From Antedon mediterranea (Eukaryota > Echinodermata > Crinoidea > Comatulida > Antedonidae): a stretch of DNA of 64,000 nucleotides. The position numbers and the translations under genes were made by a program. The notes under the pieces are model-generated. The model did no database searches and was not told the origin of the DNA. It saw nothing but the letters and a program-made list of their open reading frames with translations. The stretch covers positions 11,462,932-11,526,931 of the forward strand of contig NC_092679.1 in assembly GCF_964355755.1 (NCBI RefSeq). Reading direction: 5' to 3'. The first letter of the stretch is position 1. Each line of letters begins with the position of its first letter. Of the stretch, positions 1-64,000 are shown in pieces.

Positions 1-360
1 CAGTATGATGACAGATAGTTGCGACGGCTTTATTATTAAGTGTATTACCTGTAAATACAATAATTTGTTTACAAATTGCAACGAGGCATAAGTGAAACAG
101 ACACGTACGTTTTGTAGACATGTGTAGGTTTTATGTGCACGCTTGTCAATGTCAAGTCACAATCTGTAATAATTATATTCGTCGCACTTATACATATCAC
201 TGTGATAAAGTTGTCGCATTTTGTAATACCTTATCGCAATTTTTAATAAAGTCGTAATAACAGCTGTTGCATATTGTAATGGCTGCATAGCTGAATTAAC
301 ACATTTTGTAATAACCCTTCTTTCACTTTAATGCGAGTTCCAAGTTGAAATGAAACATTT

Positions 361-405
<45 letters not shown>

Positions 406-475
406 TTTATTATTATTATTATTAGTAGTAGTAGTATTATCACTATCATCATCATCATCATTATTATTATTATTA
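361..475. repeat. (ATC)n / (TTA)n / (GTA)n compound microsatellite
   Basis: Uninterrupted ATC triplets run from 361 to about 404, then TTA, GTA, ATC and TTA triplets. On the minus strand this reads as a polymethionine ORF, which is an artefact of the triplet repeat. Confidence 0.95.
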
Positions 476-2090
476 TACTGCATCATACAGCGCGAAAACT
501 CAATATATTATTACAAATAAACGACGAAAGAAAACGCGACGAACAGACAACTGATTAAAACCTGCTACAGATTAATACAAAGTGCTACGATTACAACACT
601 TGGTGACGTAACAAACACTTCTGTATACAGTGACCAGTGACCTGTCGCACTATACTTCAGGCCGTTGGCCTACGTATTTAAAGGCAATTAAAATCAATAT
701 GATAGCCAATCTTTCTTAAAATGTATAAACTGTTGGTGTATTACTGTTATGCTTTAACATTTCAGGATAAAAGCTCTGTATAAAGGTCTTACGCCAAAAA
801 TCATGCGTCTAGGTCCTGGGGGCGCTATAATGCTGCTTGTTTATGAGTACGCGCTTGATTGGTTGCAGAAAAACACTTAAAAAGATGTATGTTATCAAGG
901 TAAGAGAAAGTACCAATCTTCGATCAATTGTATATTTATCATGTTTATAACCGATATTCCAATGATCAGTTTCTATGTTTTTACAGGATGTTTGTTTCCA
1001 TGGCTGCTTTATCATTTACTGTATGTTTACTAATCTTTTGTTTGTTAAATACTTACAACGAAGCAGATCATATATCAGGATGATATGTATTTGTGTCACT
1101 AGGTATGTATTGGAAACAATGTGACAAAATAATCAAACATTTCTGAGCAATTTCCGAGTGATATTTCACTCTTCCATGGTTTTAGTTTAATTCGCGTAAA
1201 AAAATAAAGCAGGAAAGAATGAGACTACCGAATCTTCTGACAATAATATGACTATGGTGACTCAAGATTTGCGGTGATTATTATGACGATTATTAATTTA
1301 AGTAACAATTTATTAACAACTAAGTAACACTTATTTATATAAAATATCCACATAATACATAACAAGTTTATATAGATCACATTTATTACGAAATACCTAT
1401 AAGGCTTTGATGAAGGTACGATTTTCGCACAGGTATACACCTGCAAAAAATATCACCTTCAACGATGGTTGCACTTTCAATATCAGAATCATAAATATGG
1501 TCAAATATAGGAAATGCATACTTGTTTCAAAAAGTAATTTGCATAATATAGGCCTAATAATAATATTGTTGAAATAAATAAATGTGTTCAACAGCTATAA
1601 GACCAATGACAAATCACTTGTTGTGTTACGTCCTTGTTTTGCATTTCTGAATCAAGTATTAGGCCAAAGTTGAGCTTATGCAGAAGCCCTGTCCGATCAA
1701 CATGTTTATTAAAAAAAATCGTAATAGATTTTGAATACATCGGTAAAAATTCTTGCCGTATTTTCACAGTAATGGTATCTTCTATATATTGCTTGTTTGC
1801 TTTACTTATACTTATGATACTGTACCGTGACTAGCAATGGAATATTATTCACAGAGTGGGTCTTAAACCAACTTTCATAATAGTTATACTGAATAAATAT
1901 GTTTTAAATAAATAAATACAAGTTTAATGATAATGATGGGCTATTGCTACATATATTTAGTGTAATTTTGTTTAATTTAGTTAGTTATTAACGTTCATCT
2001 AAAGCCGAAAAGAAGCAGTGCATATTTACTATATACTTTAAAATCTGTAGTTAGTAAATATGAATATTTGTAATCGTATAATGATACTTT

Positions 2091-2117
2091 TTCAATTCAA
2101 TTCAAAAGACATTTATT
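2091..2117 (-). repeat. (TTGAA)n retroelement-type tail with a possible poly(A) signal
   Basis: On the minus strand this reads AATAAATGTC followed by three TTGAA units. The AATAAA (complement of 2112-2117) lies about 130 nt beyond the Pax1/9 stop and could serve as its poly(A) signal. The TTGAA repeats match tails near 14326 and 24853, so it may be the end of a dispersed retroelement. Confidence 0.35.
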
Positions 2118-2243
2118 ACTTTCTCCTTCACCTTGTCCATAAATTACGAAATGGCATTAACAACCTCCTTTCGATCGATCAAATGAATACCCTTTCTGTT
2201 TACGACGAAAATCTGTAAAATTTGTATTATTGTTTTTTTTTTA

Positions 2244-2317
2244 TTAAGGCGTGGGTATTAACGCCATTGTGCCATGCGTTTGATGGTTTGATACCTTGGT
2301 CATATCAATGCTTCGAC
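2244..2317 (-). CDS. Pax1/9: Pax1/9 coding exon 5 (last exon)
   Basis: The acceptor is TTTTGTTTTCAG, followed by 74 nt that continue the phase of exon 4 and end in TAA at 2244-2246. It encodes 23 further residues ([10 protein letters not shown]...MALIPTP). The strong pyrimidine-rich acceptor, fitting phase and position just downstream of exon 4's donor support it. There is no strong family motif to confirm it. Confidence 0.75.
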
Positions 2318-5300
2318 CTGAAAACAAAATGAAAAAACTGTTTAGAGCTTCTAACATCAACATACTTTAACAATTATTTTACCAATTTTCATGTAAATGC
2401 TTTAGAACATGCTACACCGGAAATACTCAAAATGTGTGCAGTTATTGTAAAACAGAATAGAAATAAATGAGATATATAAAAGAAACATTTTAATGTTTTG
2501 TAAGACAGTTCAGTTATTTTCATGTAGGCTTACATTTGTTTTGGTTACAAAAAGAATAATTCTTCAGTAGGCCTACCTTTACATAATGAATTGTCTTTAG
2601 AAATAATAATTTTGTTAACATTTCTTCTATGCCTATTATATAAATAAATATGTAGGAAGTATCACAGATAATCATTTCGTGAAGGTGCGGATCTAGAGTC
2701 CCGATAATCTAAAATTACGGGTTTCTCTCATGAATCCACACCTTGTCGTGTGTATTAGCTCACTTACCAATGTTACACGGAAAAGAAGAATTACTAGTTG
2801 TGATATGTTTGTAGGCCAATGGAGATGGTCTTAATACATTATTATTCTCAATACTACATGATGATTCATTTGAAGACCATATCGCCGGTGTCAAAGTGGT
2901 TGGTATTGCTGGGTTAGTATACGGCGGTACATAAGCTGCACTATGATGGTACGCCGGAATCGTCGGTGAAGATACTACAAAATTACCAACTGAACCAGTT
3001 TGCTCCTTTGAAATTATAAATTGTAAAATTAGTATATATAAACATTTTATTGTCATCATTTCATATTTCGCCATAACTAATACCGTATTAATTGCATATA
3101 TGATCATCACCGCAGTGCACTTTATCGCCTTATGTTGTACGACGTATTTCCGGATATACATACTTTTAATGAGGACATAATAATGTATTATAGCAGCTAG
3201 TTCAATTGTAGGCTTACAAGAGTTATTCTGTATACAATAAGATTTTGATATTAAAATAAGATACAGTAACAGGTAACAATAATATAATAGGCCTATATAT
3301 TAATTCGTTCTGTCTTTTATTTACTCAAAAATATTTTCTAAACTTTAAACAAAACAAAAACCATAATATATCAAAGGAAGGTTTAAGAATAGTCACAACA
3401 TTAAATATTTAAATTGTGTAAAATGATAATAACCATACCTTTATATCCGTTTCGTAGTGACCCACGTTACAATTTATCTGATCTTTAAAATTGTTAGGTT
3501 GCCGCCTATAATCAGTTAGGGAGATGGCGTGTGCGTGTGCAGGTATCGTGTTTTCACCAGATGCTGTATATAGACTAGTTGGAAATGAACCTTTAATGAA
3601 ATAAAATAAAACATAATTATTTTACTGACCATTATTCATTTACAGTATTATATCGGTCCTAAAATTGATTGAACCAATGCATTTTTATTACAGACTTTCA
3701 TTTTCTATACACAATATGACCTAGCCAAAACTACAATATACACTATAGTGAAAATAGATTTAATAAAGTAATAATCAAAATATATTTTGTATAATTAAAA
3801 TGAAAAATAAATCACTTAATTGGTTATGTATTCAGAATATTATAAATAAATAATAATTATATAATTTGTTTAAATTCTTTAATTTTGAACTTACAACATA
3901 TCTACACATTGGCCGTTAACGGACAATAAGCATATTATTATGTATTTTCTGCCAACTACTTTATTTATAATTTTAGATTTGAATTTGAGTTTTATTAAAT
4001 ACTCGATCATATCCGCTCCTCCCTTTTCTTTTTAAATTCGACAAATTAGCAAATAATAAATTGATTTCGTACAAACGAACGGTACTATACCTTACGCTGC
4101 CCTCAATTGTCATTAGGGACTACGAAAGCCATAGGACGGTGCTCATGAATAATTTATGCATGAGCTTTAACAAAGTGGGCGGAGCTTAGCGTGAAATTCC
4201 ATCGTCTTAACTTTTAAGACGATAAAGTTGCCATTTTCCCGTTTACGGAGAACGAATAGAAATAAATTTATATATACCTTTAAATATACAGTTTAAATTA
4301 CACTTAAACGTGGAATATTCAGAACTCAAAATGATATTTGAACTTCTGATTTAATTGTTAATAACATTTTACTGGGTTAAAAGCGACGTTTGAATGCGAG
4401 GCACCTAGTCGGCGGAAGGCTAGGCCTATGCTGTATCACCCAGAGCCAAGCGATTCGCGAAATTCACACATTTTAATTATAGCATTGCTTTTCCCTTTCC
4501 TTGTTCTTTCGGGTAACACTAACTCTTCCTTCTTGGAGTACTCAGATAGGCCTAAAACAATTTAGGATAAATTAACAAATAAATTAACCTTTTATTTGCA
4601 TCTGAATGTCAAAGAAACTAAATTAATTATAACTAAAATCGATTTGGAAATATTTGAAAACCAAATACAATTTATTGCAAATTTACACAATACATTTGAG
4701 AAAAATAATCTATTTATTTCTTGTTTGTGGTATCAGGGAAGTAAAACTTATCACGGTTTATCACCGTACATGCGGTTGCACAATATGAAATTGAAGTACA
4801 GTACTACTACTAATTTTAAAATATAGGCCTAAGTAAAGTACAGTAGCCTACTACCGTATGTCATGTAATTTAAAATATAAATAATGTTAATTGATGATTG
4901 ACAATACATAGATAGCAAGTCAACATAAAATAATGAGGGAAAAGGGAAAAAATCGTTTAACAGAAAATAAAGTTAAGAAAGTACAATCCATATAAACATA
5001 ATGTTTAATATGAAAGGTAGATAATATGTGTGTAGTGATGATATGTTAAAGATGGAAATTATCTGTGTAATACAGACAAAATATGACAATAAAGGTGGCA
5101 TAAGCTAAATAAAGTAAAATAATGTAAGTTGGCCTATATCCTGAATGAATGTTGTGTTACATATCCTGAATGAGGAAAAAAAAAATAATGATAAACCAGG
5201 GAGGTAAAATAATTATGTAAAATAATAGACATTGTAGAACGGCTGCTGGGATATGAATGCAAAGTAAAACAAATAATAATAGTAAGGCTTATTCAATTGC

Positions 5301-8300
5301 AATTCCATAACCTATACGATTAAATTATACTTGTTACCAGAAACATAAATCACATTTTTAAATGATGCATAACAAAAATCGGATGAGCCAACAAAAGATA
5401 AAAATAAATAAATAAAGTTCAAATTAGTGGATAAGTGAAAACATAATAATTATGGGCACATGAAGCACACGGTTGCACTCATCCGGTAAATCGCTTGTGA
5501 AGTTACATTATACTATATATACCAAAAACGCTTGCTGTTGGCAATATCAGTAACATACCATGCACAAGATTGTCTTGTAGGCCTATTTATTTACATACGT
5601 TCACCTTTAGAGTGGCTAAGAGCAATGCTGTTACCAAGTGATCATTTATAACATGTCAGAATTTTGTTAGTTATTCTGTGTGTTGTTTTAAAAAGTAGCA
5701 ATACGGTTAAGGCAGACAAATTGAGGAAACATTACCGGTATTGGTATATAAAATATTAAACATATAGTTACAGATTTGTAGCCGTTTCATCTTGTGCATA
5801 GAAGCAAATATAATAATTGGTAATAGGCCTATCGTATGTAAATCTATAGACTAAGTGTACTTTTATCATTGCTTTATCCTAACTCTATTAAAAAAAACAC
5901 GTTTTTATAATAAGAACAAGTACTAGGCCTAATATAAGTACTTTGCATCACGGATACTGAACATGTTTACAAAAACCAGGCTTTAAACATTCCTTTCAAC
6001 ATAATAAAAGGCAATACATTTGCTGTGTTATGTTGCCACATTTGTATTTTGTATATCAATAGTTTTTCAAAAGTTTTCTATTGTTTTTGTGAGAACGAAG
6101 TGTCTAATGTAACTAACAAACCAATCTAGAAGACTTCTTAAACTTGATCTTGATGATGTAATCTATGATAATTTTCACTAAAGTGGTTAGCTTTCCATTC
6201 TTGCTTTCCTCTTTATCTAATATGCTACTGTGGCACTTTTAAAAGAACCACTGCAATACGATGGTCAATAATTGGAACAGCTAACTACAATTTAAATAAA
6301 CAGAAAATAACGTATAGAACTACACACGTCGATGTTAGAAAAATGAGTACTGTATTTGAGGAACAGTATAGACTGTAAACTGTATGCAAAAAACATAAAA
6401 ATATACTACAGATAGTTTTAGCAACACGCCGTAAATATTGAAAAATGTATAAACGGCTGATCATTCAATAGACTTAACATTGATATAACTAGGCCTATAT
6501 GAAATCATTTTAACTTAATAATACCGGACATTGTATACGAGTTCGTCAATATTCCATTTGCGACCTGATTGTGACATACAGAATGGCCGAGAATGATTGA
6601 GTGCAGCATTCGGTTTAGAAATCGGTGGATACAGGAGAATTAAAGGTACCCCAACTCGGTCGCGCGGTTAGGATGAGATAGAGTATACACATTTCGTGTT
6701 GATTATAATATAGATTAACCGTCAATTTCTTTTGATTTATGTGACAGAAGGTGAAATATGAAAGTATGTGTAAGATAGATGGGAACTTTTGTACCTCATC
6801 GAATGTACCCGATAACAGTTTTACCGACTTAAATAGACGTTAATGTGTGTGAGCAAAATAAAAGTTTTGTGGCATTGTTGTAGGTGTAGATAGATGTATA
6901 AACCCTTCACACGTGGTAAAGACAACCACAAGCTGACCTCATTTTTGGGTGTTTGAACAAAACAATAAAGATGGATTCAGTTTAGATAGATACATCATTA
7001 GCCTATATTTCAAATTTAGCTTAAGTCGAAAGTACAGCAAACTAAACTACGTAGGCCTATGCCTTGATAGAGTATAAATCAACCGAAAACAAACCATCAA
7101 CAATCATTAACAATACTTAAATGACTGGGTCTAAATCACTGAGGCCTATTATTACAGATTTTGCCTATGATCCTGACATTCAATATCATATGTCCAGATA
7201 CAGTACAGAGAATCGAGTGTAATGATTTAATGTGCAAATATCGAGTTTACGAATACAAAAAGAACAAAATTAATATAGACGGAAATCGATAATAGAATAT
7301 GATATTGAATTACCTATATCTATCTTAGACTAATCGTATGATGAACCAAAGGAATTTTCAAGAGCCCTATCAAAGCAAATTATATTTGTGAACGTTTTTA
7401 CAAAACTGTGTCATTAATCATGTTCTAAATGAACTAAGAATGGAATGGTTTCGGTTTTTTTTAGACACGGTTCATTCTGATTAACCATTGTAGGATATAA
7501 CTTATCTTCTAATCAAAACATTGCACTCGTGACAATCGGAAAATAAACAGCAATTTTGTTTTAAAACGAATTAATCTCCTGAAGCTTATTTGTATATGTC
7601 TGGAAGGGACCTATGCTATACTGCCAGAATATGTTTCGTCACCCGGTCACCCACAATGTCGGTCGAATCGACAAGACAAAACTGTATATAGACAAAATTG
7701 TACAGGATGCATCTTCCTCTATCTATTGTTTGATGCTTGTCACTGTCTTCTAAGGATTCACAACACAACATATTGCAGTATTCACAACACAACATATTGC
7801 AGGATTCACAACACAACATATTGCAGTACTTTATTATTATATTTTTATTATATATAATACAATTTGTTTCAATTTATGACGTCATAGTTTAGTGGCGTAC
7901 TTAATAAAGCATAGTCATTGGTAACTGCGGCTATGATATTATATAATTGAAACCGTTAAAACCGTTAACAATATTAAGAAGACGAAAATTAATACTGATA
8001 ATCAATCTGAGCATTTACCAGTTTGTATTAAGCTTTATTTTATGAACTGTTCAATTAAAACATTACATGAATGTTTCTGGTACCAAATAGGCCAAAAACT
8101 GTTTTTTTTTGCTAAAAAGTACAATTAAAAGTACGTTAGTCTTGTTGCTTGGAACAATTTAGTTAACAATGTAATGTAAACTTGATGCTAGGGCCTACTT
8201 ATTGATATCAAACATGGTAAGAATAATAATAATTATAAGAATATTATAATATAACATCACCAATGTAAAGCGGTAGTACACACAATCATTGGATATTTCG

Positions 8301-11300
8301 ACTCCGAAAGCGATTTTGACATTTTAAAATATATAAAAACGCATCAGACAGGCGTATACAATGTGTTTATGAAGACAACACTATTCATATTATATTCGAC
8401 AACGCATTATTGTTACTTTGTTGTTTATTACTGTATACAGTATACGGTATTGCATTGTTGAAGAAGAATTAGGCCTTAGAACTTATTTGATCTTCCTATA
8501 CTAACTACATTATAAACTGCTACAATGTCAATGTTGACTTTGTGTAACTGGAGGCCAAATAAACCATACATTTAAGCAGGTCATATGCCTAAAAGAGAGA
8601 TTTTCTAATTTAAATCTTTTTAATTTGTTACTATTATGCACCACATTTTAAATTTTAGACCTTATGGGAAACGCATAGTAAATTGATATTGAGTTTACTG
8701 GAGTAATTCGGTGGCAATTTCAGTAAACTTATAGTAGTAAACGTGTAAGAAGTCTGTCTACATTAAAGTTGTTCTTTTATTAAAGGAAATTATAATAGAT
8801 GTTGAGCCTTCTTGTGTTTATATGTAATGATGAGCTGGGCCGGCAAGTTCCGTTAACTGTTCTAGATTGTCGTTAGGTCATATTGAAGAAAATGATCTGA
8901 TTCGACCTACAAAACGTGGTTTATACAACACCCATGGTTAAAGCAGAAAATAAGAAAATCGTAAATAGGCCTAAAATTAAAAACATATAGCATTTTCTTG
9001 ACTAACGTAATCAAATTTAATTTGTGCGATTTTTTGCGAGCCCATCGTCTTATAATTCACCCGATTCTGGGTACTACGATCTAGGCTTAGGCTCTTACCT
9101 TTAGTATTAGGCCTATTAGTGGGGAACCTAATTTTCCAAAAATCAGTTCCGTGAGATTTTAATGCTCAAGTTGAGTCCTTGGCAGTTTTGGAATCCTTAG
9201 GACTAGTAGAATTCATTGCAACCGGGGAAGTTATGTAATAAAGTATCATTGTATCGCATAGTACCATTATATTTTTTAAGTTAGTTAGTCAGTTAAAAAT
9301 AATAGAATAGTTTTCATTTAATTATGTATTGTTTATTAGGTTGATACTGCATGCAGCATACCGTGTGTGACTTGGCGGTGCATTGTTCTTCAATATTATA
9401 GAAAAACAATAGAAAATCGGAACACAGCTGAGTGCAATCTATACTGGAATTTGCCATTTACACACGATTTGATTGAATTTCCAATGCCGACAACGTAGTA
9501 AATTTAAAACAATCATTTGATGACAATAACATTTTTTCCGTAAATTTGATATCCTTATTTTCATGAACGTATTAAACAAAAAACTGGAATAATATTGTAC
9601 GGTAATTACAGGCCTTATTTTTGCATTAGGAGAAAAGACCATTATAAAAAAATCTCGGGATACAAATTACAAGAAAAACAAAAAAGACTTTCCTTAAAAT
9701 ACAAACTCTGTTAATGGATAAAAAATAAACAAATTTAAATTAAACAAAAAGTAGGTCGTACTAAAAAAATCTAATTATTAATTAGTACTAAGCCAAATTT
9801 AGAGTCTATGTTCATAGTCAATTTGTAAACATACAGTAGGCCTATAACGATGAAAAAAGTTGTCATGTCGTTTACAATTTAACCACATTTTGTCCATGCA
9901 ATATATATGTTTTTAACCTAAATTGGTCAACAGAATGTGAATTCAATTTATATATACACAATCAAGATGGGAACAAGAAATAGAAAAGTAATAATTTCGA
10001 TCTTTATACTTGATGATCTCTTAACTTACAATAAATACTAAATAGTACCATATTCATTGTACACTAATTTTCCCCGTGTATGGCAAGATATTCCTAAGAC
10101 AACATTCTTTATTTAACACATTTGTGACAGCTCTCCGGTCTTATGTAACTTTTTAATTTATTTTTCTCTTTTAACAATAATTTTTATCTGTAAATAATAT
10201 TTATATTATATATTTATATATTTTTATATATCTTATACTCAATTTTAATTGTTCAATTTGATGCTACGCAATTTTTATATCTTTGTATTTTTATTGTTTA
10301 CTTCTATATGTTGAAGTGCAGTATATGGAGAGCCATCTCGATAGTGCTTTGCACTCATGGCAATCCCCAGGGTGCTGCACCGCTGTCTTGTATGTATTTT
10401 TGTGCCTGGAAATTGAATAAAATAAAAAAAAAATAAAATAAAAATGTACATTTATTTTGTTTGCAAAACAAGCAACACAGAGTGCAATACGATAACTGGT
10501 GTATTGTAAATGTAAAAAAATATCAATCACACATTTTAAAATGTGTAAGGTTTAGTGATTTGTTATTGCAAATAAAACAATATCGTAATAACTTGTAGGC
10601 CTAATTAAAACAGTTAATTGTTTCCATTTCTCAAGCTATCCAATTGTTGGTTATATGCGGTTCAATGTCACATGGGAGCGCAAGACCACCACCATCACAG
10701 TCCAGCCTAGGGCTTTGTATAGAACCAATTTCCCAAATGAACCTTAAAATTAAATTTGCCTGTTGTATGCATTTCTTTCGGCTGTTGAATGATATCGAAA
10801 TGATCGTAAATCAAAGCCTTGTAACCTTCCGAGATTGTTTTAATCGTAATGTAGCTCATGTCGGCTGTTGAACTCACAAAGTCCGACAATCGCACTCCAT
10901 CCAATCGTTTTAAATAGGTAAATGGGTTACAGCTTTCTCAATTATTATTTCAATTTATGTTTCGCGAAAAAAAAATCTGTCTAATAATATTTACTGACTT
11001 TATTATTGTTTAATGTTTCTCGAATTATGACTTATTATAATTATTTTGAGGATGGTTGCATGAAGCAGCCATCGGTGCTACGAGTCATGTTTCTAAAATG
11101 TTAATGAGCTGCTGGAACAAACATATGACATTGTTAAGTTGCCCTACTGACTAATATAACTAATATTTTATTATATTAAATTATATACTTACTTGTAGCT
11201 TCTTCAAGTCATCAATATTCATGATTTGCATTTTCAAATTCACCGTAATATCAATCATAACTTTGAAAAAAGATTTCCAATTGACGCATGCGCATATTTG

Positions 11301-14300
11301 TGATTTAATCTTTGTTAAATGACATAACGTATTACATTGTATTCGTTTAACAATCTATTTATGATTTAAGGCAATGGCGACAAGCTTTAACGGGTGGGAT
11401 TTGTATTATGTATAAAACATCTATAAATCATAAACGAATTGGTTTTTTAAATTTCAAACAGTCAGTGCTCGAGTTACAATGTGAAATGATATCTTACAAC
11501 ATGAATAACAAATTAAAAAAGAGTTTATGAGATACACTGATGACTATTAGCAGTTGTAGGACCTCTCGTCTGCTTAGACGCCGTAAACATTTCGCGTAAT
11601 TCATATTTCCTCGTTCACAAACGAAATATAAAATAACAAAATTCCAACGTTCCCGCCGAGCCCTCGCACGTCAAGTAAACAGCCAGATCAGCTGTCAAAG
11701 GAACTTTTTGTGGGAGGTTTCTGTCGTTATTTAAATAATCATGATTTAATGTTCCCTTATGAATATCCAGAATAGTACTTCTAAACTTTGCAGTTTCAGC
11801 ACATCGTCCCACTTAACGAATATTAGTTTCATTTTTTAAAATTTAAATTGTGCCATCCTTCACCAGAGAAGCATTATTTATTATTACTATTTTTTGTAAT
11901 GTGATCGTGATAATAATCGATAAAAACACCATTCCAATAAAGTATATCAATTGTTAGTGAAAAGGTTAATCTGGATCTCTATATTTATGGTATCATTAAT
12001 CAAATTTTCTTTTTGATGATTCCTAAATAACGATACATCTAATTTTCAGAATTGTGTACCGTATGTATATGAATATAGAATCCGAGCGGCCTAATCAATG
12101 CGATTTTTCGACCATAGGTCTCGAAAAAACCTTGAATCAATACTATCATTAAATGGTGTGGTGGTGCACCAAATGAAATATTTCTAGCGTTGCGCATGAA
12201 GACGTAATAGGCATTGAATATCACGGATATTAAATGATTTTGCGATAATTTGGAACTTTTAATTCTTTTGTATTTCTATTAAAAGAAACACCAGGGAATT
12301 TAACTCTTCCCTGGAAAAACAAACAATGGTTTGACATCAATAGATGCTATAAAATAAATTCATTTCAGCATTAATATCGTTTTCGTTGAAAAAACACAGT
12401 TCCTAAACATAGATTGAGATATGAAAACGAATCACGGATAATTAAAAGTTTATTTTATTTTTTGTTGAGATTATACATTTTGTTGATCTTTAAAACATGA
12501 ATACTAAATAGTTGTTTGAAAGTGGGTTGACTTGATCCGAGTATGTAGTAATTCGGCGTGTTTTCGAGCTCAAGTATCCATGACAAAATAGCTATCTTTT
12601 ATATATATATTATATTATATATATTAAGTCGAAACATAGTATAGAACCTTAATGACTAAGAAGTGGGTGGAAGATTATCAAATCTTAAACGCTTATTAAA
12701 GGGAAATGAAAGAGAACAGGTGGACTCGTGAAGGTCCTTAATTCAGTACAACATAATTTTGTTTGTATGTAAATGGAAAAAAGGCATTAACACTAAAATA
12801 CTAGTTTTGAGATATTGAGCAGGAATCGTGATTTTCGAAGGAATTTTAATAGTGCTTTTTGAAGTTAAAAAATACCAAAACATGGTTCACGACTTCACTT
12901 GGCACAGTTTAACTCTCATCTCATTATAAATTAATTATGCTATTATAACTAGATGAGTTAATTTATACCATAACTTAGTTTTATTTAATCTACAATTGGA
13001 TTTACGTCGAGGACCAATATTAATATGGGAAGACAAGAATCAAAGATAAGAAGAATATCAAAACACTGTATGTTTGGATCACAATTGTTGTGAAGATTGT
13101 TTATTTCCATAGGCCTATAGTATACCATCCTTTTAACGTCGTTTTATTTATGTTTGTTTTGCACTTTATACTTTCCATTACACTCTTTTGCGGTCAATGA
13201 ATCGCTTAAATCGTCAAATTTCATGTGATCGTTAAATTACCAAGATATGAAGCATTTAAGTTATAATTAATCAATTATTATTATTTGCTTCTAGCATTTC
13301 CTTGTTCGTTCAATTATGATGAATAGTGTGTGTTACAGAATCAATATTGACCACGTGCAACCATGTAAATTACATGCATTGCCTGAAATTGAGAATTATA
13401 AGTCAATAATTCTAAGTGACTGATTTCGTTCAACAAAGCCATTTACGGATTGATTCTATAACAGCGAAGTCATGGGTTTAAAGATCCTTATCCTATATAT
13501 GATATTACTTACGTCTTGTCTAAAGTTTTAATCGAGATAGGTCTTTGTAACATTTTCAAAAGTGGATATTGGCTATATACACCTGACATTTTTTTCAATC
13601 AATTTGTGTTTTTTCTTTGTTTTTCTTATTCGCCTGTTTTTTTTCTTTCAGTTTTATGATTTGTGTTTTTTTATATATTTATATGTTTGTTTTATCTGTT
13701 TATTTAAATGACCCTTGATTGTCAGTATTATGCTGATTAGGGTCACAAGGTTAAATAATAAAAGCAACAAATACAAAAATAACTTCGAATGGAAGAAACA
13801 GCGTAAGAATATTTTAAAATATAATGCTAAACAGATAATAAAAGTTTGTATTTGTTGTTGGATTCAGATTAACCATACACATAGAGCTGTAGAACTACGG
13901 AAACTAGTTAACATTGAAATGAAATCTGTGGATATAGGAATAAAGAAAATGTAAAACATTATCTCATAAAATTGGCTACGGGATTATTAAGCTTTATTCG
14001 CATAAAAAATATATTATTTATAAATTATACATCAATTATAATAATACCAATTATTGAATTGATTTAAGTAAATCGTTATTCCTTACCAATTTTCTCCAGT
14101 CATCTTTATCGAATACTAAGCAATGCTAAATGCCAAAAAGCTATTGGTATAACCTGTATTCAGATTGTTACACCGATAATGGATCAGACCAATTTGGAAA
14201 AATCATAATCTTTTATTAATTATTGCGTTTTAATGTTCCCCAATCATGCTCAAAAATTTCCACAACACAAATCAGACTGAACACATCTTACAAGGCGTCG

Positions 14301-17300
14301 CTAAACCTCCGTGGTTAAATAAAGTTGAATTGAATTGAAACAATCTTATAAAGCTGATATTGTCTAAAACGGACATAAAATATCAGGTTAAATATGGAAT
14401 TTTTTCAAAATTCTATTTAAACTTTACTTTACTTTAAAAAAAATTTTTAAATCTACATTCCTAAAGACAATTGTTTCTTCGGCCATTGCATATAGGTAAG
14501 CCTTAACCTCTTGATATTGCAATATTAATGAATGATTATTACTGTATATAGTGCGGCGTATAGTTTCTGTTAATTGCTGTAACTTTTTCCCTTTGTAGAT
14601 CGAAGATCATTTGATTTCTGAAATTGGTATATATTACTTTCATTATCTTAAACCACAACAAACTTTACCTTATTTTACTGTACACAACTCATATTGGCCA
14701 CCATCCATATACTATCTTATTGGCTGTTGTGCAATTTTGCATATAAGCATCACTGTAATTGCATTTGTGCGGTATTACTCGAAACAAACAATATAAAACA
14801 ATATTGTCAATAGAACTTTCTAAATCAAATAGGCATAGGAATTGTCTGATATTAAAAGTTATATATTTTTAACAAGGCCATTATACATGACTAAAAATGT
14901 AGGTATAGTCAGACTATGTGTTGGTATAGCCTTTCAAGAATGTTAATACAATGTTTCTAATGAGTAACGACATACACTGGGCTAGAATTATGCTTAGATG
15001 TTACATCATACGACATACACTGGGCTAGAATTATGCTTAGATGTTAAATTATTTTGTATACAAACGTTTAATTTTAAGTTGAAACATTTTTTGGAGAAAG
15101 GTTTATAAACTACAATATTACATTTTACGTAAAAGAGCAAAATATACAAAAAATAAATTGTATTACCTGTGAATTGTAAGACAATATAATTCAATTTGTT
15201 TAATATACAACCATAACAATTATTGTATCAATTCACAATTTTACTTGTATGTGTCCAATTATCGTGTATTATGATATTGTATACTGAGGCCCTGATGGAT
15301 TTGATTGACCAATTGCACATTTTCAACGGGAAGCGATTAACGTGTTTGATTTAAAGTAGTATGAATTCATAAAAAAAACACCATTTTATATTAATGTGGT
15401 AATTAGAAAAAGAATAATGTTATTTATGAATTTTAATGACGCTTTCTATCAGCAAAATAATATTGCGATAAAAATAAAGGAATATATTATATCTATCAAT
15501 GGGTAGCTGACATTCGGGTCAAATTGTAGGGGGTATATGAGATGAATGATCATGTCAGCTACATGACAGTCCACTTGTCAAAGTACAATGTTTGATTTAC
15601 TTTGAATATACTAACTGTTATTTAAAAATATCAGTATGGAATGGTTTAATAATATCAAAACTATTGCTATAAATAAAAAATATATCTGTAATTCATAGAT
15701 GGATGATCTGCTCTAATTGACATAGAAAGAAATGGTAAACAATGTGATGCATCCATCTGTACGGGGAACTTAATTAAACTTTCGTTTTCTACGGAAAAAC
15801 AACAAAACAGCACAACCGAATATTCAACCTTAATGTGCTTTATTTACTCAAATTAAGTATGTTATAATTACTTTATAGGTATCTTGGCGCAAGAGTCTAG
15901 TCTTAGCCACTACCGTCGATCATAATCACTTTCAAGTTTGTGTTTACTACACTTAAAAAACGATTCCGTTCAAAGGTCAATAAACTTCGTTTAGACAACA
16001 CATTAATAACGATCGGTACAAAATCTGATTTGCCAAATAAGTTTCTAATTATTATAGTGGTAAAAAAATGACAAAACAAAGTTGTAAGATTTTCATGCAA
16101 ACAAAATAATTTACTATCATCTGGCAAGAAAACCATCGTTGATTTGTGGTCACAACACAAAATGACGGTACTACTCTTTATCATTGTTTACACCGTGGTT
16201 GTATAAAATACTTATATCATCTCATGACATTATGGTATTTATAGGCTATTTCGTCTTCTTTTCTGATTGTTTTATTCATTTATTTTGGTATAAAAAAATA
16301 TCAATAATAAAAAGCAACATAAACAAAAAAAATATATATGGGCTGAACACAGCAAACATTTAAACACACCAATACAAATAATAAAATAAATAACATTAAA
16401 AAAAGGAAATTTCAAAATTCGTATACAAAATCCCAATTAAAATTCATACGCTTGTGAGTACCACAGGACGATAACGATGGTCGATAAATACAAGCATTTT
16501 TGTTACATAAAACAAAACAAATCTAAAAAGTATTCATCATATAACTATGGATTACCATCTATGTTGTCTTTGATAACATTTATATTTTCACACGTTCAAT
16601 CAAATGACGTCATGATTAGTAAAAGCATGATATCGTGATCATGACGTCATTTGATTGGATTACAAAAATAATACTTGAATCAGCATTTATGGTTATCCTA
16701 TAGTTTTAGAGTGGACACTTTTCGAATGTATTATGTTTATGTAAGAAAATTGTATGTTTATCCATTCGTCGATCGCCCTATTTCTCGCAGCTTTTTAAGA
16801 CATTGAAAAAACTTTGTAAATTAAAATTGTTATCGCGAAGTTAAATTAAAGGAGATGTTTACCAGATTAGATATTCAATTACAATGGTTATAAAAATTAC
16901 CAGGAAAGTGGTTGTTATCTTCTTCGTAAAAAATGTCTAATCTAATTAAAATCACTTACGCACTGTTATTCCTATTAAGCTACTTTATGTTTAATCATAG
17001 CGTACCTAGTTAGTATGCCTAATAGTGGTAAAATTCATGATGGACTACTCAAGTCATATTGATTAGTTATAGTTGTATCAGATTGTTGTGAGATCACCTT
17101 TTAATAATTTAATTATAATTACTAAAATACTACACCGAGATGATGATAATGACTGACGATGTTGATGTTTTCTGATATCAAAAAAAATATGAATGATATG
17201 AGAATAAATATTTAGGCCTATTTGTCAATTTAAAAACCTATTTGAATATGATACATTCGTAGGCCTCATCAGATAGGAGCAGGGTGCGGGTCAAACAATT

Positions 17301-20300
17301 TGTTAAAGTTTTTGAATATTTTTTTACTCATCCAAATTCAATCCTCTTTAAAATTGTGTAACGGTTCCGAACTGTCGTTGTCCTGATCGGTTATGTATGT
17401 TAGATGTTGTTAAGCCATGTTTCAATCCAATATTTAACAAACGCTCGGAACTGCTTATTTCCTTCTGTTTCACCGCAAACCAACATATTTTACAGCTACT
17501 AATTATCAACAAACCGCTATCGTGTTTTTTAAAAATGGTTAACAGTTCTGGTTCGAATACTTGTAAAGTGTGGGCCCGTAACAAACCGATATAACACAAG
17601 TGTTATCATTATGTCTAGCGACAATAAACAGTAGTGCAGTATCGCATCTTCCGACAGCAACTCCCAGAAACCTTGTTACCATGTGCTATGGTATGGGCCT
17701 GTTGTATACCGCTCGTTTATGTATTCGCGGCTGAAATTTAACCTACAAGAAATGTGTCATGTTTCCAGAAATGTTCAAGCTCCGTTTGTTTATATACATT
17801 CTACTAAAGTACAATAAAGATGGCCTAAATATTGGGAGCACAACATTTTACGGCAATCAAGTGTATTAGAGTTAAGTTCATTATCTTATTTGATAAGTGG
17901 TTATCCACTTACAGTGCTGTCCAATTACCTGCTGATAGATTGAATTACGTAAAAAACGTCTTCATTTGTCATCTTGATAAACACTTTAAATTGATATTAA
18001 GTTGTACAGATGTCACAATGATTTGATTACATTGCACAATTGTATGTTAAAGGAATACCGGTATTTACTTTTAAATACATAACAATATAACTAAATCGTT
18101 ATATGGAGTCAAGATGAAAACTGGGCCCTATTATTTTCATACATAACATAAAAAGTACTCTGGCATATTTTACACTTTCAGTTAAACAAATGTGTCTTTA
18201 CTCGTGCACTTATACGTACTTGTCAAGCATGAAACTACAAGATGATATAGCTAATTATAACAATTAAGTTTCTCTAGTTTACGGTAACCCGACTTTCTTA
18301 TATTATTTTTATCACGTGGTGAAATCTCGACCACTTATTATAAAACGGTCAAGACAGAACAATTGTTACTTGTATTAAAAAAAAACTCTTAGGTCGCTCT
18401 CCAATGAGAGATTGTATTCAGTGTATAAGCCTACTGGACACTAGCCCCACCATACAAGTGTAATCAGATCTGTAATGAATATACAATTACACATTCATAT
18501 TTGATCATTATATAATGTAGCTGTAAATTGTGTGCATTAAGCACACGTTTACCTATAGTAAAAATGATTTCACTTACCTGTAGGGTGATCGGCTGTTGAT
18601 GTGCTATGTCGAAATGCTAGAATGTCATTAACTGTATGAGACGGAGGCCAGTGCCGGAGTGGTGTACAGGGACTTGATGTTGAAACATGCTTAGAATTAG
18701 AAGGTGCTGGACATGGGTATGGATACAGTGGGTTATAAATAGAGCGATGGTGTTCTTTACAGTCAAAACTACTCTGATAATGAGTACTATTCTGTCCAAT
18801 TTTGTTTCTTAATATTCGACTAATCGAACTGACTGATGGTACATTGTATTTATCACATACACCGTCTGCTAATAATTTGTCCCGAATCTCCCAAGCAAAT
18901 ATACCCGGGTCTTTGTGTTTATATTCTCGTATGTGTTTAACAACTTTCGGTGTTGTGACTCTTGGTTTACTGCCTCCGATTGCACCAGGAAGAATTGAAC
19001 CAGTTTCGTTGTATCGAGCCAATATCTTGCTAACACAACCATGAGATACCCTGAGTTGACGACTGATGTCACACGGTCGGATTCCAAGCTGGGCTAGCTC
19101 CACAATTCGAAGACGAATAGCATTTGGTAAAGGACGTCCGTTAACAAATACACCACCTAGCTGATTTACTTCACCAAATGTTTGTTCTGTGGAAAACACA
19201 CCATAAAATGCCATTTTAACTTAGTTGTAAATGTTATTTAAAAATTGAAATAAAACAAAAATTCGTCAGGCAGTGTATCATCACTCTTGTAAAAACCCCA
19301 CAGTCTATTTTGATTCCAACGATGTCTTTATTACTTCATTCTCACATGAATAACTAAGTGCAACAAGTCTTGGCCATAAGTTGGAATGTGAATTTATACT
19401 TGTCAATGGACAAGGGTTAATGCACGGCTGGTTGCTTGTTGTCAGTGTCCATAATTACGTTACAATAGCTTGCGGGAAAGCTCAATCTACAATCCATTTT
19501 TCTACCATTAAGGATCAAATTTGACACCAAAATGTGTTTGATTTTTGTTGGTAGCGTTTCCGATTGCAAGCATAATTTATTTGCGTCAGCCATCGATCGT
19601 CGGTTCGAAGCTGAGAAACTCTATCCAACAAATTGTCTGGACTATTGAATGTAGTTTTCAGTTTTAACTAAGCGAGAAAGTCTTTAATTGTCATGTATCA
19701 AAGTCAAATAAAAACGAGCTTACTTAAGTACTCTTAGACGGATACTTTTCTACCAATCTCAGTGTTGAAACCTACTGTAAACGGAGCGTAACAGCGTGCT
19801 CTTTAGCGTTCCATTTATAGCATTTGGAGTGAAATCTTCAGTCCATTACAACACTCAGTGATCATTTTCAAAAGCAATTAATATCGTTTAATCATGAAAG
19901 TGATACATTCTAAGCACTAGTACTATTTTTTATTAGGCCTACAATGTCTATTATTAGGCCTACTTGTGACGATTTAACAATTTATATGCATTTAAAAGGA
20001 ATGTATAACTACATTCATACTATAAGTTCAGATACTATTATCCCAGTAATTTATAATAGTTTTAATTTAGATATGACAAGACCTACAATTTGGGAAGAAA
20101 AAATTAATCTTCACTATTATAGATTTTTTTTCCATTACATTATATTATTTCATCCACTCCTAAATTATGATATTCTAAGCGAGTATGACCGGCTTAGTAG
20201 TAAGTTTTTATACTTTTTTGTAAGTTTGTTCGTGAATAACAAGGCGATATACATGGCTGCAGTCGCATGCTCAAGTTATTGTTTACTAACCAACCGACCG

Positions 20301-23300
20301 ACCGACCGACCAACCGACCAACATAGTGAGCTGTAGAGTAGCGTTGCACGCGAATAAAAACACCTACATTAGACCATATAACAATAATTAATTGTTTATC
20401 ATCCCCTCCCTACCGATTAGTAAATGTCTTTCTTTTTGTAATAAGAATGCTTTTAAGTTAGGCTAATACAAGTAATAGAATATAGTTGGTTAATGATTTG
20501 TTTCTATCGTGTACAATCCGGGCTGTGACAATACATTTTCACCTCAGTACTGCAGTACATATACCTTAGAAAAAAAAAGGGGGCGGGGAGACAATTGAGG
20601 GAATGAGATTATAAACAAAAATGTGTTATGCATTTCAATTCCATGTTTATGCCATTTTTGTGTTTTGTTTTGTTCTGGTACAGTAATGCTAGAAAAATGC
20701 TAACATCTACAACTTCGTATGCGATAGTCATGTCTCTTTTGTTACCATTCGACAAGAGACAGTATTTTATGAAATAAACCTGTATTTGTTCTATTTTCAT
20801 GTTTTGTAGGCCTATATGTATGTTTATATTTGGTTTTTCCGACTCAATCATCATTCAATCACAATAGATTTGTATATCATAATTATTTAGTACCGGTATG
20901 TTTTCTATATCATAGTATTTGTATTAGATATAAGATATTTCTAAGAGTAACGAAGTTGTAGGATTAATACATAAATAGATAGACCTTTCAGTGCATAACG
21001 AAATGTGATATTATACTCGTAACTTAACATTTAACAGAAAATAAATGTAAATTTAAACGATCGATATTAACTAAACAACGTTTTTCTGAAGAGGGGGTAA
21101 ATCAGCCTTTATCGAATGCAACTCTATAATATGATTTAATAAGATGTATGGGTTTTTATTACACGTGGTTTGATTGGTGACGTAATGGAAGCAATTATAT
21201 ATCGTCACTGTAGTTCATTCACCAAGTTGCTAAAAAATGTTGAATTACAAGAATTGTTTGTGTCTGTTATAATAAAACTTTGCTATGTAGAAAATGCAAT
21301 CAAATAGACAGCAGGAAAACCAAACCGATTTGTATATCCGCCATTTCCCTTGCTGTTTCCACAGGCTAAACTGTGAGATTTAAAAAACTAGGGCTATTTA
21401 GACTCAACATACACGCTTTAAAACATAGACTGAGCAAATTGATAGTGATGGTACTACGCTGATAAAACTCATCACGTGACGTATTAATTTAAGGTTGGTT
21501 GCCATAATGACGCAACGCAAGGACGTAAGCGCCACGCTATCGCTATCGTTGCGTCCCATAGTGGGAATCTCACACTTTTTTTCGTTTCACGCTGCTGTGT
21601 TAGATAATGGAAAAGCATATTTTTATATATAATTAAACGGCGCGCCGTGAAGTATAAAATGTAGCTTTAATGGGTAAAAAGTTTTTTAAAATCCGCTTTA
21701 AAGGTTTTTATTATATATAAATTATAAAATACAATTATTTTGTAATATTCTGGGGTACAAAAATCATCAAATCAAAACATTTCATCCATTGATAGCTAGC
21801 TAATTATATTACATAATATTTTTATCACTTTCAACATTAATATCATTACCATTTTATTACTGATTAATACAATGTGATTGAATAATTGTATTAAACAATG
21901 TTATTTTATGCGTATGTGTAAAATAAAAAGAAATTTTTAATTAATTTAATTAGAGAAATTAATTAAAAGAAAAAAATGATCATAAATATACTCTAAGTAA
22001 TAGTTTTTATTAAATTTATGTACAAAAAATGTTTAAATAAATCAAATAATGTATGTAGGCTACAGATAGTGATATGAATTTTTGTAACTACCGAGTTTAG
22101 TTTTTATACAGGGTACTTATATTACTGTTATGTACACATTTTTAAGACAATAAAAGTGGGAAAAATAACAAAATAAAAAAAAAAAAGGTTTAAAATAAAA
22201 AATACATGGATATTTAACTTAAAAGAGATCTTTAATGAAGAGATAACTAAATTCTGTTGTTGGTGTTTATTATTCATTGACGATTGAATGTTGCTATAGG
22301 AAACTGATGACAATTGACATACTTTAACCATGAAAAGCATTTGTTCGTAACTTAAAAGTTTCTTTTAGACCCGAATAGGTGAGATAGGATTTCTCTGACG
22401 AGACTGAATGAATTCTGTATTAACTAGCTTCTACACAAATAAATTGTTATTATTCGACATATAATTATTCTGATAATAATATTATTGTTCATTTAATTGA
22501 TTTGTTATTAGTTATTTATAGTTTCTGTTGAATTGCCATTTTTTTAACGGGACTAAATAACTATTTTGTTTATATTAATTATTTCAGTATTGTTTTATGT
22601 TATCGTAATTATATCAGTTTATAGACTTGTGTCTGATACAAGACAATGGCGTGTTATGTCTGCCCTGTACAGTGATGTTAGAATACAACAATCTTTGATG
22701 CTGGTGTTGATTCTTTTATCAACTTCATCAGGTCTAGTAGGCATTTCAATAAATTGACAATAAAACGAACATATTGATGATGCTGAAGTAACTTATCGTA
22801 AGACACTTTTTAAACATCATTAATGAAAAATTGATAAAGACAGACCCCACTATAGCTTAGTTGATGCAATGATATTGTACCAAACTTGTCTGATTTTAAT
22901 TATATTTATAACGAATTTTGGCCGTGGAAAAGGTACAGCATACAAATATCAAAGAAGATTATTGAAGAAGATATATTTCTATACCCATGGGGTAAATTTA
23001 TACATGGGTGCTTCATTGCCTTAATGAAATTAATATGTATAATAGTTGTATACAGTTAATGCACATACAGCAAACCAGCTCAATCGCCACATACTACAAA
23101 CAATTAAGTAACTTATATAAGGCCTATTTTATCTTCATTCTCTTTGAGACAGTAATCAAATTATTGTCCTCAACCTTTTAGTGCCATAAAGTAAGTGTGC
23201 TTATATTCATTCATTTCGACACCAATTGGTATAACATTACATTCAGTTATTACTCCAAAATATGAATAATAATATTCAGTCACCTTTAATCAACTAACGC

Positions 23301-24132
23301 AAAACTAAATGATGTGCACACACACGCGGGAACACATCATCAGATAATCTATTCTGATAACTTCCGTTGACCATCTCAAATCCATACCTCAGCATATAAA
23401 ACTCATAATTATATTTCATAATGTCCTAAACAATAATCAAATTAGTGTTACAGTAACTTATTTCAAATTTGTCCCGTATAGATTTTACTTGTACCTAATG
23501 GTACTGGCAGGTTTGAAAATGTATAAAAGTAGGTCGAGGCTAAACCTTCAAGCATATGATAAGAGACTGTAAATATTGAAGCTGTCTGATAGTGGTATTG
23601 TCAATTTTAATTCAGTAATTACATTTTACTAAATTAATTACAGGTAGCACAAACTAAAACCACGGATTCTCATCGAACTTCCGATGTTATTTTGAAATAG
23701 ATTTCTACTATTTGAAGTTCGAATTTTGCTTATTATAATGTAACCTAGTTTAAAAGTGTCCTATTTAAAAAAACAACATTATTACTGTGTACTACAAGTT
23801 TATTTTCAAATCATCTTTAATATAATTATAATAAAACAGTTACAAAGTCTTGTAGGACTCAATATTAACACAACAACATTTGTAGGTTTATAAATATTTA
23901 ATAAATACACCGTTTAGTGGGATCAATGTATAACCAATATCATAATTATAATAGTATAACTATGCATTCTATAGCATAATACTATATTATTGGTTGTTGT
24001 TCTACTTTACTTTAATGTAACTTAGCTAAGCTTTCAAAGAACCTATTATAATACAACAAAAAAACACAATGTACACATAACTACGAAGAGTGTATACATA
24101 AAAACTGTGCACATCTTGTATCTGACAATTTG

Positions 24133-24164
<32 letters not shown>

Positions 24165-24286
24165 GGACTAAAATAAATCATTTACTACCAAATTGTCTTA
24201 CATATACCGGTAGTGGACTAAAACAAAATTCTTATAAATAAGTATGTTACTATATATAGTGAAACTGTAAAAAAAATCTTACCCAT
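2244..24286 (-). CDS. Pax1/9: Pax1/9 paired-domain transcription factor (five coding exons)
   Basis: CDS = complement(join(2244..2317, 2768..3005, 3439..3590, 18578..19186, 24283..24286)), 1077 nt, 358 aa. All junctions are GT-AG with compatible phases. The paired domain spans about residues 3-132 ([19 protein letters not shown] near its start, RILRNKIG at its end). It is followed by the octapeptide HTVNDILA at 185-192 and no homeodomain, which defines the Pax1/9 class. The spliced start MEQTFGEV matches the vertebrate Pax1 start MEQTYGEV. The C-terminal part is rich in Ser, Pro and Tyr and ends in a PLAYKHI block reminiscent of the Pax9 SLAFKGM block. Known role of the family: nuclear DNA-binding regulator of pharyngeal endoderm and gill-slit development in deuterostomes. 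Length is close to vertebrate Pax9 (341 aa). No frameshift or missing paired-domain block is seen. Introns 1 (5.1 kb) and 2 (15 kb) are large. Confidence 0.95.
2768..3005 (-). CDS. Pax1/9: Pax1/9 coding exon 4: C-terminal transactivation region
   Basis: 238 nt, residues 256-334. Acceptor ATTTCAAAG, donor ATTG|GTAAGTGAG. The product is Ser/Thr/Pro/Tyr rich ([19 protein letters not shown]) and carries [10 protein letters not shown], resembling the Pax1/9 C-terminal block. Reading through would stop one codon past the junction (GGT AAG TGA), but the sequence is a near-consensus donor and a matching acceptor exists at 2318-2320. Confidence 0.9.
3439..3590 (-). CDS. Pax1/9: Pax1/9 coding exon 3
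   Basis: 152 nt, acceptor TTTCATTAAAG and donor AAG|GTATGG. The phase matches the preceding exon (one base carried) and ends in phase 0. It encodes about 50 residues (205-255) with no stop. This is the poorly conserved linker after the octapeptide, so support comes mainly from splice sites, phase and an open frame. Confidence 0.85.
4141..4223. repeat. Two short perfect hairpins flanking a GC box
   Basis: 4141-4165 has arms GCTCATG/CATGAGC. 4201-4223 is a 10-bp perfect stem (ATCGTCTTAA/TTAAGACGAT) with a 3-nt loop. GGGCGG lies between them at 4177-4182. The stretch is less AT-rich than its surroundings and lies about 550 bp inside intron 2 from exon 3. Confidence 0.5.
7754..7825. repeat. Three tandem copies of a 24-bp unit
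   Basis: The unit is about GGATTCACAACACAACATAT plus TGCA, with a GG/GT difference at the start of the middle copy. It lies within Pax1/9 intron 2. Confidence 0.9.
10290..10445 (+). mobile_element. Probable 3' end of a non-LTR retroelement
   Basis: A GC-richer stretch (GAGAGCCATCTCGATAGTGC ... GTGCTGCACCGCTGTCTTG) is followed by GTGCCTGGAAATTG and an A-rich (AATAAA)n tail. This layout fits a 5'-truncated LINE or SINE 3' end. The family is not identified. Confidence 0.45.
14310..14341 (+). repeat. (TTGAA)n retroelement tail
   Basis: GGTTAAATAAAGTTGAATTG followed by AATTGAAA, the same tail motif as at 2091-2117 and 24853-24893. Confidence 0.45.
14968..15053. repeat. Tandem duplication of a 43-bp unit
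   Basis: CGACATACACTGGGCTAGAA... occurs at 14968 and again at 15011. The first 36-37 bases are identical and the ends diverge. Confidence 0.9.
16597..16657. repeat. 20-bp perfect inverted repeat carrying CRE sites
   Basis: Arms CAATCAAATGACGTCATGAT (16597-16616) and its exact reverse complement (16638-16657), with a 21-nt spacer. Each arm holds the CREB/ATF palindrome TGACGTCA. It lies in intron 2, about 1.9 kb downstream of the paired-domain exon. It could be regulatory or a small MITE. Confidence 0.9.
18578..19186 (-). CDS. Pax1/9: Pax1/9 coding exon 2: paired domain and octapeptide
   Basis: 609 nt, residues 2-204. The acceptor TGTTTTCCACAG lies just before AACAAACATTTGG and the donor is CTACAG|GTAAGTG. 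The exon encodes the complete bipartite paired domain (PAI helices with [20 protein letters not shown] half with [19 protein letters not shown]), a Tyr/Pro-rich linker and octapeptide HTVNDILA. The frame stays open to an ATG at 19212-19214, but that ATG lies upstream of the splice acceptor and is probably intronic. Confidence 0.97.
20260..20359. repeat. Dispersed CCGA-rich module, copy 1
   Basis: CAGTCGCATGCTCAAGTTA, then an (ACCG/ACCA)n tract, ACATAGTGAGCTGTA and a near-complementary end TGCACGCGAAT. The same order of blocks recurs at 59371-59441, so it is a dispersed element with short inverted ends. Confidence 0.7.
21509..21555. repeat. 9-bp inverted repeat in a GC-rich patch
   Basis: GACGCAACG (21509-21517) and CGTTGCGTC (21547-21555) flank GTAAGCGCCACGCTATCGC. 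The patch is clearly richer in CpG than its surroundings. Possibly a MITE fragment or an intronic element. Confidence 0.5.
24283..24286 (-). CDS. Pax1/9: Pax1/9 coding exon 1 (start codon exon)
   Basis: The coding part is only ATG G, in a strong start context (GCCATGG), followed directly by donor GTAAGA. Joined to exon 2 (AACAAACATTT) it gives M-E-Q-T-F. The exon continues upstream as 5' UTR. An in-frame ORF extends upstream to an ATG at 24640, but that lies above the likely transcription start. Confidence 0.82.
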
Positions 24287-24568
24287 GGCACTACAATATA
24301 ATTCGCTTGTCCAAACAGTAACGAAACTAGATAGATCTGTACCTATTTCTTTCTCCTGTGCAGTGTGGGAGATGAAAAGGTCAGAAAAAAGCACACAAAA
24401 TGAACAAAAGAGGCTTGCAGAATACGACGATGGTGAAGGATTAATGAAGGCTGATGTAAGTGCGTCCAGACCCAAGCAAGCGATGACATAAAGTGTGTTA
24501 AACTTAAACCTCTCAATGTAGCCCTGGTGTACTTTAGCAACGCGGATCCAAACTAATCCTGGCCCACG

Positions 24569-24573
24569 ATTGG
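24569..24573 (-). promoter_or_regulatory. CCAAT motif in the Pax1/9 5' region
   Basis: CCAAT (GACCAATCG on the minus strand) lies about 285 nt upstream of the ATG, in a locally GC-richer stretch. If the TATA call is right it would sit inside the 5' UTR, so its role is uncertain. Confidence 0.25.
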
Positions 24574-24648
24574 TCAATGCTTTACCGCTAGGAAGTCTCT
24601 CGACCCTTTTTTCGTTAAAATATCTTGTTTTGGAAAACAATTTTTATA

Positions 24649-24656
24649 CTTTTATA
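24649..24656 (-). promoter_or_regulatory. Candidate TATA box of Pax1/9
   Basis: TATAAAAG on the minus strand, about 365 nt upstream of the ATG. It would place the transcription start near 24620 and leave a 5' UTR of roughly 335 nt. This is a motif match only. Confidence 0.35.
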
Positions 24657-27600
24657 CATAATAAATATAATAATATCGTTTGTTAGAATCCCATTGTTTT
24701 CTATGCACCGTGTTTATATTAGTGTTAATAAATATATTAGGCATATTAGCTTAACCATTGCAAGAAGCTATTTTATATTCCTAAGTATAAAGGTGTGTTG
24801 GTGGGTGTGAGTATGTTGAAGAGGAGGGAGGGGAGTAGCGGGGTGATTTTGACAATTGAATTGAATTGAATTGAATTGAATTCAATTCAATTGGCTTAAC
24901 TATAGTGCATATTATAATTCAAATTCATATTTGTAAACAAATTATTAATTATTGTTAGTACCGCTTTATGATTCCGTTAAAGAAGTGGTAAGCCTATCGG
25001 TGCATTGTAGAGAAACCAGCTCTGCCACTTTTTTTCTGGCTGTTTTACATTATCGTTTTGATTTAGCTTTTTGCTTATTTTATTTTTATTATTTATCTTC
25101 TCGAAAACTCTTTTTACAGATGCAGATAATTATGGTAGCAACTACGAAATAGAAACAATTCCCCTATATCTGATTCACTGTTTGTTTTCCCAATTTGCCG
25201 TCCGCCGCAAACGAACGTGTCACACAACAAAAGGCAAACCATGGATATTATGTTTATCATTATCCGTATCTATAACTGTTCATTGTGATTTGATAAACCC
25301 AGGTCGGTTTATGAAATCCATGGGCTATTGCCGTACTGGCTAATTAATGTATACATGGTTTGTTATGTTTATGGAGTTCAAATCAAAATACCGTATGTAT
25401 ATGTACCCTACATGTTCTGGCTTTGTACAACGTCAAAATCCTATTTTTTTATATTGGTTTATATTTGGCCATTCTGTGTTTCCCAAAAAAAAAATCTTTC
25501 CTTAAAACGTTTATAAACATGAAATAATTATGGTTTTATAAGCCACTTATTTAGATATTCAATTTAAATTATTATTTTTATTTACGTACAAAATATATGT
25601 GCGCCCTGAATATAAACTGCTACAATTATAATCGTTCAATCCGAAAAAAATGACATTTGTAAAAATAATATACTCGATTCTCAGGGCTGTATCTCTACAT
25701 ATTATAGTTATTGCCAATTAATAGAAATCATTTGTTCTCCCTTGTATCACATGTGGTGCCTGTATCATATGAGGTTAGGTTATCTAATACTATTAATGCT
25801 GTATTTCCCGACATTTAAGATATACTAAAGAAATGAAATACAGTGCTAATCTATACACTCAACTCACAAACCTAACTTAACCGACATTCTAAAAACAAAG
25901 TGTATTGTATAATTGTTTATCTTCAATATTGTGTGCGTTAATATTAATAATATCTATGTATAGCATTACAATATTTTGTTTAAAGACATTGATATTAAGG
26001 TTTAAAAATTTAACAATAGGTTGCCAAACAAGAATCCCGTGTGTGATGACACACTCATATCAAGCTATATACTATTTGTTCCTGATTTTATATCTCATAA
26101 TTGTAACAGTTGACGATGCTGGAACATTTGTAAAAATATTTATATGAAAGTATTTTTTATAATTACATTGTTTTTTTCATGTCTTTCAGCATTCTCTAAA
26201 AACTTTATTTCTTATTATTGATGAATTGGAATTGCTTGTATTGATCATCTCTAATCATGCTGTTTGGAAACCAATTTCAGCCTTCGTCTCCATTTAGAAA
26301 TCAAACATCAAAACGGGTTAACCCCAAAATATTCTGGAACCTATTTAATTAGTATAGTCGGTACTTGTTTCGGAACAACGTATCCATACTCACACAAACA
26401 ACCAAACGCACAGTACTTTATGAATCATGATATAGGTATTACATGGATGTATCTAAATTATATTTTAAAAATGATCAGTGAAGTTTTGTTTCAAACGGTA
26501 TATACAAACCCTCCTAACAAAAATAATGACATTTTATGATGTGTTTAATTAAATAATGTATGCCTTTATCACATTGATAAGTTACATTGAACCATGATGG
26601 ATACATATTTGATATATTTACTTTTAAAAAACATTTGCAACTTGTATCAAGTTGTATAATGTACGGTATAGACAAATAACACATTACCGGCATATAATTA
26701 AAAATGTTACCGGTATAGTAAATCATGGTATAACGTACGGTATGTAAACCGTTACATTCCTATAATTTAAAATAAGAAAACTTGTCGTATGATTTTGCAT
26801 TTAGAATGGTGTGTTAAGCTGTCGATTGATCCACAACGTCCTACTTTGAAGGCCGTACACATGTAGGACGGGTGAAATTGTCATGTAAACCCTTTGTGGT
26901 ACAATGCAACGCTGTGTTTATTACAAGTGCAAATTTGTATTTTATGTTTTGTGGACAAATACCTTAATTGGAATGTTTTTATTTAGGTTATTTAAGGAAA
27001 CTTACTGAAAGGTGTTGATAAACAAAACACAATTGTTCTAAGTTTATAGTCGTTTGTCTTATGTGGTTTCAAGCAATGCATTGTCAATAAACTTCTCTAA
27101 GGATGGTGTTATAACATAATCATAATCACTCTGGAATTCATGAGTTTTTAGTGATTTATAAATGTAGATGCAATTATTGATGTTCTATTAATATCTAACT
27201 TACAATACTGACATTGAGAGAAGATATTATTCTGGAACGCATGCACATACGCAAATATACATGCACTATTGCGTCTTCTGAAAGCAAACATCATCCCAAT
27301 TCTCTTGTTCTAAAGCGTACGTTTAAGTCGATCCTGTTGGTTCCAATCAACGTCGTTTTTTTTAAAGCGCGAATTTGTTTTAGAGGGCTAAGAGTTAGGT
27401 TGGAATATTTGTCGTCTATAGACACGATACTGCAGGTTGGTTATAGTCACTAGAACTGATACGGTATAGTGTACGGCAATAAACTCGTTTAGCCTACATG
27501 TATAATTTAACTTTCAATGTTTAGCATAAATCTAGTCTTATACTATTTATATGTATATAACATGGATTCAATTTACTTTGAGTATGTGTCTATAGTGGGT

Positions 27601-28379
27601 CTATCAACTTGATTGAGTTTGTCTCATTTGTTTGAGATATCCAGGAAATCAAATCAAATAAAAAAAACAACACTTGTACAAAATGGACAAGATGTTAGTT
27701 TTTCAGTATCCAGTGTTATTTACTTAAACATCTGCTTTTTATTGTAATTAGCAACCAACCAGGAAAGTGTTTGATTAACGAATTACATCTATAATAACTG
27801 TATTCCGTTAAACAACAGAAAATAGGTTATCGTCTTATTAATATAACCTTTTACACTTAAGTACATTGAATTTGTTTAGATAGTGTAAATAATGTTATGC
27901 CATATTGTACCTTCAGGCTGTGTTTTGACTCAGCTAAGTATTTTTTTTAATGATTACCAAATTTAGTATTATCAGACTCCTCCCTGGTATTACTAAACAG
28001 TGTTTACAATGATTTCAAGAGAATAAATTACTAGGATGATATCTATAGCAATTGTAAGTCAACATTTACAAATTAGGTTTAATCAAGTTTAGCATGGATT
28101 GGTTATCACTTTTTAGTAATAGTTTTATGTATTTTTCGATAATATATTCTTATTGATGTCCTTTCGGTAAACTTCAACAATACCACGTGAGCACTGTTCA
28201 AATTGTTTTCCAACTTTCCAATATGCCAACTAAATTATGCTATTAATCAATACCTGGCGAAATACTATGACTTTGATTTGTTCTACCGACGGTCTATACA
28301 CCGTGCATTTTGCAAGGTCTGACGGCAAGATACAACCTATTAATATACCCACCCCGTACCGTAACAAATTAAAACTAAA
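24657..28379. other. Upstream flank of Pax1/9, no gene seen
   Basis: AT-rich DNA between the Pax1/9 promoter region and the satellite array. ORFs up to 91 codons are present but have no domain signal, conserved splice context or composition change. Includes the (TTGAA)n tract at 24853-24893. Confidence 0.55.
24853..24893. repeat. (ATTGA)n/(TTCAA)n palindromic microsatellite
   Basis: Several TTGAA units turn into TTCAA units, making an imperfect palindrome. The motif is shared with the retroelement tails at 2091 and 14326. Confidence 0.85.
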
Positions 28380-29532
28380 CTAGATTTGAACTCGTCACTA
28401 CGGACGAGTTAGGTTATCCGCAGCGCAAAGGCCACGTGCACGTCATACGTTAGAATATTGCGCGCAGAAAAACGATTAAGGCATTGAAACAATTTCAGTG
28501 TGCTCTCTATTTTTCGTCACCTCTAAGTATATACGGTATACACTATATACTGTATACGTACTACATACAGTGCAGAATAGGTGAAAATAAGTGACCAAAT
28601 TTTATTGACGCTTTTGAACATGATGACGTCATCACAATTTTAAAAATGGTGAATCTTGCGAAAGATAATTGATTGACCTAGACAACATAAAAAAATGGGG
28701 GGGAAATGGAATACAAATGAGTGGAGATGCGCTATATTAAATGTGACGAGCTACGAGGAAAGAGACAAAAATCCTATATTTTATATTCGAGTGGCCATAC
28801 GATGACGTCAGAATGTCCGGTTAGCCATATTGATGCATTATTTGATATCTGCAACTCATCTACTACCAGAATATGTAATTATAAAAAAGTTCACCACGTA
28901 GTTTAGAATCTATGACTGTTTAAAAAAAGACATAATTTTGACAAATTTTTGAACTTTTTCATCAAAAATGCGCGTAAATTGTTTAATTCTACGTGCTCGT
29001 ATGACGTGATTTTAAGTCGAAATTGTTTGAAAGCTGGTAAATTTTCTAAAAAAGACAGGAAAAACAAAAATCAACCAAAAAAATGATGTTTTTGCGCTAC
29101 GTGCGCACGTGCGCGTAAAAAAATTGCGCACGCGTGGGAATTTTTGAAATGCTCAAAATGACATGAAACGCGTAGAAAGTTGATTAGATATTGATTTTTC
29201 GCATTTTGAAATTTCAAATACGCGTGCGCGCGTAACTTTTTATGAAACATGCCATTTCTAATCCATAAAAAGTTTGGGCTTGATATGACTTAAATGTTCA
29301 CCAAGTTTCAATACAAAATGACTTTCGGTTTTTAATCTATGATCAATCATTTAAATTCATAAAACCGCGCGTAACTTACGCTGCGCAACTCAAAATTCAT
29401 AAAAAAAAGTTTCTTGCACATCTACAGCTACAGGGTAATCTTTTGACAAAGTTATACAATCATATATTTGCCAGAGTTAGAGATACGCTGCGAACAAAAT
29501 TCGTGGAAAAAAAGAAGAACATAGAAAAAAAA
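28380..29532 (+). repeat. Array unit copy 1
   Basis: Full-length body that ends in an A-rich GAAGAACATAGAAAA tract without the 3' hairpin module. Its left edge (28380) marks the array boundary in AT-rich flank. Confidence 0.9.
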
Positions 29533-30756
29533 CTAGATTTGAACTCGTCACTACGGACGAGTTAGGTTATCCGCAGCGCAAAAGCCACGTGCACGTCATA
29601 CGTTAGAATAGTGCGCGCAAAAAAATAAAACGATTATGGCATGCATTGAAAAATGTTAGTGCGCTCTCTATGTTGCGTCGCGTCTAAGTATATACGGTAT
29701 AACACTATATACTGTATACGTACTACATACAGTGCAGAATAGGTGAAAATAAGTGACCAAAGTTATTGACGCATTTGAACATGATGACGTCATCACAATT
29801 TTTAAAATGGTGGATCATGCGAAAGGTAATTGATTGATCTAGACAATATAAAAAAATTGAGTGAAATGGAATAAGGATAAGTAGAGATGCGCTCTATTAA
29901 ATTGACGAGCTATGACGAAAGAGAAAAAAATCCTATATTTTATATTCGGGTGGCCATACGATGACGTCACAATGTCTGGTTAGCCATATCAATGCATGAT
30001 TCGAGAAAAACAACTCATCTACTTCCAGAATCGGAAATTTTAAATATTTTCACCTCTGAGTTTAGAATCTATGACTTTTTAAAAAAAGGCATAATTTTCA
30101 CAAATTTTTGAACTTTTTCATCAAAAACGCGCGCAAATTGTTCAATTCTACGTGCTCGTATGACGTGATTTTAAGTCGAAATTCATTGAAAATTGGTAAA
30201 TGTACTAGAAAAGGCTGAAAAAACAAAAATCAAGCAAAAAAAAGATGTTTTTGCGCTACGTGCGCACGCGCGCCTAAAAAATATGCGCACGCGTGGGAAT
30301 TTTTGAAAAGCTCAAAATGACCTGAAACGCGTAGAAAGTTGATTAGAAATGAATTTTTCGCAACTTGAAATTTTAAACGCGCGTGCGCGCGTAACTTTAT
30401 GTCCAACATGCCATTTTTAATCCATAGAAAGTTTGCCCTTGATATGACTTAAATGTTCACCAAGTGTCATTACAAAATGACTTTTGCTTTTTAGTCTATG
30501 TTAAATACGCGAAATTCATAAAATCGCGCGTAGCTTACGCTGCGCGACTCAAAATTCAAAAAAAAAAGTTTGTTGCACATCTACAGCTACAGAGCAATCT
30601 TTTGACAAAGTTATACAATCATATGTTGGCCAAAATTAGAGATACGCTGCGAACAAAAATCGTGGAAAGAAAGAAGAACATAGAAAAAAAAAAAGAAAAA
30701 AAAAAAGATCCTGACAATAACAAGGGGTTATCCGCCAAGTGCGGATAACCAAAAAA
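29533..30756 (+). repeat. Array unit copy 2
   Basis: Full-length body with one 3' hairpin module; the stem-loop is at 30726-30750. Confidence 0.9.
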
Positions 30757-31906
30757 CTAGATTTGAACTCGTCACTACGGACGAGTTAGGTTATCCGCAG
30801 TCCTATAGCCACGTGCACGTCATACGTTGGAATATTGCGCGCAGAAAAACGATTATGCCATTGAAAAAATGTGAGTGCGCTCTCTATTTTGTGTCACGTC
30901 AAGTGTATACGGTATACACTATATACCGTATACGTACTACATACAGTTCAGAATAGGTGAAAATAAGTGACCAAAGTTATTGACGCTTTTGCACATGATG
31001 ACGTCATAACAATTTTTAAAATGGTCAATCATGCGAAAGATAATTGATTGATATAGACAATATAAAGAAATTGAGGGCAATGGAATACGGATAAGTGGAG
31101 ATGCGCTCTATTAAATGTGATGAGCTATACGAAAGAGAAAAAAATCCTATATTTTATATTCGAGTGGCCATACGATGACGTCACAATGTCCTGATAGCCA
31201 TATTGATACATGATTCGATATCTACAACTCATCTACTACCAGAATATGTAATTATAAAAAAGTTTACCACGTAGTTTAGAATCTATGACTGTTTAAAAAA
31301 AGGCATAATTTTGACAAATTTTTGGACTTTTTCATCAAAATTGCGCGCAAATTGTTTAATTCTACGTGCTCGTATGACGAGATTTTAAGGCAAAATTGAT
31401 TGAAAATTGGTAAATATATTATAAAAGACAGAAAAAACAAAAATCAAGCAAAAAAAAGATGTTTTTGCGCTACGTGCGCACGCGCGCGTAAAAAAATTGC
31501 GCAAGCCTGGGAATTTTTGAAATGCTCAAAATGATATGAAACGCGTAGAAAATTGATTAGAAGTTGATTTTTTGCATTTTGAAATTTTAAACGCGCGTGC
31601 GCGCGTAACTTTCTGTGAAACATGCAATTTTTAATCCATAGAAAGTTTGCGCTTGATATGACTTAAATTTTCACAAAGTTTCAATACAAAATAACTTTCG
31701 GTTTTTAATCTATGATCAATCATTTAAATTCATAAAATCGCGCGTAACTTACGCTGCGCAACTCAAAATTCATAAAAAAAAGTTTCTTGCACATCTACAG
31801 CAACAGGGCAATCTTTTGACAAAGTTATACAATCATATGTTGGCCAGAGTTAGAGATACGCTGCGAACAAAATTCGTGGAAAGAAAGAAGAACATAGAAA
31901 AAAAAA
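30757..31906 (+). repeat. Array unit copy 3
   Basis: No 3' hairpin module. Shares private variants with copy 6 (TCCTATAGCC after the start, TTGCGCAAGCCTGGG in the CG-rich part) and looks essentially identical to it. Confidence 0.9.
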
Positions 31907-32114
31907 CTAGATTTGAACTCGTCACTACGGACGAGTTAGGTTATCCGCAGCCCAAAAGCCACGTGCACGTCATACGTTAGAATATTGCACACAGAAAAAC
32001 ATTATTATGACTACTATACTATACTATAGGTCCCTGGACCTATTTGTTTATCACAAATAGCCAATCAGTACTTAGTCTTATTTGGCCTGCTACATTATAG
32101 CAGTAGGTAGGAAA
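31907..32114 (+). repeat. Array unit copy 4, truncated and joined to foreign sequence
   Basis: Only about the first 100 bp match the unit. From about 32009 the sequence changes to unrelated DNA with small inverted repeats (AGGTCC/GGACCT, TATTTGT/ACAAATA), then copy 5 begins. Confidence 0.85.
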
Positions 32115-33389
32115 CTAGATTTGAACTCGTCACTACGGACGAGTTAGGTTATCCGCAGCGCAAAAGCCACGTGCACGTCGTACGCTAGAATATTGCGCGC
32201 ATAAAAACGATTATGCCATTGAAAAAAAATGTTAGTGCGCTCTCTATTTTGTGTCACGTCTGAGTATATACGGTATACACTATAAACTAACTGTATACGT
32301 ACTACATACAGAGCAGAATAGGTGAAAATAAGGGATCCAAGTTATTGACTTTTTTGGACATGATGACGTCATCACAATATAAAAAATGGTAGATTATGCG
32401 AAAGATAATTGATTGGCCTAGATAATATAACAAAATGGGGAGAAATGGAATACGGATAAGTGGAGATGCGCTCTATTAAATGTGATGAGTTATGCGAAAG
32501 AGACAAAAATCCTATATTTTATATTCGAGTGGCCATACGATGACGTCACAATGTCCGGTTAGCCATATCGATACATGATTTGATATCTACAACTCATTTA
32601 CTTCCAGAATCTGAAATTTTAAAAATGTTCATTACGGAGTTTAGAATTTATGACTTTTTAAAAAAAGGCTCAATTTTCACTAATTTTTGAACTTTTTCAT
32701 CAAAAACGCGTACAAATTGTTCAATTCTACGTGCTCGTATGACGTGATTTTATGTCGAAATTGATTAAAAATTGGTAAAATTACTAGAAAAGGCTGGAAA
32801 AACCAAAATCAAGCAAAAAAAAGATGTTTTTGCGCTAAGTGCGCACGCGCGCGTAAAAAAATTGCGCACGCGTGGGAATTTTTGAAATGCTCAAAATGAC
32901 CTGAAACGCATAGAAAGTTGATCAGAAATTGATTTTACGCATTTTGAAATTTTAAACGCGCGTGCGCGCGTAACTTTCTGTCAAACATGCCATTTTTAAT
33001 CCATAGAAAGTTTGAGCATGTTATGACTTAAATTTTCTCTAAGTTTCAATACAAAATGACTTTTAGTTTTTATTCTATGATCAACCATTGAAATTCATAA
33101 AATTGCGCGTAACTTACGCTGCGCAACTCGGACGTGACCGAAAACCTTATTACGACATCTTCAAATAGAGGTTAATCTTCTGATAAAGTTATAAAATGTT
33201 ATGTTAAGAAGATTTAGAGATACACTAGCAACAAAATTTGTGGAAAGAAAGAAGAAAATAGAAAAAAAAGAAAAATAAAAAAAAAAAAAAAAAAGATCCT
33301 GACAATAACAAGGGGTTATCCGCCAAGTGCGGATAACCAAAAAGATCCTGACAATAACAAGAGGTTATCCGCCAAGTGCGGATAACCAA
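32115..33389 (+). repeat. Array unit copy 5
   Basis: Full-length body. After GCGCAACTCGGACGTGACCG its 3' part is more diverged than in other units. Two hairpin modules at the end (stem-loops at 33314-33338 and 33363-33387). Confidence 0.9.
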
Positions 33390-34551
33390 CTAGATTTGAA
33401 CTCGTCACTACGGACGAGTTAGGTTATCCGCAGTCCTATAGCCACGTGCACGTCATACGTTGGAATATTGCGCGCAGAAAAACGATTATGCCATTGAAAA
33501 AATGTGAGTGCGCTCTCTATTTTGTGTCACGTCAAGTGTATACGGTATACACTATATACCGTATACGTACTACATACAGTTCAGAATAGGTGAAAATAAG
33601 TGACCAAAGTTATTGACGCTTTTGCACATGATGACGTCATAACAATTTTTAAAATGGTCAATCATGCGAAAGATAATTGATTGATATAGACAATATAAAG
33701 AAATTGAGGGCAATGGAATACGGATAAGTGGAGATGCGCTCTATTAAATGTGATGAGCTATACGAAAGAGAAAAAAATCCTATATTTTATATTCGAGTGG
33801 CCATACGATGACGTCACAATGTCCTGATAGCCATATTGATACATGATTCGATATCTACAACTCATCTACTACCAGAATATGTAATTATAAAAAAGTTTAC
33901 CACGTAGTTTAGAATCTATGACTGTTTAAAAAAAGGCATAATTTTGACAAATTTTTGGACTTTTTCATCAAAATTGCGCGCAAATTGTTTAATTCTACGT
34001 GCTCGTATGACGAGATTTTAAGGCAAAATTGATTGAAAATTGGTAAATATATTATAAAAGACAGAAAAAACAAAAATCAAGCAAAAAAAAGATGTTTTTG
34101 CGCTACGTGCGCACGCGCGCGTAAAAAAATTGCGCAAGCCTGGGAATTTTTGAAATGCTCAAAATGATATGAAACGCGTAGAAAATTGATTAGAAGTTGA
34201 TTTTTTGCATTTTGAAATTTTAAACGCGCGTGCGCGCGTAACTTTCTGTGAAACATGCAATTTTTAATCCATAGAAAGTTTGCGCTTGATATGACTTAAA
34301 TTTTCACAAAGTTTCAATACAAAATAACTTTCGGTTTTTAATCTATGATCAATCATTTAAATTCATAAAATCGCGCGTAACTTACGCTGCGCAACTCAAA
34401 ATTCATAAAAAAAAGTTTCTTGCACATCTACAGCAACAGGGCAATCTTTTGACAAAGTTATACAATCATATGTTGGCCAGAGTTAGAGATACGCTGCGAA
34501 CAAAATTCGTGGAAAGAAAGAAGAACATAGAAAAAAAAAAAAAAGAAAAAA
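33390..34551 (+). repeat. Array unit copy 6
   Basis: No 3' hairpin module. Matches copy 3 throughout the body by eye, differing mainly in A-tract length at the end. Confidence 0.9.
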
Positions 34552-35705
34552 CTAGATTTGAACTCGTCACTACGGACGAGTTAGGTTATCCGCAGCGCAA
34601 AAGCCACGTGCACGTCGTACGTTAGAATATTGCGCGCAGAAAAACGATTATGCCATTGAAAAAATGTTAGTGAGCCCTCTATTTTGTGTCGCGTCTAAGT
34701 GTGTACGGTATACACTATATACTGTATACGTACTACATACAGTGCAGAATAGGTGAAAATAAGTGACCAAAGTTATTGACGCATTTGAACATGATGACGT
34801 CATCACAATTTAAAAAATGGTAGATTATGCGAAAGATAATTGATTGGCCTAGACAATATAACAAAATGGTGAGAAATGGAATACGGATAAGTGAAGATGC
34901 GCTCTATTAAATGTGATGAGCTATGCGAAAGAGAGAAAAATCCTATATTTTATATTCGAGTGGCCATACGATGACGTCACAATGTCCGGTTAGCCATATC
35001 GATGCATGATTTGTTATCTACAACTCATCTACTTCCGGAATCTGAAATTTTAAAAAAGTTCCCCACGGAGTTTAGAATCTATGACTGTTTTAAAAAAGGC
35101 ATAATTTTGACAAATTTTTGAACTTTTTCATAAAAAACGCGCGCAAATTGTTCAATTCTACGTGCTCGTATGACGTGATTTTAAGTCGAAATTGATTGAA
35201 AATTGGTAAATTTACTAGAAAAGGCTGAAAAAACAAAAATCAAGCAAAAAATTTATGTTTATGCGCTAAGTGCGCACGCGCGCGTAAAAAAATTGCGCAC
35301 GCCTGGGAATTTTTGAAATGTTCAAAATGACCTGAAACGCGTAGAAAGTTGATTAGAAATTAATTTTACGCATTTTGAAATTTTAAACGCGCGTGCGCGC
35401 GTAACTTTATGTGAAACATGCCATTTTTAATCCATAGAAAGTTTGCGCATGATATGACTTAAATTTTCACCGAGTTTCAATACAAAATGACTTTTTGTTT
35501 TTAATCTATGATCAATCATTGAAATTCATATAATTGCGCGTAACTTACGCTGCGCGTCTCGAAATTCGAAAAAAAAAATGTCATGCACATCTACAGATCC
35601 AGGCAAATCTTATAACAAAGTTATAGAATTATATGTTGGCTAGAATTAGAGATACGCTGCGAACAAAATTCGTGGAAAGAAAGAAGAATAAAGAAAAAAA
35701 AAAAA
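34552..35705 (+). repeat. Array unit copy 7
   Basis: Full-length body without hairpin module. Shares 3'-part variants with copy 8 (TTCACCGAGTTTC, GCTAGAATTAGAG). Confidence 0.9.
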
Positions 35706-36928
35706 CTAGATTTGAACTCGTCACTACGGACGAGTTAGGTTATCCGCAGCGCAAAAGCCACGTGCACGTCATACGTTAGAATATTGCGCGCAAAAAAACG
35801 ATTACGGCATTGAAAAAATGTTAGTGCGCTCTCTATTTTGCGTCACGTCTAAGTATATACGGTATAACACTATATATTGTATACGTACTACATACAGTGC
35901 AGAATAGGTGAAAATAAGTGACCAAAGTTATTGACGCTTTTGGACATGATGACGTCATCACAATTTAAAAAATCGTAGATTATGCGAAAGATAATCGATT
36001 GGCCTAGACAATATAACAAAATGGGAGGAAATGAAACACGGATAAGTGGAGATGCGCTCTATTAAATGTGATGAGCTATGCGAAAGAGACAAAAATCCTA
36101 TATTTTATATTCGAGTGGCCATACTATGACGTCACAATGTCCGGTTAGGCATATCGATAAATGATTTTTTATCTACAACTCATCTACTTCCAGAATCTGA
36201 AATTTTAAAAAAGTTCACCACGGAGTTTAGAATCTATGACTGTTTTAAAAAAGGCATAATTTTGACGAATTTTTGAACTTTTTCATCAAAAACGCGCGCA
36301 AATTGTTCAATTCTACGTGCTCGTATGACGTGATTTTAAGTCGAAATTGATTGAAAATTGGTAAATTTACTAGAAAAGGCTGAAAAAACAAAAATCAAGC
36401 AAAAAAAAGATGTTTTTGCCCTAAGTGCGCACGCGCGCGTAAAAAAATTGCGCATGCGTGGGAATTTTTGAAATGTTTAAAATGACCTGGAACGCGTAGA
36501 AAGTTGATTAGAAATTAATTTTACGCATTTTGAAATTTTAAACGCACGTGCGCGCGTAACTTTATGTGAAACATGCCATTTTTAATCCATAGAAAGTTTG
36601 CGCATGATATGACTTAAATTTTCACCGAGTTTCAATACAAAATGACTTTTAGTTTTTAATCTATGATCAATCATTGAAATTCATAAAATCGCGCGTAACT
36701 TACGCTGCGCGACTCAAAATTCGAAAAAAAAAATGTCCTGCACATCTACAGCTACAGGCCAATCTTATAACAAAGTTATAGAATCATATGTTGGCTAGAA
36801 TTAGAGATACGCTGCGAACAAAATTCGTGGAAAGAAAGAAGAATATCGAAAAAAAAAAAAAAGATCCTGACAATAACAAGGGGTTATCCGCCAAGTGCGG
36901 ATAACCAAAAAAAAAAAAAAAAAAAAAA
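35706..36928 (+). repeat. Array unit copy 8
   Basis: Full-length body with one 3' hairpin module (36882-36906) and a long poly(A) before copy 9. Confidence 0.9.
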
Positions 36929-38327
36929 CTAGATTTGAACTCGTCACTACGGACGAGTTAGGTTATCCGCAGCGCAAAAGCCACGTGCACCATACGTTAG
37001 AATATTGCGCGCAGAAAAACGATTAAGGCATTGAAACAATTTCAGTGTGCTCTCTATTTTTCGTCACGTCTAAGTATATACGGTATACGCTATATTCTGT
37101 ATACGTACTACATACAGTGCAGAATAGGTGAAAATAAGGGACCAAAGTTATTGACGCTTTTCGACATGATGACGTCATCACAATTTAGAAAATTGTAGAT
37201 TATGCGAAAGATAATTGATTGGTCTAGACAATATAACAAAATGGGAGGAAATGGAATACGGATAAGTGTAGATGCGCTCTATTAAATGTGATGAGCTATG
37301 CGAAAGAGACAAAAATCCTATATTTTATATTCAAGTGGCCATACGATGACGTCAGAATGTCCGGTTAGCCATATCGATGCATGACTTGATATCTACAACT
37401 CATCTACTTCCAGAATCTGAAATTTAAAAAAAGTTCACCACGGAGTTTAGAATCTATGACTGTTTTAAAAAAGGCATAATTTTGACGAATTTTTGAACTT
37501 TTTCATCAAAAACGCGCACAAATTGCTCAATTCTACGTGCTCGTATGACGTGATTTTAAATCGAAATTGATTGAAAATTGGTAAATTTACTAGAAAAGGC
37601 TGAAAAAACAAAAATCCATCAAAAAAAAGATGTTTTTGCGCTACCTGCGCACGCGCGCGTAAGAAAAGTGCGCATGCGTGGGAATTTTTGAAATGCTCAA
37701 AATGACATAAAACGCGTAGAAAGTTGATTAGAAATGAATTTTGCGCATTTTGAAATTTTGAACGCGCGTGCGCGCGTAACTTTATGTAGAACATGCCATT
37801 TTTAATCGATAGAAAGTTTGCGCATGATATGACTTAAATTTTCACCAAGTTTCAATACAAAATTACTTTTGGTTTTTAATCTATGATCAATCATTGAAAT
37901 TCATAAAATCGCGCGTAACTTACGCTGCGCAACTCTAAAGTTAAAAAACGAAACGTCCTGCACATCTACAGCTAGAGGTCAATTTTATGACAAAGTTACA
38001 CAATCTTATATTGGCCAGAATTAGAGATACGCTGCGAACAAAATTCCGGGAAAGAAAGAAGAATAAGATAGAAAAAAAAAAAAAAGAAAAAAAAAAAAGA
38101 TCCTGACAATAACAAGAGGTTATCCGCCAAGTGCGGATAACCAAAAAAGATCCTGACAATAACAAGGGGTTATCCGCCAAGTGCGGATAACCAAAAAAAG
38201 AAAAAAAAAAAGATCCTGACAATAACAAGAGGTTATCCGCCAAGTGCGGATAACCAAAAAAAAAAAAAAAAGAAAAAAAAAAAGATCCTGACAATAACAA
38301 GGGGTTATCCGCCAAGTGCGGATAACC
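36929..38327 (+). repeat. Array unit copy 9 with four terminal hairpin modules
   Basis: Last copy. Four tandem GATCCTGACAATAACAAG modules, each followed by the stem-loop (38118-38142, 38168-38192, 38231-38255, 38303-38327) and separated by A-rich spacers. The array ends exactly at the last stem. Confidence 0.92.
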
Positions 38328-41300
38328 AATTATCTGAAAACGTATTTGCAAAACTGAAGCAACACAGATATATCGGTCACTTCTCACTTGCAGCACTGAG
38401 ATAATGTGTCATAAGTAACTAGCAATATTAACAATGTCAATGTTATTGAATGTATATATTATTTAAGTTCAATTGTCCATCTCTCTGGGTTTTCCGCATC
38501 ATTTTGAGTGTATCGATGTGCACCCAATTGAACATTACCGGGTTCATAGAGACAATCAAACTTGACAAATAGAAATCAAAATGTCTAGAAAACTACTCCA
38601 CGGATTCACTGTCCAAGACGATAAAAAGAAGACAATTCAGAAAATCCAGAATTCTGAAATAATTTTAAAATAGACCAACATATACTATACACTACAGTAC
38701 GAGTATGCTAACCTAACCCATATTACAGGAACACATGAACATTAATGGAAATATGTTACTATATTTTCCAAATGTAACATGATAATAATTATATGTACAA
38801 TATAACTACCTCTAACATTTCATTATAATTCATTCCATTTCCGTAATATAAAAACTTATTTTTCATTATTCAGCATTTAATAACATCTCAATTATGTATT
38901 TTTTTTTATCCCTAGAAAAAATATTAGATCTAATAATTGATAATGGAATATTTAAAAGTATATGCCTAAATGAAATGTAACTTATAGATTAATTTTTTTG
39001 TTTAGCTCTGAAGAAGCTTCTTTCAAAATATCGAATATATAATAACAAATATATTGTTGAACCCTCTTTTGGAATACCCCCATTGTATTAAGGGACACAT
39101 TCGCGTGAAAGGAGGGACAAGATATATGTTTGTTTTTCGCCTATTAAGGAGAGTGGCACACTTTTGAATGTGTCAAATAATTGGTTTAATAAAAAAAAAA
39201 GACCAATAATATTCGTTTATATAGTTATTAATTCTAAAATATGGATATCATAAAAATGATGATGCTTTCTTTGGCTTGACAGTTTTCATTGGTGAATCGT
39301 TGGCTGCTAACGTTTCAATTCTTCTCAATTCCTTGTGTCCAGATCAATTAGTGTTCATTTTGGATTTTTTTTTTTTTTTTGCCCGTGAACTCCCTATTAA
39401 AAGGACATATTGAGTTTTTAGTTGTCCCTTGAATAGGAGGATCCGTAATCAGTAGACACCACTATACAAAAAGGGCTATTTTTCTTAAAAGTGTCCTACC
39501 GTATTTGTTTATTATTTGTATATGGAAATTTATTTTCTCTGATCATTTTTTAAATATTATTTTGAGTAGAAACTCTCTGTCTTACATGGTTCTAATTACA
39601 CAGATAGTATCATCGCTGTTGTTATTCTCTAATTTGATTGCTACATTTTCAGGTCAATGAATCGTTCAAAACAGGACGAACAAACTATGTTATTCAGGTA
39701 TCTTCGGATTTCCCTTCCCGGGTTAAAATCAGTCTCATTGCAACAAAACAATCTAACAAAGCTGTTCGATATTAACAAATAACAACCCGATTTAATTGGA
39801 TGCGAAGGAGAGGGGGTTTCTTCGTACCGATCTGAGTAATTGCACTATAAATCTTACGTCAATTCTGTCTATAACCGATGACGGGACCTCCTCTATAGAA
39901 AACATTACGCGCATGATTACTGTACAAAGAATTGGAGTATTTATGACCAATGTAGGGTGTATGTGACGGCTGTTTTATAGTACATGGTATCCTGTATCAT
40001 ATCGAGGGCTTTAATCGAATTTACAGTGGCTTTGGTAACATTTCAAATTCCGTAATCCTTTCGGTATAGCGCTTATGTTTTTGCTCAAGCGTAACACAGC
40101 GTATCGGTTATAAAACGAAACGAAGTTATTATAAAATTAACGAAGCACACAACAATCTAAGACAAAAAAGTAACCATTTTTATTTATTTAAGTTTCAAGA
40201 ATTGTTTTAAAGCATAATTTGATTAATAGATAGCCAGATAAAAATAAAAGTTAATTATAAAAGAATATTAAGATCATTCATTTTAATATTCATTTAATTT
40301 CAAGCAAACGTTTATTCTTCTATAATAAATACAGTAGAAACTACTGAAAGGCAAGCCCACACAGAAAAGACAAAACCACAGCAAAATAAGTTATAAACAG
40401 ATGCTGCAGTACAATAATTAAAAAAGAAGGCTGCTCACAAAAATCAGTACCATATTATAGATAAAATGTAAAAATATTGTTAATTTGAGATTAAAAGGTT
40501 TTTTTTTAGGATTTGACATAAAACTTCTGCTGTCAACGGATGTCAATGCAATTTATTATTGGAATTAAGGTACTTATGGGGTGTTCACACGTATGGCGTA
40601 AGGCTGGCTTACGCCTAACGTAGTTTATGCATTTGTGTGTGAACTAGGCAGTGGCAACTCAATACGCCACGTCCCTGGCGTCATTAACGACAGCTACAAA
40701 CCCCATCTCAATTAACGCAAACGACGCGTGGATAATGTTTATCTAATTTCATATCAATCAATTATTTTATAAACTGTCCAAAGATGTCGAGTTTCTAAAA
40801 ATGTAAAGGCAGATTGTTCCAGATTCTAGGTCCTTTTGAAATGTCCAACAGCATTTCCTCACTTCGGGAGCGCTGCAAAACTTTTATCGGAAAATTAAGA
40901 GAAAAATGAAAACGTGATTCCATGGGTAACCAATTCAACAGTGGTGTTAAATAGATTCAGCAATTATCAAAATTTAAATAAGCTTAACCTTATACCTTGA
41001 ATATCAGTGATGTCATGATGTCCATTGTAACGACTATGTTATTTCAATGTGAGGAATTATGTTCACACAAAACAAAACTAATTTGGTTACAAAAGCGTTG
41101 TAAATTTTGTTGATATATTAAACTTACATTGTCACCTCACTTGTCTAATAATGATAGCATTTTAAACAGTTTGTAAATGATTCTCGGCACTGTCATTGTT
41201 TAGAACAAAATACCTGTTCAAATCCAACAATGCTCTTCTATTCACAATTTAAATTTAATTATTAGTTTAAAAAAAATTATAATAGGCCTACATTTCTTTT

Positions 41301-41949
41301 AAAAAAATAAATAAAATTTACTAAGCAGAATAAGGGCTGGGTTAGATTTATATGTCAATGGTTGGACGAACTCTTCCAATGTGAACATACATTTGGATTC
41401 TGGGAAACAAAATTGTCGATCCCCAATTTGTATTTATATATTATGTAACGGATTCTGCCACAAAAAGAAAGACAATTTAATGCCAGTAGGCCCCTGACTT
41501 GCGTACGATGTTCTGTTTATGTAGACCTACAAAACTAAGCCTACCGTCCACCGAGAGGATGTTCGACGTGAGCTACTTAGGTAATGCATTGTTTTTTTTT
41601 TAAATTAACCATAAAACGTGCATTTAAGACAATTAATGGTTTATTGTTTTAAAATTAAAATAGGCCTATGCTATGCAAAAAAACGTCAACAATTTAAAAA
41701 ATAGAATTAAATAACTGAATATAAACGTAATTCGTAACGTACCAGGGCGTCGGAAAATTATTAAAGAAGGGCTTCTTTTCCGGATGTTCAACTATTGATA
41801 AAGAAATGTTACGATATTCTAACTACACAGGCATGTAAGCGATATAAACGTAGGCTTCTGTGGCAAACGTTGTAAAAATCAAATAATTTTTATTTGTTTG
41901 GTCCTTCATGCTGGAAAATGAGTGAGAGTGAAGCGGGTGGAGAGAATAG

Positions 41950-42115
41950 AGAATGTCGTATCTATTTTGTGTTTTATTTTATTTTAGTAATGCAAACACA
42001 TTAGGCCTATACAAACATAACAATACAACAAATAGCTAGATTGCGCCAAGGAGTGGCAAAAGAGGCCAACAGCTTCTGTCGCCAATTAGGCGTGCCACTC
42101 CAACAAAAAAGCTAA
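41950..42115 (-). mobile_element. Probable retroelement 3' end (minus orientation)
   Basis: On the minus strand a GC-richer part (GGAGTGGCACGCCTAATTGG ... GCCACTCCTTGGCGC) leads to a TTTGTTGTATTGTTATG stretch and an (AAAAT)n tail. It resembles a truncated LINE 3' UTR; family unknown. It also contains GGAGTGGC/GCCACTCC as an internal hairpin. Confidence 0.35.
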
Positions 42116-42378
42116 AACGTACAGAAATCAATATAAATATATAATAAAATTATATGGTTTTACAATGATTTTTTAAAATATCTTTAAAATGTGTCCAAAT
42201 TTTGCATAGAAATGAATTTCTGTGTGTTATTCAAGCTGATTGATTAAGGTTTTAGTAACAATAAAATGAATATACGGAAACTAAACTACACTTTACCATA
42301 GAGGGCGTTATAGAGAAACCTCATGTGTTGACGAGCAAGAAACTTTACGTTTTGATTTTATAATGGACAAATGAACAC

Positions 42379-42579
42379 ATGGATACGAATCAGGCTGAAA
42401 TCAAACGTTCTATGTATTTTGCCGACAGAGCGCGGACGACCCACCCCCACCCGCATAGGCGAACGCGAGTGCCGATTAGTGACGTATCTCAATTGCCAAT
42501 CCCAGATCAAGTGTCGGGGTTTGAATTTGATAAGCAAGCTGCCACTGACTTATTTTTAAGTTTAGGTTGTGAAGTGTGA
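42379..42579 (+). CDS. Doubtful small ORF, 66 aa
   Basis: Starts ATGGATACGAATCAGG and ends in TGA. It is distinctly GC-richer than its surroundings and encodes a Pro/His/Arg-rich stretch followed by an acidic C-terminus (DQVSGFEFDKQAATDLF). I do not recognise it. It could be a first coding exon, a retroelement fragment or chance. There is no clear downstream partner exon. Confidence 0.2.
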   Translation: MDTNQAEIKRSMYFADRARTTHPHPHRRTRVPISDVSQLPIPDQVSGFEFDKQAATDLFLSLGCEV

Positions 42580-42886
42580 TGATTTTGTATTTTTAGCCTT
42601 TGTTTGCAACGTACTAAAACATGATCAGTGCGAAAGTCTGCAGAGTGCAGAATTCGGCAATGAATGACTTCAGATGTTCCCTTTCGACAACTACAACAAT
42701 TCTGTCACTCGCTGGAATCTAACAATTTGAAATAGAAACACTGACATAATTATTTACATGTCATAAGGAATAGGAACATTATTTTTGTTAGGCCCCTATT
42801 TGGTAACATTTATTAAACAAATGGCAATTAAATAATGATGATATCACTTCAATGAACGATATAAAGGTAATGATATACAAATGTTT

Positions 42887-43029
42887 ACTGGGCTGAGGAG
42901 CATGGTTAAAAATATAGCCCGAGGTGATATGGAGACTATACTATATCCCGAGATGAAGTCCATGGATATAGTATGTCTCCAGATCACCGAGGGCTATATA
43001 TTTACCATGCCCCCGATGAAAGCCCAGTC
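42887..43029. repeat. 143-bp long inverted repeat (MITE-like hairpin)
   Basis: Left arm starts ACTGGGCT and contains GCATGG, TATAGCCC, GGAGAC and ATACTATATCC. The right arm contains their complements in reverse order and ends AGCCCAGT. Arms are about 65 bp with some mismatches. An ORF across it is a by-product. Confidence 0.85.
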
Positions 43030-43335
43030 AATATTTATGTTCTATACCACACAATTCGGCTGTAGGCATGTGTAAGTACCATGTAGGCTACTTGGTTGGA
43101 GTAGAGAGTGGACAGACACAGCCCATCGCTGCAAAGTAGGCAAACATCATCAAAAAGCATACATTTTGATAATTCGTCGCTTCCAGATATTCAGTCAGTA
43201 GGAGCTATAAAATTATTATTAATTGTACACCTCCATGTTTAGCTATAATATCTAGCTAAAGGCTAGCTACACAATCTTTGCGTCGCGCGTGTGTATAGAT
43301 CCGGCTGTATAATTGAAGAAACAGACAGTTTAGCC

Positions 43336-43372
43336 GGTCTATAGTTCGAGGGCATGGCGATAACTATAGACC
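43336..43372. repeat. 11-bp perfect inverted repeat
   Basis: GGTCTATAGTT (43336-43346) and AACTATAGACC (43362-43372), with a 15-nt spacer. Possibly a fragment of a palindromic element. Confidence 0.8.
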
Positions 43373-44574
43373 AGCGGCGATTAACCAATCAGATGCCGTG
43401 AATTGAAAGGTACCGGTATAATAATATTTTTAATAATACATAAGAATTATGAGAATAAGAATAATATTGCCCATTCCTCACAATACCACTTTTGAAAATT
43501 CAATTAATTTTAAACTTTAAAAATAACATAATTCCAACCATTTACATTTAGAGACATTACGCAGAAATACAGAATTCCCTGTCAGAATTTCATTGAAAAA
43601 AGAGCAACCATGCATCATGTACCTAAGAAAAATTAGATAATAGAGAATCTATACTTATTGACCGAACAAATTAATCAGTTTATGACAAGCAACGCCATTC
43701 AGCAGACAATAGTGACACAGGTTCAAGCTCAATATTATATAATTACCTGTTGCTTTGCCTTTACATTGTTTGTTGCTAAGATACACTGTTTTTTGTTCTT
43801 GTATAGTAGTGCTTGTGTGTCAATTTCTTTAATCTAATATTTAGAAGAATTGAGCAATGCATTCAATGACAACGTAAATGAAAATGATTGTTAGGTAGCA
43901 AACAAGATGATATCCTTGTCGACTAATTATAATATGGTGTGCGTGGCGTTTATTGAGTTGCATCATACACCACATTTATAACAAACGTTATCACTGCTTC
44001 ACTAAACATGTAGGTAGAGCAGACAGGAGAATGACGCTGCGCAATTACCGACTGTATATACAACTAGGATAGGGTAACCTGAGTTTTCTCGATGATATCA
44101 CTTTAATAAAAGGTACGTGGTTTTAAAATTCAATTCTTCCAAATTATTAAAAACGTGGAAAATGGTAGGGCTAATTATATAATAATTTTTTTCTAGGTGG
44201 TCATTTGAAGTACACTATATTGTGCATTATTCATTAAAAGAGTTATAATTAACAAAAAAATTAAACATTTTGAAATGTACTCTTACGTTATATCAAAATT
44301 TATTACTATTCAAATTATGATGTGATAAAAAGCTTTCGCTTCTCGTTCTCTCAGTAAACAATAATGCGATCATTTGAAGAACCTTGTGTGAAGTAGTGTC
44401 AGTACTTGGTAGGTTTTTAAATAGAAAACTTTTTATGGAACAATTTCAAAAAGTGTAAGTAATTTAAATAAAAACGTAATAGTATGTTTTATTTTATTTA
44501 TATTCATTATTTTAATACAGAATCTCTTTTTTAGAGTTTAATTTAAAAATCAGTTGTATTATTTAAAAACGAAA

Positions 44575-44676
44575 ATGTCTGCTGAAAAAGAAAAAACAGT
44601 TACTTTTAAAGAAAATAATAAAGCTGATAAACAAGAAGAGAGACAAGAAGAGGAACAAAAAAAAAATAAAGACAAG
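44575..44676 (+). CDS. CNGA: CNGA coding exon 1 (N-terminus)
   Basis: 34 codons, start ATGTCTGCTG, very rich in Lys/Glu/Gln. Donor AAG|GTGAAA. An in-frame stop lies 36 nt upstream, so this ATG is the first in its frame unless an extra upstream exon splices in at a weak AG (44553). Confidence 0.8.
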
Positions 44677-47600
44677 GTGAAAATGCATAATGAGTATACA
44701 TCTGAGAAATCATGAACATTTATTACATGTCATCATTAGCATTGATTAGCCAGTAAAAGACGAAAAAGAGATTCTTTATCTAGTTACCATAAATCCAATT
44801 ATCTAGCTATCTATCAAGGAGAGAACGTAGGAAATCATTCGCCTATGAATATTATTCTATATTATTAGTTACCATTCGGCGTAAAAATCAGCCTTTATCT
44901 AATTACTGAAAACACAAAAAAACCATCAACTTTTCAAATTATTAGTTCAGTAACTCTTCTTGATTATTAATATTTAAAAGCTATTATCCATCTATTATTT
45001 GCATATAATATTGAACATATGGGTTCATAGTTCAAAATGTATTTACATTGCAAACATAATTTATGATAATTATGACAATTTAGATATTTAATTATAAATT
45101 AACGAACTGTAATCAAGTACTGTACTAATGTAATTTACTACTACAGGAAGATGGACAGAACGTTGTCACCAGGTTCAAAGTATACATCAATGTAAGTATT
45201 AATAAAGTCATAGAATAATTTCCATCATTTGTCAACAAATAAAGTGAAATGTAGTCACCTAATTAATATTGCTCTTTATTTCAAGGCAAAGATTGAAAAC
45301 CAAGAGTTTTATGTCAATCCTGAAGGTGACGTCATCTTTTTGTGGATGGTAAGATTGATAACAATGTTAAACACACATGTAATTAGTTGACAACACTTAA
45401 TGTGTTGCAACTTAATTAATATCTTATCTTTACGATATTGCGATATTGCAAATTAACCATAGGGTGGCAGAATTTGCTGTCACTTCAAATCTAGTTTGAA
45501 TAATTTGTATTTTAATAACATAACATTGTTGTGGTCTTTCTCAAAGCGACTGGTAACCGTTGCAGTGGTATATAATTTTTGGATGATCATTTTACGAATC
45601 GCATTTAAAGAAATGCGTGAAGAGGTTTGTATATTAATTATACATTTCGTTAATATAATTATATTATTTAATTCCATTTGAGTTTATTCAAAAGAGTATA
45701 CTCTTAGTTTGCTTATATCAAAAAAGTTATTGATATTTGGAATGAGTTAATTATTGATATAATTTAGCCCTAATTAGTTAAAATGTTTAAATTTCATATG
45801 TATCTAACAGCAAAAATACTCGCCAATTACAGGATGAAAATGTAATTCCTGATTCATATTCCTTTCAGTATTAATATAAGATGTAATATTTCATAACATG
45901 ACCGAATATACTGTAAATCAAAGAATGGGTTGCAACAAATACGGTTTTTGTAACCTAATCTAAGAATCGATTTATGTTTAATAATCACGCACAATTTGTT
46001 ATTAAATGAGTTTGTCTATTATTACTATTTTTGTAATAAACTGAAATTATTGACTATAATATGTTGTAATTTACAATTTCAACAACACTACTTTCCTAAT
46101 AGGTTACACATCCATTTCAACAACACTACTTTCCTAATAGGTTACACGTCCATTTCAACAACACTACTTTCCTAATAGGTTACACATCCATTTCAACAAC
46201 ACTACTTTCCTAATAGGTTACACATCCATTTCAACAACACTACTTTCCTAATAGGTTACACATCCATTTCAACAACACTACTTTCCTAATAGGTTACACG
46301 TCCATTTCAACAACACTACTTTCCTAATAGGTTACACATCCATTTCAACAACACTACTTTCCTAATAGGTTACACATCCATTTCAACAACACTACTTTCC
46401 TAATAGGTTACACATCCATTTTAACAACACTACTTTCCTAATAGGTTACACATCCATTTCAACAACACTACTTTCCTAATAGGTTACACATCCATTTCAA
46501 CAACACTACTTTCCTATAGGTTACACATCCATTTCAACAACACTACTTTCCTAATAGGTTACACATCCATTTCAACAACACTACTTTCCTAATAGGTTAC
46601 ACATCCATTTCAACAACACTACTTTCCTAATAGGTTACACATCCATTTCAACAACACTACTTTCCTATAGGTTACACATTCATTTCAACAACACTACTTT
46701 CCTAATAGGTTACACATTCATTTCAACAACACTACTTTCCTAATAGGTTACACATCCATTTCAACAACACTACTTTCCTAATAGGTTACACATCCATTTC
46801 AACAACACTACTTTCCTAATAGGTTACACATCCATTTCAACAACACTACTTTCCTAATAGGTTACACATCAATTTCAACAACACTACTTTCCTAATAGGT
46901 TACACATCCATTTTAACAACACTACTTTCCTAATAGGTTACACATCCATTTCAACAACACTACTTTCCTAATAGGTTACACATCCATTTCAACAACACTA
47001 CTTTCCTAATAGGTTACACATCCATTTCAACAACACTACTTTCCTAATAGGTTACACATCCATTTCAACAACACTACTTTCCTAATAGGTTACACATCCA
47101 TTTCAACAACACTACTTTCCTAATAGGTTACACATCCATTTCAACAACACTACTTTCCTAATAGGTTACACATCCATTTCAACAACACTACTTTTCTAAT
47201 AGGTTACACATCCATTTCAACAACACTACTTTCCTAATAGGTTACACATCCATTTCAACAACACTACTTTCCTAATAGGTTACACATCCATTTCAACAAC
47301 ACTACTTTCCTAATAGGTTACACATCCATTTCAACAACACTACTTTCCTAATAGGTTACACATCCATTTCAACAACACTACTTTCCTAATAGGTTACACA
47401 TCCATTTCAACAACACTACTTTCCTAATAGGTTACACATCCATTTCAACAACACTACTTTCCTAATAGGTTACACATCCATTTCAACAACACTACTTTCC
47501 TAATAGGTTACACATCCATTTCAACAACACTACTTTCCTAATAGGTTACACATCCATTTCAACAACACTACTTTCCTAATAGGTTACACATCCATTTCAA

Positions 47601-50600
47601 CAACACTACTTTCCTAATAGGTTACACATCCATTTCAACAACACTACTTTTCTAATAGGTTACACATCCATTTCAACAACACTACTTTCCTAATAGGTTA
47701 CACATCCATTTCAACAACACTACTTTCCTAATAGGTTACACATCCATTTCAACAACACTACTTTCCTAATAGGTTACACATCCATTTCAACAACACTACT
47801 TTCCTAATAGGTTACACATCCATTTCAACAACACTACTTTCCTAATAGGTTACACATCCATTTCAACAACACTACTTTCCTAATAGGTTACACATCCATT
47901 TCAACAACACTACTTTCCTAATAGGTTACACATCCATTTCAACAACACTACTTTCCTAATAGGTTACACATCCATTTCAACAACACTACTTTCCTAATAG
48001 GTTACACATCCATTTTTAGAGTGCATTTACCACTGTTTATACATTCTATAGCCTAATCATAAACATTTGACGATTTTATTTTTGTGAATGAATTTGCGTA
48101 TATCATTGTATTGTACCATTGCCATTCACAGGAGCTTTTAAATTACACAATTCCGTAAAAATGGTCAAAGAAACATTATTAAAAAAAATATGTAAATTGT
48201 CCTTACTACATTATTATTTTAGTAATCATTTTGTATGTATTGTTGTATAAGTTATATGTTCTTTTTAAGGCTTTCTTTAGACGAATATTCGGAAGTGTAG
48301 ACATATTCTGTGATGCTGTCTGTATTTTTGATATTTTGTTTAGTAATCGAGTTGCCTACCTTGAAGAGGGATTAATTGTAAGTATTCTTTTTGAATGAAT
48401 TTATATTGTATTATCAAGAATAGGCTTTTGCCTTGAGATGAAAGCAAGATTAATTCATTTCTGACGTAAGTTTGAGAATTATGTAAATGATGCTGGAGCA
48501 ACAACAATGCTGATGTTAAGATTTGTCTGTAGGATCACATATTTGACGGAAATTTGTCTGAAACAAATTCGAGTGTTTTTGGTAAAATTTGAGTGTCGCT
48601 GCCATTACTAAAATATCCTAAACCTTTCTAAAATTGTCTAAATAAATATTTATTAATTAATATTTGTATGTTTTTTTTAAAGGAGAATCTTTACACGTTA
48701 TCTTCTCTTCTGGTATCTCCACTGATAACATATCGATACCCACTGAATTGTACTGTATGACTATGAAGTAAAATTTTTCTCAATACTTAATTTGTAGGTT
48801 AAGGATCCTAGAAAACTTTCTGCAAATTATCGTAAAAAGCTAAGCTTCAAATTGGATATTTTGGCAGTTATACCACTTGGAACTATAGCGTTATTCATTG
48901 GAGGTAATTCATAAATTATTTACTGCAGTGTTTTTACATAAAATATTGGTTTATCCTCGTTTTATCCCAAGTTTCAACACAATAATTAAGCACATCGGCT
49001 GATAAATGTTGTTCTACAATCTATAGGGCACTTTTTCACTAATGGCCTATTTATTTTTTTTTCTAATTTCAGATATCAAAATAACAGTATTCACATAGTG
49101 GGCCTATTTAAATTAGTTTCTTGCACCAGAATCAATTCATTAATATGCAGTGTTTATAGTAATTATTATTTGTACTGCTCCATATTTGATAGTCGAAAAT
49201 ATATTTTTCATAGCACACGAACTAATAAAAATCTCCATTTTGTGAGCATTTCAGTGGCTAATTAGTGTTTTAGATCCCATTAACGTTACCAAGACGATAT
49301 ATTATTTTTGTAAACATTCACGTTATTTGCATGGCTTTCAAGAATCGATATTGAAAGGTACGGCTTTACATAAAATGACAGTTATGACAAAGAAATGATG
49401 GTAACAAAAAAACCTGTGGTACTACAATTTGTATCTAAATGACTTCATTAGTTTGTAGTTTAGACAGCAACAATTATCTAGAATATTCAAAGAAATTTTA
49501 GTGAATAATTATTAAAAATAGTCTCTATGCAATACAATAATTCATTCCCGACGCGTTGCTTGACTTTATTAACTTTTGGCTTCTAGATTTTGATAAACTT
49601 TGTACTGAAATTTAGCAATATAGTCATACAAATGAATTAATATCATATAAAGAAAATATATATCTTAAATTATATAAGCATGATAAATATATTTGGATGA
49701 CTTATTAATAGTTATTGTGTCCTGTCATTAAAATGGCTGAATTAAAAAATATTTCTATAATAATGTAGGTATATATTTATTTCCATTTTAAAAAAATAAA
49801 TATATTTGTAATAATAAAGAAATAAATCATCGTGTTTCATTTTAGGAGCATCTGATATAGTACATATCCATTTTGACTTAGATAATGGTAAGTAAAAAAA
49901 CAATGTTGTGGGTTGGTAAAAATCGATCTTAAATGTGAATATGCATAAATTAATATGTAATTTTATTACAGATCACATAATAATTCCGTTGCTGCGTTTA
50001 CCTCGTTTACTCAAACTACATTCAATGATATACTTCTTTGACGTCTGTGACAGGTTAGTGTTAATATTATATATATATTATATAATATAATAATAATGAT
50101 GAAGGGCTAGTGTTTACTTTATCGTTTTGATTTAGCTTTTCGCTTTTTATTTTTGTATCTCCATTGAGATCCAGCCACTGATACCCACAGCATTGTCATT
50201 TTTTCAGTAATTTGCCTTTGGATTTATATAATATAAATATATATTATTCATTTTTTGCTACTGTTCTTTTAAAAATAACTAAGGTAATTCACCTTACCAA
50301 TTTAAACTTATAATAATTTGGGTAAATACAATTTAAAATAGTATATTATATAAATGGACAGCTGAAGAAAGTGATATTCCTCTTTAACTGCATTCGAATC
50401 AAATACATTTCGATTGCCACTTTTTTCATCCATCAAATTTAACTTCAATGTCTAAAATAAGCAAAACCTAGTAAAATTAATTCGTTTTTTGGTCTTTTAT
50501 ATGCAACAGATGTTGAAAATTCTCAATAACTTAACACTTTAAAGCTTTAAATAGCAAAGAAATTGCTCAAATATGTTATGTTTTTCTGTATAAATAAACA

Positions 50601-53600
50601 TTAATTTAAATTTTTTAACGAAATACGTTCTACTAAACTATGTTGATCAATCCAGACATGACCTAAGCCCATTAAGAATATTAACATGTCTTACCAGTGC
50701 TCATCTCTACAGCATGTCTTACCAGTGCTCATCTTTACAGCATGTCTTACCAGTGCTAATCTCTACAGTATTCGAACACCGTAAAAGAATAAACTGTACA
50801 CACATTCCTAGCAAATTATGATTACATAAAAACCCCCAAATGCATTTAGAAAAATAGTAGTGAAATAAATAAATGGTTAGAAATATAAACCAATATTTGT
50901 TTTAATTCATAGTCGAACCAGTAATCCAAATCGTCTACGAGCGTTCAAGCTAATTATGTACCTAGGAATTGTAATTCACTGGATTGGATGTGTATACTAC
51001 ATGATATCAGACGTAGGTGTAAATATTTATGCTATAGGATTAGATTTTTGTGATATATGATGTATAGACGGTATGTTCGAAACGTTCATTTGTGAATAAT
51101 CTCATCAATGGTATTAACAATTAAAAAAATGTGCTCTGTTCAAATAGGCATCAGAAAGTGAGAATATCACAGTAAACATCAACTGACTTCTGACAAAATT
51201 TCCCTCTGTAAATCACTAAATTCAACCATTTGATATACCTCAATATACAATTAAGCTTCTACAAATTAAAATTTATTTACCTTTTCTCGATACAAGCACA
51301 TATTGTATAGTGATCTCATATACTTCATGATAGTATAGGAGAAAATGTTAAAAAACATTTTATTAATTGCATCTTCATTCTGCAAATGAAAAAAAAACGA
51401 TATCAACTAAAGGAAATGACGCATTGTCTGATTTCATTTCAGTATGAAGGATTTGGTACGAATAGCTGGGTATATCCTTTGCACGAAGACTGGCAAAACA
51501 CTAACTTTTTAAGGTAGGAACAACTAAATGTATATTTTTTTGTAAAGTAAAATGTGTAACTATCTATACGTTATTTCTAAAGAGTGATTACTTTCAAAGA
51601 AATTTTACATTAAATTGCACACATTATTGACACTTACCATACTTTACTATAAATATATTTGTGATCTGTTATTAGTTTTGACTAAAAGAAATGGTTTATG
51701 TTTTTAATAAATTCATAAAATCAAGGCGGTTATGGTAAGGGTAAATATAAAGTTTCACTGTATTTCGAAATTTTGTTATGATTCTGAACAACAAATCATA
51801 TTTTTCTAGATACTTTGGGAGTACGGAACCTGAACTTTTGTTATAGTGATTAGGTTCACTTTTAGGTTCCTGCCTATTCCCTTAGTTTCTGTGTTTTGTT
51901 TGTTTGTAACTGGTTTTTGGCAATAAATAATAATAATAATAATACCGTAACCATAACTCAAACAATACGATTCAAATAATTAACACTGTTAAAAGGCCTA
52001 GGTAATTTTCGGTTTATCATTATGAGGCTATTGTCTGGGTGTATCTGCGCATGTTTCTACTACATCCCCATTACCATGTCCCGTAGCATCTAGTTAATTA
52101 TTAATATTAATTTTAACTATTACTATGATTTCTTTGTGGTCTTATTCTCTTCTCTTCTTATTGTAATGACAACCTTAAATACAAACTACTTCGTGTATCA
52201 ACACAATGGCAAAAATTAATTATGATATAATATCAGTACAAAAATTACATAGACATTATGAAAATCTTAAACACCACAATTCTATTTTTCAGAAAGTATA
52301 TCACCTGTGTATACTGGTCAATAATGACCGTCACAACAATAGGAGAAACAGAGTGTCCAGATACTGACATTGTAAGTTGATAAACTACCAACAACTTGGT
52401 ACCTTTTCATTTTATTATTTTTGTATCTCTACAGCAAGTATATTCGATCGATGTTTTGGTCAATTGTTACTCTGACTACTATTGGTGGCACAAATTCTCC
52501 GATAACAAAACTTGTGAGTAATAGTATGGTATATCGCGGGACGCATACTTTATATTTTGGAGAACAAAACATATTACTGTATCGGATTGAGTTTGTAACC
52601 AAGGGATAACGTAACCTTAAACACAAGCTCCCATCAAATTATATTCTTTTTAAATTTTTTTTTTGAAATTTCATTTGAATTTTTATTTTCATTGATTAGG
52701 CGCGCCTACATTAATAAAATATTAATAGGAACAATTATTCATCATTATGGATTAATATAGTAATCAAATAAACGATATACTATATGAATAAAATAAGTTA
52801 ATAATACAGTTGTATACATTAATAGCGAATTTTGGTAGTTTATCTTTTTGAATTTTGAATAATATATTATAATATTATGATCACTAATGATCATTATTTA
52901 TTATTAGGTCTTTGTATGAATCATCCGCGACAATGCAATTTAATTCTGATGTTTAAAATCATGTGTAATTTTACAGGAATATGTGTTTACTGGTGGAACT
53001 TACTTGATTGGTGTGTTCCTCTTTGCTGCTGTTGTTGGAAACGTTGGAGATGTAATCAGCAACATGAATGCCGCCAGACAAGAATTTGTAACCAAGTTAG
53101 TATTTAATTAAATGGTAGACCCATTTTCATATTGGTGTCGATTCCATACCACCATCCCATATCATGATGTCATATACATTTTGGTACTGTCTACGAACGT
53201 TTGTTGTCAAGCTTCTTTCAACTACTGTATTAAGGGTAAATCCCCGATCAATTAAATTTATATCGAAAAAGGAGTTTCGTAAACTCACTAATTGTGTGTT
53301 CTGTTTATAATTAAAAAAAAAGAGATGTCTGACAATGTTGTGATGGCAAACCACACCTACACAGCCTATCGACATTTAAGTTAAGAACGGCGGTGTTTTG
53401 TTTTGCCGACAGATATATCATCAATTACTTTAGTTAGATTTGTTTGTCATTGTCTAATTATTCTGATGAATAACCATCGGGTGTGAATAAATAGAACATT
53501 GTTTTCAGGATGGATTCGCTAAAATTTTACATGAATCATCGAAAGGTTCCCGAGGATCTACAAAGCCGAGTAAAGAAATGGTCTGAATACGCCTGGACAA

Positions 53601-56600
53601 GGTAGGCATAGAATGAGTTCTCATGTTCCCTAGTTTGCTTATTGCCTTTACCAAGAAGGTTCTAAAATCACATCGGCTTATGTGTGCACGGAACGTTAGT
53701 ACACAGTGCAGTGAGTTTAATCTGCAATATGTTTTCTTATTTAGAACTCAGGCCCTGGACGACCAATGCTTCTTAGATATTCTGCCTCCTAGGCTGCGCT
53801 CCGAAATAGCTAAACATGTTCATCTTGAAACATTGAAGAAGGTAATTTTTTCCCCACATAATTTCCAAAAAATAAAAGAAACGAGTGTGTCCACATTTAG
53901 TATAAAAGGTAGAACAAGACTATTTCAGCCCACTAAGACGCAACACAAGCACAACGCAAACGAGTTGATTATTGGCAAGCAAACGATTCCAATAATGTAT
54001 CGATTGTGATTAGAAAAATGGCTTGTGTTCCCATGCATCGTTGCGTTGATTTCTAAGCCTAGTGGGAACCAAAAATTACTGATTGCAAAAAGCATGTTTG
54101 TCTAATATTTGGGAGACACGCCCTTTGATGATTCTTTTTTTATGTTTCATTGAAAAGGAAAATAGTTAATGCAGTACCTGTGATTTACTTTATCCTTAAT
54201 GTTATTAAAGGTAAAAATATTTGAAGATTGTGAGCAGGGTCTACTCTGTGAGCTCGTACTCAAGCTACGCTCTCAAATATACCCACCTAGCGACTACATC
54301 TGTAGGAAGGGAGAAATTGGCCGTGAAATGTATATTATTAATCATGGGCGTGTTTCAGTAAGTTTTCTTTAGAGCAGCCTACATTATTAATTAAAAATTA
54401 TTTCAGATGAAAACAAAATGGTACGGTAAGTCACATACATTTACAGATGTATGGTACAATTTTGATAAATTAGTTGCCTAAACATTAAGTTATAATTACC
54501 GGTACTACCATAACTACCATAATTATTAATTAATAATATCCTGAATCTTTGAATGCCTAATGCTGTGAAACCTCTAAACGCTGTGCATATTATTACCCTG
54601 GTCATTTTTGGATTAAACATACTCCTATAATACAGATATTAATCAGCGCAAAGTTCCCATTTGTACATTTCTTGTGACTAGCGTTGGATTCGAACCCATG
54701 AGCCAACAAACTGCGCCACACGCCCTTAAAATGCCTATACGAGTGCCCCTAATGTATCGCCAGTACTTTTGAAAACTAACTGTAGGTCATGATCCAAGAT
54801 AAAGACACTGGTCAGAATGTAGTGGTAGCAACATTGCGAGAAGGTAACTACTTTGGAGAAATTAGTCTGCTGAAATTAGACGAAGGACAGAACAGGCGAA
54901 CGGCAGATGTGGTGTCAGTCGGTTACTCAGAGCTTTTGTGTTTGTCTAAGAAAGATCTAATGATGGTAAAGTGTACAGTAATTGTAGTTTAAAATCTTGT
55001 TTTAACAGATAATACACATATTACGAATATAGGATAGACATAATGTAACATTTAGAAAATCCATAATTCATTCGTTGAACCTTCTCGGTGGTAACATTAC
55101 ATAAAACGTATCCTTATATCGTGCCATGTATTATTTGCTACTATCTATTGAAGCTATTATTATACGTTCAGCCCTTTGTAAATATTTTTGTTCGACTGGT
55201 CTGGTTATATCAAAATCCAACTTCTAGTGTGTGTCGTCTAATAGGCCTAATTGCTTTACTTCGAGACGAAATTCGGTCTTTTGTAATGTACCACAACTTT
55301 TATTCATTCATTGCTTGATTGTTCATACATAATAATAATAATTCTTAAAAGTCCCAACCTTTGTTATTTGATTCAAGATATAAATGGCGGAATAGTTTTA
55401 AATACAACTTTAGAACACGCCTCATATCTTTCAAATCAAAAATATTCTATAGGCCTACAAATACAAAACATTCATTATTTATTTAAAGAAGGCCTAATAT
55501 ATTTTCAAAATTTTGATATTTAAAAAGGACATAATATAGCATTATGTATTAATATAAAACATAATGTATACATACATTAATTAATTGATATTTGTATTTT
55601 CTCCTGTTAGGCTTTGGTCGAATACCCGGATGCAAAAAAAGTGTTGGAAAAGCATGGCAGAGATAGGATGGAAAAGAACAAAGAAGCCACGTAATAATCT
55701 TATTACTATCATCAACACTATTATTTCAATTTACATATTTTTATGATAATTATAAAATCCTAATTTTCAAATCAAATACTAAATATAGGTATGTATAATT
55801 ACTCTCGACTATGTAAGTATACGGGATTAACCAAATTACAATTATTATTTAGGTCCTAATCACATCTTAATCTGTATACAGTATAGGCACAATATATGCT
55901 ACTTCTTAAGAATAAAGATGACCAACCTACTATGAAATATCAAGGCCTGAACCTAATTTTAAAAATAATTAAAATGATACAAAGATGAAATCCTGTATCA
56001 CAGAATATGATACTGTAAAACATTAAAAGATAAATTACAGAAAAACATAATGATGTTTTAATGCAAAAAATCTATTTGAATATGCCTACAGTTACAAATT
56101 ATTATTTTTATAATGTCTTATTTGCCACTATAAAGATTGCAAAGAAGAAAATCAGACGCAAATTTAGTTGTTCAAGAAAATGCAGACGATCGATCAAAAG
56201 ATCCAAGAGCTCTGATTGCCAAACAGCAGACAACTGCAGAAATATTGAGATCAGCAATACAAGGTGATTAGCAATTAACAACAAGCTGCTGTTCAGCTTT
56301 AGAAATGTGTCATTATTAAAAGTATTATATATAAAATATAATTTGTTTTAATGCCAGTGTGTTGGTAAGTTTAGTTAATAAAATACCAACATTTTGTTTT
56401 ACTTAGGAAAAGAAATGACAGAACTTCGACATATTATCCACGAATTGAGATCATTTGACAGCATGGTAATTTATTAGATTTTCTTATTAGTAAATAAAAA
56501 TGTCTATGCTTTAATTTATACTGTAGGGTTTTAGAAGCAATGTTTATCTAAAATATACAGAGCAAACAAGATTGAACAAAACGTGTTTTTTTTGTAAACG

Positions 56601-57668
56601 ATCCTAAAAACACACACACTGTCGTGGACAGACGTAATGGCGCCGTAGTTGGCTGCCGATGAAACGATGGGACCCTTAGGCCTATAGGGGAGAAGAATGT
56701 TGTTGAAAAGGTGTAACATCTTAGTCCACCACAGCGCGTTGGATCACTTGTTGCTGGAATTGGCGCTTTACAAATTCGAATATATTATATATTATTATAT
56801 CCTGACAGAGTAATAGTCCGATTAAATAAAATGATAATTAATATTATTTTTAACACATAAAGTACACACAATTGAATCTTAATCAAGAATAATAAAAATT
56901 GTTTTTACTTACAATTTCATTTTTTAGAGTACAAAAGATAAAATTGATCAGCTATCTCTCAAGGTAAATGTTATGACATATTTAAGTTAAGCACAAGCAC
57001 CTGTTATGATGTTAATATTCAAATTATATAAGGACCTAGGTTGTTTTTTTGGCAATCATTTTATACACACATACATTTTATTAATTTATTATCGATGTGA
57101 TTTGAATTGGTTTGACTTGTTTTGCTTTTTTAAGTGTGATCAGTTAAAAACAAAACTGACAAAGCGTAACATAGATCTACGACGAGCGTTGATGAGAGTA
57201 TCGGAACTTGAGAATAAAGTTAACAGCAACTTTAGTAGTTCTCGACAAAGATCATCGCAGAGATTTCAAGAACTTCAACAATATCGTTATTTTAATAACA
57301 GAAAAAGGAAGTCTAGCAGTGGAGAGGAATCTTTTAAATACGAAGAAAGTAATAATATCCCATCGAACAAATCGCAAATAAGAAGAAAGTCAAAACGACA
57401 TACCGGTATAAAAGTTCAAAGTAAGCAACAAAAACTCAAAATTAGAAATATTATTATACCGGGTATCTCTATTAATGGAGAACTACAAGAGGAAGCAAGA
57501 GAGTTTGTTTTAGAAGTGGAAGCTGATGAACTGAAAATGTCAGATACATCGGAGGAGCTCAATGAACTCCCTCTATCTGGTGCTTTGCTCTCGGTTAGTA
57601 ACTTGGAATTAGAAGCCAAAGGGGCAGAATCTGACATGTGCTTTAGTGACAGTTGGGAAAGTGACTGA
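44575..57668 (+). CDS. CNGA: Cyclic nucleotide-gated cation channel, alpha type (21 coding exons per transcript)
   Basis: join(44575..44676, 45147..45191, 45286..45348, 45547..45624, 48270..48377, 48798..48903, 49846..49887, 49972..50053, 50913..51012, 51443..51513, 52293..52371, 52977..53095, 53509..53601, 53745..53841, 54211..54357, 54786..54965, 55611..55690, 56145..56263, 56407..56465, 56928..56963, 57135..57668) = 2340 nt, 779 aa. Order: basic/acidic N-terminus, S1 (71-96), S2 (exon 5), S3 (exon 6), S4 with RLPRLLKLH (exon 8), S5 (exon 9), pore (exons 10-11), S6 (exon 12), C-linker (exons 12-14), cNMP-binding domain (396-530) and a C-terminal coiled coil with a charged tail. The phosphate-binding cassette is FGEISLL with R482-T483, as in cGMP/cAMP-gated channels. 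Filter TTIGET (E284) is alpha-type. Known family role: tetrameric plasma-membrane cation channel opened by cGMP/cAMP in sensory cells or sperm. Exon 11 has an alternative copy at 52435..52513. Confidence 0.96.
45147..45191 (+). CDS. CNGA: CNGA coding exon 2
   Basis: 15 codons ([15 protein letters not shown]), acceptor ACTACTACAG, donor GTAAGT, phase 0 on both sides. Confidence 0.85.
45286..45348 (+). CDS. CNGA: CNGA coding exon 3 (pre-S1)
   Basis: 21 codons including [11 protein letters not shown], matching the CNG pre-S1 pattern 'P-x-G-D-x-x-x-x-W'. Donor GTAAGA. Confidence 0.88.
45547..45624 (+). CDS. CNGA: CNGA coding exon 4 (S1)
   Basis: 26 codons, hydrophobic S1 with the family's VxYNxW-like pattern ([14 protein letters not shown]). 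Acceptor TCTTTCTCAAAG; the donor is weak (GAG|GTTTGT) and opens onto the minisatellite intron. Confidence 0.88.
46076..48016. repeat. 38-bp minisatellite, about 51 copies
   Basis: The unit AACAACACTACTTTCCTAAT + AGGTTACACATCCATTTC is repeated head to tail with very few variants (CCTATAGG deletions at about 46513 and 46665, ATTTTAACAAC, CTTTTCTAAT). It fills most of CNGA intron 4 between the S1 and S2 exons. Every unit contains a pyrimidine-rich TACTTTCCTAATAG|G that looks like a weak splice acceptor. Confidence 0.98.
48270..48377 (+). CDS. CNGA: CNGA coding exon 5 (S2)
   Basis: 36 codons with S2 ([14 protein letters not shown]) and VAYLEEGLI, the conserved entry to the S2-S3 loop. Acceptor TTCTTTTTAAG, donor GTAAGT. 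Confidence 0.93.
48798..48903 (+). CDS. CNGA: CNGA coding exon 6 (S3)
   Basis: Encodes [11 protein letters not shown] (conserved CNG S2-S3 loop) and S3 ([17 protein letters not shown]). Ends in phase 1. Confidence 0.94.
49846..49887 (+). CDS. CNGA: CNGA coding exon 7 (S3-S4 loop)
   Basis: 42-nt micro-exon in phase 1-1 ([13 protein letters not shown]) with acceptor GTTTCATTTTAG and donor GTAAGT. Skipping it would keep the frame. Confidence 0.85.
49972..50053 (+). CDS. CNGA: CNGA coding exon 8 (S4)
   Basis: Encodes the S4 segment [18 protein letters not shown], with fewer evenly spaced basic residues than voltage-gated K channels, as is usual for CNG channels. Donor GTTAGT. Confidence 0.93.
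50685..50768. repeat. Three tandem copies of a 28-bp unit
   Basis: CATGTCTTACCAGTGCTCAT + CTCTACAG repeated at 50685, 50713 and 50741 with two substitutions. It lies in CNGA intron 8, about 145 bp before exon 9. Each unit ends in an acceptor-like CATCTCTACAG. Confidence 0.92.
50913..51012 (+). CDS. CNGA: CNGA coding exon 9 (S5)
   Basis: Encodes [17 protein letters not shown] and [14 protein letters not shown], matching the CNG TNYPNxFR...HWNACxYY pattern of S5. Confidence 0.94.
51443..51513 (+). CDS. CNGA: CNGA coding exon 10 (S5-P turret)
   Basis: Encodes [19 protein letters not shown], matching the CNG 'GFGxDTWVYP' turret. Acceptor ATTTCATTTCAG. Ends in phase 2, which both versions of exon 11 fit. 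Confidence 0.94.
51840..51952 (+). mobile_element. Possible retroelement 3' tail
   Basis: TTAGGTTCCTGCCTATTCCC ... GTTTGTAACTGG is followed by GGCAATAAA and a (TAA)n tract. The order fits a truncated non-LTR element tail in CNGA intron 10. Family unknown. Confidence 0.35.
52293..52371 (+). CDS. CNGA: CNGA exon 11A: pore helix and filter, TIGE version
   Basis: 79 nt, phase 2 in, phase 0 out. Encodes [19 protein letters not shown]. Glu284 is at the position of the alpha-subunit filter glutamate that controls divalent binding. Acceptor CTATTTTTCAG, donor ATT|GTAAGT. The following residues EYVF come from exon 12, as in CNGA proteins. Confidence 0.95.
52435..52513 (+). CDS. CNGA: CNGA exon 11B: alternative pore exon, TIGG version
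   Basis: 79 nt, same phase and length as exon 11A, only 63 nt further on. Encodes [20 protein letters not shown], 14 of 26 residues identical to 11A. Gly replaces the filter Glu, as in CNGB-type subunits. Acceptor TATCTCTACAG, donor CTT|GTGAGT, no stop in frame. Use of both exons (158 nt) or of neither breaks the frame, so the two behave as mutually exclusive exons. Confidence 0.9.
52977..53095 (+). CDS. CNGA: CNGA coding exon 12 (S6 and start of C-linker)
   Basis: Encodes [37 protein letters not shown]: the S6 gate and the highly conserved ISNMNAAR motif. Donor is in phase 2 (AA|GTTAGT). Confidence 0.96.
53509..53601 (+). CDS. CNGA: CNGA coding exon 13 (C-linker)
   Basis: Encodes [29 protein letters not shown], the C-linker helices A'-B'. 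Acceptor TGTTTTCAG. Confidence 0.95.
53745..53841 (+). CDS. CNGA: CNGA coding exon 14 (C-linker)
   Basis: Encodes [20 protein letters not shown], matching the CNG LPxKLRAEIAxxVHLxTL block. Donor GTAATT. Confidence 0.95.
54211..54357 (+). CDS. CNGA: CNGA coding exon 15 (cNMP-binding domain, first half)
   Basis: 49 codons, from [19 protein letters not shown] to [16 protein letters not shown]. Near-canonical alpha-type sequence. Acceptor TTATTAAAG, donor GTAAGT, phase 0. Confidence 0.96.
54672..54727 (-). mobile_element. tRNA-derived SINE fragment
   Basis: On the minus strand, an A-box-like TGGCGCAGTTTG (54707-54718) is followed closely by the B box GGGTTCGAATCCAAC (54683-54697). The spacing is too short and the arms do not pair as a tRNA, so this is more likely a degenerate SINE head within CNGA intron 15. 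Confidence 0.4.
54786..54965 (+). CDS. CNGA: CNGA coding exon 16 (phosphate-binding cassette)
   Basis: 60 codons. Contains [20 protein letters not shown], with the Arg that binds the cyclic phosphate and the Thr associated with cGMP preference, then [16 protein letters not shown]. Confidence 0.97.
55611..55690 (+). CDS. CNGA: CNGA coding exon 17 (C-helix of the binding domain)
   Basis: Encodes [20 protein letters not shown], matching the conserved EYPDAK C-helix. Acceptor TTCTCCTGTTAG, ends in phase 2. Confidence 0.96.
56145..56263 (+). CDS. CNGA: CNGA coding exon 18
   Basis: Phase 2 in, phase 1 out, fully open; Asp/Gln-rich ([20 protein letters not shown]). Two AG acceptors 9 nt apart (exon start 56136 or 56145) both keep the frame, adding or omitting three residues. 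Confidence 0.8.
56407..56465 (+). CDS. CNGA: CNGA coding exon 19
   Basis: 19 full codons ([18 protein letters not shown]), amphipathic and coiled-coil-like. Acceptor TTTTACTTAG, donor GTAATT. Confidence 0.82.
56928..56963 (+). CDS. CNGA: CNGA coding exon 20 (micro-exon)
   Basis: 36 nt, 12 codons ([12 protein letters not shown]), phase 0 on both sides; skipping it would keep the frame. Acceptor TTTCATTTTTTAG, donor GTAAAT. Confidence 0.78.
57135..57668 (+). CDS. CNGA: CNGA coding exon 21 (C-terminal tail)
   Basis: 177 codons plus stop (TGA at 57666). Begins with a heptad-like stretch ([26 protein letters not shown]) that with exons 19-20 forms a predicted coiled coil, as in the CNGA leucine-zipper region. 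Then comes a Ser/Arg/Lys-rich part and an acidic end ([11 protein letters not shown]). The frame is open upstream of 57135, but the phase-0 acceptor TTTGCTTTTTTAAG sets the boundary. Confidence 0.88.
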   Translation, partial: CDQLKTKLTKRNIDLRRALMRVSELENKVNSNFSSSRQRSSQRFQELQQYRYFNNRKRKSSSGEESFKYEESNNIPSNKSQIRRKSKRHTGIKVQSKQQKLKIRNIIIPGISINGELQEEAREFVLEVEADELKMSDTSEELNELPLSGALLSVSNLELEAKGAESDMCFSDSWESD

Positions 57669-58614
57669 TATTCAGTTATTTAAATTTAGCGATCAGCGTT
57701 TTAGATTGAGAGTGTTAACTCGTTTTTCTGATGAAAGCAGAAGCGAGCTCCGTGGTAAAATTATTCGTTGTGATTGCGGTACTATTGCATTGAAATATTT
57801 TATTGGTGGATGCAATATTTGTTGTTATTGTAGGCTTATTTTTGAATTTGAATAAATTAAAAGTAAGGAAGAGTTCGCATGTAATTTGACCAATCACGAC
57901 ATTCGAACTATCTCTTGTGATTTTTAAACTCAGTTGCGAACCAAACTTTATAAACAAAATATAGTGCAGAGGCCTATGCCTATTTAAATGTTTAAAAGTG
58001 CATGTAGGTAAGAGTAAGACCTACTATTTATGCAAAAGAGATAAACTAGAATTTATAATGTTTAGCATAAACTGGTAGTGTTTAAAGAGACATTTCTATA
58101 AAATATAATATATTGTATAGATTTGAGCAATAAAGAGTACCGTATTGTTTAAATACATAAAAAGGTGCAAAATGGATGTATATGCACTGTCAAAGAATTC
58201 ATGATTTGTATTTGACAACAAAATGCTGCAAGTTTTAATATTTTCAGTATGGGTTAAAAAACATACTGTAGCTGTCATACAACGGTGAATGTACTGTTTA
58301 TTTATTAACTTTAATTTTCCATATTAACAATCAAATCAATCAAAATCTTTATTTATTCACAAAAATATAAAATACAATATAATAGTACAAAATATAAAGC
58401 TCGTTCACCAAAAAATAAAGGTGTTCTTCCACATGTTCTAATAGGTAAAACAGTGAGTCATGCGTAATGTTCCTTACAAAGCATATGAAGAATATTTCAT
58501 AAGAGTAAACTTAAGAAATCTATTTGTAACCACCATCCTGTTTCTCTGTCGCCTACTTTATCAAAGTATTTAAAAACAATTCTTTTTTTGCATTTACATT
58601 GATTATTTACGAAA
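57669..58614 (+). other. CNGA 3' UTR and downstream flank
   Basis: AATAAA at 57851-57856, about 185 nt past the stop, is the first good poly(A) signal; another occurs near 58128. The 69-codon ORF at 57646-57855 overlaps the end of the CDS in another frame and has no support. A LINE tail lies at 58325-58400. Confidence 0.6.
58325..58400 (-). mobile_element. Probable LINE 3' tail (minus orientation)
   Basis: On the minus strand GTGAACGAGCTTTATATTTTG leads to GTGAATAAATAAAGATTTTG and a (ATTGATTTG)-type terminal repeat, the usual layout of a non-LTR element 3' end. Confidence 0.4.
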
Positions 58615-58635
58615 TTGAGCCGTGAAATGAAACAT

Positions 58636-59205
58636 TTGTGCAAACAACCTCAATTGTGCAAACATGTTGCCCTCAATATGCAAACCACCATTATTTGTGC
58701 GAACATGTTGCCCTCAATGTGCAAACCACCACATTTGTGCAAACATATTGCCCTCAATGTGCAAACAACCATATTTGTGCGAACATGTTGCCCTCAATGT
58801 GCAAACAACCACATTTGTGCAAACATATTGCCCTCAATGTGCAAACAACCATATTTGTGCAAACATGTTGCCCTCAATGTGCAAACCACCATATTTGTGC
58901 GAACATGTTGCCCTCGATGTACAAAAAACCACATTTGTGCGAACATGTTGCCCTCAATGTGCAAACCACCATATTTGTGCGAACATGTTGCCCTCAATGT
59001 GTAAACAACCACATTTGTGCAAACATATTGCCCATCGGAGTCCATTGTAATCCAACCTTTTCAGCTCTTGCTGCTGGTTGGAATTTGATGCTTTTATACC
59101 TTAATAAATAAATAAATAAATATTGCCCTCAATGTGCAAACAACCACATTTGTGCAAACATATTGCCCTCAATGTGCAAACAACCACATTTGGCAAACAT
59201 GGCAC
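58636..59205 (+). repeat. 40-bp minisatellite in the left arm
   Basis: About a dozen units with A/G variants (GCAAACATATTG / GCGAACATGTTG). Because 40 is not a multiple of 3 and the unit has few stops, it produces overlapping ORFs in several frames (CANMLPSMCK-type repeats), which are not proteins. Confidence 0.93.
59034..59121 (+). mobile_element. 88-bp retro-insertion with target-site duplication
   Basis: A foreign 88-bp segment ending in TTAATAAATAAATAAATAAA interrupts a minisatellite unit and is flanked by ATTGCCC on both sides (59027-59033 and 59122-59128). This fits a strongly 5'-truncated LINE or SINE 3' end. Confidence 0.75.
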
Positions 59206-59370
59206 TCTCAAATGTGCAAATTTGTAAAAAAGGTATAAGCCTACTCCACTAATGTGCAAACATCACGCCGTTAAATGTAAAAACGATCAGTTCTGACGTT
59301 AAATGTGCAGCTGAAATTCTTCAAATTTTCAAATCATTTTTTTACAACCAAAATTGTTGATTAAAAATGT

Positions 59371-59441
59371 CAGTCGCGTGCTCAAGTTAGTGTGTACCGA
59401 CCAACCGACCGACATAGTGAGCTGTAATCACGCGACTAAAA
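59371..59441. repeat. Dispersed CCGA-rich module, copy 2
   Basis: CAGTCGCGTGCTCAAGTTAG, CCGACCAACCGACCGACATAG, GTGAGCTGTA, then CACGCGACT. The ends AGTCGCGTG (59372) and CACGCGACT (59429) are perfect inverted repeats. Block order is the same as in the copy at 20260-20359. It lies in the interior of the foldback element. Confidence 0.75.
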
Positions 59442-60195
59442 TGGTAACCTAATTCTAAAAACACTCACGGGTTTTTCTAACAATGATTTATAGATATAGC
59501 CACTTATAAATTTAATTAGTAATACAGGCAGACATAATCTGTTTTGAAACAAAAAACAACAATCATGGGGATGGAGATGGTAACTTTTATACTATTGAAA
59601 TTGAAGTCCATTATAGTTCTTATTTTAAAGGAAATTCACAAAACATAATGAACTGAGTTCATTAGATTTGATATCATTTTATTTAAATTGTAGTTCTTTT
59701 ATAACAACTTAAAATTGTGAGGATTTTCTTGCGCAAATTGAATCAATATTAAAATTGAGCAAAACATTTAGAACAGTGCATTCTATTTGATAAAATCAAA
59801 GCTCATACAAATTCAGATAAAAGAATAAAATGTTACTAAAATTGCGCTAAGATTTCTTTGCAGAATCAAATTGCGTAACGAAATCTTTGCACTATTTTAA
59901 ATCACGATTAACATTTACTCACTTCATTATTTTCCTGTTAATTAATCAATTAATGTAGTTGAAGACACACATTTATAGAATTAAATTTGCACATTTAACG
60001 TAAAAAACTTTTTACATTTATGGCCTGATGTTTGCACATTAGTGGATTATTCATGTTTACAGATTTGCACATTTGAAGGTGTCATGTTTGCACAAATATG
60101 GTTGTTTGCACATTACATTTGAGGGCAACATTTTTAAAAAAATGTGGTTTTTTGCAGAAATGTGACTGTTTGCACTTTTAACCGTTCAACAGGGT

Positions 60196-60327
60196 AACTA
60201 GTAATGATCATTTTTCCGGGTGGCTTCCTGTGCTCTTGGTTGTCATAGGGGTAAATTTTGGGTCCTCTGCTATTTAATTGTTAAATATTAAGTTAACAGA
60301 GCGCAGCAACCTCAAACGTCTTGATGG
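60196..60327. other. Short spacer between foldback element and LINE
   Basis: About 130 bp with no recognised feature. Confidence 0.4.
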
Positions 60328-63300
60328 TTTCGTTTCGTTTATTTATTTTTTCCACTCACTTATATATATATGTATATATCATTTACATTTACATAACATA
60401 TATTAAATGTGGGTGGATGGAAGTCACAGTAAGTTCACTGAACTTTAAGTCGTGACTCCCGTATGCCTAAGTATACTAACATTGCTACAGAGTAGACTAA
60501 AATATGAATATATAATAGTGAAAGTACATAAAATAAAGAAATAAAAAAATTTTAAATTATAGAAGTTAAGATAAACCAGGCAATTATATAATATATGATA
60601 AAAGGGATAATGATAACAATTAGAGTACAATATGAAATATAATTAAATATGGTATAATAACAAGTATAACGATACAATGTAGCGGAGATTATTGAATACC
60701 AGGGTGAAGGATTTAATGCCATGTATCACCACCAAATAAATAAGGATAAAAGATCGGCGAAAAATTATGTAGCATATTCTGACACCATTTTGTGTTTGAA
60801 ATTAGATTTAAAACTAGAAAAGGAAGATTTCTGTTTAAGTTCATTTGAGAGTGAAGTCCAAAGTTTGGGACCAAAATAATACATAAAAAATCGTCGAGCC
60901 TTAACATTTAAATTATCAAAGATATAATTGTTAACAGAGGATCGGGTTTTATAGGAATGGCGTTCGTCAATTCTTGTAAATAAAGCATTAAAATGTGAAG
61001 GCAGTAAATTGTTAGATAAACGGTACATAAATGAGGCAACTTGTAATTTATTTAAATCATAAATGTTTAAAACGTTAAATCTTTTAAAAAGTAATTTTGT
61101 ATGGGCTCTAAATGATTCTCCCGCGCAAATCCGAAGTGCACGTTTTTGTAGTTTAAAAAGGCGGTCAATTTGAGTTTTCTCTAGACTTGTCCAGGGGCAT
61201 AACGTATTAAATTTATCTAGAGTAATTGCCCAACATAAATTGGCATAAGAAAGGTAAGGCAAAACTAAAGTATTATAAAGGGTTAATAAGGTTTTTTGAG
61301 GGAAGATATGTTTTAATTTGTTCAATATTCCAACATTTCTAGAAACTAGATTACTGATTTTATTTATATGTAGTTTCCAAGTCAGAGAGGCATCTATGGT
61401 TACTCCTAAAAATTGTGTTTCATTAACTCGTTTGATCATTTTATTATCAATGTATATTTGTTCATTTAAAGAATTTGAAATTTTACGTTTAGAAAATATT
61501 ATATAGTTCGTTTTGAATGTATTAAGAGTTAATTTATTGTGTTTGAGCCAATTTGAAACTTTAAGTAACTCATCATTGACAATTTTAAACAAGGTATTTA
61601 ATTTAGGATGAGAGAAAAAAATATTTGTGTCGTCAGCAAATAAGATAAAATTTAGTAATTTAGAGCTGTTTGGTATATCGTTAACAAAAATCAGGAATAA
61701 GAGTGGTCCAAGAATCGATCCTTGGGGAACACCACAGGTTAAACGGGAATAGGAAGAGTTAAAATTGTTTAAGGAAGTAAACTGAACACGATTGGAAAGG
61801 TAGCTTTTAATTAGTTTTAAAGGAAGGCCTCTGATACCGTAATTTGAAAGTTTATGAATTAAAATATCGTGGTTAATAGTATCGAAGGCCTTAGATAAAT
61901 CAAGGAAAATGCCAACAGAAAACTCATTTTTACTCAGGGCAATTGTAATTTTGTCAAAAATATCTAATAAAGCAAGATCTGTTGAATACTTTTTCCTGAA
62001 ACCATATTGGCCTTTAAATAAAATGTTATGTTTAGTTAAAAAGGAAGAAATTCGATTATGCATTATTTTTTCAATTAATTTTGAGAAACAAGGAAGTAGG
62101 GAGATTGGTCTGTAGTTATTGAAATGATGAGGATCTTCTTTCTTGTAGATAGGGATGACTTTAGCTATTTTAAAAGAGTCAGGAAAAATACCGGTTTGAA
62201 AAGAAGTATTAAAAATGTGAGTTAAGGGTTTGCATATAAAATTAGAAACACGTTTAATAATTTTATTGGAAAACCCATCAAACCCAGGAGATTTATTATC
62301 TTTGAGGGAAAGTATTATACTGACAACTTCATGCTCGGTTACAGGACTAAGGAGGAGAGAGTGCACACATGGACGAGGTAGGGTAGAAGTATAATTATCA
62401 TTATCCGACACATGTATTTTGTTAACTAAATTTGGCCCTATACTAGTAAAATAATTATTGAATTCAGTTGCAATTTGTTGAGGATTATTTAATTCAATGT
62501 CATTGTTAATAAAGTGAGAAGGAAACGGTTTACGAGATTTCTTGCCAAGGACTCCATTTATTGTTTGCCAGGTTTTTTGGATGTTATTTTTATGGAATTC
62601 AAATTTGTCACTGAAGTAATTCTTTTGGGCAGTACGAAGGATTTTGGTAAGTACATTTTGATATTTAACATATTTATCTTTGTCCTTTTGCTTTTTAGAT
62701 ATAAGAAATGTTTTATATAATTTGTGTTTTTTGTCGATAGATTTAATTAAGCATTTAGTTATCCAAGGTTTTTTTTCTTTCCGAATATTTCGTCTGGAAC
62801 GAGTGGTTTTAATGTTGTTATTATATAATGTACTAAATATGTCGTTGAATAAAGCGTATGCCTCATTGGGTTCATTGGAGTTATAAATACTAGTCCAGTC
62901 AACATTTGACAAATCATTACTTAAGGCAGAAATTAAAATATCATTGACTTTTTTTATGTATATATATTTTGATTTAGGTTTCAGGTGTTGGAGAGGTTCT
63001 GATTTATGTACTAACAAGAAAACAGGAAAGTGATCCGAGATGTCCGAATATAGAATTCCGGAAGAAATGTTATCGTATAGATTATTACAAAAAATATTGT
63101 CGATTAAAGTTGCAGAATTACGCGTAATTCTAGTTGGCCTAGTAATAAGAGGATAATAATTTGATTGAAATAAAGTATTAACAAAATCAGAAGTACCTTT
63201 ATGTGTTTTGGAATTTAACAAGTTAATATTAAAGTCTCCTGAAATATATGCTGTTTTTTTCTCATTATTAATGGTGTCAATTAAATTAGAGATATCTTTA

Positions 63301-64000
63301 TTAAATGTGTTAATGGATAATTCAGGCAAACGATATACTACTCCAAGGATTATGTTTTTTGGTTGTGCATCGATTTCAATGAAAAGAGATTCCGAACCAT
63401 TAGTAATGATAAATGATAAATCAGGGCGAAGAATATATTTAAATCTCTGGTGTAGGTAAATGGCAACGCCTCCTCCTGGTCTATCAGCTCGTGAAACATG
63501 CAAGAGGTTATAATTGGGAATATTATAAAAGGAAAAAGGCGTATTATGATTAAAAAAAGTTTCGGTGAAGCATAGTGCTGAGAATTCATGGTTAATAGCA
63601 CCTACGCATACATTGATATCGTTAAAATGTTTAACAAGACTGCGTGCGTTTAAGTGAAAGATACTAAATGAATAATCTTGTGTTGAATATTTGTTGTTAA
63701 GACTATCGATATATTCATAGGCACAAGATTCAATATTTTCGGAAAATAATTGGGCATTGTTGTCATTAATAATATCTTTAAAATTAATATCAAAAGGGTT
63801 AAAAATTAAAGAATTAAATCTATCAAAGTCAATTCTATCGTCACAAAAGTAATAGTGAATGACATGCAAGAATTCATCATTATCAATAATGTGATTAAAT
63901 GGGAATGCATCTATATTGTCAAAAGGGTCCATGAGAATATCTAACGATACATAATGTGATCAGTTTATTCAATAGTATGTAATAAAAGATGCCTGGTAAT
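60328..64000 (-). mobile_element. CR1/jockey-group LINE, 3' portion, cut by the window edge
   Basis: The minus-strand element ends near 60328 in (AAATAA)AACGAAACGAAACC after a roughly 430-nt 3' UTR. It contains one intact EN-RT ORF (60765-63932). The 5' end, and any ORF1, lie beyond the window. The ORF has no stop or frameshift, which implies recent insertion. Confidence 0.85.
60765..63932 (-). CDS. LINE endonuclease/reverse transcriptase polyprotein
   Basis: 1055 aa. The N-terminal third is an APE-type endonuclease (FHLNARSL near the start, SGDFNIN with Asp at about 233, then SDISDHFPV). The central part is a reverse transcriptase: IYKKEDPHHFNNYRPISLLP, GFRKKYSTDLAL, FLDLSKAFDTINHDIL, GVPQGSILGPLLFLIF and the catalytic FADDT at 765-769. 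The C-terminal region has no RNase H motif that I can see. The product would nick target DNA and copy the element's RNA by target-primed reverse transcription. EN plus RT without RNase H and the RT motifs fit the CR1/jockey group; clade-level assignment is uncertain. Confidence 0.93.
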   Translation of the reverse strand: MDPFDNIDAFPFNHIIDNDEFLHVIHYYFCDDRIDFDRFNSLIFNPFDINFKDIINDNNAQLFSENIESCAYEYIDSLNNKYSTQDYSFSIFHLNARSLVKHFNDINVCVGAINHEFSALCFTETFFNHNTPFSFYNIPNYNLLHVSRADRPGGGVAIYLHQRFKYILRPDLSFIITNGSESLFIEIDAQPKNIILGVVYRLPELSINTFNKDISNLIDTINNEKKTAYISGDFNINLLNSKTHKGTSDFVNTLFQSNYYPLITRPTRITRNSATLIDNIFCNNLYDNISSGILYSDISDHFPVFLLVHKSEPLQHLKPKSKYIYIKKVNDILISALSNDLSNVDWTSIYNSNEPNEAYALFNDIFSTLYNNNIKTTRSRRNIRKEKKPWITKCLIKSIDKKHKLYKTFLISKKQKDKDKYVKYQNVLTKILRTAQKNYFSDKFEFHKNNIQKTWQTINGVLGKKSRKPFPSHFINNDIELNNPQQIATEFNNYFTSIGPNLVNKIHVSDNDNYTSTLPRPCVHSLLLSPVTEHEVVSIILSLKDNKSPGFDGFSNKIIKRVSNFICKPLTHIFNTSFQTGIFPDSFKIAKVIPIYKKEDPHHFNNYRPISLLPCFSKLIEKIMHNRISSFLTKHNILFKGQYGFRKKYSTDLALLDIFDKITIALSKNEFSVGIFLDLSKAFDTINHDILIHKLSNYGIRGLPLKLIKSYLSNRVQFTSLNNFNSSYSRLTCGVPQGSILGPLLFLIFVNDIPNSSKLLNFILFADDTNIFFSHPKLNTLFKIVNDELLKVSNWLKHNKLTLNTFKTNYIIFSKRKISNSLNEQIYIDNKMIKRVNETQFLGVTIDASLTWKLHINKISNLVSRNVGILNKLKHIFPQKTLLTLYNTLVLPYLSYANLCWAITLDKFNTLCPWTSLEKTQIDRLFKLQKRALRICAGESFRAHTKLLFKRFNVLNIYDLNKLQVASFMYRLSNNLLPSHFNALFTRIDERHSYKTRSSVNNYIFDNLNVKARRFFMYYFGPKLWTSLSNELKQKSSFSSFKSNFKHKMVSEYAT

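Follow-up and report, generated by a model that had tools for sequence, protein, structure and literature searches.

Tandem Candidate Alternative Pore Exons with Glutamate and Glycine Filters in a CNGA-Type Channel Gene of the Crinoid Antedon mediterranea

Here we describe a CNGA-type CNG channel gene of Antedon mediterranea in which two adjacent exons, 11A and 11B, encode the same pore helix and filter segment, with a Glu at the filter position in 11A and a Gly in 11B. Comparison of the two exons makes it likely that both are functional alternative exons. The analysis covers a stretch of 64,000 nucleotides (assembly GCF_964355755.1, contig NC_092679.1, positions 11,462,932 to 11,526,931), here referred to as the window; coordinates are window positions unless a contig is named.

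RESULTS

Gene model and exon layout. The gene lies at 44575..57668 on the plus strand and has 21 coding exons per isoform, which encode 782 amino acids followed by a stop codon. The model was obtained by joining exons by hand at GT/AG borders, and it forms a single open frame with either 11A or 11B. The features referred to below are as follows.

44575..57668, plus strand: whole gene, a CNGA-type subunit (open frame, Pfam domains, CNGA1 as the top PDB match)
51443..51513, plus strand: exon 10, preceding the pore helix; phase 2 at its end, with the letters AG
52293..52371, plus strand: exon 11A, pore helix and filter; 79 nt, an Arg codon and then 26 residues
52372..52434, plus strand: spacer between 11A and 11B, 63 nt, with two candidate branch adenines (38 and 43 nt downstream of the 11A donor)
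52435..52513, plus strand: exon 11B, alternative pore helix and filter; 79 nt, a Ser codon and then 26 residues
52977..53095, plus strand: exon 12, S6, common to both isoforms; VVGNVGDV, with the CNGA Gly at the CNGB arginine-gate column
54211..54965, plus strand: exons 15 and 16, cyclic-nucleotide-binding domain (Pfam match)
56928..57668, plus strand: exons 20 and 21, C-terminal tail, in which the CLZ domain was not detected

Exons 11A and 11B have the same phase, and each is preceded by AG and followed by GT. The last two letters of exon 10 begin a codon that becomes Arg with 11A (AG-A) and Ser with 11B (AG-C). Either exon alone gives one open frame of 782 residues. When both are included, the first stop is a TGA across the junction of 11B and exon 12 (positions 52513 and 52977-52978), and when both are left out, a premature TGA is found at 53005-53007. 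A preliminary description of this DNA had proposed that the reading frame enforces exclusivity; this holds insofar as both or neither exon leads to an early stop, but the stop reached with both is this junction TGA and not, as had been claimed, a TAA in exon 13. The lengths (79 and 79 nt), the 63-nt spacing, the phases, and the identity of 14 of 26 residues given there were exact when rechecked. The fourth intron of the gene (2,645 nt) consists mostly of a minisatellite at 46076-48015, with about 51 copies of a 38-bp unit that match at 98%.

Family placement and the other CNG genes of the genome. Isoform A matched the Pfam families Ion_trans (4e-20) and cNMP_binding (1.2e-17). When residues 1-643 of isoform B were compared with solved structures, the scores were 449.9 bits for CNGA1, 319 for CNGA4, 282.3 for CNGB1, and 273 for CNGB3, and the isoform B chain is hence not nearer to CNGB than to CNGA. 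A further match of 384 bits was to the chain of 6wej, listed just as a CNG channel, which we take to be TAX-4. The product combines an Ion_trans and a cyclic-nucleotide-binding domain, and its best matches among solved structures are CNG channels, as expected of a CNG subunit. No match to the CLZ domain (PF16526) up to an E value of 1 was obtained with either isoform or with the tail piece alone, while a CNGA3 segment used as a control was found at 1.3e-18.

The genome (354,431,138 bases in 18 contigs) was searched with residues 1-593 of isoform A, giving 28 matches with an E value of at most 0.001, most of which are exons of the window gene; as 11B did not appear among the matches as a row of its own, a lone, diverged pore exon elsewhere would also be missed by this search. 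The locus at C5:5510173 is a classical CNGA, with 595 bits to CNGA3 and a CLZ domain at 4.6e-21, and its pore, TIGETPPPETD, lies within a 595-residue open frame; the comparable core of the window gene scored 404 bits against CNGA1. A paralogue at C3:37065494 has a TIGD filter, and its pore, which is 57% identical to the C5 pore and 38% identical to the C8 pore, appears CNGA-like, judged by the pore alone. The locus at C8:10181313 is a CNGB (112 bits to CNGB3 versus 60 to CNGA2, over 99 residues joined from two exons). Its pore (10181313-10181468, minus strand) keeps the pore-helix Lys and the S6 Arg (GQMRD) and has the filter TIGN, that is, an Asn where CNGB1 and CNGB3 carry Gly. Five weaker CNG matches fell on C1, C7, and C11, four of them in the C-terminal half of the query. 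Of the four CNG genes found, three thus have the filter residues E, D, and N, and the window gene has E in one alternative exon and G in the other. No second pore exon was found at the C3, C5, and C8 loci, where 9.9 to 10 kb gave one pore place each at E values of up to 0.1. Judged from its sequence, the window gene is a second CNGA-type gene with no detectable CLZ domain, and it may be a CNGC or CNGD, as these subfamilies are named by Lagman et al. 2022 (PMC9803222).

Homology of 11A and 11B and constraint on their coding sequences. With 11A as the query, tblastn found 11B in the 64-kb window at 1.3e-6; no further convincing pore-exon copy was found in the window by this method (two matches of 11B had E values of about 0.08). 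The two exons are identical at 45 of 79 nt, and the same codon is used at 5 of the 14 identical residues. Their differences are distributed over the three codon positions as 8/6/19, so that 19 of 33 fall on the third position (binomial p = 0.0036). The synonymous proportion of differences is close to saturation (pS 0.80), with a pN of 0.31 and a dN of 0.40. In a drift null in which one copy was mutated to the observed nucleotide distance, none of 20,000 simulations yielded an open copy with at least 14 identities. In a harsher null, in which 11A accepted synonymous changes only and 11B drifted, 13 of 20,000 did so, and a stop codon was present in 72% of the drifting copies. These nulls are simple, with no tree and only 78 nt, and 33 differences in 78 nt are little data; nevertheless, both simulations indicate that coding constraint acted on the pair during most of its divergence. 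The pair alone would also be compatible with a recent end to this constraint in 11B.

We defined 10 conserved pore columns, each kept in at least 7 of 9 other CNG pores, the nine references being six CNGA and CNGB rows from solved structures and three pores from the same genome. Exons 11A and 11B each match 8 of these 10 columns, though not the same ones. The conserved Leu before the filter is kept in 11B and lost in 11A, the conserved Tyr is kept in 11A and is a Phe in 11B, and one conserved Pro is lost in both. The tblastn match and the two sets of simulations point to a resemblance beyond chance. The initial proposal of tandem homologous pore exons with a Glu-to-Gly filter swap is borne out.

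Filter chemistry. The net charge of the segment after TIG is -4 in 11A and +1 in 11B, compared with -1 in CNGA1 and 0 in CNGB1. The acidic filter entrance that marks classical CNGA subunits is present in 11A and absent from 11B, while the Gly entrance that marks CNGB is found in the 11B isoform only. According to the sections of PMC10761061 that deal with the pore, CNGB subunits differ in three respects, namely, a Gly in place of the filter Glu, a pore-helix Lys or Arg that faces the filter, and an S6 Arg. At the pore-helix column (K841/R403), 11B has a Val and 11A a Met, and at the S6 gate column (R880/R442), both isoforms have the Gly contributed by the shared exon 12. When the filter column is excluded, 11A and 11B are equal in their identity to the three CNGB rows (10, 11, and 10 of 26 each). 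When it is included, 11B is slightly nearer to CNGA1, CNGA2, and CNGA3 (13, 12, and 14 of 27) than to the CNGB rows (11, 12, and 11).

A true beta isoform is therefore ruled out for 11B, as the pore-helix Lys/Arg and the S6 Arg are both missing. The preliminary description had suggested that one gene makes an alpha-like and a beta-like pore. Of this, the Gly filter of 11B stands, but apart from the filter, its match to CNGB is only equal to that of 11A, and the two other marks are lacking; the notion that 11B is beta-like overall is not supported by the alignment above, and the genome has its own CNGB. On this alignment, the 11B isoform is a subunit of the alpha type whose filter residue is of the beta type and whose outer filter is neutral to positive. 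In the CNGA/CNGB context, the exchange of the filter Glu for Gly is described as giving fewer charges and a weaker Ca2+ block (PMC10761061, in the part cited above), and by analogy, 11B would be expected to bind Ca2+ less strongly at the filter entrance and to be blocked less.

Splice signals and the spacer. Splice sites were scored with a matrix built from the introns of the gene itself. The 11B acceptor scored 7.74 bits (7.53 for 11A), and the 11B donor was the weaker of the two, with 5.64 bits (7.92 for 11A). In a leave-one-out analysis, the 20 donors of the gene ranged from -0.07 to 11.2 and its 20 acceptors from -0.95 to 10.98, and 11B is inside both ranges. In the intronic background, 7.6% of 526 GTs and 5.5% of 399 AGs scored at least as high as the 11B sites, so that these sites, which had been called good, are better termed acceptable, not outstanding.

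The spacer measures 63 nt, compared with a minimum of 84 nt among the other 20 introns of the gene, although introns of about 60 nt are spliced in many invertebrates. By the pattern yUnAy, branch adenines are predicted at distances of 38 and 43 nt from the 11A donor; another match, at 9 nt, was set aside as too close to be a likely branch point. In the five shortest other introns, candidates within 13 to 59 nt of the acceptor have donor distances of 66 to 152 nt, a contrast that arises largely because the spacer is short. A donor-branch distance of about 50 nt, a threshold derived from vertebrate genes, is given in the relevant passages of PMC7969005 as the limit below which both complexes cannot assemble, and mutually exclusive exon pairs that use this limit are described there. 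Steric exclusion of 11A-to-11B splicing through the short spacer is plausible on this basis. RNA pairing of the spacer, or of 11A plus the spacer, with introns 10 and 12 did not go beyond that of shuffled sequences in four comparisons (lowest fraction, 0.11). As the best duplexes were no better than shuffles, RNA docking sites were dropped as evidence for exclusion.

Genomic neighborhood. A paired-box exon is located at 18570-19217 on the minus strand (PF00292 at 1.7e-67), about 25 kb to the left of the CNG gene; from its sequence, we take the gene to be Pax1/9. A possible C-terminal exon of it, at 2763-3299 on the minus strand, has no domain above the cutoff. The part of PMC11175523 that concerns the pharyngeal cluster of deuterostomes places cnga between msx and pax1/9. 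Here, the position of cnga is taken by a gene other than the classical CNGA with its CLZ domain, and a search of the 9.9 kb to the right of the window found no Msx homeobox. Downstream of the CNG gene, at 60768-63932 on the minus strand, there is an uninterrupted LINE-type open reading frame with reverse transcriptase and endonuclease domains. Four similar open reading frames of 93 to 111 amino acids (YDLN..LKI.KKKF..) are present on the plus strand at 29284-29565, 30443-30748, 31657-31980, and 34290-34625; a Pfam scan of one of these gave no family at the cutoff. A 40-bp tandem repeat with about 10 copies at 58637-59033 is open in all three plus-strand frames, and the open reading frames over it are probably repeat driven and not genes.

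DISCUSSION

The arrangement is best explained if the pore exon of a CNGA-type gene without a CLZ domain was duplicated in tandem long ago and both copies were kept as alternative coding exons, one of which would be picked per transcript by splicing. Exon 11A would give an acidic filter entrance with Glu, and 11B would give an entrance with Gly. The spacer would be too short to be spliced, its predicted branch adenines being less than about 50 nt from the donor, and if so, 11A and 11B would compete and errors would yield nonsense transcripts. In 11B subunits, binding of and block by Ca2+ and Mg2+ at the outer filter would be weakened. More tentatively, subunits of both kinds might mix in tetramers, with the splice ratio grading divalent block, although we hold this to be less likely than not. 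An equally tentative proposal is that a CNGA-type gene lacking CLZ supplies its own filter-modifying partner, 11A and 11B subunits joining in variable proportions, so that the choice of exon might set divalent block and Ca2+ entry without CNGB. This reading would fit a suggestion made in part of PMC9803222, namely, that coexpression of CNGB with CNGA subunits that lack CLZ is unfavorable and that another CNGA-type subunit takes the role of CNGB.

Other explanations have to be weighed against functional alternative exons. The weaker donor of 11B would suit a defunct or decaying duplicate that splicing seldom or never includes. Its splice sites are intact, however, with length and phase exactly kept, and the substitution pattern is hard to obtain by drift, considering that only 13 of 20,000 simulated pairs remained open with at least 14 identities and that 72% of the drifting copies acquired a stop; we regard this explanation as improbable. 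The premature TGA that results from both exons or from neither could also mean that 11B (or 11A) is mainly a poison exon, with nonsense transcripts lowering the channel level and the second protein being incidental. Conservation of the pore sequence is not required of a poison exon, whereas 11B matches 8 of the 10 conserved columns and has a length and phase that permit a clean in-frame swap, which makes such a role very unlikely. Lastly, an incorrect gene model or an assembly error is hardly credible, as the remaining exons join in one frame around 11A or 11B and the genome of 354 Mb has a single occurrence of the 11A filter motif; an assembly duplication would show far more identity than 45 of 79 nt and is excluded by this divergence.

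One possibility falls within the preferred explanation of two functional exons. Both isoforms may be made in separate cells and form homotetramers only, so that one gene would give two channels. Mutually exclusive exons are commonly chosen in a tissue-specific manner, which would favor this arrangement, as would the CLZ trimerization domain of CNGA not being detected in the window gene, and we consider it a serious possibility, if somewhat short of an even chance. Functional homomers are not formed by CNGB and CNGA4, as stated in a passage of PMC10761061, but the filter is not the only difference in those subunits.

Several known systems resemble parts of this arrangement. NALCN has tandem, mutually exclusive pore-loop exons (15a/15b and 31a/31b), as described in sections of the work by Senatore et al. 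2013 (PMC3557258), where exon 15 pairs are reported for flatworms, molluscs, annelids, echinoderms, and hemichordates. As in the CNG pair, one filter residue is swapped (E or K) and the acidic exon is upstream, but the residue pair in those sections is Glu/Lys, in contrast to Glu/Gly here. NALCN is a single four-domain chain, so that one exon alters one of four filter positions, whereas a CNG channel is a tetramer, so that the swap can alter zero to four. By this analogy, the CNG pair would be an alternative-filter device of the NALCN type that sits in a channel made of four subunits and uses another pair of residues. Vertebrate CNGA/CNGB heteromers likewise mix subunits with Glu and Gly filters, but from separate genes and with a CNGB that has the pore-helix Lys/Arg and the S6 Arg, both absent here (PMC10761061, same sections). 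Exons 4a/4b of OGDH and alpha-tropomyosin, as treated in parts of PMC7969005, are tandem alternative exons with a branch point less than about 50 nt from the upstream donor; they are not channel pores, and their branch points were mapped, whereas ours are predictions from a five-letter pattern. CNGC and CNGD are CNGA-type genes without CLZ that exist beside classical CNGA and CNGB (Lagman et al. 2022, PMC9803222, in part). The sections of that article considered here make no mention of a duplicated pore exon, and the words "exon" and "pore" were not found in its main text. In agreement with the preliminary description, which knew of no CNG gene with such an arrangement, none with alternative pore exons was found in the open-licence literature, as judged from titles and the beginnings of abstracts.

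Among the main determinants of divalent block in CNG channels is the filter glutamate, and in vertebrate photoreceptor channels, Glu and Gly subunits encoded by separate genes are combined (both from the pore sections of PMC10761061). If the reading proposed here is correct, a single gene would arrive at a Glu/Gly mixture by another path, splicing, and would offer a natural setting for testing filter stoichiometry with one gene. An alternative filter in the style of NALCN would then also have arisen in a channel that is a tetramer, in which one exon swap can alter as many as four filter positions, and splicing could thereby switch the calcium handling of the channel.
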